Of a stretch of 48,734 nucleotides of DNA, positions 1 to 48,734 are shown one piece after another. Position numbers and translations under genes: made by a program. Source of the DNA: Verrucomicrobiota bacterium (GTDB lineage: Bacteria > Verrucomicrobiota > Verrucomicrobiia > Verrucomicrobiales > DEV007); contig JAHDID010000017.1 in NCBI GenBank assembly GCA_020630975.1, positions 56,299-105,032 of the forward strand, given 5' to 3'. The number at the start of each line of letters is the position of its first letter. Positions within the stretch are counted from its first letter, which is position 1. Below the pieces are notes generated by a model, which was given only the letters and a program-made list of their open reading frames with translations, had not been told where the DNA came from and did not search any database.

Positions 1-371
1 GCCACTGTGCGGCCCCAGTTGTAAGCCAGCAAGCTGCGCAGGGGCTTTTCATCGAAACCTTTGGTCAAAGCGCGGTGGGCGGGCTCGGCTCCGATAGCAG
101 TCAATGCCCAGGCTACTGCGATCCCTGCAGCAGCTAACCAGCGCCAAGCACTCGGGTCGACCCAGAGCAGCCAAGCTGCGATGCCGACCTGAGCAAACAT
201 CAGTGGGACCACGAAGAAACAGATCGCGGCCATGTAGCCGCGATGCCATTCCACAAAACGACTTCGGTCGATGTGACGAAAAGCTGGGTAAATGATGATC
301 TGAACCAGCCAGATCAAAACGCACATGGCGCTATCGATCGCTACTGCAGCTTCATCGATCCAAGGTATCAT
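1..371 (-). CDS. Small integral membrane protein, 3' end outside window (partial)
   Basis: The reading frame opens at an ATG at 371 and runs off the left edge after about 123 codons without a stop. The visible protein has three hydrophobic stretches (about residues 17-30, 46-70 and 78-92). They are followed by a polar segment with PAHRAL, KGFDEK and a terminal NWGRT. This arrangement (membrane helices, then P-x-H-R-x-L, GFD and NW-RT) resembles a family of small uncharacterised DUF1772-like membrane proteins; that family link is from memory. It lies 42 bp downstream of accA on the same strand and may be cotranscribed with it. No strong ribosome binding site is visible. Function unknown. Confidence 0.6.
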   Translation of the reverse strand, partial: MIPWIDEAAVAIDSAMCVLIWLVQIIIYPAFRHIDRSRFVEWHRGYMAAICFFVVPLMFAQVGIAAWLLWVDPSAWRWLAAAGIAVAWALTAIGAEPAHRALTKGFDEKPLRSLLAYNWGRTV

Positions 372-413
372 CAGAGAAATGATACGCTTGAACCGGTAAA
401 AGAGGGGCCGATT

Positions 414-1379
414 TTAAGCCTTCTCTTTGAACTCGCCAAACTTGCGGAATTTCTGGTAACGCTGATCTAGCAGCTCTCCCTGCTCGACTTTCTCCAGCTC
501 CATCAAGTGAGCGCGGACAGATGTCTTAAGAGCATTGGCAGCGCCCTGTGGATCGTGGTGAGCCCCACCGAGTGGCTCGGCGATCACCTCATCTACGATA
601 CCCATCTTGAAGAGCTCGTCCGCATTCAGTTTGAGCGCTTTTGCTGCCTCTTCCTTGTACTTGCGGTCTTTCCAGAGAATCGCTGCGCAGCCCTCAGGAC
701 TGATCACGGAGTAGTAGCTGTTCTCCATCATCAGCACGCGGTCTGCCACGCCGATACCTAGAGCCCCACCAGAGCCACCCTCGCCGATGACGACGGATAC
801 GATAGGCACGCTCAGAGACATCATCTCCTTCAGGTTGTATGCGATCGCTTCGGCGATATTGCGCTCCTCAGCACCGATGCCAGGATAGGCGCCCGGAGTG
901 TCGATAAAAGTCACCACTGGGGCTTTGAATTTTTCAGCCAGCTTCATCAGACGTAGCGCCTTGCGGTAGCCCTCTGGGTGAGCACTGCCGAAGTTGCGGC
1001 GTAGATTTTCCTTGGTGTCGCGACCTTTCTGATGTCCCATCACGACCACACGGCGGCCCTCGAGGTAGGCGAGACCACCAGGCATCGCCTCGTCGTCGCC
1101 GATGTGGCGATCGCCGTGCAGCTCAGTGAAGTCGTCGAATGCTTCCTGGATGTAGTCTAGCATGAACGGACGCTGTGGGTGTCTAGCGACTTCCACACGA
1201 TTCCAGGGGCTCATGTTCTGGTAAATTTCCTCTTTGGTCTTAGCGAGCTTATCCTCGATCTTTTTCACCTCGGGACCCATATCGATATCGCTGTCGGCTG
1301 CGCGATCTTTGAGGTCTGCCAGCTGACGCTGGAGGTTGGTGATGGGCTTTTCGAATTCCAATGGTTCCGCTATCGTCAT
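414..1379 (-). CDS. accA: Acetyl-CoA carboxylase carboxyltransferase subunit alpha
   Basis: With AccD, AccA transfers the carboxyl group from carboxybiotin to acetyl-CoA to make malonyl-CoA, the committed step of fatty acid synthesis. The 321-residue product has the usual AccA length and begins MTIAEPLEFEKP, a typical AccA N-terminus. It contains the oxyanion-hole region IGEGGSGGALGIG and the downstream SPEGCAAILWKD segment. The frame is open 20 codons further upstream, but that extension is unlike AccA, so the ATG at 1379 is chosen. The gene follows a LysM protein by 59 bp on the same strand. acpP, also a fatty acid synthesis gene, lies 1.7 kb upstream. Confidence 0.96.
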   Translation of the reverse strand: MTIAEPLEFEKPITNLQRQLADLKDRAADSDIDMGPEVKKIEDKLAKTKEEIYQNMSPWNRVEVARHPQRPFMLDYIQEAFDDFTELHGDRHIGDDEAMPGGLAYLEGRRVVVMGHQKGRDTKENLRRNFGSAHPEGYRKALRLMKLAEKFKAPVVTFIDTPGAYPGIGAEERNIAEAIAYNLKEMMSLSVPIVSVVIGEGGSGGALGIGVADRVLMMENSYYSVISPEGCAAILWKDRKYKEEAAKALKLNADELFKMGIVDEVIAEPLGGAHHDPQGAANALKTSVRAHLMELEKVEQGELLDQRYQKFRKFGEFKEKA

Positions 1380-1438
1380 ATTCCCGTGTTGGTTGTTGTG
1401 TGGTGGTGTTCTAAAGGGTTTTGCTACCCAGACATACA

Positions 1439-2299
1439 CTAATTTTTACTGGATACAACCTTCACAGTCGATCCAGTGCGCAAAATGGTGAACAGTTCTT
1501 CGAGATCGGCTTTGGTCACCATCACGCCCCAAGGCTTGGACTCTCCCTCGCCCAGCTCATCCTCGCGCAAGTAGGAGCGGATGAAGAGGCCGTTTCGCCC
1601 CGTGCGGATCCACTTGCGGCTGTCCATGTAGTTCGTATCGGTAAATTTGATCGCACGGCCATTGTGCCAAGCCACCTTCTCACTGATCGTGGTGGTCGCC
1701 GTGTTGGGAAATTGGTTGGGCAGATTGGTATCGAGGATCTTGTACTCCTTGATGAATTCTCCGTCCTCCGTCACCGTCAGCGTCAGATTATCCAGATCGA
1801 TCTCAGCGATGCAGTCGCACTTGTAGACGGTCAGGTCCTCATCTTTGTAGATGTAAGTGGTGGTCTTGGCATTCGCCCGCATGATGTAGTCGAATGTCGT
1901 CTCATACTTGCGAGCGATCGCGATCCAGTTGTCGCCCGGCTTCACCTTGTAGTCGGACTTTTTCGGCATCGGGATCTTCGACACGATCAGATCGAGATTC
2001 ACCTCGCCGAGCACGCGCTTGGCCTCTGGGATGGTGGGCGACTCTGGGTAGATCTCTAGCATATAGCGCAGTTCATTGCGGGCGCTGAGCAGCTCTCCCT
2101 CGCCGATGTAGGCGATCGCCTTGTCGTAGTGCTTCTTGCCCAGATCGGGCTTCTGCTCTGGCACTTTACTACTGGAGATCACGGACTCGACCTCTTTTTG
2201 AGGGAGCACGTACTTCTTATAAAAATAGGCTGCCCCCGCCACACCTGCGGTGAGGATCATCAGTGCGAACAGCGCAAACACTAGTTTTAGTCGAGCCAT
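1439..2299 (-). CDS. Membrane-anchored LysM protein with degenerate L,D-transpeptidase (YkuD) domain
   Basis: The 286-residue protein starts with an uncleaved-looking membrane segment (about residues 5-27). A short helical TPR-like stretch follows (about 53-103), then a LysM domain (about 116-160, with VKPGDNWIAIARKY). A C-terminal domain (about 163-283) has the strand pattern of YkuD L,D-transpeptidases, including ADLEELF and TGSTVKV at the end. The catalytic signature is absent: where YkuD enzymes have HG and S-x-G-C-x-R, this protein has GLFIRSY and KPWGVMVT, so both His and Cys are missing. I infer a non-catalytic peptidoglycan-binding or scaffold role facing the periplasm. accA lies 59 bp downstream. 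Confidence 0.75.
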   Translation of the reverse strand: MARLKLVFALFALMILTAGVAGAAYFYKKYVLPQKEVESVISSSKVPEQKPDLGKKHYDKAIAYIGEGELLSARNELRYMLEIYPESPTIPEAKRVLGEVNLDLIVSKIPMPKKSDYKVKPGDNWIAIARKYETTFDYIMRANAKTTTYIYKDEDLTVYKCDCIAEIDLDNLTLTVTEDGEFIKEYKILDTNLPNQFPNTATTTISEKVAWHNGRAIKFTDTNYMDSRKWIRTGRNGLFIRSYLREDELGEGESKPWGVMVTKADLEELFTILRTGSTVKVVSSKN

Positions 2300-2385
2300 A
2301 GTGGCAAAATCAAAAATCGTGGGGGCTATTCTAAAAACGTTGGGGCCCCTCCGAAACGGTTAGACCCTAGCATGGATTAGGGCAA

Positions 2386-2910
2386 TCACAAAAGTCCTCG
2401 TCTCTTGAAGTCGAACTCATTGATCTCATGAGACTTTTGGATCATATCCATGTTGAACTTCAGCAGCGAGATGTCCCAGGTATCGTCGACCCCGGCGATC
2501 ACGGCTCGGCTGGGGTTGCCCGAGCTGCGCACATCCTCCACCACACGATCGCACACCGCCTGCATCGAGTCGGTCACGATACTCTCGGAGAAATCCCGCA
2601 TCGCGAAGGTGAAACCATATTTTAGAAAGCTGAGATCCGAGGCATGGTCCTTGAACCACGCTGCAAAGGCGTCTGCGTGCTCGCCAAAGCCCTCAAACAT
2701 CAGATCGGCGTAGCCCTCTGGACGAATGATCGTCGGGCGCTCGGCACACATCTTACCCTCGCGGATGCGCACCTTATTCACATCATCCATCAGCTCGCTG
2801 ATCAGGGTGAACTCAAAATTCGTGGCTCCAAAGGTATCGATGCGGCGATCGGGAGTGTGGAGGACTTCGGAGTTTTCCAAAGCCCAGGAGATTTCATCGT
2901 ATGACAGCAT
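2386..2910 (-). CDS. Conserved-looking hypothetical protein, 174 aa
   Basis: I do not recognise this gene. The 174-residue product is acidic, with no signal peptide or membrane segment. It looks like a compact alpha/beta cytoplasmic protein (for example YADLMFEGFGEHADAFAAWF and AVIAGVDDTWDISLLKFNMDM). Coding character is good and the competing frames are shadows. It lies downstream of acpP on the same strand, but a strong terminator (3041-3074) and a triple 21-bp-spaced repeat (2949-3003) lie between them, so it is probably transcribed separately. A short hairpin (CCCTA/TAGGG arms, about 2361-2378) follows its stop. Function unknown. Confidence 0.7.
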   Translation of the reverse strand: MLSYDEISWALENSEVLHTPDRRIDTFGATNFEFTLISELMDDVNKVRIREGKMCAERPTIIRPEGYADLMFEGFGEHADAFAAWFKDHASDLSFLKYGFTFAMRDFSESIVTDSMQAVCDRVVEDVRSSGNPSRAVIAGVDDTWDISLLKFNMDMIQKSHEINEFDFKRRGLL

Positions 2911-2948
2911 AGGAGTGGATTAGATTTTCCAGAAAAATCCGGAAATTA

Positions 2949-3003
2949 AATAGGGTACAATAAAAATTCAATAGGGTACAATTCCGACTGAATAGGGTAC
3001 GAT
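2949..3003. repeat. Phased 13-bp repeat array, locus 1 (three copies, 21-bp pitch)
   Basis: The motif AATAGGGTACAAT occurs at 2949-2961, 2970-2982 and 2991-3003 (the last with one change, GTACGAT), exactly 21 bp apart. The 8-bp spacers differ, ending in TTC or CTG. The array lies between acpP's terminator and the start of the 174-aa gene at 2910. The same array occurs at 13160-13214 and 34366-34399. A 21-bp pitch equals two helical turns, which would place the copies on one DNA face. This suggests an operator for an oligomeric protein; a dispersed tandem repeat family is the alternative. Confidence 0.9.
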
Positions 3004-3018
3004 GCTAGAGACTAGCAT
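3002..3018. other. Perfect 7-bp stem-loop next to the repeat array
   Basis: ATGCTAG (3002-3008) and CTAGCAT (3012-3018) are perfect inverted arms around the loop AGA. The hairpin starts inside the last copy of the 21-bp-spaced repeat and lies between it and the acpP terminator. There is no T tract, so it may be a protein site rather than a terminator. Confidence 0.6.
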
Positions 3019-3040
3019 GGATAAAGAGCTCTGGAGTACT

Positions 3041-3074
3041 AAAAAAGCGCTCCCTGATGCCAGAGAACGCTTTT
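3041..3074 (-). terminator. Rho-independent terminator of acpP
   Basis: Read on the minus strand, the arms AAAAGCGTTCTCT and AGGGAGCGCTTTT pair along 13 bp (two G-U wobbles) around the loop GGCATC. The 3' arm runs straight into a six-T tract. It starts about 50 bp after the acpP stop codon. Confidence 0.85.
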
Positions 3075-3123
3075 GCAGTGATACCGGCGTGTCTGTCTAG
3101 AGACGACGCCGAGAGAGAGAGTC

Positions 3124-3363
3124 TTACTTCTTGCTCTCGATGTATTCGAGCACAGAGCCAACGCTAGTCAGCTTCTCGGCCTCTTCGTCTGGCACGCTGA
3201 TGCTGAACTCGTCCTCAAAAGCCATCACTAGCTCGACAGTGTCGAGAGAGTCAGCACCGAGGTCCTCGATGAACTTAGCCTCTGGAGTGACTTGATCCTC
3301 GGTGACACCGAGTTGATCTACGATGATGCTCTTTACCTTTTCTTCGATTGATGCGTCAGCCAT
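3124..3363 (-). CDS. acpP: Acyl carrier protein
   Basis: This small acidic cytoplasmic carrier holds growing acyl chains on a 4'-phosphopantetheine arm during fatty acid synthesis. The 79-residue product has the standard length. It carries the attachment motif [13 protein letters not shown] with the modified serine at residue 39, and the downstream [17 protein letters not shown] helix. The start ATG at 3363 gives the conserved short N-terminal helix ([15 protein letters not shown]). A strong terminator follows 50 bp after the stop, so the gene is either monocistronic or last in its transcript. No other fab gene is adjacent. Confidence 0.97.
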
Positions 3364-3537
3364 GGTGTTTCTATCTAAAAAGATTAGTTAATAGTTCTTA
3401 ATCTAGGGCGCTTATCTACGGTTTGTTGTGCTCTCATGCAACGCTTAATTTCGAAAATTCTTTGGTTCTCCTAAGTTGATTTTGCCTTGTATTCGTATGG
3501 ATACTAGTTACGAGATAGCACTTCGTTTTCGGAAAGA

Positions 3538-4716
3538 ATGTCCTTTGTCACAGAACTCAATGCCATCGATGCCACAGGCGAGCTGTCTCCACGGCTGCGT
3601 CGCTTCGCGGATTTGGTGCAAACCAAGGCCCCAGGCGAGCTGGAGGCTATGGCCCAGCAAGCTACAGCGCTCACACGGCAGCACTTCGGCCGCACCATGC
3701 GACTTTTCGCGCCGATCTATGTGTCCAATGAGTGTGTGAACAACTGCACTTACTGTGGCTTCTCGCGAGACAATCCAATCCTGCGCACCACGCTGACGGT
3801 CGAGCAAGTCGTAGCCGAGGCCAAATATCTGGTGGCCGAAGGCTTTCGCAATATCCTGTTGGTAGCAGGCGAGCACCCAAAGTTCGTCTCCAGCGGCTAC
3901 CTAGAGGAGTGTATCGCTGCGCTGCGCGAGACTGTCCCTGGCATCTCGATCGAGGTCGGGCCGATGGAGCAGCCCGAGTACGAGCGTATGGTCACTGCCG
4001 GGAGCGAGGGCCTAGTGGTCTATCAAGAGACATACGACCGGGAAATGTACAAAAAGCTGCACACCGCGGGGCCGAAGAAGAATTTCGATTGGCGGATCGA
4101 TTGTCCTGAGCGCGGTTACCGTGGGGGCTTCCGCCGGATCGGCATCGGCATCCTGCTGGGGCTTACCGATTGGCGGGCCGATGCCCTGCGTCTCGCCGCA
4201 CACCTCGATTATTTGTATCGCACAGCGTGGCAGACCAGCTTCACCATCAGTCTGCCGCGTCTACGCCCTGCCGCTGGAGAGTACGAGCCAGAGCATTTCG
4301 TGACCGATGCCGAGTTTCTCCAGATCATGCTAGCCTTTCGCATCTGCTTCCCACAGGTCGGGATCGTGCTCAGCACCCGCGAGCCAGCCGCCCTGCGCGA
4401 TGCCCTTTTCCCGCTAGCCATCACCATGATCAGTGCCGGCAGCCACACCGAACCCGGCGGCTACACTGGCGAGGGCGCAGACGACATCCATCTGACCGTG
4501 CGTGGTCGTCGAGTCGAGCTAGAGGATGAAAAAGCTCCTACACCCACCTGCGGCTCTGTCTGCCAAAATGGCAACAACACCGATGCCGCCGGTCAGTTCC
4601 AGATAGCAGACGAGCGCCCTGCCCACGAGATCGCCAGCAAGCTAGAAGGCCTAGGCCTAGAGCCCGTCTGGAAAGACTGGGATGCCTCGATCCTATCAAC
4701 CACCACCTCCATCTAG
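3538..4716 (+). CDS. thiH: 2-iminoacetate synthase (radical SAM)
   Basis: ThiH cleaves tyrosine with S-adenosylmethionine chemistry to give dehydroglycine (2-iminoacetate) and p-cresol, feeding the thiazole ring of thiamine. The 392-residue product has the cluster motif CVNNCTYCGF (Cys66, Cys70, Cys73), the EVGPMEQPEY and VVYQETYDREMYKKLH segments, and the C-terminal VWKDWD. Compared with E. coli ThiH there is an insertion of roughly 30-40 residues after EPGGY (about 311-350) containing CGSVC (Cys338, Cys342). GGAAAG just precedes the ATG at 3538. thiS follows 24 bp downstream; thiG, normally beside these genes, is not in the window. Confidence 0.93.
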   Translation: MSFVTELNAIDATGELSPRLRRFADLVQTKAPGELEAMAQQATALTRQHFGRTMRLFAPIYVSNECVNNCTYCGFSRDNPILRTTLTVEQVVAEAKYLVAEGFRNILLVAGEHPKFVSSGYLEECIAALRETVPGISIEVGPMEQPEYERMVTAGSEGLVVYQETYDREMYKKLHTAGPKKNFDWRIDCPERGYRGGFRRIGIGILLGLTDWRADALRLAAHLDYLYRTAWQTSFTISLPRLRPAAGEYEPEHFVTDAEFLQIMLAFRICFPQVGIVLSTREPAALRDALFPLAITMISAGSHTEPGGYTGEGADDIHLTVRGRRVELEDEKAPTPTCGSVCQNGNNTDAAGQFQIADERPAHEIASKLEGLGLEPVWKDWDASILSTTTSI

Positions 4717-4740
4717 TAATCCACTATCCCGATCGAATCG

Positions 4741-4947
4741 ATGACTCTGACGATAAACGGCGAGACCCGCGAATTCCCCGAGGATGACCAACTGACAGTG
4801 ACTCAAGTCGTCGCCAAACTCGATCTCGGCCCCCAACCCGTGCTCGTAGAGCTCGACGGCTTGGCTTTGTATCCGAGAGACTTTGACAGCACGAAAGTGG
4901 CCGAGGGGGCTGTGCTGGAGATCATTCGCATGGTGGCAGGAGGATGA
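4741..4947 (+). CDS. thiS: Sulfur carrier protein ThiS
   Basis: ThiS is the ubiquitin-fold protein whose C-terminal glycine is converted to a thiocarboxylate that supplies sulfur for the thiamine thiazole. The 68-residue product has the family length and ends in the required Gly-Gly (residues 67-68). It carries TINGETREF near the start and VVAKLDLGPQPVLVELDG in the middle, as in ThiS proteins. It lies 24 bp after thiH, so the two are almost certainly one transcript. The gene order thiH-thiS without thiG between them differs from the common thiS-thiG-thiH order. Confidence 0.93.
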   Translation: MTLTINGETREFPEDDQLTVTQVVAKLDLGPQPVLVELDGLALYPRDFDSTKVAEGAVLEIIRMVAGG

Positions 4948-5023
4948 TTTTTCAGAGCCTCACGCTCAAGGAGGGGCTGCCTTCAGCTGCTCGGCAACCT
5001 TAGCCAAAGACTCAAGAACCCAG

Positions 5024-6343
5024 TTACCGCCACTCCGGCAGAGTATCATCAAGGATCTCCATCAGCACCTTCGATTCCTCGACGTCGAGATGAGCATAAG
5101 TCCGATCAAATCTCTCACCGCTGAGTATCTCATATAGCTGATGGTAAAATTCTTCCTTCGCCGCCCGAGGCATGCCCTGAAAAGCGCGAGAATAGATCAT
5201 CCAGCTGAGGCGGTAAGTGAGCAGACGGTCTTTCAGGTCGAGATCTTTTAGCGATTTGCCAGTCTTGCTGATTCGGCGGCTCTCGCGGAAGTCTTTTCGA
5301 TACTGGCCATGCCCAGCGACAGGCTCGCCGGCCAGTGGAGCCTCGTTGACGAAGGTGAAATACTGCAGCAATTTGCTGATGGCCTTATCAACAGCCTTAC
5401 GATCGTGTTTTTCGATCCAATCGAGCGCCTCGCGTGCTGAGGCTTGACCGATCTGGGCATCGTAGAAAGCCTGCCGCACGCGGTATTGCACTTCGTTGAT
5501 CGCGTATTGCGCTTTGATCTGGTGATCGTGAACCAGCATGGCGAGCACATCGCTACCCTCGACAGGAAGAATGTCTGGCTGGTAAAATACCGACAGATCG
5601 CGCGGCTGCAGCCCTGCGGTGAGGCGCCGCATCTCGATACCATGCTGCCCCCGCTCAGCCAAAGCATTACCCATATGCCCTAGCGATTCGATACCGCTAC
5701 CAGTGACCATCCAGCCGCCCCAGCGATCGCTATAGGGCACATCGTGCCCGACTTGCTCGAAGCTCTGCACCCGCCCCATGGCTCGACCATTTCTTAGTGG
5801 GTAGGTGGATTGGCTGAGTAACCCAGGGATAAAATTGCTGGCACTTCCGGCATGACAGCCCAGACACGAGCGAGAGCGTCGCAGCAAAAGATCCTCCGGC
5901 CGATCCAATGGCCGCTGAAAGTAGAACACGGGCCCAAGCTGCGAATCGATACTGGCGATCTCGATCCGGCCTTCTGGCATCCAGCCGAGGTAGACATCTT
6001 CATTGAAATACAGAGCACGTGGATTGTCAGAGGAAATGCCATTGGCCTGCAGACTGGTTTTGGTGAAGACGATAACCTGAGAAGAAAGGGGAATATCGAA
6101 CTCCTGTAGCAGACGAGTCACGAGATCCTTTCCCGGCGCTTCATCGATGATGGTCTCACCACGTTCCACCCGCTCCATGAAGGCGGTGACAGGGTCGTCC
6201 AGCTCAGCACCACGATAATCGTGAGGCTCGAGATCGTAGTCATTCCAGAACTGAGCGTGAGCCAGTGGAACCGACCAAAGAATCAGCAAAGCTAGGGCAC
6301 ATCTGTGAATTAATGTTCCTCTTGAGTATTTGCCTGTATTCAT
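5024..6343 (-). CDS. Exported protein with single c-type haem motif (CLGCH)
   Basis: The 439-residue product has a Sec signal (hydrophobic core ALALLILWSVPLAHAQ, cleavage near residue 31) and one haem-binding motif, CLGCH, at residues 160-164, just after RRSRS. The rest is unlike small cytochromes c. It contains a region with NGISSDNPRALYFNEDVYLGW (about 101-121) and a mostly helical C-terminal half, and resembles a large periplasmic cytochrome-like family of Verrucomicrobia and Planctomycetes; that family placement is from memory. It converges with thiS (76 bp gap) and diverges from the small membrane protein gene at 6400. Probably a periplasmic redox protein; substrate unknown. Confidence 0.7.
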   Translation of the reverse strand: MNTGKYSRGTLIHRCALALLILWSVPLAHAQFWNDYDLEPHDYRGAELDDPVTAFMERVERGETIIDEAPGKDLVTRLLQEFDIPLSSQVIVFTKTSLQANGISSDNPRALYFNEDVYLGWMPEGRIEIASIDSQLGPVFYFQRPLDRPEDLLLRRSRSCLGCHAGSASNFIPGLLSQSTYPLRNGRAMGRVQSFEQVGHDVPYSDRWGGWMVTGSGIESLGHMGNALAERGQHGIEMRRLTAGLQPRDLSVFYQPDILPVEGSDVLAMLVHDHQIKAQYAINEVQYRVRQAFYDAQIGQASAREALDWIEKHDRKAVDKAISKLLQYFTFVNEAPLAGEPVAGHGQYRKDFRESRRISKTGKSLKDLDLKDRLLTYRLSWMIYSRAFQGMPRAAKEEFYHQLYEILSGERFDRTYAHLDVEESKVLMEILDDTLPEWR

Positions 6344-6399
6344 CTCAATTATTGTTTACGCACGAAAGCAGGATTCCCAGCCTTAAATTAGCCCTCAAT

Positions 6400-6765
6400 A
6401 TGGAGACCATCTTTAACTACATTCCCAGTTTGTTTGCGGGTTGTGTACTATTGCTAATTGCAGCTCTTCCTACAGGGCTAGCCTACCAACTTACCGAGCG
6501 GCTTGCGCCTCTTTCTAAAGGAAAAGACAAACTGTTTAAAGCATGGTATACCAGTGGCATCACAGCCCTATTGACCGTGTGCGTCGCCTTTTTCATTCTC
6601 GTCAGCAGTCAGGCGATTGGCATATTGGGTATCAAAAATCCTCAAATTTTAATCCAGATATTCGCCATCCCCTTCTTTGCCTTATTTGTGCTTTCCGTTA
6701 TTAGCTTTCTGGGCACAGGATTATGGCTAGTCTTGAGGCTAGCCATCAGGAAGCCAACGCCCTAA
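6400..6765 (+). CDS. Small integral membrane protein, 121 aa
   Basis: The frame is open from 6265, but the upstream 45 codons overlap the divergent haem-protein gene. The ATG at 6400 gives a clean protein starting METIFNYIPSLFAG. It has three predicted membrane helices (about residues 8-28, 47-70 and 78-110) and a short basic C-terminus. Codon usage is more AT-rich than in the neighbours. I do not recognise the family. It converges with the PPK2 gene (8 bp between stops). Confidence 0.6.
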   Translation: METIFNYIPSLFAGCVLLLIAALPTGLAYQLTERLAPLSKGKDKLFKAWYTSGITALLTVCVAFFILVSSQAIGILGIKNPQILIQIFAIPFFALFVLSVISFLGTGLWLVLRLAIRKPTP

Positions 6766-6773
6766 TCCGTCGA

Positions 6774-7583
6774 CTAGTCCCCTACCACGATCTCGGATGG
6801 ATCGAAATCGACCTTGGGATACTGCATATCTAGACTCTTCAGCGCATCGATCACGATCTGAGCTACGATGAGATTGCGGTACCACTTGCGATCGGCAGGC
6901 ACGACATACCACGGGCATTGCTCGGTGGAGGTCTGAGCGATCACATCGCTGTACACATCCATGTAGGTGTCCCACAGCTTGCGGTCGGATAGATCCGCTG
7001 GGTTGAATTTCCAATGTTTGGCAGGATCGTCCAAGCGAGCCTGCAGGCGCTCTTTTTGCTCTTCCTTGGAGATATTGAGGAAGATTTTGATGATCTTCGT
7101 GCCTTCATCGGACAGCATTCTCTCGAAATCCATGACATGGCGGTAGCGATTGCGCCAGCGCTCCTCGGGATAGATCTCGCGCACACGCACGGCCACGATA
7201 TCCTCATAGTGGCTGCGATTGAAGACCACGGTCTCGCCATTTTCAGGGACCTGAGAGTGGATCCTCCAGAGGAAGTCGTGAGCTAGCTCGCGCTGGCTGG
7301 GGGCCTTGTAGGATGCCACTCGGATGCCCTGTGGCGACATGGATTGAAAGACATTGCGGATGGTGCCGTCTTTTCCACCCGTATCCATCGCCTGAAACAC
7401 GACTAGAAAACGATGCTTTTCCTCAGCATAGAGACGAGTCTGCAGCTCGTGGATCTCGTCTAGCATATCCTTGAGCAGTGCTTTGCCTTCTGACTTGTTG
7501 AGATCGGGAAACAGTGTCTCATCGCGAGTCGGCATATTTCTCAGGTGCATGTCGCTACCAGGTGAGATCAGAAAAGGGTGCAT
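6774..7583 (-). CDS. ppk2: Polyphosphate kinase 2 family protein
   Basis: PPK2 enzymes transfer phosphate between polyphosphate and nucleotides. The 269-residue product is a single-domain PPK2 with the Walker A-type loop MDTGGKDGTIRNV (GGKDG at 69-73), the Walker B-type FNRSHYEDI, the lid ERLQARLDDPAKHWKF and the WYVVPADRKWYRN segment. Single-domain enzymes of this kind mostly phosphorylate AMP/ADP or GDP; the subclass cannot be fixed by eye. Met12 and Met17 are alternative starts. A GGTT-rich stretch lies just upstream of the start. It converges with the small membrane protein gene and sits 44 bp after hemW on the same strand. Confidence 0.92.
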   Translation of the reverse strand: MHPFLISPGSDMHLRNMPTRDETLFPDLNKSEGKALLKDMLDEIHELQTRLYAEEKHRFLVVFQAMDTGGKDGTIRNVFQSMSPQGIRVASYKAPSQRELAHDFLWRIHSQVPENGETVVFNRSHYEDIVAVRVREIYPEERWRNRYRHVMDFERMLSDEGTKIIKIFLNISKEEQKERLQARLDDPAKHWKFNPADLSDRKLWDTYMDVYSDVIAQTSTEQCPWYVVPADRKWYRNLIVAQIVIDALKSLDMQYPKVDFDPSEIVVGD

Positions 7584-7627
7584 GGTCGGTCGATTAGTCG
7601 GTTGGTTGGTTGAAAATGAAGTGGTCC

Positions 7628-8725
7628 CTAGGCCAGAGCTGCAGCAATAGGATCGGCCAAAGCTTTGCCCTCTCGGGTCAGGAATAGTCGCTGATTTTTC
7701 ACTCGGAGTAAACCCTGCTCCACAAGAGATTCCACGATATTCGTCGGCTCGATCAGTGCCATTGGGATACCCCTGCTCGTACGTAGCTGTAGGGCGATGC
7801 TCTCCAGCCGCTTATCCTCGCTGGTCAGCTCCTCTGGCTCAGTCTCGATGCCATCGCCCCCACTCTGCAGTGCTGTCACATAGGCTGCTGTGTCTGGCAG
7901 TGTCTTCCAGCGCCGCCCATCGACTGTCGACACCGCACTCGGCCCCAGCCCTAGGTAATCTGCGCCTTGCCAGTAAGCACTATTGTGGGCCGATTCGTAG
8001 CCGGGGCGCGCGAAGTTGGATATCTCGTAGTGCTGATACCCTACCTGCTCTAGCCGATCCATGGCAGCGTAGAAAAGACCCGCATCGCGATCCTCACAAG
8101 CGTCCAGCTCACCAGCGGTGTGGCGCTGCATGAAATCAGTGTCCTCCTCGTAAGTCAGATTGTAACAAGAGATATGCTGAGGCGCCAGGCCGATGGCGGT
8201 ATCCAGATCTGCCGACCAATCTTCGGGCTGCTGTCCGGGTATCGAAAACATCAGATCGACACTGACTACCGGGATACCAGCATCGACCAACAGATGAAAC
8301 GCCTCTATCGCATCCTCTCCTGAATGATCGCGCCCCAGAGTCGCCAACGTCCCCGGCTGGAATGACTGCACGCCTAGACTGACCCGGGTGATGCCAGAGT
8401 CGGCTAGTAGTGCCGCTTTTTCTGGCCCAAAAGTGGCGGGGTTAGCTTCTATGGTCCACTCCTGGACAGCGGATAGGTCGAATGCCCCACTCAGTCCGTC
8501 GAACAGCTCTCGTAGCAATCCACGACTAAGTAGACTCGGCGTGCCGCCACCGAGATAAATTGTTTTCGGGCGGATAGGGTGCTGACTGGCGCGGATTTCA
8601 GCCTCGGCGACTATAGCCTTCACAAAGGCTCGATTGGCCAAATCTCCTGGCTTGTGTTTGTAGAAAGCACAATACGGGCAGATATGATGGCAAAATGGTA
8701 TGTGCAGGTAAAGATGCTCGACCAT
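7628..8725 (-). CDS. hemW: HemW-type radical SAM protein (haem chaperone, formerly HemN-like)
   Basis: HemW proteins are radical SAM proteins related to oxygen-independent coproporphyrinogen III oxidase that bind haem and deliver it to target proteins. The 365-residue product starts VEHLYLHIPFC and carries the cluster motif CHHICPYC (Cys12, Cys16, Cys19). It then has YLGGGTPSLL, VSLGVQSF and SCYNLTYEEDT, and ends in a winged-helix-like segment (about 300-360). It lacks the N-terminal extension that true HemN has, which favours HemW. The gene follows gmk by 9 bp on the same strand, so the two are probably cotranscribed. Confidence 0.9.
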   Translation of the reverse strand: MVEHLYLHIPFCHHICPYCAFYKHKPGDLANRAFVKAIVAEAEIRASQHPIRPKTIYLGGGTPSLLSRGLLRELFDGLSGAFDLSAVQEWTIEANPATFGPEKAALLADSGITRVSLGVQSFQPGTLATLGRDHSGEDAIEAFHLLVDAGIPVVSVDLMFSIPGQQPEDWSADLDTAIGLAPQHISCYNLTYEEDTDFMQRHTAGELDACEDRDAGLFYAAMDRLEQVGYQHYEISNFARPGYESAHNSAYWQGADYLGLGPSAVSTVDGRRWKTLPDTAAYVTALQSGGDGIETEPEELTSEDKRLESIALQLRTSRGIPMALIEPTNIVESLVEQGLLRVKNQRLFLTREGKALADPIAAALA

Positions 8726-8734
8726 CTGCTCACC

Positions 8735-9361
8735 TTAGTCGGCATCTTGCACGCGGTAGCGCGATGTACGACAGCGCTCGCCATTGACGATGGATGAGAA
8801 TATCGTGAAATCGGCATCCTTCGAGTCGCTGACGATGGTGTAGTGATACTCTTGCCAGTGGCGCATCTCCTCCCGAGCATTCTTCAGACGCAGCGCCAGT
8901 TCCTCCTCGCCCTCGGTCCCGCGCCCCCGCAGACGCTCGATCAGCCCATCGCCGTCGGGAGGAAGGATGAAAATATCGATCATCGCATCGTGGATGGTTT
9001 CATTACGATGCTCACGGATCGAGGCCGCGCCTTGGACATCGATGTCGATCAACACATCGTGACCACTCTCCAGACGATTAGTCACTTCGCTTTTCAGAGT
9101 GCCGTAGAGATTGCCATGGACTTCTGCGTATTCGAGAAACTCGCGAGCCTCCACTTTTGCTTCGAATTCCTCTCGGGATAGAAAGTAGTAGTCCACTCCA
9201 TCCTGCTCCCCTTCGCGAGGAGGCCGAGTGGTAGCCGATACCGCATAATCCGCCATCGGATCCTCCTCGGAGAAGCGGTGGCACAGAGTCGTCTTGCCAG
9301 ATCCCGAGGGACCGGATACCACACACAAGAGACCAAAACGATGGAGCTGGGACGCCTTCAC
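8735..9361 (-). CDS. gmk: Guanylate kinase
   Basis: This cytoplasmic enzyme phosphorylates GMP to GDP. The P-loop SGPSGSGKTTL is followed by SATTRPPREGEQDGVDYYFLSREEF and VLIDIDVQGAASIRE, all classic guanylate kinase segments. The frame is open far upstream to 9760, but that part overlaps the plus-strand DUF2805 gene. No ATG lies near the expected start. The GTG at 9361 gives 208 residues, close to the family norm; a TTG at 9412 would give 225. The start is therefore uncertain. hemW follows 9 bp downstream. Confidence 0.9.
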   Translation of the reverse strand: MKASQLHRFGLLCVVSGPSGSGKTTLCHRFSEEDPMADYAVSATTRPPREGEQDGVDYYFLSREEFEAKVEAREFLEYAEVHGNLYGTLKSEVTNRLESGHDVLIDIDVQGAASIREHRNETIHDAMIDIFILPPDGDGLIERLRGRGTEGEEELALRLKNAREEMRHWQEYHYTIVSDSKDADFTIFSSIVNGERCRTSRYRVQDAD

Positions 9362-9440
9362 AGCGGGACCGTAATCGGGGATATCGCCGTGGCAAATACC
9401 AAAAGGGATCAAAACCTGATAATCAGCCGTAGGATAAACT

Positions 9441-9698
9441 GTGAGCCTGCCGAAAGAACTCAAAAAACGTCTCCGAGACGATCCAGCCCTAGCCAACTCC
9501 ATCGTCAGGATGGCTTGGGAAGATCGCACCCCATTCGAGGTGATCGAGCGCCGTACCGGCCTGCCCGAGGCCCACGTGATCGAAGTGATGCGACGCGAGC
9601 TGAAACCCGGTAGCTTTCGACTGTGGCGAAAACGGGTGTCCGGCAGGATCACCAAACACCGCAAGCGATTCGAGCAGCGGGATGACAGCTTTGAGTGA
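9441..9698 (+). CDS. TIGR03643/DUF2805 family protein
   Basis: This 85-residue basic protein begins at a GTG. It contains MAWEDRTPFEVIERRTGLPEAHVIEVMR and RELKPGSFRLWRKRVSGRITKH, the characteristic core of the TIGR03643/DUF2805 family of small helix-turn-helix-like proteins of unknown function. It is divergent from gmk, whose upstream frame overlaps it. It lies 41 bp before the toxin-antitoxin pair on the same strand but probably is not part of it. Family assignment is strong; function is not known. Confidence 0.85.
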   Translation: MSLPKELKKRLRDDPALANSIVRMAWEDRTPFEVIERRTGLPEAHVIEVMRRELKPGSFRLWRKRVSGRITKHRKRFEQRDDSFE

Positions 9699-9717
9699 AA
9701 AGACTTGATGCCCCAAT

Positions 9718-9738
9718 AGACCAGACTTAGTCTGGTCT
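9718..9738 (+). promoter_or_regulatory. Perfect palindrome at the antitoxin start, probable autoregulatory operator
   Basis: AGACCAGAC (9718-9726) and GTCTGGTCT (9730-9738) are perfect 9-bp arms around TTA. The palindrome ends one base before the GTG start of the Phd-type antitoxin at 9740, leaving no room for a normal Shine-Dalgarno sequence. Antitoxins of this family bind such palindromes, alone or with toxin, to repress their own operon; that role here is inferred from position. Confidence 0.75.
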
Positions 9739-9739
9739 G

Positions 9740-10033
9740 GTGAAAACCTTTAACATACAAGACGCTAAGACCCAGCTGTCTAAGCTGATAGAGCAGGTGG
9801 TCACCGAGGGCGAAGACATTGTGATAGCCAAGGCCGGCAAGCCGATGGTACGTCTAGTCGCCTTTCGCGAGCAGGGAGCACCTCGAGTGGGTGGACAGTA
9901 TCGGGGCCAGATCATCGAGCGAGACGGTTGCTGGGACTCCGAGGAGTCTGAGTTTTTAGATTCCGCTTCTGCAGAGCTATACGAGCCCGATGAACCTACT
10001 GAGACACCGATGATAATGGTCGCAGAGCGATGA
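9740..10033 (+). CDS. Phd/YefM-family antitoxin
   Basis: The 97-residue product starts at GTG 9740 with the Phd/YefM DNA-binding fold (MKTFNIQDAKTQLSKLIEQV, then GEDIVIAKAGKPMVRLVAF). It ends in a longer acidic tail (about residues 50-97) expected to wrap and inhibit the toxin. The stop codon overlaps the toxin start by 4 bp (ATGA), the usual coupled layout for these pairs. A perfect palindrome (9718-9738) abuts the start and is the likely operator. Annotated by domain rather than by gene name because Phd-like and VapB-like antitoxins are named inconsistently. Confidence 0.88.
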   Translation: MKTFNIQDAKTQLSKLIEQVVTEGEDIVIAKAGKPMVRLVAFREQGAPRVGGQYRGQIIERDGCWDSEESEFLDSASAELYEPDEPTETPMIMVAER

Positions 10034-10407
10034 AAATTTTAGTCGATTCTCATGTAGCCGTCTGGTGGCTAAGTGACCCTAGCCAAATCAAGAGCCCCAC
10101 TCGTAGCGCGATACAGGATCCTGCGAATCAAGTCTTCTTGAGCGCTGCATCAGTGTGGGAGCTTTCCCTAAAGATTTCCAAGGGAAAGCTCGTGATGCCA
10201 GTGGGTTTTGCTGATGAGCTGAAGCGAGACGGATTCGATCCCCTGCCGATCTCGGCCGTACACGCACTCGCCACCAGCGAGCTCCCACAGATCCACAGCG
10301 ACCCTTTTGACCGTATGTTAATAGCCCAAGCTCGCGAGGAAGGGCTATTACTGGCCACTCGCGACGGTCTGATTCGGCAGTACGACGTCGCGACTTTGGA
10401 GGCTTAG
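10030..10407 (+). CDS. vapC: PIN-domain ribonuclease toxin (VapC-like)
   Basis: PIN-domain toxins cleave specific RNAs and so stop growth when their antitoxin is lost. The 125-residue product starts MKILVDSHVAVWWL and has the conserved acidic set Asp6, Glu44 (ASVWEL), Asp91/Asp94 (HSDPFDRML) and Asp112 (ATRDG). The set looks complete, so the enzyme should be active. It overlaps the upstream antitoxin gene by 4 bp. It converges with the DUF1080 gene, with only 15 bp between the stop codons; a GGCTTAG/CTAAGCC stem spans that point. Confidence 0.9.
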   Translation: MKILVDSHVAVWWLSDPSQIKSPTRSAIQDPANQVFLSAASVWELSLKISKGKLVMPVGFADELKRDGFDPLPISAVHALATSELPQIHSDPFDRMLIAQAREEGLLLATRDGLIRQYDVATLEA

Positions 10408-10429
10408 GGCCTAGGGCTAGCACTAAGCC
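10401..10429. terminator. Stem-loop spanning the two convergent stops
   Basis: GGCTTAG (10401-10407) and CTAAGCC (10423-10429) are perfect 7-bp arms around a 15-nt loop. The stem covers the end of the toxin gene and the end of the convergent DUF1080 gene. No T tract follows on either strand, so its efficiency as a terminator is doubtful. Confidence 0.4.
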
Positions 10430-11226
10430 TTGCCTTTCCCCTTTGCTTTGCCCTTGCCTTTGTTAGCTTTGGCACGGGGCTTCTTTTTCTCGACCTTGGT
10501 CGCGCTCGCAGGGATCGAGTCTGCGGTGAACTCTTTGGGTGCCGTGGTATCCAGCTTCTTCAGCTTTACGGATTTGATGTGCACCTCCATTGGCTCGCCC
10601 TTGTGGAGTTGGATCGCGATCAATCCAGATAGCGAGCCTCCAGTAGAGTCGTAGTCGGTCAGCTCCGCAGTGATTTTGCCATTCTGCTTGTGGACGATGT
10701 GGTTGCCTTGGGCGATCACGGTGTATTCCTGCCACTCGCTGATGTCATCAGCCACAGGCTCTGATTGGCTGAGTATCCACTTTTGGCCTTCGGGGTCGAT
10801 AGCTCCTTTTTGACCATTCTGCACCAATATCCCCCTACCTTTCTCCTGATAGCTCATCGCGGTGTACTGAGCACTGGGGTGGATATCGCACTGGTAGCCA
10901 CCGACCACCCACTCACCGATCTCCGGCAGTGCCTTACTGCGGTATTGGATGCCTGAGTTATTCTTACCAGACACCTTCACCATCGCGGTCAGCTCGAAGT
11001 CAGCGACCTCCCCACCGGTCCAAATCAGAAATTCGTTATAAGCGAGATCTTCCTTGGTTTCCGTCTTCCCGACGATCACCCCATCTTGCACCGACCAGAG
11101 TTTCGGATTGGCATCCCAGCCTGTCAGATCTTTGCCATTAAAGAGCTCTTCCTGGCCGATGGCTGAAGAAAAACCCAGCCCCAGTGTGATGATAGAAAGC
11201 GTCAGCAGTGATTTCATGATTTTCAA
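10423..11226 (-). CDS. Exported DUF1080 (3-keto-disaccharide hydrolase) protein with Lys/Ala-rich tail
   Basis: DUF1080 domains are concanavalin-like sandwiches common in Planctomycetes and Verrucomicrobia, and some hydrolyse 3-keto-glycosides. The 267-residue product has a Sec signal (hydrophobic core LLTLSIITLGLGFSSAIG). The domain opens with EELFNGKDLTGWD and contains NSGIQYRS and GYQCDIHPSAQY, both typical. The last 25 or so residues are a lysine, alanine and glycine-rich tail (KGKGKAKGKGKA at the end), which is not part of the domain and resembles histone H1-like tails. It converges with the toxin gene. Confidence 0.87.
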   Translation of the reverse strand: MKIMKSLLTLSIITLGLGFSSAIGQEELFNGKDLTGWDANPKLWSVQDGVIVGKTETKEDLAYNEFLIWTGGEVADFELTAMVKVSGKNNSGIQYRSKALPEIGEWVVGGYQCDIHPSAQYTAMSYQEKGRGILVQNGQKGAIDPEGQKWILSQSEPVADDISEWQEYTVIAQGNHIVHKQNGKITAELTDYDSTGGSLSGLIAIQLHKGEPMEVHIKSVKLKKLDTTAPKEFTADSIPASATKVEKKKPRAKANKGKGKAKGKGKA

Positions 11227-11357
11227 AAGTCTGCTGCCAATATGGCGAAATCGACAATTTGTGAAACGGCGTCATTCCGCATAGCAGTTTTTTCTCAGCC
11301 ACTGTATCGAACGGGAAGCTTTGGGAATGTCAGAAAACTACAAAAATATAATTTTCA

Positions 11358-11381
11358 TAGTTTATAAATCGTTGTAAACTA
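11358..11381. promoter_or_regulatory. Inverted repeat upstream of the PAS protein gene
   Basis: TAGTTTA (11358-11364) and TAAACTA (11375-11381) flank a 10-bp centre, 36 bp upstream of the PAS gene ATG at 11418. The surrounding sequence is AT-rich and includes TATAAA, which could serve as a -10 element. An operator or promoter is plausible but unproven. Confidence 0.35.
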
Positions 11382-11417
11382 CATTCTCCCTCTTTTCGAA
11401 AACTTCCTCCCCCGACC

Positions 11418-12422
11418 ATGACTGCCACAGATGCCCACCAGGCTGATACATTGTTTCACCAGTGCCAATCGTCTCATCATGCGGTGCCGAACATCCGCAA
11501 GCTAGAGCCACCACAGGCAGACTATTCGGAAAGTGCGGAATGCAGCCGCTTTGAAGAAACCGAAGAGCCCGAAAGCAGCTCAAGCGCCACAGTATGCACC
11601 ACTGACAAAGTCACCATATCGACCGACACAGCCATCTACCCGAGTCACCACGCGGAGCCCCACTCAACCCACGCTGCGACCAATCAATACTTTACCGCCG
11701 ATGGTGCTTATCGGCTACAGCTCACAGATGAGCGGTCCCTAGCGAAACGAGCAGCTGATAAAGTGCTCGCTCCAGAACTGCGGCTGGGAGCCGATTTCCT
11801 CAGGGCATTTAGAGACCCCATCATTTATTGCACGGCTGCTGGAGAGATCGATTATCACAATGCCCACCTCATCGAAACACTAGGCTACGCCAAAGGCACT
11901 TTATGCGGCCACTCTCTGTACGATCTATTCCCCTACACAGTGCGCCAGCGGCAGGAGGCTGAATTAGATGGCTTAATAGCAGGCGAGCGCCAGCTGCTGA
12001 GAACCGAATGGCAGATCCGTGGGCATCTGTGTAGCCAGAGTCTCAATGTACTCGGACTCCGGAAAAGTGAGGATCCCGACAGCCCGTGTTATTTGATATT
12101 CTCCCAAGCACACCAGTCGCTGATCAATTTTCAAAATCTCGTAGAGCACACCCCTCATTTGGTATGGGTATCAGATCTCGAGCACCGACTGGTCTATATG
12201 AACCAAAGCAGCATCGACTTCTTTGGGCTGAGCGAAGCACCTACTCCCTACCAACTCATGATCGGTATCGAATTTCACTGTATCGGCACACCGATATCGA
12301 ATGAACGAATCCTTACTTCACTAGTCGATCGCTACGGCAGAGCCCATCACTACACAATGGCCAGAGCTCTGTGGCTAGATGACAACGGCGACCAGATTGG
12401 GTGGACTTACCATGCTATTTAA
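11418..12422 (+). CDS. Tandem PAS-domain protein without output domain
   Basis: PAS domains sense ligands, redox state or light and mediate protein contacts. The first 120 or so residues of this 334-residue product are low-complexity, rich in His, Ser, Thr and Glu. PAS 1 follows (about 126-230: FLRAFRDPIIYCTAAGEIDY, then HNAHLIETLGY), then PAS 2 (about 238-334: LVEHTPHLVWVSDLEHRLVYMNQSSIDFFG). The protein ends with PAS 2, with no kinase, GGDEF, HTH or methyl-accepting part visible. No signal peptide or membrane segment is seen. It must act through a partner, unknown here. Neighbours give no hint. Confidence 0.75.
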   Translation: MTATDAHQADTLFHQCQSSHHAVPNIRKLEPPQADYSESAECSRFEETEEPESSSSATVCTTDKVTISTDTAIYPSHHAEPHSTHAATNQYFTADGAYRLQLTDERSLAKRAADKVLAPELRLGADFLRAFRDPIIYCTAAGEIDYHNAHLIETLGYAKGTLCGHSLYDLFPYTVRQRQEAELDGLIAGERQLLRTEWQIRGHLCSQSLNVLGLRKSEDPDSPCYLIFSQAHQSLINFQNLVEHTPHLVWVSDLEHRLVYMNQSSIDFFGLSEAPTPYQLMIGIEFHCIGTPISNERILTSLVDRYGRAHHYTMARALWLDDNGDQIGWTYHAI

Positions 12423-12452
12423 TTTTCAAGCCACACTGTAATCCTGCACCCA

Positions 12453-13040
12453 TTAGCCATCCTCTCTTCTGGCCTCTTTAATGAGTTTTGCTAGCTCACC
12501 ATTAGCGAAAACCACAAACACCCAGTCCCAATTTGAGCTCGAGCCCTCCAATCGATAAACTTGACGTTCATCCAAACACCGTGAGCATTGCACTGTAGCA
12601 TCGAACGAATCCGCCTCTTCCTCCAACCTCGAGAGAAGGGTATCAAACACAGCAGAAGGAAGCTGGCATTGATCAAATACCGTCCATTCCTCGAAATCGA
12701 CGTGATCATCTAGATAGAAAGCCGACCTCAAAAGAGCCCCGGACTTGGCCAGCATAGCGTCAAGAGTAGCTGGTGTTTCTGTGGCAGTGACACCCTGAAT
12801 TTCGTAGCTGTTAAACACCGGATCAAATGAAGCCACCCTCGCCATGAAGCAATCGTCATACTCACTCAACAAGCAAGTTACTGAACTAGGTAAGTCAGAG
12901 AGATCTACGGTTTGCTTAGGGCTAAAGATTTTGCGAATTCCGACGTAAATGACCAGTATTACGATGATCACCAAGACCAATCCAATAGGGATTATTAGCT
13001 TTGTGAGAATCAATTCCCAAATATCGTCAAAAATAGCCAT
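12453..13040 (-). CDS. Membrane-anchored hypothetical protein, 195 aa
   Basis: One strong transmembrane segment near the N-terminus (about residues 14-34, LIIPIGLVLVIIVILVIYVG) is followed by a soluble domain of about 155 residues with a Cys pair (CSRCLDERQ) and a C-terminal VFVVFANGELAKLIKEA. I do not recognise the domain. It is preceded by a 20-bp hairpin (13062-13105) and the phased repeat array (13160-13214), so it is probably transcribed separately from the LsrF-type gene upstream. It converges with the PAS gene. Confidence 0.65.
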   Translation of the reverse strand: MAIFDDIWELILTKLIIPIGLVLVIIVILVIYVGIRKIFSPKQTVDLSDLPSSVTCLLSEYDDCFMARVASFDPVFNSYEIQGVTATETPATLDAMLAKSGALLRSAFYLDDHVDFEEWTVFDQCQLPSAVFDTLLSRLEEEADSFDATVQCSRCLDERQVYRLEGSSSNWDWVFVVFANGELAKLIKEARREDG

Positions 13041-13061
13041 TCTAACCTAGGAACAAAAGAC

Positions 13062-13105
13062 ATCCGCCCCGACCAAGTATCCCAAGATACTCGACCGAGG
13101 CGGAT
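13062..13105 (-). terminator. Fully paired 20-bp hairpin downstream of the LsrF-type gene
   Basis: On the minus strand all 20 positions of the two arms pair (five as G-U), with a TTGG tetraloop; on the plus strand those five would be mismatches, so minus-strand RNA is implied. A T-rich run (TCTTTTGTT) follows. It ends 21 bp before the 195-aa gene. It may be the terminator of the LsrF-type gene or a leader element of the 195-aa gene. Confidence 0.7.
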
Positions 13106-13136
13106 AGGCTTCGCTACGAAAAAATTTCGTTTAATC

Positions 13137-13158
13137 ACGGCTGCTAAGAGCCGTTTTT
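13137..13158 (+). terminator. Short stem-loop with T tract (plus-strand sense)
   Basis: ACGGCT and AGCCGT (13137-13142 and 13149-13154) form a 6-bp stem around GCTAAG and run into TTTTT. The sense is plus, yet no plus-strand gene lies upstream, so it may block antisense transcription or be fortuitous. Confidence 0.4.
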
Positions 13159-13159
13159 A

Positions 13160-13214
13160 CATAGGGTATTGTCCAGATTCAATAGGGTACAATCTGGACT
13201 GAATAGGGTACAAT
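13160..13214. repeat. Phased 13-bp repeat array, locus 2 (three copies, 21-bp pitch)
   Basis: Copies lie at 13160-13172 (diverged: CATAGGGTATTGT), 13181-13193 and 13202-13214, again exactly 21 bp apart. The second and third copies are preceded by ATTC and ACTG, as in locus 1. The array lies just after the stop of the LsrF-type gene and 120 bp or more upstream of the 195-aa gene. Confidence 0.9.
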
Positions 13215-13235
13215 CCTATTCCACCCTCAAAAGGT

Positions 13236-14111
13236 TTAGGAATTCTTGCCTTCGTTGAAGATCTCGATCGCCTCAGATGGCTTCAGTCCATCGTGAACGA
13301 CGCCGGCTACTGCCTGGATCATGGCGAGAGGTGCCTCACTTTGGAAGACGTTGCGTCCCATATCGACACCAGCAGCGCCGCACTGGATGGCATTGTAGGC
13401 GAGCTCGAGAGCCTCTAGCTCAGGCAGCTTCTTACCACCAGCGATGACCACTGGCACTGGACAGCAAGCTACCACATTTTCAAATCCCTCGGTGTAGTAA
13501 GTCTTCACGATGCTAGCGCCATTCTCAGCACAGACACGAGAGGCTAGGCCGAAGTAGCGTGCGTCGCGAGCCATGTCCTTGCCCACAGCAGTCACACCCA
13601 TCACTGGGATGGAGTACTTGTTGCCGATGTCCACCAGCTTAGAAAAGTTTGCGATGGTAGTCGCCTCGGTTGCAGCATCGCCCACGGAGATCATCGCAGC
13701 CATAGCAGCGGCGTTCATGCTGATCGCCTCGGCTTCGTCGATGAGCACGTTGTGGTTCATCTCGGTGAGGATAGTGGTGCCGGTGTCGGTGCGCAGACAG
13801 ATTGGCTTGGTATTCTCAGCAGGGATGCTGCTGCGGATGGTGCCACGACAGCCCATGAGACAGTCGGCGTGCTCGGCGAGAGGTGCGATGTTTAGATCGA
13901 TACGCTCCAGACCAGAGGTAGGCCCCATGAGGAAGCCGTGGTCGAATGCCAGCATCACTGTGCGACCGCTCTTGCGGTTGAAGATGCGCGACATGCGGTT
14001 CTTCACACCCCAGTCGGTGCTGTTCATACCCTTGAGGTAGAACTTGCTGGTGTCTGCTGGAGTGTTTAGACCAAAATTGTCTCCGTCTCTGATATCATCT
14101 AAGTCAGCCAT
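13236..14111 (-). CDS. lsrF: LsrF-type 3-hydroxy-5-phosphonooxypentane-2,4-dione thiolase / class I aldolase
   Basis: In enterobacteria LsrF cleaves the phosphorylated autoinducer-2 product P-HPD with coenzyme A. From the ATG at 14111 the 291-residue product begins MADLDDIRDGDNFG and matches remembered E. coli LsrF along its length. It has NRKSGRTVMLAFDHGF, PTSGLERIDLNIAPL, VGKDMARDARYF, the Schiff-base lysine at 203 (IVKTYY), PVPVVIAGGKKLPELEAL and GAAGVDMGRN. Six more codons are open upstream. None of lsrK, lsrR, lsrG or the transporter is present, so the substrate may differ. An AraC regulator is divergent; phased repeats follow the stop. Confidence 0.88.
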   Translation of the reverse strand: MADLDDIRDGDNFGLNTPADTSKFYLKGMNSTDWGVKNRMSRIFNRKSGRTVMLAFDHGFLMGPTSGLERIDLNIAPLAEHADCLMGCRGTIRSSIPAENTKPICLRTDTGTTILTEMNHNVLIDEAEAISMNAAAMAAMISVGDAATEATTIANFSKLVDIGNKYSIPVMGVTAVGKDMARDARYFGLASRVCAENGASIVKTYYTEGFENVVACCPVPVVIAGGKKLPELEALELAYNAIQCGAAGVDMGRNVFQSEAPLAMIQAVAGVVHDGLKPSEAIEIFNEGKNS

Positions 14112-14265
14112 GTCGTGATCATGCACCAATGAGACGATGGAGTCGATACATAGAAAAGCTGAATTTGTATCGGATCTCGCATAACGACCCGAAATATCGC
14201 TTCTAGCACCAATTATTACTAGGTTTCAGCTAAATTATATTGTATAGAATCAAGCAGAGCAGAAG

Positions 14266-15093
14266 ATGGCAGAGGAGCGAATCATCAGTCTAGTCCCAGA
14301 AGGGCAGAATCATAAAGTGGTAGGCGACAGGCGAGTCGTCTTACCGGGGATCGACCTAGAGATCCTCACCACGCGCATGATCGAGCTGTCGGAATGGGAG
14401 CTCTGCGGGCTGAATGATCCATACTGGCGCCTGTATTTACCGGTGAGGGGTGGGGCCAAAGTCTCGACTGCCAGCTCGAGTAAGGAGGCGGCTGAGATCC
14501 ATCTGCAAGTCGGCACCGCCTACCTCATCACCCCGCACACCACCTTGCACACTCAGATCGAGGGCGAATTTTCCAAATGGTATGTGCACTTCACTCTAGG
14601 GCCAAATGGCGATCGAGTGGTACCTGGCATCTTTCCGGTTCACATCACATCGCACATGCAGCGCTCTCTCGAGTCGCTGAGCACAGCTGATAGCGCCCAT
14701 ATCCCATGGGGAGCTTTGGGGCTGGTATCTGAGGCCCTCGGCCAGCTATCGCCAGAAGTCTGGAGCGAGCGTGCTGTAGATAGCCGTGTCGAGGCGGCAC
14801 TGGAGTTCATGCACCGCAACCTGAGCCGCAAACTCACCGCTGAGGAGATCTCCGAGGCCGCTGGCACGAGCGTGCGCAATATGAATCATCTGTTCCAGAC
14901 CCACCTTGGGCTGACGCCGATGAATGCCCTGCTCGACTTCCGCATCAACGAAGCTTGCCGCATGCTGCGCCACTCCGACCACTCTATCGACAAAGTCGCT
15001 GAGGAGTGCGGCTTCCCCAATCGCTACTACTTCAGCCGGATGATGAAGAAGGCCCGGGCTATCTCGCCTGCAGCCTATCGCAAGGCTGGGTAA
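14266..15093 (+). CDS. AraC-family transcriptional regulator
   Basis: The 275-residue product has an N-terminal cupin-like sensing half (about 1-165, with YLITPHTTLHTQIEGEFSKWYVHF). A C-terminal double helix-turn-helix domain (about 178-275) has LTAEEISEAAGTSVRNMNHLF and KVAEECGFPNRYYFSRMMKK, the two recognition units of AraC proteins. It is divergent from the LsrF-type gene with a 154-bp gap, so it may control that gene and itself. AT-rich TATATTGTATAGAAT lies 25-40 bp upstream of its start and could hold a -10 element. Two strong hairpins follow the stop. Confidence 0.9.
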   Translation: MAEERIISLVPEGQNHKVVGDRRVVLPGIDLEILTTRMIELSEWELCGLNDPYWRLYLPVRGGAKVSTASSSKEAAEIHLQVGTAYLITPHTTLHTQIEGEFSKWYVHFTLGPNGDRVVPGIFPVHITSHMQRSLESLSTADSAHIPWGALGLVSEALGQLSPEVWSERAVDSRVEAALEFMHRNLSRKLTAEEISEAAGTSVRNMNHLFQTHLGLTPMNALLDFRINEACRMLRHSDHSIDKVAEECGFPNRYYFSRMMKKARAISPAAYRKAG

Positions 15094-15114
15094 GTAGGTA
15101 TGGCTCAGCCTGTC

Positions 15115-15175
15115 GGTCAGCTACAAGCTGACCCAACGTAGGATCAGCTTTACGCTGATCGGCCTCCCCTCCTAC
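15115..15175. repeat. Pair of palindromic extragenic elements
   Basis: GGTCAGCT/AGCTGACC (15115-15133, loop ACA) is followed by GATCAGC/GCTGATC (15142-15160, 5-nt loop); the second is bracketed by GTAGG and CCTAC (15138-15175). Such paired short palindromes look like a REP-type dispersed element. They could also end AraC transcription. Confidence 0.6.
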
Positions 15176-15280
15176 AAGAAAGCCCAGTGCTCGCCTCGCC
15201 TACTGATTGAAGCAGGCCTGATCAAAATAGCGCCAAGATTTCCGACTGGTAAAGTCCCCTATACTCTGCTCTAATCCCGT

Positions 15281-16825
15281 ATGTTCCGGTTTCTCGTTTG
15301 CAACCTCCTAATCACTATGGGTCTGGGTCTGAGCTTCGCTCAAGATGAGAGCCCAGAGGCCACTGAGCCGACTCCGGCTGAGAAGCCTGAAGACAGTCGT
15401 CCAAACATCATCCTAATCATAGCAGATGATATGAATTGGGACGATTGCTCAGTGTATGGCCACGAATCGCTGCCGACTCCGAATCTGCAGCGGATGGCCG
15501 ATCAGGGCATGACGTTCCAGAAAGGCTTTGTCACCACCAGCTCCTGTAGCCCCAGCCGAGCCAGCATCATCACAGGGCAGTACCCGACGACTACCGATGC
15601 TGACGAGCTGCACTGGTCGCTACCGAGCAATCGCGTGACCTTTGTCGAAAAACTCAAGGAAAGCGGCTACTGGACCGGTGCGGCAGGCAAATGGCATCTA
15701 GGCGATGCGATGAAGGATCGCTTCAATAAAGTGATCGAGGTCGATACTTCCGGCTTCCAACTGCCATCTGGCGATGCCGCGAAGTCCGGCAAGTTTAAGG
15801 AAACACTCGAGGGCGAGGCGCAGAGTGGATGCGCAGATTGGCTGGAGCTGATGGAGGCTCGCGATAAGGAAAAACCATTCTTCCTCTGGCTGGCAGCACT
15901 CGATCCTCACCGCCCTTATCACCCAGACATTTTACCAGAAGGCTCCACCGATGAGATGGTGAAAGTTGCCCCCTATCACCCTGACACTCCGAAAGTGCGC
16001 GCCGATTATCAGATGTATTACGACGAGATCATCCGCCTCGACAAATACGTCGGCAAGATACTCGACCAGCTGCGCGATGAGAATATCCACAACAACACTC
16101 TAGTCTGTTTCATCAGCGATAATGGCCGTCCATTCCCGCGCGACAAGACCACCCTCTACGATAGCGGTATCCGCAGCCCATTCATCGTCCGCTGGCCGCT
16201 AGTGGCAAAAGCTGGCTCGGTGTGCGAGGAGGTAGTCAGCACTGTCGATCTGGCTCGCACCTTTCTCGAAGTGGCACAGATCAAAAAGATCGGACCGAAC
16301 TTCAAAGGGCGCAGTTTTCTACCGCAGCTGCTGGATGCTGAGAAGCCAGGTCGCGAATACATCTTTGCCGAGAAAAACTGGCACGACTTCGAGGACCATG
16401 CCCGCGCTGTGCGCAACAAGCGCTACAAATACATCCGCAACTACTACGACGACCTGCCACTCACGCCTCCGGCAGATGCGGTGCGCAGCCCCACCTACGA
16501 GGAGATGCAGCGCCTCGGCCAAGCCGGCGAACTATTGCCCCACCAGAATGCTTGCTTCCTCGTGCCACGTCGCAAAGAAGAGCTCTACGACACGATCGCA
16601 GACCCATTCGAGCTAAACAATGTGGCTGCTGACCCGCGCTACGCTTCTGTAGTCTTAGCCATGCGTGCCGCTCTGAAACACTGGGAGACAGTGCATGATG
16701 ATGCGCCTCCCGTATTGCGGACCGCCGATGAATTCGACCGTGTAACAGGCCTACCCACGAAGTATCGGGTGCGCCCTCGCAAGAGCAAAGCCGAGATGGT
16801 AGCGAAAAAGCTGACCGCTCCTTAA
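15281..16825 (+). CDS. Exported formylglycine-dependent sulfatase
   Basis: Sulfatases of this family hydrolyse sulfate esters or N-sulfates on glycans. The 514-residue product has a Sec signal (hydrophobic core CNLLITMGLGLSFA). It has the N-terminal metal site NIILIIADDMNWDD (Asp49, Asp50) and the activation motif CSPSR with Cys89 as the residue converted to formylglycine. GAAGKWHLG, DPHRPYHPD and VCFISDNGRPFPRDK follow. The order and length resemble heparan N-sulfatase (sulfoglucosamine sulfohydrolase)-type enzymes; the substrate is a guess. A sulfatase-maturing enzyme is not seen in the window. DUF58 follows 21 bp downstream. Confidence 0.92.
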   Translation: MFRFLVCNLLITMGLGLSFAQDESPEATEPTPAEKPEDSRPNIILIIADDMNWDDCSVYGHESLPTPNLQRMADQGMTFQKGFVTTSSCSPSRASIITGQYPTTTDADELHWSLPSNRVTFVEKLKESGYWTGAAGKWHLGDAMKDRFNKVIEVDTSGFQLPSGDAAKSGKFKETLEGEAQSGCADWLELMEARDKEKPFFLWLAALDPHRPYHPDILPEGSTDEMVKVAPYHPDTPKVRADYQMYYDEIIRLDKYVGKILDQLRDENIHNNTLVCFISDNGRPFPRDKTTLYDSGIRSPFIVRWPLVAKAGSVCEEVVSTVDLARTFLEVAQIKKIGPNFKGRSFLPQLLDAEKPGREYIFAEKNWHDFEDHARAVRNKRYKYIRNYYDDLPLTPPADAVRSPTYEEMQRLGQAGELLPHQNACFLVPRRKEELYDTIADPFELNNVAADPRYASVVLAMRAALKHWETVHDDAPPVLRTADEFDRVTGLPTKYRVRPRKSKAEMVAKKLTAP

Positions 16826-16846
16826 GCTAATTCGGGCTGACATAAG

Positions 16847-17746
16847 ATGCCAATCGACGACAATCGCGAGGTCACCGAGCTGCTGAAAAAGGTGCGCAAA
16901 ATCGAGCTGCGCACGCGAGGCATGGTACGGGAGAGCTTCGGGGGCGAATATCACAGCTGCTTTAAAGGCGAAGGTATCGACTTCGAAGACTTTCGGGAGT
17001 ACCAAGCCGGCGATGAGGTGCGTGCTATCGATTGGAATGTGACGGCTCGCATGGGGCAGCCGTTTGTGAAGAATTTCGTCGAAGAAAGAGAGCTGACTGT
17101 CTACATCTGCGTCGACATTAGTGCCTCGGGAGAGTTTGGCAGCATCGATCTGAGTAAGCGCGAGCTGATGGCCGAGATCGCTGCGCTGATGGCTTTTTCG
17201 GCCATGCAGAATAAGGACAAAGTCGGTCTGATCTTGTTCACCGACGATGTAGAACTCTACCTGCCACCGAAAAAAGGCACTGGCCATGCGCTGCGCCTGA
17301 TCCGCGAGATCCTCTACACCCAGCCCAAAGGCCGTGGCACAGCGCTAAAGGCTCCCACAGATATCCTGAAAAATGCCGTCCGCAAACGCTCGCTGGTGGT
17401 GATGCTATCGGACTTTTTATTTCACGACGACTTTGAACTACGGCTCAAAAGCGTCGCCCAAAAGCACGATCTGGTCGCCATGCAGGTGGTAGATCCAGCC
17501 GAGCTACAGCTCCCCGCCGTCGGCTACGTGCGGATCGAAGACCCCGAGACTGGGAAACAAGTCGAGGTGAACACGAACAGCGCTCGACTCCGCCAGGCCT
17601 ATGCCAAGGCATCCGCCAATTGGCAAGACCAGCTCAGCACCACTCTCACCCAGCTGCGGATCGATCATGTCCGACTGCAGACCGATCAGGACTACCTACC
17701 GGTCATGACCCGTTTTTTCAAAGGCCGCGGCAGCGTCACCTCGTGA
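16847..17746 (+). CDS. DUF58 domain protein
   Basis: DUF58 proteins are VWA-like cytoplasmic proteins usually encoded beside MoxR AAA+ ATPases. The 299-residue product carries the diagnostic block GEGIDFEDFREYQAGDEVRAIDWNVTARMG (about 43-72), then a VWA-like fold with VYICVDISASGEF (a variant DxSxS-type metal site) and SLVVMLSDFLF. No MoxR gene or aerotolerance-type partner is nearby in the window; the gene directly follows the sulfatase and may share its transcript. It faces the DUF971 gene convergently (11 bp apart). Confidence 0.88.
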   Translation: MPIDDNREVTELLKKVRKIELRTRGMVRESFGGEYHSCFKGEGIDFEDFREYQAGDEVRAIDWNVTARMGQPFVKNFVEERELTVYICVDISASGEFGSIDLSKRELMAEIAALMAFSAMQNKDKVGLILFTDDVELYLPPKKGTGHALRLIREILYTQPKGRGTALKAPTDILKNAVRKRSLVVMLSDFLFHDDFELRLKSVAQKHDLVAMQVVDPAELQLPAVGYVRIEDPETGKQVEVNTNSARLRQAYAKASANWQDQLSTTLTQLRIDHVRLQTDQDYLPVMTRFFKGRGSVTS

Positions 17747-17757
17747 GCGATCACGCG

Positions 17758-18060
17758 CTAGCTCGATGTGATCTCGCGCAGGTAATCGTAAGCGTATAGC
17801 CCGGTCTTATGCCCATCACTAAAGGCAAACTGTATCGCGTAACCACCGATTACCGACCAACTCGTCACACTGACACCGGAGAAATCTTTACCTTTTTCAT
17901 CGGCAGAGATCTGCTGCCCCATCAAGTCGCGCTCGCCCTGAGTCTCCGCCGAAGGCGAAAGCTCCCTCAGCCGATCCATCGCGATGAAGCTTTCCGCTCC
18001 ATCCGACCATTTTAGAGCGACTTCTGTGCCGATAAACTGAATATCCGTGACTGTGATCAT
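17758..18060 (-). CDS. DUF971 domain protein
   Basis: The 100-residue product (from ATG 18060; 18069 is an alternative start) contains IQFIGTEVALKWSDG at the N-terminus and GGYAIQFAFSDGHKTGLYAYDYLREI at the C-terminus. This is the characteristic DUF971 core also found at the N-terminus of gamma-butyrobetaine hydroxylase. Stand-alone DUF971 proteins are often linked to iron-sulfur cluster (Mrp/ApbC-type) proteins, but no such partner is here. Divergent from the MerC-like gene; a 21-bp imperfect palindrome lies between them. Confidence 0.85.
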   Translation of the reverse strand: MITVTDIQFIGTEVALKWSDGAESFIAMDRLRELSPSAETQGERDLMGQQISADEKGKDFSGVSVTSWSVIGGYAIQFAFSDGHKTGLYAYDYLREITSS

Positions 18061-18123
18061 AGAAACCAAGCACTCCTAAATCGGTATCCCATTATCTCAA
18101 CCACCGATTACTTAATCTGCTAT

Positions 18124-18144
18124 AAGTGCAATCTACTTGCATTT
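18124..18144. promoter_or_regulatory. 21-bp imperfect palindrome between DUF971 and MerC-like genes
   Basis: AAGTGCAA and TTGCATTT (7 of 8 positions complementary) flank TCTAC. The 21-bp length and the position 39 bp before the MerC-like start fit a Fur/Zur-type metalloregulator box; the assignment is inference. Confidence 0.45.
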
Positions 18145-18183
18145 ATTCACTTTGGCCGTTCTGTAGGCGCTCCTCGACTCAAA

Positions 18184-18837
18184 ATGAAAGATGCTTTCAC
18201 ACGGCTGGTAGCTGCCATCATCCCAGGAAAGAAACTCGATGCGGATCGAGTCGGCGTCTTCTTGTCGGTCCTGTGCGCGATCCACTGTGCAGCGACACCT
18301 TTTCTGCTGATCTTTCTGCCGACTTTTGGAAAAATCTGGAGTCACCCCGCCTCTCACTGGGGCATGGCTTTGTTCGTAGTCCCGATCGCAATCGCCATGC
18401 TCATGACCGGCTACCGTCGCCACCAACGGAAGTGGATCATTGCTACGGGGAGCATCGGTATCGTATTGATCATCATAGGGTCGATCCTGCCTTATATCGA
18501 AACTTCCAAGACAGCGGCAGTCGCTATGGAGGAGGCCGAGGAAGTTTACATCTATGTCGCAGGCGAAGCTGATTCCGAGCTCGAGGAAGACGACGAGCCC
18601 TATGTCTACAATGTCGCCGAAGACCCCGATCCGATGACCACTACCACTGGCTGCACAGATAATTGCTGCCCATCACTAGTGACCGATGCCGATGGTAACA
18701 CTCGGCTGAATATACCTCCAGCCAGCATCGTGACCACACTAGGAGGTCTATCGCTCATCATCACCCACGTCGGCAATCTCTGTTCCTGCCCATGTTGCCC
18801 TGGCGGACGTCGCCGGCGGCGCAAAGCGATCGCTTAA
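18184..18837 (+). CDS. MerC-like metal transporter with acidic insert and Cys-rich tail
   Basis: MerC proteins are small inner-membrane mercury or other metal transporters. The 217-residue product has the signature Cys pair CAIHC (31-35) in the first helix and four membrane helices (about 23-47, 59-75, 84-104 and 180-198). Between helices 3 and 4 is an unusual 70-residue acidic insert (about 113-178) with many Glu/Asp and CTDNCC. The C-terminus is CSCPCCPGGRRRRR. Both additions supply extra metal ligands. No merR, merA or other mer gene is nearby, so a general metal (for example zinc) role is as likely as mercury. A palindrome lies upstream. Confidence 0.8.
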   Translation: MKDAFTRLVAAIIPGKKLDADRVGVFLSVLCAIHCAATPFLLIFLPTFGKIWSHPASHWGMALFVVPIAIAMLMTGYRRHQRKWIIATGSIGIVLIIIGSILPYIETSKTAAVAMEEAEEVYIYVAGEADSELEEDDEPYVYNVAEDPDPMTTTTGCTDNCCPSLVTDADGNTRLNIPPASIVTTLGGLSLIITHVGNLCSCPCCPGGRRRRRKAIA

Positions 18838-18850
18838 GCCGCTGCGGACC

Positions 18851-19762
18851 TCACTTGATTTTTAGTTTCTTCCGTCGCTTCACCTCTGTTTTCAGATCAT
18901 CGAGGGTGAATGCTGTATCAGAGAAGACGGTGTCCTTCGATCGGTGCAGGGCAATAAAGCCGAGAGCGCCGATTAGCAGGCCTATACCGTTGATCAGAAT
19001 GATGGTCCAACAGCAAATCATACCACTCATCCGCCCCCACCTCTGTTTCTTGAAAACACCAATGGCAGTAATGATGTAAGGAATCGACAGAATACCAACG
19101 ATCATCGAATGAGTATCGTATCTGGGAATTCCGTATACCGCCATACCGATGCTAATCAATGCAACGAGACAGAAAAAGCCTCCCATAGCTCGGACCGTCA
19201 GCGCATCCGAATAAAACTTTTTCAGCTCCTTGGTATTGTACTCTGGGAACTGGTCATACCCCGAGGTGTCTCGAGTCTCGAGCGTGCTGCTCTGTGGAGC
19301 TGCGTAGATGTTGCCATCGCTCGGGGTTGATGAGAAGTTTGGCACAGCAGGTGGGCTAGGGACAAGGGGAAAGCCCCCAGCAGCCACCGCGTGCAACTTT
19401 GCCTGATGATCTGGTATACTCTGCAGAGCCGCCTGGAACTGTCCGCCATCGATCAACGTCACGGTCCCTGGTAGGCTATGCTGCGCATAGGTGTGCGCAC
19501 TGGTATCAAATTGAGAATTGGTGATCAGATGCACCTCCGAGACGTCGTCGTGGACACCCCGGAGGTGATTATCTAGATCATTGCCCGACACCGTCGCAAA
19601 AGAAGAAACACAACTCACTCCCGTTGCTTTGCCATCGCCACTCTTTGCCACAAAGTCCAAACCTGGTGAGTTTGTGAACTCGATGGTGTAATCATTTTCC
19701 GAATAAACAAGCTTCGCAGAAGCGGTTAGATCGGGCGAAGCGAGTGGTGAGGAAGGTGCCAT
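18851..19762 (-). CDS. Membrane protein with degenerate Mrr-like nuclease domain
   Basis: The N-terminal 115 residues of this 303-residue product follow the pattern of Mrr-type restriction endonuclease folds. GLDFVAKSGDGKATGVSCVSSF stands where active enzymes have DGGIDL...VQCK, and VHLITNSQFDTSAHTYA and TVTLIDGGQFQAAL follow. One Asp remains (residue 36), but the catalytic Lys is replaced (SCV for QCK), so cleavage is unlikely. A Pro/Ser-rich linker follows (about 125-180), then three membrane helices (about 192-212, 220-240 and 250-275) and a basic tail (KRRKKLKIK). Perhaps a DNA- or nucleotide-sensing membrane protein; function unknown. Confidence 0.6.
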   Translation of the reverse strand: MAPSSPLASPDLTASAKLVYSENDYTIEFTNSPGLDFVAKSGDGKATGVSCVSSFATVSGNDLDNHLRGVHDDVSEVHLITNSQFDTSAHTYAQHSLPGTVTLIDGGQFQAALQSIPDHQAKLHAVAAGGFPLVPSPPAVPNFSSTPSDGNIYAAPQSSTLETRDTSGYDQFPEYNTKELKKFYSDALTVRAMGGFFCLVALISIGMAVYGIPRYDTHSMIVGILSIPYIITAIGVFKKQRWGRMSGMICCWTIILINGIGLLIGALGFIALHRSKDTVFSDTAFTLDDLKTEVKRRKKLKIK

Positions 19763-19767
19763 GCACG

Positions 19768-19804
19768 AATTTATTACGAAAATATATAATTTCCATAATA
19801 AATT
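19768..19804. promoter_or_regulatory. AT-rich inverted repeat upstream of the Mrr-like gene
   Basis: AATTTATTA (19768-19776) and TAATAAATT (19796-19804) are perfect 9-bp arms 19 bp apart, starting 6 bp before the ATG at 19762. The sequence between is AT-rich and includes TATATT on the minus strand, a possible -10 element. It could be a promoter with an operator; no T tract supports a terminator. Confidence 0.4.
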
Positions 19805-19870
19805 TAGAAAAAATGCAGGATGGCACCTTTACGCCTCTTTGGTCGTGATTCTTCGGCGAATTCACGCCGC

Positions 19871-21346
19871 TCAGGTTAGAATATCTTTCACCACATGACC
19901 GTGGACATCGGTTAGGCGGAAGTAGCGGCCTTGGAAACGGTAGGTCAGGCGCTCGTGATCGACTCCTAGCTGATTCAAGATGGTGGCGTGAAGATCGTGC
20001 ACGTGCACGGGATTCTCGGTAATGTTGTAGCAGTACTCATCAGTGGCACCGTAGGTCATTCCAGGCTTCACGCCGCCGCCGGCCATCCAAATGGAGAAAC
20101 ACCGCGGGTGGTGATCGCGCCCGTAGTTCTCCCGAGTCAGTTTGCCCTGGCAATAGGCGGTACGGCCAAATTCCCCACCCCATACGACTAGGGTATCGTC
20201 GAGCATACCGCGTTGTTTGAGATCTTTGATTAGGGCGGCGCTCGGTTGGTCGGCATCCCGACACTGCCCAGAGAGCTGCCCGTGCAGATTGCCATGCTGG
20301 TCCCAGCCCATGTGAAATAGCTGAATAAAGCGCACATCTCGCTCGGCTAGGCGGCGAGCCATCAGACAATTGTAGGCATAGGTGCCGCGCTTCTGCACGT
20401 CTGGACCATACATATCCAGAATGTGTTGGGGCTCATCAGAGAAATCGGTCAACTCAGGCACCGAGGTCTGCATGCGGTAAGCCATCTCGTATTGTTGGAT
20501 ACGAGTGGCGATCTCTGGGTCGCCGTATTGGTCGAGCTTTTCCTGATTCAGGCGGTTCAGATCGTCGAGCATCCGTCGGCGGGCCGAGCGATCGAGACCA
20601 TTGGGATCATTCAAATACAGCACCGGATCGCCGACGCCCATAAACTTCACACCTGCGTGTTGAGTCGGGATGAATCCACTGCCCCACAGACGATCATACA
20701 GCGGCTGACAGCTGGGGCGGCCCGTGCCACGAGACACCATAGCCACGAAGGTGGGCAAATTATCATTAGCCGTGCCCAGTCCGTAGGAAAGCCACGAACC
20801 GATACTCGGGCGGCCTGGTAGCTGGTGACCAGTCTGAAAAAAGGTGATCGCAGGATCGTGATTGATCGCCTCGGTGTGCATGGAGCGCACTAGGCAGATA
20901 TCGTCTGCGATACCGCCGATGTGCGGCAGCAGCTCACTCATCTCGGTGCCACACTGGCCGTGCTTGGAAAATTCGTAGCGCGTGCCAGCAAATGGGAACG
21001 ACGCTTGGTTTTTCGTCATTCCCGTGATCCGCTGGGTCATCTCTAGATGATCACGCAGATCCTCGCCAAAGTGCTCCTGTAGCTTGGGTTTGTGATCAAA
21101 CAGATCGATCTGCGATGGCGCACCGCTTTGGAACATGTAGATGACGCGCTTGGCCTTGGCTGGGTGGTGAAAGCCTCCAGCACCAGTGGCACTACTACCT
21201 GCCGCGCCAGCACTGGCATCTGCTCCAGAAGCGAAGTCTCGCCCGAGTAGCGATGAAAGAGCTGCGATACCGACTCCATGAGCGGACCTACCGAAAAACT
21301 GGCGACGGTTTTCGACTAAATGGCTATCGAGTAGAGGATTGTTCAT
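19871..21346 (-). CDS. DUF1501 domain protein (Tat-exported)
   Basis: DUF1501 proteins are alkaline-phosphatase-superfamily-like proteins, very common in Planctomycetes and Verrucomicrobia, nearly always encoded next to a PSD1-type protein as here. The 491-residue product has a twin-arginine export signal ([15 protein letters not shown]). It contains [36 protein letters not shown] and [15 protein letters not shown], all typical. It follows the PSD1 gene by 28 bp on the same strand, clearly an operon. Function is not established; a role in exported polysaccharide breakdown is commonly inferred from context. Confidence 0.92.
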
Positions 21347-21374
21347 AATCTAATTTTGGCTAGGGTCTGAGCGA

Positions 21375-24300
21375 CTATTCGAGAGTGATGGTTTCGTCGA
21401 GGTTTAGGACTAGGTGGGCTACTGCCATGTACGCTGCGTGCTCCTCGGCTGCGATACTGTCATCGCGTGGCGATTCTCCAGCAGCGAGGAATTTGGCAGC
21501 CTCCTCTGGGTGCTTTGTGTAGTGGTCGATAAACCACTGCAGGTTCTCCGCTAAAATCTGCTGCGTCTTTTCGCCGATCTGGCGGCTGGTAGCCGAGCTA
21601 TAGATGGCTCCGATCCGCTCGCTCGGCTGGCTGTGCGTCTGCATGGACTGCTGCGCCAAGTGACGTGCCGCCTCGAGAAAGGTCACGTCGTTCATCAGCA
21701 CCAGAGCCTGTAGCGGTGTATTGGTCACGCGGCTATTCACATCGCATGCCTCGCGGCCGCCCGAGTCGAAGATCGTCTGTCTAGGTGGGTTCACCGCGCG
21801 CTTCCAGTAGGTATACATGCTCTTGCGGTAGAGATCTGCCCCCTGACTGGGACGGTAGCGATCGCCTGCCCCTGAGCTGACCGCATTCCACAAGCCCTCT
21901 GGTTGGTAGGGTTTCACCGGCTTACCGCCGATGCGGGGATCGAGCAGGCCTGAACTTTTCAGGGCCATATCGCGGATCGCGAAACCATCCATCCGAAAGC
22001 GTGGGCCACGGGCGAGCAGTCGGTTTTCTGGATCCTGCTCGAGCAGATCAGCGGTCACTTCTGAAGATTGCTGAAACGTACGGCTGGAAAGAATCAGTCG
22101 ATACATGTGCTGCACATCCCAGCCCGACTCGACGAACTCTGCTGCTAGCCAATCCAACAACTCTGGGTGACTGGGCATCTCGCTCTGCAGACCAAAGTCC
22201 TCAACCGTCTTGACGATACCGGTGCGGAAGATCGACTGCCAGATGCGGTTCACATAGACGCGAGCAGTGAGTGGGTTTTCGCCAGAAGCCATCCATTTGG
22301 CCAGTTCCAAACGATCCTTGGGCTGCTGATCTTCATTTCCATAGAAAAGGGCAGCTGGCACCAGGCGCTGCATCGGCTCATCTTTCTGTGGCTCGAGGTA
22401 GCTGCCACGGTTGAGCAGGTAGGCGGGCATGCGATCGCCAGCACGCTCCTTCATGACCATCACCGGGACCATGCCATAGCCTTTGGCAGTCATCTCTTTT
22501 TCGATTTGGTCGGCTTTTTTCTGCGCCTGCATTACCGGTTGATCGATAGTATTGAAATAGTCGCTGATCTGTCGGCTCTGGCCTCTATTGCGCTTCTCCT
22601 TAGGCAGCTTGATAGCAGCGAGTAGCTTCGCATCGAGCCTACCGGCTTTCTCCAGAGCGGCTAGCTGATTGTCCGTGGAGCCGAGACGCAGCTTACCGAA
22701 ATTGTGATTGCCGTATGGCGACTCAAATCTCAGCGTGATCTGAAAGGCGTCGCCCTGCTTCGGCATGATGGGTGCTCCAGGATACACGGCCGCGCTCGCC
22801 ACCTCGTCTGGTATCGCATGGATCGCCCAGCCAGTCTTGCGATTGCCATCTACCAGGTTCTTCGCTGGGAAGTTCTTTTGCGAATAGGTAGCCTGAGCTC
22901 GCACTAGTGGCACTTCCTGGCCGTTGTGCTTCAAAGTCACCTCTGTCATCACCACATTGCCATTGGAGCTTTTCGAAAAGCCGACCTGCTGGGTAAATGA
23001 AGGATCTTTCAAACCATCGATCCGCACCGCAGCCACTGGCAGCTCAGAGTCTGCCTGCCAATCGATCGTGTACGACACAGAGCCTACCTTGCCAGTGTGA
23101 AACAGCGTGCCATCTGGTTGGATCACTAGCTTTCCACCAGTCGCTTTGGCTGAGATCGGCTTTAGCTTGGGCCAGGCTTTGTCTTTGGGCTTATCGATAT
23201 CGGCCAGCACTGAGGCGATCCAATCCTCGCGGCGTTTGCCTAGGCCTTTCTTCGCATCAGCCAGCTGCTTTGCCGCTTCTGCTCGGCGAGTCACATACTC
23301 CGCCGGCACCTCGACTAGCGGTGAGGCAAAGTCCTGCACGGGATTGGCCCGAGTCCCCTGCCCTGTACCATTCTCCCCGATGTTGTTGAAGTAGGCGTAC
23401 ATCTGGAAAAACTCTTTCTGAGAGAGCGGATCGTATTTGTGGTCGTGACAGCGGGCACAGCCCATAGTGAGCCCCTGCCACACGGTGAAGGTGGTCTCGA
23501 CTCGGTCGATCACGTTCTCCACGAAAAACTCCTCTGCCAGCGCACCGCCCTCTGCATTCTGCCGGTGATTACGGTTGAAGGTGGTGGCCAGTATCTGATC
23601 CTCGGTCGCCTCTGGGATCATATCGCCAGCGATCTGTTCGATAGTGAACTGATCAAAAGGCTTATTCTCGCGGAAAGCTCGGATCACCCAGTCGCGCCAA
23701 GGCCAGTTCGACCGCTCTCGGTCGACCTGATAGCCATCAGTATCGGCGTAGCGCGCAGCATCCAGCCACTTTAGCGTCTGTCGCTCGGCATAGTCCGAAG
23801 TCTGGAATAACCGATCCAACTCGGCGAGATAAGCCTCTTGCCCGGCAGGAGCATTAGCGGACTCAGGCTGCAGACCGGTCAGCAGTAGGCTGGCCCGGCG
23901 AAACAAAGTCTCTGGAGAGGCATCGGCAGAAGGCTGCAGGCCCTCGCTCTCGAGACGCTGCATGATGAAGTGATCGATCGGATTGCGACACCACTCCACC
24001 GCCTGCACCTGCGGTACTTCTGGGCGCTCGACTTTCTTGAAAGACCAGTGCTTGTCGTAGACCGCGCCTTCCTTGATCCAACGATCGAGGAGGTCCTTCT
24101 GCGTTTTTGTCAGGTCTCGATTCGCATCAGGCGGGGGCATCACCTCCACAGGGTCGTCGGTATGTAGGCGGTAATGCAGCTCGCTGTCCTCTAAATTTCC
24201 CGGCACGACACCGAAGTAACCTCCCAGATCAGCGAACAGATTCTCCTCTGTATCGAGGCGATAATCGCTTTTCTGATTTTTCGCATCCGGACCGTGGCAG

Positions 24301-24428
24301 TGGAAACACTTGTCCGATAAAATGGGACGGATGTCGCGGTTGAAGTCAATCGGCTCGACTGCATGAGAAATCGCAGCCAGACAGAAGACAGTGGTGGTGA
24401 ACAACGCCTTTCGAATCATATCCACCAC
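21375..24428 (-). CDS. PSD1 / DUF1549-DUF1553 exported cytochrome-like protein
   Basis: This 1017-residue protein has an N-terminal signal (hydrophobic core ALFTTTVFCLAAISHAV). A planctomycete-type cytochrome c domain follows, with the haem motif CFHCH at 41-45 and DFNRDIRPILSDK before it. Then come DUF1549 (about 150-360, with LTMGCARCHDHKYDPLSQKEF carrying a second CxxCH) and DUF1553 (about 690-960, ending TPLQALVLMND). A middle region contains a PSD1-type carbohydrate-binding-like beta domain. Paired with the DUF1501 gene 28 bp downstream. Met4 (24419) is an alternative start. Such pairs are typical of periplasmic polysaccharide degradation in this phylum. Confidence 0.92.
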   Translation of the reverse strand: MVDMIRKALFTTTVFCLAAISHAVEPIDFNRDIRPILSDKCFHCHGPDAKNQKSDYRLDTEENLFADLGGYFGVVPGNLEDSELHYRLHTDDPVEVMPPPDANRDLTKTQKDLLDRWIKEGAVYDKHWSFKKVERPEVPQVQAVEWCRNPIDHFIMQRLESEGLQPSADASPETLFRRASLLLTGLQPESANAPAGQEAYLAELDRLFQTSDYAERQTLKWLDAARYADTDGYQVDRERSNWPWRDWVIRAFRENKPFDQFTIEQIAGDMIPEATEDQILATTFNRNHRQNAEGGALAEEFFVENVIDRVETTFTVWQGLTMGCARCHDHKYDPLSQKEFFQMYAYFNNIGENGTGQGTRANPVQDFASPLVEVPAEYVTRRAEAAKQLADAKKGLGKRREDWIASVLADIDKPKDKAWPKLKPISAKATGGKLVIQPDGTLFHTGKVGSVSYTIDWQADSELPVAAVRIDGLKDPSFTQQVGFSKSSNGNVVMTEVTLKHNGQEVPLVRAQATYSQKNFPAKNLVDGNRKTGWAIHAIPDEVASAAVYPGAPIMPKQGDAFQITLRFESPYGNHNFGKLRLGSTDNQLAALEKAGRLDAKLLAAIKLPKEKRNRGQSRQISDYFNTIDQPVMQAQKKADQIEKEMTAKGYGMVPVMVMKERAGDRMPAYLLNRGSYLEPQKDEPMQRLVPAALFYGNEDQQPKDRLELAKWMASGENPLTARVYVNRIWQSIFRTGIVKTVEDFGLQSEMPSHPELLDWLAAEFVESGWDVQHMYRLILSSRTFQQSSEVTADLLEQDPENRLLARGPRFRMDGFAIRDMALKSSGLLDPRIGGKPVKPYQPEGLWNAVSSGAGDRYRPSQGADLYRKSMYTYWKRAVNPPRQTIFDSGGREACDVNSRVTNTPLQALVLMNDVTFLEAARHLAQQSMQTHSQPSERIGAIYSSATSRQIGEKTQQILAENLQWFIDHYTKHPEEAAKFLAAGESPRDDSIAAEEHAAYMAVAHLVLNLDETITLE

Positions 24429-24558
24429 TAGACTGCCTCTTATTTGCGCGATGTAACCTCCCGTATTTAGGAGGGAAAAACTGCGTTAGATGGCCGCTCA
24501 TTTTAGCCCTTTCCCTTTCAGAGACAAAATTCAGACATCAACATAGTCCACTAGGCTA

Positions 24559-24584
24559 GTGGCAGCGAGCGCCTAGCGAGTGGC
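24559..24584 (+). repeat. Left arm of 26-bp inverted repeat
   Basis: This arm begins GTGGCAGCGAGC and ends GCGAGTGGC. It is the reverse complement of 24815-24840 with one mismatch at the sixth base. No target-site duplication is obvious by eye. Confidence 0.8.
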
Positions 24585-24814
24585 TGTTTCATCGGGCTGG
24601 GGGCTTGGGTTGAGCGGATTAGAGAATGATGAGTTGGAATTTTGAATATTGATTCGGATCAGGTTCGACACCGAGGGCTTGCGGTTTTCGAATGATTCTC
24701 GGTACGCCACTGAGGAAAAATTCAACAATCAAACCTCACTAATCAGGAATCTTAATTCAACGCTTCCCGCTGCTTGAGTCTCTGCCCCTAGGTGGCGGCA
24801 AATAGCTCCGCGGG

Positions 24815-24840
24815 GCCACTCGCTAGGCGCTCGCCGCCAC
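24815..24840 (-). repeat. Right arm of 26-bp inverted repeat
   Basis: This arm begins GCCACTCGC and ends GCCGCCAC. It is the reverse complement of the left arm at 24559-24584 with one mismatch. It lies about 70 bp downstream-side of the oxidoreductase stop codon. Confidence 0.8.
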
Positions 24841-24907
24841 ATGCACCAAGGATTTTAACCCTGAGTCACTCCCCTTAGACTCAGAGGCGCTTAAAGGAGG
24901 CCATCCG

Positions 24908-26221
24908 CTAAAAGTCGCGATAAGTTCCTGTAATCAGCGGATTCGCCGCTTCGAGATTGGTCACCTTCATATTTTTGGCGTCCCAATTCAGGCGCTTGCC
25001 GGGGAAATTACCAGCTATCACACCGAGACAAAGCATCTCAGACAGCGGACCTGCGTAGTCAAAGCCTGCGGAGGTCTCATCTTTGCCCTCGATCGCATCC
25101 AGCCACTGGTGGTAATGATTGGCCGCTTTCACATCTGGCTTTTTCGCCCCTTCTAGGATCGAGCGTGGGAAGAATTTCGGCGCGCCGACGTGTGGTAGTA
25201 GCATACGCCCCGCCTCGCCGACAAACATCGCCCCCTGGCTGGGAAGCGTTTGTCCTTCGGGTAGAACTAGATCCGGATTCTCCCCACTGCGCGGTGCGCC
25301 CGCTCCGTCCCACCAAGTGAAAGTGAAGTCATCGGTCGTGTAATCGGTGCCACTGAATCCGTAGCGCATCATATTCTGCTCGGGGAATCCGATACCATTG
25401 GGCTCGCGACACTCAGCCTCTACCCAGTCGGGATCCTTCAGCCCCAGCGCCTTCACAGGAGTATCGAAAATGTGGATCCCCATATCGCCGAGGGTGCCGC
25501 ATCCAAAATCAACCAACTTGCGCCACTTCCCTGGATGGTAAGCGCGATCAACATAATCGCGCTCAGAAGCAGTGCCCAGCCAGAGATTCCAGTTCAGCTG
25601 GTCTGGCACAGGATCGACTCGATCAAAAGCAGGGCCATCGTAGCCCCAGCTTTTGCCCGACCACACATAGACCTTGCTGACTTTACCAATGATACCCTCC
25701 TGCACCCACTGCCGAGTCAGGCGGTAGGCAACCGACGAATGGACCTGGATGCCCATCTGAGTGACCAGATCTTTCTCCCTAGCCAGCTCCGTTAGGTGGC
25801 GAGCCTCAGCCAGTTTGTGAGTGAGAGGTTTCTGAGTGTACACATGCTTGCCCATTTCCATCGCCAGTTTGGTAGCCGGATAATGAGTGTGGTCTGGAGT
25901 CGAGACCGACACTGCATCGACTTTGTCACCCAACTCGGCCAGCATCTCCCGGTAATCAGCAAAATATTGGGCATCTTTGTGCTTGGAAAGCTTCTCCTCC
26001 ACCTTGCCATGGACAGGATCGACATCGCAGAGGCCGACCACCTGCACATTCGGGTGGCTAGTGATCGATCCGAAATCTGAATTCCCCATGCCACCGACAC
26101 CCACATGGGCCGTACAGATCTTACCATTAGGTGAATTGCCCCGAAGGCCTGATGGTAGGATAAGCAGACTCCCTGCAGCAGCAGCGGACTTCACGACGTC
26201 ACGACGAGATGGATTCTTCAT
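24908..26221 (-). CDS. Tat-exported Gfo/Idh/MocA-family oxidoreductase
   Basis: These NAD(P)-dependent enzymes oxidise or reduce sugars and related polyols. The 437-residue product starts with a twin-arginine signal (SRRDVVKSAAAAGSLLILP). It has the Rossmann loop HVGVGGMGNSDFG, VVGLCDVDP, a DAVSVSTPDHTHYP segment and VYTQKPLTHKLAEA, in which the common EKP is QKP. GCGTLGDMGIHIFD holds the active-site region. Exported members are abundant in Planctomycetes and Verrucomicrobia. It is downstream of the sugar-acid genes on the same strand; a possible RNA pseudoknot lies 50 bp before its start. Confidence 0.92.
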   Translation of the reverse strand: MKNPSRRDVVKSAAAAGSLLILPSGLRGNSPNGKICTAHVGVGGMGNSDFGSITSHPNVQVVGLCDVDPVHGKVEEKLSKHKDAQYFADYREMLAELGDKVDAVSVSTPDHTHYPATKLAMEMGKHVYTQKPLTHKLAEARHLTELAREKDLVTQMGIQVHSSVAYRLTRQWVQEGIIGKVSKVYVWSGKSWGYDGPAFDRVDPVPDQLNWNLWLGTASERDYVDRAYHPGKWRKLVDFGCGTLGDMGIHIFDTPVKALGLKDPDWVEAECREPNGIGFPEQNMMRYGFSGTDYTTDDFTFTWWDGAGAPRSGENPDLVLPEGQTLPSQGAMFVGEAGRMLLPHVGAPKFFPRSILEGAKKPDVKAANHYHQWLDAIEGKDETSAGFDYAGPLSEMLCLGVIAGNFPGKRLNWDAKNMKVTNLEAANPLITGTYRDF

Positions 26222-26271
26222 AGTACTGCAAAGGACGCTGAAAGTGGGGCAAAGGTAAATGGCAAAACTGT

Positions 26272-26312
26272 CCGTGATTGGGGGAGTCGTTAATACTTCA
26301 CGGTATCCCCCC
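26272..26312 (-). ncRNA. H-type pseudoknot-compatible RNA element
   Basis: On the minus strand two 6-bp stems interleave: GGGGGA pairs with TCCCCC, and CCGTGA pairs with TCACGG. The 5' to 3' order is stem 1 left, stem 2 left, stem 1 right, stem 2 right, which is pseudoknot topology; alternatively the two stems are mutually exclusive. The element starts immediately after the stop of the 145-aa gene and ends 50 bp before the oxidoreductase ATG. It could be a leader RNA element or an intercistronic signal. No known riboswitch class is recognised. Confidence 0.5.
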
Positions 26313-26750
26313 TTAATCCAGCATAATCGGCTTCACTTGAAAAGCAGGGTTCTCCATCTCAAAACTATACAGAGAAACATCATCGATGGTCTGCAGTTCT
26401 GGTACCATGTAGAGGCTAAGCCCATCCACATGATTGCAGTGGGTGATTATTTTAAAACTAGCCGCTGGTGTCCAAACATGCTCTCGAATGTAGGCACTAT
26501 CTACCGATATCAAGGGCATATAAAGTCCCTTCAAAAATACATCTATAGCCACCGGCAAATCTATAAACCTAGGCTTTCTTACATCACCGAAATAGGTTCT
26601 CATCTTTTGATCTTCGATAACAAACCTTCCTTCTGCTACCTTTCTGGTCTGGGGCTCGCACCAGCCGTTAACGGCAATTGGATAAAATAGAAAATAGAAG
26701 GATAGACCAATCAAAAATACAATCAGAACCCGAAACAATAGCCGCTCCAT
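26313..26750 (-). CDS. Membrane-anchored hypothetical protein, 145 aa
   Basis: This 145-residue product has one N-terminal hydrophobic segment (about residues 5-24, FRVLIVFLIGLSFYFLFYPI) and a soluble remainder without recognised motifs. Coding lies on the same strand as the dehydratase gene, 12 bp after its stop, so it is probably cotranscribed. Its base composition is more AT-rich than its neighbours, which may point to a different origin. Function unknown. Confidence 0.6.
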   Translation of the reverse strand: MERLLFRVLIVFLIGLSFYFLFYPIAVNGWCEPQTRKVAEGRFVIEDQKMRTYFGDVRKPRFIDLPVAIDVFLKGLYMPLISVDSAYIREHVWTPAASFKIITHCNHVDGLSLYMVPELQTIDDVSLYSFEMENPAFQVKPIMLD

Positions 26751-26762
26751 AAACCAAATATA

Positions 26763-28697
26763 CTAGCTGTGAGAAGATTGTAACTTCGCCAAAATCGCCT
26801 CCACATCATACACACAACCACCCCACGACCCACCGCTGACATTCTGGAGGGCTGCCCACAGGCGCGTGTCGTCTGGTACGCCAGACAGGGGCTGAAGTAA
26901 TTCGTTGGATTGGCGGGCGTGCAAATCATCCGTTCCGATATAATCGACAGACCCGGTCATCTGCCGGCAGTCGATCTGGATTTTGATCGTGTCCCCATCG
27001 CGAATTTTGCCGATCGGTCCCCCTGCCCAGGCCTCGGGCGAGATGTGGCCAATACAGGCTCCGGTGGAGACGCCGGAGAAACGACCGTCGGTGATCAGGG
27101 CCACCTCTTTACCCCACGAGAGGTGCTTTAGGGCAATGGTCAGTTGCGCTGTCTCGGGCATGCCACAGCCTACAGGTCCGTAGCCGATCAGGACTATCAC
27201 ATCGCCAGGGCGGATACGATCGTCGCCGGTGGATTTGACCGCTGCGATGGCAGCTGGCTCCGAAGCAAAGACTCGGGCTGGCCCCTCGTGCCGGTAAATG
27301 CCATGCTCGTCGATCAGCGAGGGATCGATGGCGGTGGATTTGATCAAAGATCCCTCGGGCGCCAGATTGCCTGTGGGGAAAGTGACTGTGGAGGTGAGAC
27401 CACTCTCTCGGGCCCGCTCCGGGCTGTGGATGACACTATCGGGATCGATCGCATCGAGATTTGCGAGCTTTTCCTTGAGTCGCATGCGCCGGTCTGACGT
27501 CTCCCACCATTCGAGGTTTTCCCCTAGAGTCTGGCCGGTCACCGTCATCGCATCGAGCCGGAGCTGACCCGCATCGCGCAGGTGCAGCATGACCTCTGGC
27601 ACGCCACCTGCTAGGAACACCTGCACAGTGGCGAAATGCTGGGGCCCATTGGGCAATGCATCAACTAGGCGTGGTATCTCGGCATTGTAGCGCCGCCAGT
27701 CTTCGACATCGGGTCGACGCAGTCCCGCCTGATGGGCGATCGCTGGCAGGTGCATGATGAGATTCGTCGATCCACCAAAAGCCGTATGCACCGCCAAGGC
27801 ATTCTCCACCGAGGCATCGGACAGCATATCGCTGCCGGTGATTCCCTTTGCCTGCAGATCGAGCATGGCCAGACCAGACCGGCGGGCCATGTCTTTCCAG
27901 ATCTCGGTGCCGGATGGGCATAGGGCGGAATGCGGTAGCGAAAGCCCCAACGCCTCACCAATGACCTGACTGGTAGCTGCAGTACCGAGAAACTGACAGC
28001 CGCCACCGGCAGAACCACACGACCGACAGCCTGCATGCGAGGCGTAGTCGAGACTGATCTCGCCCTGAGAAAAGCGCGCCCCGATAGTCTGAATACGGCC
28101 GAGGTCTTCATCGGTATCCTCGCTGAGCAGCGTGACTCCTCCGGGGATCAATACCACGGGGAGATCTCGCGATCCTGCCAGCGCCATCATCATCGCAGGC
28201 AGCCCCTTGTCGCAAGTGGCCACGCCGACCACACCTTTGCGAGTCGGGTGCGAGCGGATCAGTCGGCGCAGGACGGTAGCAGCATCGTTGCGATACGGCA
28301 GCGAATCCATCATGCCATCGGTGCCCTGAGTGCGACCATCGCAGGGGTCGGAGACAAACGCCGCAAATGGTACCCCACCGCCTGCGGTGATGGTTTTGGC
28401 AGCCTCCTCCATGAGCAGCCCCACCTCGAAATGCCCTGTGTGATAGCCTAGCGCCACTGGAGTACCATCCTCCCGGCGGATACCGCCTTGGGTGGAAAGA
28501 ATCAAGTAATCACCACCATCGACATCCTCGGATGCCCAGCCCATGCCGACATTCTGCGTCCAGCCAAACAGGTGCCCACTCGGCTCGGTGGCGAGCTTTT
28601 CCTCGGTAAAAGGCAACTTACCAGATGGGCCCGGTGCCCGTGTCTGCAGGGTGTAGATCTCCTCCAGACCGGAATCGAAAATCAGCGATCGATTCAT
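26763..28697 (-). CDS. yjhG: YjhG/YagF-family sugar-acid (D-xylonate) dehydratase
   Basis: This IlvD/Edd-family iron-sulfur dehydratase probably converts D-xylonate (or a similar aldonate) to the 2-keto-3-deoxy acid. The 644-residue length and sequence follow remembered YjhG/YagF rather than IlvD. It has SDPCDGRTQGTDGMMDSLPYRNDA, VATCDKGLPAMMMAL, GCRSCGSAGGGCQFLGTAATSQV, HTAFGGSTNLIMHLPAI, TFPTGNLAPEGSLIKSTAIDP and FSGVSTGACIGH. The cysteines in CDGR, CDKG and GGGC supply likely cluster ligands. It follows the SDR gene by 2 bp, so they form one operon; a class I aldolase that could act on its product is 5 kb upstream. Confidence 0.9.
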   Translation of the reverse strand: MNRSLIFDSGLEEIYTLQTRAPGPSGKLPFTEEKLATEPSGHLFGWTQNVGMGWASEDVDGGDYLILSTQGGIRREDGTPVALGYHTGHFEVGLLMEEAAKTITAGGGVPFAAFVSDPCDGRTQGTDGMMDSLPYRNDAATVLRRLIRSHPTRKGVVGVATCDKGLPAMMMALAGSRDLPVVLIPGGVTLLSEDTDEDLGRIQTIGARFSQGEISLDYASHAGCRSCGSAGGGCQFLGTAATSQVIGEALGLSLPHSALCPSGTEIWKDMARRSGLAMLDLQAKGITGSDMLSDASVENALAVHTAFGGSTNLIMHLPAIAHQAGLRRPDVEDWRRYNAEIPRLVDALPNGPQHFATVQVFLAGGVPEVMLHLRDAGQLRLDAMTVTGQTLGENLEWWETSDRRMRLKEKLANLDAIDPDSVIHSPERARESGLTSTVTFPTGNLAPEGSLIKSTAIDPSLIDEHGIYRHEGPARVFASEPAAIAAVKSTGDDRIRPGDVIVLIGYGPVGCGMPETAQLTIALKHLSWGKEVALITDGRFSGVSTGACIGHISPEAWAGGPIGKIRDGDTIKIQIDCRQMTGSVDYIGTDDLHARQSNELLQPLSGVPDDTRLWAALQNVSGGSWGGCVYDVEAILAKLQSSHS

Positions 28698-28699
28698 AG

Positions 28700-29509
28700 C
28701 TACGCGTCGGTAGGTTTGTTTTCGGGATCTTCATGATTCCCGTAGCGACCGATGATGGGGTACTGCTCCAGTTCCAGCACACTTCCCGTGATCGGTCGGC
28801 TCGACCGGCTCGCCCAATAGAGAGCCGCTTCGGCGATTTCTTCCGGTGCGATTAGTTTTCCCGAAGGCACCGCATCGACCGGCAGGGTCTCTGGCCAATT
28901 TTCGGGCAGACCATCGCCGAGCTTCACCTCGTATTCATTCTCAGTGAGGGTCCAGCCGACATTGAGTTGATTCACACGCACTTTACGGGTGCCCAGCGAG
29001 TCGGCCAGATTACGGGTCATCGTCATCAGCCCACCCTTGCTGATCGAGTAGGCGAGCATGTTGGCCTGCCCACAGTGAGCTAGCACACTGCCGATATTCA
29101 CCACACAGCCTTGGTTCTTCTCCAGCTCAGGCAGTAGTTCACGGATGAGCTGCAGAGGGGCTCGCAAGTTCACAGCGATGATCCGGTCGAAAAACGCCAC
29201 ATCCGTATCCTCGATGCGTCCACGTGTGGTGAAAGCGGCATTATTCACTAGGCAATCAATCCGCCCAAAGCACTCTAGCGCCTGCTCAGCGATGGCAGCA
29301 GGGCCGTCGGCCCGGATCAGATCGCCCTCGACAAAGCCTGCGTGTTCGGTGCCCAACTCCTGCAGTAGAGCCTCGCCCCGCTGCCGACTGCGCCCGTGTA
29401 GGATCACGCGAGCTCCCTCGGACACAAATAGCCTCGCCATCGAAGCTCCGATACCTGTGGTACTGCCTGTTATTAAGACGACTTGATCTTTCAGTCTCAT
29501 AAGAGGCAT
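28700..29509 (-). CDS. Short-chain dehydrogenase/reductase
   Basis: The 269-residue classical SDR has the cofactor motif TGSTTGIGASMARLF, then LVNNAAFTTRG, a catalytic Ser in NIGSVLAHCG and the active-site Tyr and Lys in YSISKGG. The loop after the second strand (LHGRSRQRGE) suggests NADP preference. The frame opens at 29533; ATG 29509 and ATG 29500 are the likelier starts, and none has a clear ribosome site. It lies between dld and yjhG with very short gaps (2 bp to yjhG), so a role in oxidising a sugar or lactone in the same pathway is inferred. Confidence 0.88.
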   Translation of the reverse strand: MPLMRLKDQVVLITGSTTGIGASMARLFVSEGARVILHGRSRQRGEALLQELGTEHAGFVEGDLIRADGPAAIAEQALECFGRIDCLVNNAAFTTRGRIEDTDVAFFDRIIAVNLRAPLQLIRELLPELEKNQGCVVNIGSVLAHCGQANMLAYSISKGGLMTMTRNLADSLGTRKVRVNQLNVGWTLTENEYEVKLGDGLPENWPETLPVDAVPSGKLIAPEEIAEAALYWASRSSRPITGSVLELEQYPIIGRYGNHEDPENKPTDA

Positions 29510-29552
29510 CTTACATGGGAACCCCTCTGACACTCCAGAAAAAATATCCGGG

Positions 29553-31253
29553 TTAGGTAATCATGGCGCGGCGTTTCTTTGACGTCTTGCCAATGCCGGG
29601 GTTGAAGGTGTTGGTCGGGTCCAACTCAGCGTAGAATCGCTTCAGCGTATCATCGGCCTCATACATGTGGCCGACATTATGCTCGGCGGGATACTTGGCT
29701 CCCTTGGCGTCGAGTTGCTCGAGCATCTGTTTTTTCATCGCTGCCAGATCGGTACCTTTTCTAAAAATGTAATCCTGGTGAAACACATGGCACATGTAGT
29801 GGCCGTAGTTGAGCGAAAGATCGAGATGCTCGGCGACTTCTGACGGCACCGCATCGCCCCAGCTGTTGTCGCTGCCGAGTAGTGCTACATCCAGCGCCAA
29901 GACCTCCTCCGTGGTTTTTTGATGGACGGTCTGGTAGCGGATCGCAGCACCAGCTGCAGCGAAACGGTGTAGCAAAGCTGCCTGCTGCTCCGTCTCGTCG
30001 CACTCGAAATATCCCACGCCCTCCTGTGTGCCCCACTGCTCAGCTAGGTAGCGCCGAGCCTCGTCGATAGCGCCGTCGCTCATGCTCAGGATCAAATAAT
30101 GCTCATACTCATCTCGGTATTCCAACAGCCGCTGCGGCAAGTGCTGGGGAAAGAGTCGACTGACGAAGTATAGAAACAGGTCGGGTAGAAACTTTGGCAG
30201 AAAAGGAACTTTATTTAGCAGATACTCAGCACTCGACTTCAGAGCATAGGCTCGTGGCAATCGCTCGGTGCCGAGATGTTTGATCGATAGAAAGACATCT
30301 TTGCCATACCTAGCTGCGATATCGAAGATACTCCGATTCATGTATTCACACATGTCCGGCAGCTCATCGAATCGAGTGAGAATATGCTCGCGCAGATCGA
30401 TCAGCCGTTGCGTATCATTGCACCCGAGGTAGAACACCTGCTTTTTCTCCGGCACCGGATAGGTATCCACCCGCACCGCAAAGGCCGCCACTTTGCCAGC
30501 ACTACCACTCACACCATGGAGGCGGCTGGGATCTGTGTTGTATCGATTCGGGACGGTGGCTCCCAGATCGCGGATCCTATCTCTATAGCCACGATCCGAC
30601 GCAGCTTTTTCTGCACCCAGCAGATCGTCGGCAGTAAATGCCCCCTTTTCCAGACTCCTGAAAATCTCCTCAGGCGAGTCACCGAGATTCTCGATACCCA
30701 GCTCATTGATCAGCTGCAGCTCGCCCTGCTCATCGACTCTAGCGTAGAGCGCCAGCTCGGTGTAGGAAGAGCCACGTTTGCACAGTGCACCTCCTGCATT
30801 GTTGGCGATCCCCCCTACGATGGATGCCCCGATCGTGGTCGAACCGATCACCGAATGGGGCGCACGACCGATCGGCCGGAGCAACTGCTCTAGCTCGTGC
30901 AAGGTCGACCCGGGAAAAGCCAACACCTGCCGCCCCTCGTCCAAGAGCATCAGCTTTTTGATGCGCATGATATTGATGATCACTACTGGTCGATCGTAGT
31001 CATCTCCACTCGGGCACGATCCCTCGGTCAGCCCCGTCTTGCTGGCCTGCATGACAATCGCGCAACCACCATCCACACATACCTGTAGCACCTGCCACTG
31101 CTCCAGAAGCGTCTCGGGAAAGACCACGGCTAACGCACCACCGAATCCAGAACGAAACCCAGATCGGTAATATGCCGTCTTTCGGTCTTTGGTTAAGACG
31201 TTCTTATTTCCAACCACAACGCTGAGGCTCTGCACTATATCTGAATGTTTCAT
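29553..31253 (-). CDS. dld: Quinone-dependent D-lactate dehydrogenase
   Basis: Dld is a peripheral membrane flavoprotein that oxidises D-lactate to pyruvate and passes electrons to quinone. The 566-residue product matches the long Dld type. It has an FAD-binding N-terminal domain with MQASKTGLTEGSCPSGDDYDRP, then GSTTIGASIVGGIANNAGGALCKRGSSYTE and a C-terminal block with AEHNVGHMYEADDTLKRFY and LDPTNTFNPGIGKTSKK. It starts the SDR-dehydratase run, about 44 bp before the SDR start, and is divergent from the DUF1963-like gene (64 bp between starts). Confidence 0.93.
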   Translation of the reverse strand: MKHSDIVQSLSVVVGNKNVLTKDRKTAYYRSGFRSGFGGALAVVFPETLLEQWQVLQVCVDGGCAIVMQASKTGLTEGSCPSGDDYDRPVVIINIMRIKKLMLLDEGRQVLAFPGSTLHELEQLLRPIGRAPHSVIGSTTIGASIVGGIANNAGGALCKRGSSYTELALYARVDEQGELQLINELGIENLGDSPEEIFRSLEKGAFTADDLLGAEKAASDRGYRDRIRDLGATVPNRYNTDPSRLHGVSGSAGKVAAFAVRVDTYPVPEKKQVFYLGCNDTQRLIDLREHILTRFDELPDMCEYMNRSIFDIAARYGKDVFLSIKHLGTERLPRAYALKSSAEYLLNKVPFLPKFLPDLFLYFVSRLFPQHLPQRLLEYRDEYEHYLILSMSDGAIDEARRYLAEQWGTQEGVGYFECDETEQQAALLHRFAAAGAAIRYQTVHQKTTEEVLALDVALLGSDNSWGDAVPSEVAEHLDLSLNYGHYMCHVFHQDYIFRKGTDLAAMKKQMLEQLDAKGAKYPAEHNVGHMYEADDTLKRFYAELDPTNTFNPGIGKTSKKRRAMIT

Positions 31254-31316
31254 TTTCTGGAAAGACCTTCGACAAATTTGTTAACTGCTAATACCTTAGC
31301 TCCGTTTAGAATTCTG

Positions 31317-31880
31317 ATGAGTGACAAGATTAGTAAGTCCGTTTGGTTAAAGAACCAATTTGTTATCCTTAACACAAAAAATTTCGAGGAATGGAGTGAA
31401 ATTCGAGAAGGATTAAATCTGTTATTTGAAAAGCATGGTGAAAATGTGACACGCACAGCGTTTTGGGAGGCGTTTGGTAAGGCTTACCACCAAAATCATA
31501 TGAATCATGGCCAACCCACTAGTGGCGCGATTTATGTGTGGGAATATTTTTTGAACGAAGCCGACTTCGATGCAGCGTGGGAGACATCCCCATTGACAAA
31601 TATTCCACCTACCTCTGGTGAGAAAATGACCAAAGCACTAACTCAGGAATCTTTCGTCAAAATCGGTGGTACTCCTGAATGGATCCAAAGCAATGAAACA
31701 CCAATCTGCCGCTACTGCGATCGTGACATGACCTTACTGATTGAGCTGCATTCAACGTCTAAAGAACTCAGAGACCAATACCCCGAACTGAAAGAGATTA
31801 ACTTTGGGGATTCAGGAAAAATCTATCTATTCAAATGCTTTAGGGATGCCCAATTAAAGGCAGTCTACCAGTGTTACTAG
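31317..31880 (+). CDS. DUF1963/YwqG-like C-terminal domain protein, AT-rich
   Basis: The frame opens at 31245, overlapping dld; the ATG at 31317 starts a clean product, MSDKISKSVWLKNQFVIL, of 187 residues. The second half has VKIGGTPEWIQSNETPICRYCDRDMTLLIEL and ends KIYLFKCFRDAQLKAVYQCY. The G-G-x-P-x-W-I-Q, Cys-pair and YLF-x-C pattern is like the C-terminal part of YwqG/DUF1963 proteins; the first half is unrecognised. It is visibly more AT-rich than neighbours, suggesting transfer. Its TAG stop shares the tetranucleotide CTAG with the convergent gene's stop. Confidence 0.65.
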   Translation: MSDKISKSVWLKNQFVILNTKNFEEWSEIREGLNLLFEKHGENVTRTAFWEAFGKAYHQNHMNHGQPTSGAIYVWEYFLNEADFDAAWETSPLTNIPPTSGEKMTKALTQESFVKIGGTPEWIQSNETPICRYCDRDMTLLIELHSTSKELRDQYPELKEINFGDSGKIYLFKCFRDAQLKAVYQCY

Positions 31881-32707
31881 TTTAGAAGAATCTCAATACC
31901 GTAAGTCGAATCCTCTCCATCGCCGCCATCGAAGTGGCTGTACTTCCATCCACCGAAGTACCACACCCGTGAATCATGGTCAGCAGAGATTTCTTCGGCT
32001 CCAGTTGATGCCTTAAGTTGTTCAACCAACTTAGCCACCGTCGGATTCTGCTCTTGGTGATAGGCATCGACATTGATAGCCACCAATTGGCCAGTCTCGG
32101 CGTCGAAATCAAAAAAGAACGTGGCGGATGCCTGCCCCTCCACTAGCTCGACATCATACTGCAGTCTCTCGGCGCTATCGATGGTCGGTGCCAAATCGGG
32201 TAGTAGCCAACTGAATTGCACCTTTATCTCGGCACTGGTGGTGAAGTCTCCAACCTCAACCGGAGCGCCTAATATATCCAATACCACCGGCTCTCTACCG
32301 GCTAACTGCCTTAGGTGCATCAGTTGTTTAGCACGCCGCTGAGTGAGTGCCATCTCGGCGTGAGCCATGGCAGGCATCCACATGGTGCCTTCTTGCGCGC
32401 CATACACTCCAGCGAGCGTCTCGACCTCGGCATCCCGCCAAGTCAGCCACTGTCTTTGGCTCGCAGTTAGTGCCGCTGCCGCCTCTGCTGGCAGTTGACC
32501 TTTGAGAGCGTGGTAGTTGGCGTTAAGCAAAGTGTCCCACCTCTCAGCAGCCTCTCGAGCAGCCTGCACCATACCCGCCGTCGATGGCTCGCGATCCATT
32601 GCCTGCTCCATCAGAAAGTCGACCAACCGCCCCTCCTGTGCAGAAACGGTCGACGCTGTGATGACAGATGAGAGAACGACAGCAAAGAAGACAAAAAACA
32701 GGCGCAT
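31877..32707 (-). CDS. Exported LprI-like (DUF1311) domain protein
   Basis: From ATG 32707 the 276-residue product has a Sec signal (core FFVFFAVVLSSVITASTVSA). A DUF1311/LprI-type domain (about 35-135) follows, with AAERWDTLLNANYHALKGQLP, LTASQRQWLTWRDAE and a run to QRRAKQLMHLRQL; the W-D-x-x-L-N and Q-R-x-W-L patterns are diagnostic. LprI proteins inhibit lysozyme in mycobacteria; here that role is only a possibility. The C-terminal half (about 140-276) is beta-rich and unrecognised. Stops of this gene and the convergent one overlap by 4 bp. Confidence 0.72.
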   Translation of the reverse strand: MRLFFVFFAVVLSSVITASTVSAQEGRLVDFLMEQAMDREPSTAGMVQAAREAAERWDTLLNANYHALKGQLPAEAAAALTASQRQWLTWRDAEVETLAGVYGAQEGTMWMPAMAHAEMALTQRRAKQLMHLRQLAGREPVVLDILGAPVEVGDFTTSAEIKVQFSWLLPDLAPTIDSAERLQYDVELVEGQASATFFFDFDAETGQLVAINVDAYHQEQNPTVAKLVEQLKASTGAEEISADHDSRVWYFGGWKYSHFDGGDGEDSTYGIEILLN

Positions 32708-32809
32708 ACCTCTATGAGACGCAGAAAGACCTGACTCGGTCAATCAAAGTCAGATCTTTCGAACGTGGTGAGGCGAAAAGCGCCACAATGTGATGATACT
32801 CCACCCTGC

Positions 32810-33499
32810 TTAGTCAAACGCTGCTATGGCAGCCTTTGCATCGGTAAAGCGCTTCTGGAATGAGGCAAATTTTTGGTTATTTTCTTCTGACTGCTCTGGG
32901 CTAGTGGCGATCCAAGCGCTGAAGTCTTTTTCCACAGCCTTGAATTCTGCGATAGCCGCCTTGAAGCTATCCGCCTTGTCAGGATTCGCCGCGATGAAAT
33001 TGGCAATCCCGCGCTTGCTCAGGCGTGTGGCTTTCTGGAAACTGGAGATAAACTGCTCGGGACTAGCACTCTGCGAGGCACCGAGCTTGCCGAGGACAGT
33101 CTCGCCATCGCTATCCAGCACAAAGTAGGTCGGAAATCCCTGCACCTGATAAGTGTTCTTCAACTTTTCGTTCTGCTCCTTGTAGCGCTTAGGCACCTTC
33201 ATCGGATCGCGCGGGAAATCGAGCAGCACGAGCACCGCATTATCCTTGGCGTAGGTCTTCCAGCCGTCTTTGGCGAATACCTCTTTATCCATATGAATGC
33301 ACCAGTGACACCAGTCTGAGCCGGTGAAATTCATGATGATCGGCAGATCTTTCTCCGCAGCGACTTTCTTCGCAGCCTCGAAGTCCATGGTCCACTGACC
33401 AGGCTCTGCGCCGACGATAGCGGCGGACTCTTCAGCGGTGGAAAGACACATCGAGAGTGCCGAGAGACCGAAAAATAGGGTGGAAATCTTTTTCATCAT
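32810..33499 (-). CDS. Exported thioredoxin-fold protein (CHWC)
   Basis: The 229-residue product has a Sec signal (core LFFGLSALSMCLSTA) and a thioredoxin-fold domain (about 35-155). IIMNFTGSDWCHWC carries the active-site pair Cys64 and Cys67, and VQGFPTYFVLDSDG holds the conserved cis-proline. It resembles thioredoxin-like DUF255/TlpA-related proteins that reduce or repair periplasmic disulfides. The C-terminal 75 residues form a helical extension (about 155-229). It sits 103 bp upstream of the LprI-like gene and 49 bp after the aldolase gene; cotranscription is possible. Confidence 0.85.
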   Translation of the reverse strand: MMKKISTLFFGLSALSMCLSTAEESAAIVGAEPGQWTMDFEAAKKVAAEKDLPIIMNFTGSDWCHWCIHMDKEVFAKDGWKTYAKDNAVLVLLDFPRDPMKVPKRYKEQNEKLKNTYQVQGFPTYFVLDSDGETVLGKLGASQSASPEQFISSFQKATRLSKRGIANFIAANPDKADSFKAAIAEFKAVEKDFSAWIATSPEQSEENNQKFASFQKRFTDAKAAIAAFD

Positions 33500-33547
33500 T
33501 AGTTCTGTTAGACGATTGGTCGCGGGATGGCATTACAGCTCGCGCGC

Positions 33548-34339
33548 TTAGCTCAAGAGCTTCAGCGCACTGGCTACCTCATCGCCACCATGCACGATAG
33601 CATTCAGAGCCTGCGCTATCGCTACCGGATTAGCGTGCTGCCAGACATTGCGCCCCACAGCGATACCGCTGGCACCTGCATCCATAGCTTTCTTCACCAC
33701 TGAGAGTAGCGCCTCATCATCGCCCATGGCAGCGCCACCGAGCACGATCACTGGCACAAAGCAGGATTCTACGATCGCCTTGAAATCATCGACCGAACCA
33801 TTGGTCGGAAATGCGGTCTTCACCACATCTGCCCCCATCTCTGCAGCAGCACGCACGGCGAAACCGATATTCTCCGGTGTGTAATCGTCGGGACGACCGA
33901 TACTGAATGGCAGGGTCTCGAGGATCACCGGCATCTCCGCATCGAGACTCTCGCCGATCAGCTCACCACACTCGCGAAAGATCTCCGCCTCGTTGCGGTG
34001 GTGGGTGTAGAGCATATTCATCACCGCATGAGCGCCGATCCCATCCGCATGCTCAGCGCTGTACACGCGGTAAGCGCCCTCGTCCTCATTTTCGCCGTAG
34101 GCAGGCTTGTAGACATCTGTCCGCAGACACACAGCCGAGTCCTCGAGCGCCTCGTGGGCAGCCAGAGCGAGGCCCATATTGACCACATAGCCATCCACGT
34201 GAGGACTAGTCGCCTCGATCAACCCGATTGGGTCTTCCATGCCGGGCACAGGGATAGCGGTGCCGTGGTCGATCGGCAGAATGACGGTTTTGCCATCTTT
34301 GCCGAAAAATTGATCCATGTTTTCTTCTCGAGACATCAT
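33548..34339 (-). CDS. Class I (DeoC/FbaB/LsrF-type) aldolase
   Basis: The 263-residue TIM-barrel aldolase has an N-terminal LPIDHG (Asp24, His25) and the Schiff-base lysine in DVVKTAFPT (Lys174). It also has VPVIVLGGAAMGDDEALL and GASGIAVGRNVWQ, the FbaB/LsrF family layout. It is a distant relative of the LsrF-type protein at 13236-14111. The real substrate is uncertain: fructose 1,6-bisphosphate, a 2-keto-3-deoxy acid from the nearby dehydratase, or another ketose phosphate. Phased 13-bp repeats lie 26-60 bp upstream of the start at 34339, so expression may be controlled there. Met8 is an alternative start. Confidence 0.82.
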   Translation of the reverse strand: MMSREENMDQFFGKDGKTVILPIDHGTAIPVPGMEDPIGLIEATSPHVDGYVVNMGLALAAHEALEDSAVCLRTDVYKPAYGENEDEGAYRVYSAEHADGIGAHAVMNMLYTHHRNEAEIFRECGELIGESLDAEMPVILETLPFSIGRPDDYTPENIGFAVRAAAEMGADVVKTAFPTNGSVDDFKAIVESCFVPVIVLGGAAMGDDEALLSVVKKAMDAGASGIAVGRNVWQHANPVAIAQALNAIVHGGDEVASALKLLS

Positions 34340-34365
34340 GCGGGGAATATCGCGCGGGTCGATTG

Positions 34366-34399
34366 AATAGGGTACAATTTTCTTTCAATAGGGTACAGT
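34366..34399. repeat. Phased 13-bp repeat array, locus 3 (two copies, 21-bp pitch)
   Basis: AATAGGGTACAAT at 34366-34378 and AATAGGGTACAGT at 34387-34399 are exactly 21 bp apart. A further unit position (34408 on) shows only a weak remnant. The array fills the gap between the PH-like gene's stop (34405) and the aldolase start (34339). Confidence 0.9.
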
Positions 34400-34404
34400 C
34401 CGAT

Positions 34405-34818
34405 TCAAAGGCTATCCCAGCCCTCTGCCAGACGGCTATCTTGCTCTTTCAGATAAGCCTCAGATTGGCGATACTCCACGTAGTCGGCGATGCGCTCGGC
34501 CGATTTGCGCGATTGTTTGCAGACATGTAGGATGACTCGACTGACATCACCTCCGGGGAAACTGCTGAGCTTATCAGTGTTCCGAGTCGTCAGCGTCAAT
34601 AGCTTGGGACCGAAAAGCTTACTGCTGTAGCTGATCGATTCGACCTCTGCGTAGCTGAGTTCCACGATAGTTTCCTCGTTCTTTTTAAAGGCTCGGTCCT
34701 TTTGCTTGAAGCGGATCGTCACGCCCGGATTGCTGCACATTACTTTGCCCTCCACACACTCGTAGCCGAGCGGATCGGTGGCAGGATTCTCAAAAAATAC
34801 GGAAATCTCGTCTCTCAC
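34405..34818 (-). CDS. PH-like domain hypothetical protein, 137 aa
   Basis: The 137-residue cytoplasmic protein has the beta-rich pattern of small PH-like or DUF-type lipid/protein-binding folds (GVTIRFKQKDRAFKKNEETIVELSYAEVESISYSSKL) and ends in a long C-terminal helix (SAERIADYVEYRQSEAYLKEQ). I do not recognise the exact family. It is on the same strand as the aldolase, with the phased repeats in the 65-bp gap, and downstream of the Pro/Gln-rich gene. Confidence 0.55.
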   Translation of the reverse strand: MRDEISVFFENPATDPLGYECVEGKVMCSNPGVTIRFKQKDRAFKKNEETIVELSYAEVESISYSSKLFGPKLLTLTTRNTDKLSSFPGGDVSRVILHVCKQSRKSAERIADYVEYRQSEAYLKEQDSRLAEGWDSL

Positions 34819-34845
34819 AGCGGTTATAGTAGCACAGCACTCAAT

Positions 34846-36123
34846 CTAAGCGACATCAGGTCTGAGGACTTCGAAAAATAGCTCCATGACCACATAGATC
34901 TCAGGCCGATCGAGAGGCTCTGGGATGATGCCTTTGAGCAGAAATTGCTCAGGATCATCGGAGCGGCCTAGCGAGATCAGGCACAGCCAGCCACCACTGG
35001 GCAGGGCCACCTGGGAGGCCGAGTGCTCCCTAGCCTCGTGCTCGTCGACACCAGAGGTGAAAATCTTTTCGACTGCAGCGATATACTCACTCGTGCTGGC
35101 AGAAAGCTTGTCGCAATGCAGAGTCTCAAACAAAGCCAGCCCGCGCCTGTCGATGACCGCCATCGCCTCCATGTGCACGTGAGTGCGCAGGATCTGCCAT
35201 AGCTCGTTCATCCGTCCCTGTAGCGAGAGATGGGCGTTGATCTCGCTATCCAGCGGGATGCGGTCCTGCGGTTCTGGCCGTGGCGGTGGCAGATCCTCTG
35301 CGGTGGGCTCAGATTCTATTTCAGGGTTTAGATCGATCTCGGTCGCATCCAGCACCACTTCTTCGCTAGGCTCCGATTTGGTAGACTCTGGCGGCTCGTC
35401 AGCTTCTGCATCTGCCGCAACCTCATCGGGAAATAAATCTTCGTCACCGGGGTCTTCCTCTATCGGTGGCTCAGCTGCGGGCAGGATACTGGCGCTCTGC
35501 TGCCTTGCTTCCTCAAGCTGCTGCAGAGCGCGCTCTGCGTCCAGGGCAAGCTGCTCGATCCGACCTTCGATGTCAGCGATCGATTCGTTTCCGTGATCAG
35601 CCGAGCGAGCCGCTGGCGCCTCCGCGACGACCTCGTCGTCATCAAAGCTAAATGGCGAACCTCCAGGAACCGCTCTCGGTACCATGATCTGCAAAGCCTC
35701 GCCAAAACCTGGCGGCATCTGATTGGCAGCGGCCGGAGCTACCTGCTGCGGTGGCGTCTGGTGCTGAGGCTGAGGCTGAGCGGGTACAGCTGGCTGCGCC
35801 ACAGGGTAGCCATGTGCAGGCGATACCTGCTGGTAGTTCGCTTGTGGTGCCTGAGCCTGAGCAGGAGGAGCTTGATGTGGGGCCTGCGGCTGAGCGTGGG
35901 GAGCGTACCCAGGCTGCGCCTGCACCTGTGCTTGATGTGCCGATGGTATATCCTGAAAAATATCATCGAAAAACTGTGGCCCACTCACTGGGTGTGGCTG
36001 CGCTGGAGGCTGATGAGCAGCCGGATGAGTCGGCACCACCGGCTGCTGGCTAGGCACCTGTGGCTGCCCCGACATCGCTGCCAGCAGGTCTAGCTCAGTT
36101 TGTCCCGTCCAATTGTCTTTCAT
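34846..36123 (-). CDS. Pro/Gln-rich protein with coiled coil and C-terminal globular domain
   Basis: From ATG 36123 the 425-residue product starts KDNWTGQTELDLLAAMSG (GTG 36132 is an alternative). A long Pro/Gln/Ala/His-rich stretch follows (about 25-150), then a short coiled coil (about 180-205), an acidic linker (about 210-290) and a globular C-terminus (about 297-425). The C-terminus contains GRMNELWQILRTHVHMEAMAVIDRRGLALFE and PSGGWLCLISLGR; its length and pattern are like a roadblock/LC7-type domain, which is a weak guess. The long disordered part suggests a cytoplasmic adaptor. The start overlaps the stop of a short upstream frame as TGATG. Confidence 0.6.
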   Translation of the reverse strand: MKDNWTGQTELDLLAAMSGQPQVPSQQPVVPTHPAAHQPPAQPHPVSGPQFFDDIFQDIPSAHQAQVQAQPGYAPHAQPQAPHQAPPAQAQAPQANYQQVSPAHGYPVAQPAVPAQPQPQHQTPPQQVAPAAANQMPPGFGEALQIMVPRAVPGGSPFSFDDDEVVAEAPAARSADHGNESIADIEGRIEQLALDAERALQQLEEARQQSASILPAAEPPIEEDPGDEDLFPDEVAADAEADEPPESTKSEPSEEVVLDATEIDLNPEIESEPTAEDLPPPRPEPQDRIPLDSEINAHLSLQGRMNELWQILRTHVHMEAMAVIDRRGLALFETLHCDKLSASTSEYIAAVEKIFTSGVDEHEAREHSASQVALPSGGWLCLISLGRSDDPEQFLLKGIIPEPLDRPEIYVVMELFFEVLRPDVA

Positions 36124-36344
36124 CAGCAGCACAGTGAAGGCTGCAGCGATGCTCGCGCCAGCTTCACAGTCGTTCGTTCGTGTTTACAGAGATATATCGT
36201 GCCAGACGAGTCGTGTATTAGTGCTATCACGCCTGACAGGTCAGTAAGGTAACCGACAATCTCTGTATCCGCTGAAAAAAGCGAGACTTCTGACTCTAGG
36301 TAGTCGCTGCGATCGCTCTGCCGGCTAGTCGCCCTGTGCTCCAC
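36123..36344 (-). CDS. Possible small gene coupled to the Pro/Gln-rich gene
   Basis: A 73-codon frame from ATG 36344 overlaps the last 49 bp of the HI0933 gene and ends at 36123, where TGATG couples it to the next ATG. Its middle reads TDLSGVIALIHDSSGTIYLCK, faintly like the GIY-YIG pattern (PGVYxxxDxxGxxxYVGK), but the YIG glycine is Cys and nothing follows. It is probably a decayed remnant or chance; kept because the gap has no other gene and the coupling is neat. Confidence 0.3.
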   Translation of the reverse strand: MEHRATSRQSDRSDYLESEVSLFSADTEIVGYLTDLSGVIALIHDSSGTIYLCKHERTTVKLARASLQPSLCC

Positions 36345-37531
36345 GCGCTTTGGAAATTGAATCCCCCTGTCACCCCATCGATGTCGAGCACCTCGCCGGT
36401 AAAATACAAGCCTGGCTGGAGCTGGCTCTGCATGGTGCGCATATCGACCTGACGCAGATCGACGCCGCCACAGGTGACAAACTCTTCCTTATTCATGCTC
36501 TTGCCGTCGACCTGCAGTTCACAGGCGACTAGTTGATCGAGCAACTGACGCAGCTGGGCTTTACTGACATTACCCCACTTCTCATCCGCCTCGATCTGAG
36601 CAGCCGTAGCCAACTGCCTCCACAGTCGACTGGGCACCCCACACTGCGGGTGGGCATGGACAGTCTGCTTACCGCTATTTTCCTTCATCTCCCGCCAGAC
36701 AGCCTCGATCGACTCGCGTGACTGACAGACCCAATCGACCTGTAGGGTAAATCGATAACCACGCTGCTGGAGCACTCGCGCACCGCGGGCAGATACTTTC
36801 AAGATGCCGGGCCCGCTCAGGCCCCAATGGGTCACGAGGATCGGCCCCGACTCAGACAGCCCTTTCTCGCCAATCACCGTGGCTCGGCCTAGGGGCACTG
36901 AGACACCGGCTAGCCCCTCGATCCGAGGATCGCGAATCTTAAAGGTAAACAGCGAAGGTGCTGCGGGCAGGATCTCGTGGCCAAAGCTAGCAGCAAACTC
37001 AGCACCCGCCGGATTGCGGATCCCGCCGGTAGCCACCACCACATTAGTGGCCTGGATGGCTTCGCCACTTTTCAGTTCGATCAAAAAACCTCCTGCTTTT
37101 GGCTGCGTCAGAGATGCGACCTCAGCTCGGCACCGAACTTCGACACCCAGCTCGTCGGCCGCGCCCTGTAGACAATCAATGATCGTCTGCGAATCATCTG
37201 TCCCTGGGAACATGCGACCATCCTCCTCGACCTTCAGCTCGACTCCACGATCCGAGAGCCAATCGATCATATCGCTGGCACTCCACTTGGTGAGAGGGCC
37301 GGGCAGCGCACGGTTACCACGGGGGTAGTGCCCAGCAAATTCACGGGCATCGTGACAATCGTGGGTCACATTGCATCGCCCCCCACCAGAGACCCGCACT
37401 TTCTGCAAAACGCTGGGGCCCTTCTCCAATATGGCGATACGCAGCGGCTGTGCAGCGCACTCTGCAGCCGACACAGCGGAGAAAAAACCCGCAGCGCCAC
37501 CGCCGATACAGACTAGATCGTAGCTATCCAT
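36296..37531 (-). CDS. HI0933-family flavoprotein (BaiN-like)
   Basis: The 411-residue FAD-dependent protein starts DSYDLVCIGGGAAGFFSAVSAAE (dinucleotide-binding loop). It has VRVSGGGRCNVTHD, the HI0933-family hallmark near residues 45-60, then NVVVATGGIRNPAGAE, THWGLSGPGILKVSA and the C-terminal VTCGGVDLRQVDMRTMQS and GEVLDIDGVTGGFNFQSAWSTG. Family members include BaiN, a bile-acid reductase, and YhiN; the physiological substrate here is unknown. Upstream sequence before ATG 37531 has no clear promoter. Confidence 0.92.
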   Translation of the reverse strand: MDSYDLVCIGGGAAGFFSAVSAAECAAQPLRIAILEKGPSVLQKVRVSGGGRCNVTHDCHDAREFAGHYPRGNRALPGPLTKWSASDMIDWLSDRGVELKVEEDGRMFPGTDDSQTIIDCLQGAADELGVEVRCRAEVASLTQPKAGGFLIELKSGEAIQATNVVVATGGIRNPAGAEFAASFGHEILPAAPSLFTFKIRDPRIEGLAGVSVPLGRATVIGEKGLSESGPILVTHWGLSGPGILKVSARGARVLQQRGYRFTLQVDWVCQSRESIEAVWREMKENSGKQTVHAHPQCGVPSRLWRQLATAAQIEADEKWGNVSKAQLRQLLDQLVACELQVDGKSMNKEEFVTCGGVDLRQVDMRTMQSQLQPGLYFTGEVLDIDGVTGGFNFQSAWSTGRLAGRAIAATT

Positions 37532-37653
37532 CTCAGGGCCACAGAGCCACGCTTAAGCCATTCGGCAAACGAGTTTTACAACTTGCGAGGAAATATAGGC
37601 CGCGATAGTCTCGCTAGAGCCCCTTTCCACTCGTCTACACCACGCACACACCT

Positions 37654-38004
37654 ATGAATTTTCTTTTTGAGTTACCAGCACCGATATTCCACTTCGTCGA
37701 GCAATTCGTCACCTGGATCGGCTTCAGCACGATCGTGGGACTGATCGGCAGCAACCTGGTGCTCCGCCGCAACCCGCCCAACTCAATCATCACCGTCCTT
37801 ATCGGATTCGCCGGCACCATCATCGGCTGGAGTATCGCCAGAGTCTATTTACTGCCCAACACCAAGATCGAAGAAGCCACGGCTGATCACTCCTGGAAGG
37901 TCGAGCTCCTGTCTCCCGCCACCTTCATCATCGGTCTGATCGGCACCATCTTTCTGCTATTTCTCTACATGATCATCGCCAAAAACATGGCGAAAGAAAA
38001 ATAA
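37654..38004 (+). CDS. Small membrane protein resembling transglycosylase-associated (GlsB/YmgE) family
   Basis: The 116-residue product has three membrane helices (about residues 10-33, 43-62 and 84-108). The pattern IVGLIGSNLVLRRNPPNSIITVLIGFAGTIIGW followed by LIGTIFLLFLYMII recalls the small GlsB/YmgE/YeaQ proteins, though a loop of about 30 residues (NTKIEEATADHSWKVELLSP) separates helices 2 and 3. It is divergent from the HI0933 gene (122 bp gap) and alone on the plus strand until the discoidin gene. Confidence 0.6.
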   Translation: MNFLFELPAPIFHFVEQFVTWIGFSTIVGLIGSNLVLRRNPPNSIITVLIGFAGTIIGWSIARVYLLPNTKIEEATADHSWKVELLSPATFIIGLIGTIFLLFLYMIIAKNMAKEK

Positions 38005-38167
38005 CCGCCCTTTAAACCCCTTTTCATTTTTTCCGCCTTTTTTCCGTTCTGTTGTGCCATAGGCAGCAGCCAGGGTGTCAGAGTGACTGCTCGCAGTCGA
38101 CGACTCCGCCCCCACTGACTACTTGATGCGCAGCGACTTAACCTTTAGTCACTTCGGTCACACACCT

Positions 38168-39616
38168 ATGCTCCGCTCTGTCCTAGCCCCAGTATGTCTA
38201 TGCCTATCGCTCGCAGGAGCGGCGCGTAGCTACGCCCTATCGGATAATCTACTGCTATCCCAGCGGGCCAGCGCATCGCTGGGCGATGCTGGAGCCGCTA
38301 TCGACGGCGACTCCACCACAGCCTGGCTAGCTGAGTCTGCCAAGCAAGCCTGGTGGGCCGTCGAAATGAGCGAGCCCACCGATATCCAGGCACTGAGTAT
38401 CCACTGGCGCGCCACTCGGCTGGCCCCCTACACGATCGAGATATCTCCAAACGGCACAGACTGGCAGGTCCTGCTACAAGGCTCCCTAGCCGAGCTCGAG
38501 ACTCCAGTTTCCGTACACGATGTGTCTGCCAGTTTTCGACACCTGCGCATCTCCAGTAGCACGGGCCTACTCAATGGCATCGCCGAGATCTCGGCCTACA
38601 GCGAGCAGAGTCAAGTCCCTGCCAATATCCGCGAAGCAGCAAAAGTGACACAGCGCTCCTCTCTGCACCTGCTCTCCCAAAGCAGTGTAGGCAAACGCTA
38701 CAAAGTGAGTCTGGAGCCACACGAGGGCCTGCGTAGCCTGGACGATCTGGAAGCCCCGCAGCAGTGGAAGAGCACGCTCAAAAATTTGGCCACAACCAAT
38801 GAACCCGAAGTCGTCCACGGGTTGATCTCTCGTATCGAGAAGACCGATTCTGGTAGCTTCCGCCAATTAGGCCTGCGAGCCCTAGCGGATATGTATCGGG
38901 ATAGCAAAGGCAGCGTCTGGGAGGAGAGCTACTCGATCGCCAAATTCCTCGAAAAACAATATGACAATCCCCGTGTCGATCCAGTGCCCCTCGTGTCGGA
39001 TACGATTCGCCATCAGGTCTCGATCTCAGATGTGGATACCGTGGTCGATCGTTGCCGCGGCAGTCTAGAGGTGGAGCAACTGCTGTTGGCCTTTCTCGAT
39101 CAGCAGCGAGAGCTCTCACCCAAAGCCGTTGAGTTTCTGGCTGACTTCGCCCAAGACAAAAATCTACCCTCTCAGCTCAGAGACCAGGCCTCCAGCCTGA
39201 TGGCACAAAGCTCAGGCCCCAAGACATTGGAGATGGCTTTCGAAAATGCCATCGAGACCAAGACCGATGATGATTGGAACCAAGTAAAAGATAACCCGAC
39301 TTGGAGCGAACACCTCAGCTGGCTCTCCGAGCAGACTCAAAATGAGGATAGTGGCTCATCTCGCCAGCTAGCTTGGACCGTGCTCACCCACCAATACGAG
39401 CGTGCCGACATCGGCGCAGAGCAAAGAGCATTCATCGACAGCATCGCAGCGAAGACACTCGCCAAGGGTGGCAGCTCCTACATCTCTCTCACCTCAGCCC
39501 TGCGCAATCGCCCAGTGGAAAGCTTCCGCGCCCTGCTCCTCGAGGGCACTGAGAGCAGCTCCAAGTCGGTCAAGTCATCTAGCTGGTACGCCTTGGAGAA
39601 ATTCCCCAAACGTTAG
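38168..39616 (+). CDS. Exported protein with F5/8 type C (discoidin-like) domain
   Basis: The frame is open from 38123, but ATG 38168 gives a Sec signal directly (LAPVCLCLSLAGAARSYA). The 482-residue product then has an F5/8 type C-like sandwich (about 25-140, with AIDGDSTTAWLAESAKQAWWAVEMS and PYTIEISPNGTDWQVL), the usual carbohydrate- or lipid-binding module. The remaining 330 or so residues are helical, rich in Ser, Gln and Glu, and look like HEAT-type or scaffold repeats. No catalytic motif is visible. Extracellular or periplasmic binding role inferred. Confidence 0.72.
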   Translation: MLRSVLAPVCLCLSLAGAARSYALSDNLLLSQRASASLGDAGAAIDGDSTTAWLAESAKQAWWAVEMSEPTDIQALSIHWRATRLAPYTIEISPNGTDWQVLLQGSLAELETPVSVHDVSASFRHLRISSSTGLLNGIAEISAYSEQSQVPANIREAAKVTQRSSLHLLSQSSVGKRYKVSLEPHEGLRSLDDLEAPQQWKSTLKNLATTNEPEVVHGLISRIEKTDSGSFRQLGLRALADMYRDSKGSVWEESYSIAKFLEKQYDNPRVDPVPLVSDTIRHQVSISDVDTVVDRCRGSLEVEQLLLAFLDQQRELSPKAVEFLADFAQDKNLPSQLRDQASSLMAQSSGPKTLEMAFENAIETKTDDDWNQVKDNPTWSEHLSWLSEQTQNEDSGSSRQLAWTVLTHQYERADIGAEQRAFIDSIAAKTLAKGGSSYISLTSALRNRPVESFRALLLEGTESSSKSVKSSSWYALEKFPKR

Positions 39617-39682
39617 CGATACGCTAAGCAATTGCTTAACATAACTTGAATATCTGCTCGACCTTTGCCATCATGAGTCTGG

Positions 39683-42600
39683 ATGGTGAGCCGGGACACG
39701 CATTGGTGGCATAAGGAGGAGGATAGAATCGTATGCGATCTCTGCCCTAGGCAGTGTCGTCTCCGCGATGGCCAGCGTGGCTTCTGCTTTGTGCGCGCCA
39801 ATCAGGGCGATCAGATGGTGCTCACCACCTATGGCAAGAGCACCGGCTTCTGCATCGATCCGATTGAGAAAAAGCCTCTCAACCACTTCCTCCCCGGCAC
39901 CCCTATTCTGTCTTTCGGCACTGCAGGCTGCAATCTCGGCTGCAAGTTTTGCCAAAACTGGAGCATCTCAAAATCTCGAGAAGTGGAGATCCTCAGTGCC
40001 GAGGCCTCGCCGGAAGCGATCGTAGCCGCCGCCAAGGAGCATGGCTGTAGCAGCATCGCCTTTACCTACAACGACCCGATCATCTGGGCGGAGTATGCCA
40101 TCGATGTGGCGAAGCTAGCTCGGCAGGAGGGCATCAAAACCGTGGCCGTCAGCGCTGGCTACATCACCCCAGAAGCGCGGCGCGACTTTTTCCCTCATCT
40201 CGATGCTGCCAATATCGATCTGAAGGCATTTACCGACGAATTTTACCGCAGCCTTGCCTTCGCACGCATCGATCCGGTGCTCGATACTCTCAAATGGCTA
40301 AAGCACGAGAGCCAAGTCTGGTTCGAAATCACCAACCTCGTCATCCCGACCAAGAACGACTCCAGCGAAGAGATCGGCAGACTGGTGGACTGGGTATTGG
40401 AAAATCTAGGACCAGATGTGCCGCTGCACTTCACCGCCTTTCACCCCGACTTCAAGATGCAAGATCTGCCACGCACACCGGCGGAGACACTGCAGCGAGC
40501 TCGCCAGCAGGCTATCGATAGTGGAATACACTACGCCTATGTCGGCAATGTCCTAGACCTAGAGAGGCAGAGCACCTATTGCCCGAGCTGTGGCAACCTA
40601 GTAATTGAGAGGAACCACTACGAGCTCGGTAAGTTCGACGTTTTAGATAGTAAGTGCGGCTCCTGCAATGCCCCTATTGCAGGCGTCTTCGCTGGCCAGA
40701 GAGGCGACTGGGGGCGCAAACGCCTGCCTATATCCATCCCCACACACACCAAACACCCGGAGATGATTCAGAACCACACCACCAAAGAACGCAAAGACTT
40801 CTCAGAAGAAGACGGCCGGATGCTACTCGGCCTAGCAGATCGCTGCATACGCGCGGCGCTCGATGATCAGCCACCACCCAATTTCAAACACCCTCTGGAG
40901 GATGCCATGGTCGTCGGTGTCTTCGTATCTCTGAAGCGTGGCTCACAGGTATTGCGCTCCTGCTGTGGCAGCCTGAATGAGAAAAAGCCTGCAGCTCTCA
41001 AACAACTACTCATGTCGGCGGCCAAACGCGCCGCAGTCGGAGATGAGAGATTCCCCCGCATCGACAAGCGCGAGCTACCACATCTCGATCTGGAAGTCTC
41101 TGTCATGCACGATCTGCGCGACATGCCGACTGATCCCAACCAGAGACTGGCCTCGATCACCATCGGTCGGCATGGCTTGATCATATCCCACCCGAAAGGC
41201 AGAGGCCTATTGCTACCTCAGGTAGCAGCCGAGCGCGAGTGGGATGCCCCCACCTTTCTCGAACAAGTCTGTCGTAAAGCAAATTTGCCGACTAACACCT
41301 GGCTCCAACCAGAGGCATCGCTCAAACAATTCTCCGCGACGATATTTGATCGCAAAGCCGATGCTCGGGACATCGACTTCCGCGAGCTGTCGCAAGAGAT
41401 TCACGATGCGGCCTTTGACTATGCCAATGCCGTACTAGCCGACGGTACAGGGCCTAGCGATATCCCGAGCGAACTTTCGATGCAGGTCCCTAGGGCAGGC
41501 TGGGGCATGCTGATCCAAGTGGACCGAAAGCGAGCTGAGGCTGCCTTTCACGATCGCGGCCCTCTATCGAATATGATCTCGGCGATCACGAGAGAGATCT
41601 ATCGTCCCGACGCCGAAAATAAGATCACCAATTTTTTGGTATTCAGCCACCACGTGCCGCTCGATCCTCGCGATTTCCCCGACCGCCTCAAACTTATCCA
41701 GCCAGGTCAGGCCGTGACGGTGCGCAATGGCGGGCGCACCACGATCTCGCTCAAGCAAGGCAATGCCAATCCGCTATTGAAAGCCCTAAAACAATCCGGC
41801 AATAGCCCAGAGACCTGGGCGAAAAGTAATCTCGATGTCGGTCTGCATCTCGGGGTGAACTGGATGAAAAGCTCCAATGTCAGCAGTGTCGAGTCGCCTA
41901 AGCAGCAGGCCAGCCCACCAGACACCCGCCCCACTGCGGTGGCGGGCCGCTTCTACCCCGGCACTGAGGCAGAGGTGAAGCAAGAGCTCGACCAATACTA
42001 CCGCTCCTACCTCTCAGAGGATAAACAGAGTGTCCGTGCCATCATGCTACCCCACGCTGGGTGGAAATACTGTGGCGACATCATCGCAGAGACGCTCGGA
42101 CAAATAGAAATACCCGATCTAGTGGTAATCCTCGGCCCCAAACACACCCCTCTGGGGCCCCGCTGGTCGGTCTCTAACTCTCGCCACTGGCAGATACCGG
42201 GGGCTAAGATCCCCGTCGACGAGGAATCCGCCTCCTATCTCGCGGCCAATATCGATCCACTGGTCAGAGATAGCCTAGCCCACCAGAAAGAACACGGCAT
42301 CGAGGTACTGCTCCCCCATCTCCACCATCTCAATCCGAACATCAGAATCGCACCCATCGTGGTAGGCTCCGGCACCTTAAAGGAATTCCAGGAAATAGGT
42401 GATGTGCTGAATAGTTTCCGCAAGAGAATCGAGTCCGATGGGGAGAAAGTACTATTCATCATCTCCAGTGATCTGAATCACTTCGCCGAAGATGCCGAAA
42501 ACCGCCGCCTCGATAAACTCGCTCTAGATGCCTTTGTATCTGGTGATACCGAGCGTCTATTCCACACCTGTACCAAGGAGAATATCTCCATGTGCGGCAT

Positions 42601-42748
42601 GCGCCCCGCAGTCGCAGTGCTCAGCTCTCTAGACCTACATGTCGACAAGGGAAAACCCGAGATCGATGTGGTCCGCTACGAGACTAGCGCTCGTGTCTCG
42701 GGCGACCCGAGTAAAGTCGTCGGCTATGCAGGAGCTTTGATCACCTGA
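39683..42748 (+). CDS. AmmeMemoRadiSam triple fusion (radical SAM + AMMECR1 + Memo)
   Basis: The 1021-residue protein unites three AmmeMemoRadiSam components. Residues 1 to about 350 are the radical SAM enzyme: an N-terminal CDLCPRQC (18-25), the cluster motif CNLGCKFC (83-90) and a zinc-ribbon-like pair of Cys motifs (CPSC 300-303, CGSC 325-328). Residues 378-555 are AMMECR1-like (VGVFVSLKRG; LRSCCG where LRGCIG is usual; GLLLPQVAAEREWD). About 556-735 is unrecognised. About 745-1021 is Memo-like with expected metal residues His791, His821, Asp930, His933 and Cys971. The natural substrate of this system is not established. Translation may begin at ATG 39683 or GTG 39686. It stands alone on the plus strand. 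Confidence 0.93.
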   Translation: MVSRDTHWWHKEEDRIVCDLCPRQCRLRDGQRGFCFVRANQGDQMVLTTYGKSTGFCIDPIEKKPLNHFLPGTPILSFGTAGCNLGCKFCQNWSISKSREVEILSAEASPEAIVAAAKEHGCSSIAFTYNDPIIWAEYAIDVAKLARQEGIKTVAVSAGYITPEARRDFFPHLDAANIDLKAFTDEFYRSLAFARIDPVLDTLKWLKHESQVWFEITNLVIPTKNDSSEEIGRLVDWVLENLGPDVPLHFTAFHPDFKMQDLPRTPAETLQRARQQAIDSGIHYAYVGNVLDLERQSTYCPSCGNLVIERNHYELGKFDVLDSKCGSCNAPIAGVFAGQRGDWGRKRLPISIPTHTKHPEMIQNHTTKERKDFSEEDGRMLLGLADRCIRAALDDQPPPNFKHPLEDAMVVGVFVSLKRGSQVLRSCCGSLNEKKPAALKQLLMSAAKRAAVGDERFPRIDKRELPHLDLEVSVMHDLRDMPTDPNQRLASITIGRHGLIISHPKGRGLLLPQVAAEREWDAPTFLEQVCRKANLPTNTWLQPEASLKQFSATIFDRKADARDIDFRELSQEIHDAAFDYANAVLADGTGPSDIPSELSMQVPRAGWGMLIQVDRKRAEAAFHDRGPLSNMISAITREIYRPDAENKITNFLVFSHHVPLDPRDFPDRLKLIQPGQAVTVRNGGRTTISLKQGNANPLLKALKQSGNSPETWAKSNLDVGLHLGVNWMKSSNVSSVESPKQQASPPDTRPTAVAGRFYPGTEAEVKQELDQYYRSYLSEDKQSVRAIMLPHAGWKYCGDIIAETLGQIEIPDLVVILGPKHTPLGPRWSVSNSRHWQIPGAKIPVDEESASYLAANIDPLVRDSLAHQKEHGIEVLLPHLHHLNPNIRIAPIVVGSGTLKEFQEIGDVLNSFRKRIESDGEKVLFIISSDLNHFAEDAENRRLDKLALDAFVSGDTERLFHTCTKENISMCGMRPAVAVLSSLDLHVDKGKPEIDVVRYETSARVSGDPSKVVGYAGALIT

Positions 42749-42775
42749 TTTTTTTCAGCCGAACGTACGCCAAAG

Positions 42776-43936
42776 TTACAGTAGCGAATCGATCAAAACA
42801 TAAAGCCCGATCCCTGCTCCGAGCACAGACAGTGGAAACGCTATCCAATCGCGATAGATATGCTTATGGGTGAATTTGGCTTTCAACAGCGAGATCACCA
42901 CACATATCAATACCCATAGTAGATAGATACCCGCGAGGAATACCGCAAAACTGCCATTCAACACCTTGGCTTGCGGACTAGCAGCCATGACCATACCCAA
43001 GGCCGAAGCCGCCACTGCTACCAAAATCAAACGGAGCCAATGGGCAGGCAGCACAGGAGTCACATTATCCAGCGCCACTATCAGTAGACACACAGTCGCT
43101 ACCCAAAGGTAGGCATTCTGCCCTGGTACGATACCGGAGTGTACCAATGAAAACCCCAGGCTGTGGCAGACGATAAACATTCCAAGAGTCACGACCAATG
43201 GCTGGCGATGCACACCTAGTAACGTGAGAACGAATACCGCTAATGGAAAACCCAACCCATGTTGCCCCAGATTCGCCCTCAACCCCCTACCTAGTGACTC
43301 CAGCGTCACCGAGCCGGCAGAATCCTCACCATCCGTTTTCGTCTGGGTAGCAGCGGCAGAGACCGGCTCGACGATCTCAAAGGGGTCACCATCACTAAGC
43401 TGTTCTATATTTTCGATCTTACTATACTCACCTCCGAACATCACCTGTAGGCGCCTCTGCTCCTCACCGTTCTTTATCGTAGCCAAGATAGTCGACATAT
43501 CGGCGGTCTCTCTCAGGTAGAGGGCCAGCTCTCTGCCTGACTCGGGCAACTCACCCTGCCACACCGTTTCGTAGACCATTCTTTTCAGCTCGTCTGGGGT
43601 ATCTTCATCGGAGCGGTTCACCAGATTCGACACCAGGGATTGTGGCATCTCCTGCTCGTCTACCAGCACAGCGAGATTACTTTCCACAAAGGTACGTGCG
43701 GCCTGGTCTGGGCCGATCTCGTCATCGAGCTCTGCGTCTTGAGAGGACTCGACCTCGGTCTCCACCGTCAGCCGAAACCAGCGCTCATCGCGCGTCTCGA
43801 TCTCTAGCACCATCGATGCAGAGGATACCTGGTGGGCCAGCCCCGGCTGCTGTAGGCCTGCCAGCGCCAAAATCAGCAAACTCAACCGAACGCCTATATG
43901 GAGCACGGATCTAGTTGGCAGTGGAAGAGAGATCAT
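42776..43936 (-). CDS. HupE/UreJ-like membrane protein with large N-terminal extracytoplasmic domain
   Basis: From ATG 43936 the 386-residue product has a signal-like segment (VRLSLLILALAGLQQPGLA), then an extracytoplasmic domain (about 35-220). Six or so membrane helices follow, with GMFIVCHSLGFSLVHSGIVPGQNAYLWVATVC, resembling the HupE_UreJ_2 core (tafTlaHS). The usual metal-site lead G-x-E-H-x-x-x-G-x-D-H is replaced by GLRANLGQHGLGF, so metal transport is uncertain. Six more in-frame start codons lie upstream to 43987. It converges with the fusion gene (27 bp) and follows the receiver gene by 121 bp on the same strand. Confidence 0.65.
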   Translation of the reverse strand: MISLPLPTRSVLHIGVRLSLLILALAGLQQPGLAHQVSSASMVLEIETRDERWFRLTVETEVESSQDAELDDEIGPDQAARTFVESNLAVLVDEQEMPQSLVSNLVNRSDEDTPDELKRMVYETVWQGELPESGRELALYLRETADMSTILATIKNGEEQRRLQVMFGGEYSKIENIEQLSDGDPFEIVEPVSAAATQTKTDGEDSAGSVTLESLGRGLRANLGQHGLGFPLAVFVLTLLGVHRQPLVVTLGMFIVCHSLGFSLVHSGIVPGQNAYLWVATVCLLIVALDNVTPVLPAHWLRLILVAVAASALGMVMAASPQAKVLNGSFAVFLAGIYLLWVLICVVISLLKAKFTHKHIYRDWIAFPLSVLGAGIGLYVLIDSLL

Positions 43937-44057
43937 CAAATAAAGGAGAATCGACGTCCATCCGCCGAGCACCCTATTTTCCACCATCTGCGGCGATCCG
44001 ACAACCCCGCAAACGCTCAGCCTTCACAAGCCACGACTATGCCTGAGACTAAGAACT

Positions 44058-44468
44058 CTAGATAAAGTCGTAGCTGACCAACTCGTCATCCGGCTGGATC
44101 AAGCTAGCGATGGTCTCCTCCACCTCGGAGACGACCATGGGTTTAGCATGCACGGCATCCACATTCGCCTTCGCATCCTCGGCCTCCAGCACCGCCTCAT
44201 AGAAGCCTGTGAGGATCACGATCGGGATGTCAGGCGCGATCTCACGCAATTCTTTGGCCAAATCCAGACCCGTCATTTCCGGCATCATCTGGTCAGTGAT
44301 CACCAGATCGACACTAGTCGGGTCTGCCGCGATGAACTGCAGGACCACATCTGGGGAATTAAAGGCATTCACCTGGTAGCCTTTCTTTTTCAGCATTAGC
44401 GATGCCGATTTGAGGATGATCGGGTCGTCATCGACCAATACTAGACTATTTCCGGGAAGGTTATTCAT
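44058..44468 (-). CDS. Stand-alone response regulator receiver (REC) protein
   Basis: The 136-residue product is one receiver domain: acidic pocket VDDDP (Asp13-Asp15), phosphoacceptor Asp59 in LVITDQMMPEMTG, Thr87 in VILTG and Lys109 in HAKPM. All key residues are present, so phosphorylation is expected. There is no output domain. It is the last gene of the OmpA cluster, 92 bp after the preceding gene, and a 48-bp inverted repeat lies immediately before its start (44472-44519). How a signal is received is unknown; no histidine kinase is in the window. Confidence 0.9.
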   Translation of the reverse strand: MNNLPGNSLVLVDDDPIILKSASLMLKKKGYQVNAFNSPDVVLQFIAADPTSVDLVITDQMMPEMTGLDLAKELREIAPDIPIVILTGFYEAVLEAEDAKANVDAVHAKPMVVSEVEETIASLIQPDDELVSYDFI

Positions 44469-44471
44469 GCC

Positions 44472-44519
44472 TATAAAAACAAAACAGTGATAAAATTTAT
44501 CACTGTTATTGTTTTTATA
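44472..44519 (-). promoter_or_regulatory. Long inverted repeat immediately upstream of the receiver gene
   Basis: The 23-bp left arm (44472-44494) matches the reverse complement of the 24-bp right arm (44496-44519) except for one inserted base, around a one-base centre. On the minus strand the hairpin ends in a T-rich run (TTTTGTTTTTAT) and stops three bases before the ATG at 44468. It could terminate transcription of the OmpA gene, mask the receiver ribosome site, or bind a protein; no promoter is obvious between. Confidence 0.75.
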
Positions 44520-44560
44520 AACTTAAAATTCTTCCTTTCGTTGAGAAAGGCGCTCAGGCA

Positions 44561-46075
44561 TCACAGCCCGACCGACACTGTAACCGATGGCGGAGACAAA
44601 ATCCGGCCCTCGTCTGAGAGACTGATATCGTCTGTCGTCAGTTGGCTATCCTCCACCCCACGCTCGGTTAATTTTTTCTTCACCGCCAACACTCGGCGAG
44701 AAGACAGCAGTTGTTTGAAGTCGTTGCTGGATGCCAGATCTTCAAGCCCCTGGATCTTTACGATCCGCTTATCATTCCCCTCTTTGGATCCCTCTACGAT
44801 CGACTGCAGTTTCACTAGCTCGCTCTCCTTGAGATAAGCACTATTCGCATCGAAGAAAATATTCGAAATCAGCGGGCCCTCTACCTTACGAGCAGGTGGT
44901 GCCGGTTTCGCAGGCTTGGGCGGTGCTGCTGGTGGCGGTGGTGTGACTGGCAGCGGTATCGGTGGCTTCGCTGCAACACTAGCAGCAGCAGGCTTAGGCT
45001 CAGGCTGGGCTTTATCAGCATCTGCAGTATCTGCTACCTCAGGCTTCTTCTCCTCTTTATCCTTATCCAGGGCCGACTTGCCAGTCGCTACAGCGGCGAC
45101 ACTGGCAGCTGCGGTCGCTGCAGCAGCTCCCACTTTGGCGATGGCGCTCTTAGCTCCGTCCTGCTTATCCTTATCGTCATCGCTAGACTCAGATTTATCA
45201 GCCGCCGAGGTCGTCTTCTTCTCCTCTTCATCGGAGAGTTTGGTAAATTCAAAGGTCTTTGAGTCCTCTTTCTGCTCTGCGCTATCATCCTCGTCAGCAG
45301 CTTTTTCCGCCTTAGCCACAGCCTGCTCGGGCTCTGCGACGGTGTTAGACACATTGCTGTTGTTTTCCGATATCTCCCAGACGATAGGCTCCAGCTTGGG
45401 GCGGCCCTCGCTGTCAGCATTCTCTCCACTGTCACCTGATGTATCAGCCGCATCGCCTTCGCGGAACCACCCTGTCACGCCGTGCGAGGGCTGTGTGGTG
45501 CTCTCTGGCAGCTCAGGGCGCTCTTCATCTATCCACACCACTTCCTCATCGCTGATGTCCTTTGCAGGAGCAGGCACAGGCGCTGGCTTTTGGAATGCGG
45601 GATCGGGCTCGTCAAAAGGATCTCTGGCGGGGACCTCCGAAACGGAGAACATCGCATCGCCAGCGACTGCTGCAGTAGCAGCGCCGATCGCAGCAGCTGA
45701 AGGACCAAAGTCGAGTCCACCCATCGTCACCGGTGGTTCCTCTTCCGAAGCCACGTTGCTCAGCGATTCGTCTGCCGAATTCACTTCCCGATCCTCTAGA
45801 TTAGCGATCAATGATCCCAAGCTAGGCTGATCTCCAGAACTAACGGCAGCACGGATGGATGCAGCTTGAGCGGGACTATCGGCATACTGGGCCGCGTCTT
45901 TCGCCGCAGCAGTAGCAGAGTCGACTCCCTTTTTACCACCCATACCCTCTAGAGCTTCGATCAAACGATCGAGAGACTCAGAGATTTCTCCTTGCTGCTG
46001 TAGCACAGCCTTAGCTTGCTCAGTTTGGATACGAGCTTTATCACGGAGAGCTTTTAGGTGCTCAAGCTGATTCAT
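44561..46075 (-). CDS. Acidic/Pro-rich protein with C-terminal OmpA-like domain
   Basis: From ATG 46075 the 504-residue product begins NQLEHLKALRDKARIQTEQ. It has a short coiled coil (about 1-45), a long acidic low-complexity region rich in Glu, Asp, Ser and Ala (about 55-330), a Pro-rich linker with PPPPAAPPKPAKPAPP and a C-terminal OmpA-like fold (about 405-500). In the OmpA part, SNIFFDANSAYLKESELVKLQSIV and SSRRVLAVKKKLTERGV follow the family pattern, but the usual GhTD motif reads QGLED. An Ala-rich helix (GAAAATAAASVAAVATG) might be a membrane segment. No signal peptide seen. Confidence 0.75.
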   Translation of the reverse strand: MNQLEHLKALRDKARIQTEQAKAVLQQQGEISESLDRLIEALEGMGGKKGVDSATAAAKDAAQYADSPAQAASIRAAVSSGDQPSLGSLIANLEDREVNSADESLSNVASEEEPPVTMGGLDFGPSAAAIGAATAAVAGDAMFSVSEVPARDPFDEPDPAFQKPAPVPAPAKDISDEEVVWIDEERPELPESTTQPSHGVTGWFREGDAADTSGDSGENADSEGRPKLEPIVWEISENNSNVSNTVAEPEQAVAKAEKAADEDDSAEQKEDSKTFEFTKLSDEEEKKTTSAADKSESSDDDKDKQDGAKSAIAKVGAAAATAAASVAAVATGKSALDKDKEEKKPEVADTADADKAQPEPKPAAASVAAKPPIPLPVTPPPPAAPPKPAKPAPPARKVEGPLISNIFFDANSAYLKESELVKLQSIVEGSKEGNDKRIVKIQGLEDLASSNDFKQLLSSRRVLAVKKKLTERGVEDSQLTTDDISLSDEGRILSPPSVTVSVGL

Positions 46076-46152
46076 GCACAAACCTAACGGACGGGCTAGG
46101 CAGGACAACAAAATTTTTTTTAGTGTTGCAAAAAAAGCACGATTTTTCTGCC

Positions 46153-46425
46153 TTATTTGGAAGAAAGACGCTCTCGACGCACTTGGCTATCGACTGTAGC
46201 CCGATAAATCTCCATTCGTTCGAAGTCACGAGCGTTCTCCCTCTCGACCTCCAAAACAGCTGCTCTACCCCTCCGGTAGAAAGGAGCAGCAGCTAAAACC
46301 GCCAGAATCATGACGAACAGAGCGTAAGTAGCCAACAGCCACCACTGCCCAGTCTGGCTGAGACCATCGCCATCGCGCAGGGCCTCAGGGAGCATTCCTA
46401 TCGGGTTTAGGGAGAGCATCATCAT
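46153..46425 (-). CDS. Small single-span membrane protein
   Basis: The 90-residue product has one membrane segment (about residues 28-48, WWLLATYALFVMILAVLAAAP), then RRGR and a basic, Glu- and Arg-rich cytoplasmic tail. It lies between the two OmpA-domain genes (11 and 77 bp gaps) and is presumably cotranscribed. Alternative in-frame ATG starts exist at the N-terminus (MMM). Family not recognised. Confidence 0.65.
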   Translation of the reverse strand: MMMLSLNPIGMLPEALRDGDGLSQTGQWWLLATYALFVMILAVLAAAPFYRRGRAAVLEVERENARDFERMEIYRATVDSQVRRERLSSK

Positions 46426-46436
46426 GGTAATTGGCC

Positions 46437-47930
46437 TTAGTTGATCACCTCTGCGACGGGTAGCAGCACGATCTCGACCCGCCGCGCCCGCCAGCTATCC
46501 TCTCGAGAGTTCGCTAGCGCGGGGTCCAGACCACGGCTGCTAGTGACTAGTAGCTCAGGCTCGACTCCTAGCTCGGTCAGAAACTGCTGCACAGACTCGA
46601 CTCTCTCACTGCTGATCGCTTTGCCCTCGGCATCGTCCTCGTCGGCACAGGCATAGGCCGATAGGCTCAGCTGCTGACCGGAGTCGATCACACCACGGGC
46701 GATGCGGCTCAGCAGTTTGGCTCCGTCCTCACCGATCTCGTCGCTACCTCTGTCGAAATAGACCACAGACTTCTGTCCCGGCGACTGACTGCTCACTCTG
46801 CTGCGCTGGTTGTTAGATTGCGAGAGTCTATTGATGTCGACATCACCGCTACCGCTCTCCACTGGCGCTACCTCTCGGGGCTGCTGCACACCGGCTAGCT
46901 GCTCCTGGAGATTTTCTACCATCGATGTGAGAGCCTTGATCTCGGCGCTACCACCGCCCTGATCGAGCAGACGCTCGAGATTATCGACACGCTTATCCCG
47001 GCGCTCCAGCTCCTCGAGTAGCATATCCATACGTGCATTAGTATTGCGCAGTTCTTCGCGCTCGGCCTCCACATCGGGATCGTGATCAGCAGCCAAAGCC
47101 TGCTCCAGCTCGAGGCTGAGTCGATTGCGCTCCTGTCGAGCCACGCTCAGCTCCTCATTAGCCTTGGCTAGCTTGGTGCGCAGCTCCTCAGAGTCTTGGT
47201 CCTGTTGCTTCTGGTCCGCCCACTTGGCGACCAGCTTGTCCACTGCAGCTTTGAGCTCGTGGTTCTGCTTGCGCATCTGCTCGACATCTTTGGTCTTTTG
47301 GTCGAATTGCTCTTTCAGTCGTGCCAACTCACCGACCCGCTTTTTCAGCTCGCCATCCAGTCGCTCATTGCTAGCTTTGATCTCGGCATTGGCTCCGGCT
47401 TTTGGCTCGCGCAGCAGTCGGATCTGCTCAGTCATCTCCTCGACTCGCTTCTGATGAGACTCGACTTTCTCTTCCATGGCGAGAGTCATCGACTTTACCT
47501 TAGACTCGAGATTACGGATCTTATCGTCGCGCTCCTCGATACCAGAGGCCTCTCGCTGCAGCGACTCGACCTCGCGGCGAGATAATGCTGAGCGGCTAGA
47601 CGAGATCTCGCCCAGCTCCTCCTCCAGCTGAGATATCGTCTGCTCACGGTCACGCAACTCGGCATTGAGATCGTTTTCGCGGGCTTGAGCATCGCTAGAC
47701 TCGTCGGATAGGCGCTGGCCCAGTTTTTCCACCAGCTGACTCTGGCTGATCCCTAGAGTGGCCCACTGCCCGGCGAGATAAGCGCTATCACTCAACGCAC
47801 GCTCGAGTCGGCGGGCATTTTTGCCCCAGATCTGCCGCGCCAACAGCACACCCAGATAGGTCGCCAAGAATCCCGTGACGGTAAATACCAACCAGGCAGG
47901 CAGGCCATTGATGAGTGTCGCTTGTATCAT
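46437..47930 (-). CDS. Membrane protein with long coiled coil and C-terminal OmpA-like domain
   Basis: The 497-residue product has an N-terminal membrane anchor (about 11-35, PAWLVFTVTGFLATYLGVLLA), a long coiled coil (about 55-340) and a C-terminal OmpA-like domain (about 380-490). The last contains SVVYFDRGSDEIGEDGAKLLSRIA, LSLSAYACADEDDAEGKAISSERVESVQQFL and RARRVEIVLLP. OmpA-like folds bind peptidoglycan; the layout recalls MotB- or TolR-like and other envelope-spanning proteins, but no MotA/TolQ partner is in the window. Neighbouring small membrane proteins suggest one complex. The OmpA motif varies from the consensus (YACADEDD in place of GHTDxxG). Confidence 0.82.
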   Translation of the reverse strand: MIQATLINGLPAWLVFTVTGFLATYLGVLLARQIWGKNARRLERALSDSAYLAGQWATLGISQSQLVEKLGQRLSDESSDAQARENDLNAELRDREQTISQLEEELGEISSSRSALSRREVESLQREASGIEERDDKIRNLESKVKSMTLAMEEKVESHQKRVEEMTEQIRLLREPKAGANAEIKASNERLDGELKKRVGELARLKEQFDQKTKDVEQMRKQNHELKAAVDKLVAKWADQKQQDQDSEELRTKLAKANEELSVARQERNRLSLELEQALAADHDPDVEAEREELRNTNARMDMLLEELERRDKRVDNLERLLDQGGGSAEIKALTSMVENLQEQLAGVQQPREVAPVESGSGDVDINRLSQSNNQRSRVSSQSPGQKSVVYFDRGSDEIGEDGAKLLSRIARGVIDSGQQLSLSAYACADEDDAEGKAISSERVESVQQFLTELGVEPELLVTSSRGLDPALANSREDSWRARRVEIVLLPVAEVIN

Positions 47931-47947
47931 AGCTAATCGGTCAGATT

Positions 47948-48205
47948 TTAGGAATTCGTTCGCTTCATGAGCACAGTCACATCCTGCCGCAACTTCACGA
48001 CATCTCGGCTGACTAGATCGTACTCACCTTGCAACTGTTTCATGGCACCTTCGATGGTGTCAGCCTGTACCTTGGCACCATGACAGTACTTGCGCCCTAT
48101 CACCACGCCCATGACGATGCAAAACAAGGCGAAAAGAAGGACCAGCCATACAGGAGCACTCTGAGCGAGTACGATTTGGGGATTTTGTAGTGTTTGAAGC
48201 AGCAT
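47948..48205 (-). CDS. Small membrane protein, first gene of the OmpA cluster
   Basis: The 85-residue product has one hydrophobic segment (about residues 17-38, APVWLVLLFALFCIVMGVVIG) and a charged tail with a predicted short coiled coil (QADTIEGAMKQLQGEYDLVSRDVVKLRQDVTVLM). Its stop lies 17 bp before the coiled-coil OmpA gene, so it is probably the first gene of that operon. Not recognised beyond this. Its upstream 529 bp holds no gene. Confidence 0.65.
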   Translation of the reverse strand: MLLQTLQNPQIVLAQSAPVWLVLLFALFCIVMGVVIGRKYCHGAKVQADTIEGAMKQLQGEYDLVSRDVVKLRQDVTVLMKRTNS

Positions 48206-48549
48206 AATCAGAATTGCTCTTCAAAAGATGAAAGACAACAGATCCAGATTGTCAAGCTTACTTAATAAAAATCTAAGCAGAAAACCGCATCAAAATGGAG
48301 CGAAACCATCGCTTTAGCTGAGAAATTGCTCCCAAAGTCATACCTTTTGATCTCATTGCGCAGAACCGTGACCACAGGCTCAGCCCATCCACCAACTGAT
48401 GCAATGCGAAGCCAATGCACCTAACCAGAAGGCGGAGCCACATCCCCACGCACGAATACTCGTCTCCCACCTCAGGTACTCGACAGACATTCTGATCACC
48501 TGCTCTCAACCCCAAAATAGGACTGCCAAAGCATCCCGCGTACTGGGAA

Positions 48550-48568
48550 CGGCGGTTTGCAACCGCCG
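48550..48568. repeat. Short perfect palindrome
   Basis: CGGCGGTT (48550-48557) and AACCGCCG (48561-48568) are perfect arms around TGC. The form is like dispersed palindromic repeats; a second copy was not found in the window. Confidence 0.6.
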
Positions 48569-48652
48569 GACAACCCCAGCCCACCCTTCGAGCCCAAATC
48601 AAGCAACTCCACCTTGAGCTCCGCAGTTATTCACAGATTAGCTCAGATGGAG

Positions 48653-48670
48653 CACAGATTACACAGATTT
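48653..48670 (+). repeat. Left arm of an 18-nt inverted repeat
   Basis: CACAGATTACACAGATTT is the exact reverse complement of the last 18 bases of the window (48717-48734). The repeat may continue beyond the window edge. Related TCACAGATTAGCTCAGAT lies just before it. Confidence 0.7.
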
Positions 48671-48716
48671 GCCGTACCCATCGCCCCACCAAAAATATCT
48701 GCACAACCAAGCAAAA

Positions 48717-48734
48717 AAATCTGTGTAATCTGTG
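48717..48734 (-). repeat. Right arm of an 18-nt inverted repeat (at window edge)
   Basis: AAATCTGTGTAATCTGTG ends exactly at the window border and pairs perfectly with 48653-48670. Similar CACAGATT-type sequences are common dispersed repeats in several phyla, from memory. Confidence 0.7.

Follow-up and report, generated by a model that had tools for sequence, protein, structure and literature searches.

The window analyzed here (the whole stretch of 48,734 nucleotides from a Verrucomicrobiota bacterium) encodes at 39683-42748, on the + strand, a 1021-aa protein that carries all three components of the AmmeMemoRadiSam system in one chain, in the order radical SAM (rSAM), AMMECR1, a putative second AMMECR1-like domain and Memo. 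The same order is found in other genomes. We think it likely that this is a one-chain AmmeMemoRadiSam enzyme acting as a single machine, with two redox centers and, according to profile comparisons, a pair of AMMECR1 domains between them. AMMECR1 and MEMO1 are widespread and both are also found in humans; the function of AMMECR1 was described as still unknown in the available text of a 2016 paper (PMC5502304), and that of PMC11081632 likewise treats what MEMO1 primarily does at the molecular level as unknown. A single chain with AMMECR1, Memo and radical SAM parts offers a practical handle on them (one protein, one gene, fixed assembly).

Domain architecture of the fused protein

The ORF starts with ATG and contains no internal stops. 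Profile searches bear out the three-component fusion proposed by the first-pass annotation, with each domain past its curated cut-off: TIGR04337 matches residues 7-352 (39701..40738, + strand; 579 bits vs. a cut-off of 220, E 2.7e-174), TIGR04335 matches residues 380-555 (40820..41347, +; 121.8 bits vs. 99, E 1.9e-35) and TIGR04336 matches residues 749-1019 (41927..42739, +; 235.7 bits vs. 26, E 5.4e-70). The protein is also above the cut-off of the Pfam models Radical_SAM, AMMECR1 and Memo, so that all three signature families of the AmmeMemoRadiSam system are found within one chain. The window differs from the known system in having one chain, an apparent extra divergent AMMECR1-like domain and an altered AMMECR1 motif. 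In its own genome (7.14 Mb, 158 contigs, 95.8% complete) the 1021-aa protein is the sole match at E <=0.001; separate copies of the components were therefore not found there. The Verru_Chthon cassette family TIGR02598 exceeds its cut-off in this genome, in genus-mate G024 and in G044, a member of the same order, but has no match in G042 (also of that order), G431, G739 or 14 control genomes; this agrees with a placement in Verrucomicrobiota.

The radical SAM domain has a fold like that of the pyruvate formate-lyase (PFL)-activating enzyme (3c8f), its nearest rSAM structure by fold and by sequence (Foldseek with the full-length model, E 3.7e-12, among the best 50 rows), but it falls short of the PFL-activase family cut-off (TIGR02493; 54.8 bits vs. 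231.75). Its cluster motif CNLGCKFC (residues 83-90, 39929..39952, +) is of the CxxxCxxC type. In an alignment of the 17 spacer-type proteins (15 rows hold the rSAM part and 16 the Memo part), C83, C87 and C90 are invariant in all 15 rows with the rSAM part, and the Memo residues H791, H821, D930, H933 and C971 in all 16 rows with the Memo part.

The Memo part resembles MEMO1 (7l5c, Foldseek E 3.0e-19) and, more remotely, extradiol dioxygenases among the best 50 rows. It shares the extradiol-dioxygenase-like fold of Memo/MEMO1 (PF01875; 7kq8, 7l5c) and equivalent ligand residues, and differs by its fusion to radical SAM and AMMECR1; moreover, an ISMCGM-type segment lies at the Cys ligand, which is missing from five of six stand-alone Memo rows. 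According to the portion of PMC11081632 available, the iron/copper ligands of human MEMO1 are H49, H81 and C244, D189/H192 lie near the metal site yet do not bind metal, and dioxygenase activity was undetected with the substrates tried. By alignment, His791 (42053..42055, +) and His821 (42143..42145, +) are the equivalents of H49 and H81, and Cys971 (42593..42595, +) is the probable equivalent of C244; the alignment to MEMO1 spans both ligand His and the D/H pair, and the C971-C244 match comes from the CG motif. The first-pass annotation had the positions of CNLGCKFC, LRSCCG (see below) and the five Memo residues right, but had listed all five as metal residues: H791, H821 and C971 match the ligands, whereas D930/H933 correspond to the non-ligand pair D189/H192. 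The MEMO1-type ligand set is thus complete, and we predict an Fe/Cu-type His-His-Cys site in this domain.

Occurrence of the fusion and its split forms

The single-chain order rSAM-AMMECR1-spacer-Memo was found in 15 genomes, i.e. in 14 besides the window's. In a draw of 392 genomes from the phylum of carrier L044, 12 (that of L044 counted) have a full-length single-frame match, each with all four parts, and 11 of these are further genomes. Five of the fused loci in this phylum sit on contigs of 7.4-8.9 Mb. Among the matches listed for a draw of 387 genomes from the window's phylum, the only full-length match is in the window's own genome, and the same holds for 56 relatives (window's genome included). 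The fusion is therefore rare in these draws yet recurrent, and the majority of the carriers seen belong to the phylum of L044. Fused carriers L030, L044 and L031 are labelled Rhodopirellula, Pirellulales and Planctomycetota MAGs. The available text of the literature searched (including PMC7159879, PMC13386939, PMC6393860, PMC12710340 and PMC5502304) makes no mention of a three-way fusion; 'Memo-Ammecr1 systems' are mentioned in that of PMC7159879, citing Burroughs et al. 2019.

The components had been described as usually separate genes. This is correct in that the rSAM is its own ORF in 64 of 80 rSAM rows (a non-random sample), but two-way fusions exist too: four loci (L037, L048, L137, L139) encode B-A proteins (A, AMMECR1; B, Memo), and four genomes of the window's genus (G001, G010, G013, G015) have the rSAM as its own ORF plus an A-B protein without the second copy, on different contigs in G001. 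Close to the fused form are three split ones. In genus-mate G024, which is 77, 64, 42 and 67% identical to the window's four parts, an rSAM ORF and an A-spacer-B ORF share an ATGA at the rSAM/AMMECR1 joint; in G599 (L126), rSAM and A are separate same-strand ORFs with 117 bases between them; and in G784 the split falls between A and the second copy. A different order is seen in a 768-aa frame of G654 (L136:2066-4369), where Memo comes first, followed by a shortened AMMECR1 of about 112 aa and then rSAM; this is the only such fusion among the 12 long-open-frame loci retrieved. The contig is short (7.4 kb), and the shortening of AMMECR1 might therefore stem from an assembly join.

Kin of the fused form are split at either of two joints (rSAM-A in G024 and G599, A-second copy in G784), which is what one might see if the fusion were a genetic convenience, with domains tied for co-expression and acting independently. 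We consider this unlikely, since the split parts in G024, G599 and G784 remain adjacent or overlapping and the three-way fusion exists in two different orders, as expected if the proteins associate. That the components work together was suggested by the first-pass annotation as well, and the recurrence of the fusion in other genomes argues for it.

The spacer as a probable second AMMECR1-like domain

Between the AMMECR1 and Memo domains lies a stretch that was initially annotated as an unrecognised spacer (556-735). By profile comparison it appears to be a second, divergent AMMECR1-like domain without LRGCIG (about residues 559-729; 41357..41869, +). Using hhalign, a profile of 17 spacers matched a 38-row AMMECR1 profile (two genes entered twice) with a score of 43.7 (P 7e-6), collinear over 172 columns; none of 200 column shuffles, which preserve composition, exceeded 18.1, and five control pieces of similar length cut from the spacer-type proteins themselves did not exceed 14.4. 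When the AMMECR1 profile was limited to the 21 rows that do not come from the 17 spacer-type proteins (among them L101, which belongs to the spacer-bearing clade, and two repeated genes), the score was 38.4 (P 5e-5). Spacers realigned by themselves gave 35.2 (P 1.6e-4; 100 shuffles <=21.1, reversed alignment 10.6), or 27.8 (P 0.0024) with the 21-row profile. A set of only the 14 Pirellula-type spacers scored 33.5 against the outside rows, and three spacers alone (window, G024, L031) matched AMMECR1 weakly (24.9, P 0.006, 76 columns).

These comparisons are best explained by a second AMMECR1 domain that has diverged and no longer has the hexapeptide. A linker of other origin, or a small domain of its own with only a likeness to AMMECR1, would be rather improbable: the match is collinear across nearly the whole domain, and its score far exceeds those of the column shuffles and control pieces. 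In favor of such an unrelated stretch, none of the 17 spacers (stretch 558-745) matched the AMMECR1 models of Pfam or NCBIfam, a search of PDB sequences with the spacer profile did not find AMMECR1, and the identity between spacer and AMMECR1 in local profile alignments is just 9-15%. AlphaFold2 confidence is low as well, with a mean pLDDT of 34 for the isolated spacer (alignment of 4 of the 17 spacers) and values below 50 over residues 560-746 of the full-length model (15 rows); AlphaFold2 did not fold the spacer, and its AMMECR1 nature is therefore read from profiles. Of six close pairs compared, five show purifying selection on the stretch (dN/dS 0.07-0.16), and the sixth (L030/L044, few changes) has a spacer dN/dS of 0.82.

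With a second AMMECR1-like domain present, the chain would be 1:2:1, and not 1:1:1 as the first-pass annotation had it. If the spacer is indeed a second AMMECR1 domain, it predicts that an AMMECR1 pair is the working unit, which is testable in three-gene systems too.

An altered AMMECR1 motif accompanies the putative second copy

The first AMMECR1 domain has the fold and family of AMMECR1 (PF01871; 1vaj, 1zq7, 1wsc; PH0010 1vaj at E 6e-23), and differs by the change from LRGCIG to LRSCCG (residues 424-429, 40952..40969, +) and by the apparently degenerate second copy behind it. LRGCIG is described in the available text of PMC5502304 as a highly conserved motif, with a variant of one of its glycines in a human family with disease. 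The window domain passes the family models despite LRSCCG, and its membership therefore rests on the whole domain.

The motif change noted at first pass is real and conserved in the clade. After removing loci that repeat one gene, the 18 AMMECR1 domains with a second copy (9 of them from close kin, L092-L100) read LRSCCG (12), LRACCG (3), LRACRG (2) and LRGCCG (1), and the 18 without a second copy read LRGCIG (14), LRGCRG (2), LQGCIG (1) and LRARAG (1). Cys is found at position five in 16 of 18 domains with the second copy vs. none of 18 without, and the last Gly is kept in all 36 domains compared. Across these alignments LRSCCG is a clade trait, and the motif change clearly goes with the second copy, as an association with few independent events behind it. 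A metal site formed by the Cys pair, an idea raised at first pass, was ruled out as a clade-wide feature: two of the 18 domains (L031 and L101) read CR, with Arg for the second Cys, and a Cys-Cys metal site is therefore not essential to the clade as a whole.

The rSAM/AMMECR1 joint and the history of the fusion

At the joint where G024 has its shared ATGA, the window retains an ATGA (40763..40766, +), here with an in-frame Met361 and with the TGA in another frame; an indel separates the split state of G024 from the fused state of the window. Just before the joint is a CCCC/(CA)n stretch, and a single indel could therefore switch one state to the other. An assembly or base-calling indel might thus have fused the window chain, the real genes overlapping by ATGA as in G024, but we give this little credence because 14 other genomes are fused across the same joint and the window frame is open and stop-free across all 1021 aa. 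Even if true, it would affect the window's copy only and leave the architecture unchanged.

In the Memo tree, the 17 spacer-bearing proteins (15 fused, G024 and G784) fall inside one 23-row group (100/96), which also contains the four A-B proteins and a divergent Memo of G016 (two rows, one gene); G599 is absent since the locus used was incomplete. A single clade of the 17 was rejected (AU p 0.0017, 41 rows), also after removal of four long rows (AU p 0.0043), because the spacer-less A-B proteins (G001, G010, G013, G015) nest among the spacer-bearing ones. In the AMMECR1 tree of all 37 rows the spacer-bearing domains are not together, and one clade is not rejected (AU p 0.30); without two long rows (one gene), a branch (92/85, not starred) sets the 18 spacer-bearing domains apart from the rest. 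The two trees conflict over the A-B proteins: joining them with the window and G024 is marginally rejected in the AMMECR1 tree (p 0.049), whereas they group together in the Memo tree (99/99). A scenario consistent with this is that the A-B lineage lost the second copy and had its AMMECR1 domain replaced. In the rSAM tree (80 rows; fragments L006, L049 and L051 and repeated loci excluded), the fused state requires three changes. The tree results thus point to fusion and fission more than once, or to a fused ancestor with loss in some lines.

A very divergent AMMECR1 (LRARAG) and Memo, both on long branches, are encoded on two contigs of G016, a member of the window's genus (L088:9184-9993 and L087:7685-8833).

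Proposed function

In the reading that we favor, the N-terminal radical SAM domain would generate a 5'-deoxyadenosyl radical, and the two AMMECR1 domains would pack as an uneven pair (one with the motif and one without) that may hold the substrate or pass it on. The Memo domain would perform a second redox step at its predicted iron- or copper-binding His-His-Cys site; the radical SAM site and this one would act in turn on the substrate held by the AMMECR1 pair, and the fusion would keep both redox centers together. A counterpoint is that G001, G010, G013 and G015 manage with an A-B protein that has no second copy. Burroughs and colleagues reportedly predicted, in 2019, nucleotide-base or isoprenoid modification.

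PFL-activating enzyme installs a radical on a glycine of its partner. By analogy, the radical SAM domain might act in cis on the two AMMECR1 domains, placing a radical or a radical-installed modification in the LRxC(C)G loop; the modified AMMECR1 would then serve the Memo site as a cofactor, and the copy lacking the motif would have evolved as the fixed partner of this AMMECR1. Such a scheme would account for the co-occurrence of altered motif and second copy (16/18 vs. 0/18) and for the conflict between the AMMECR1 and Memo trees over the genus-mates without a second copy, but we regard it as very unlikely.

AMMECR1 is listed among anaerobe markers in the available text of PMC13386939 (2026), with values of 3.38 vs. 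50.66 that we read as percent of aerobes vs. anaerobes. The window genome has two COX1-family matches, so the organism can probably respire oxygen.

Genomic neighborhood of the fused genes

We compared the ORFs in 15 flanking regions (about 6-8 kb per side in most regions; 30001-48734 for the window). The regions gave no substrate lead, and a companion gene common to distant carriers was not found widely in them, which fits a self-contained machine. L121-L125 have most of their flanks in common, as do L082 and L083. L121-L125 come from five related genomes in the phylum of L044 and encode a 651-681-aa protein immediately after the fused gene, in the same orientation; this family, whose L121 member is thioredoxin-like (PF00578), is a possible redox partner. 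Another ORF family lies upstream, with the L121 copy matching PF02660. Beyond these groups, matches were confined to scattered pairs or trios: ECF sigma factor (L081, L121, L126), DUF1501 (L030, L119), N_methyl/DUF1559 protein (L031, L127) and AstE_AspA protein (L119, L120), which we took for large common families, part of the members having been scanned with profiles.

In the window, the gene of a 497-aa Discoidin-type (F5/8 C) protein (38123-39616, +) lies on the same strand as the fused gene and stops 66 bases short of it; the comparison with the other 14 regions turned up no relative. Other genes in the window encode a YjhG/YagF-family D-xylonate dehydratase (26763-28697; TIGR03432, 1054 bits) and, on the minus strand at 44561-47930, two proteins that match OmpA/Pal-type models weakly, under the curated cut-offs; the second of them also weakly matches SMC-type models.
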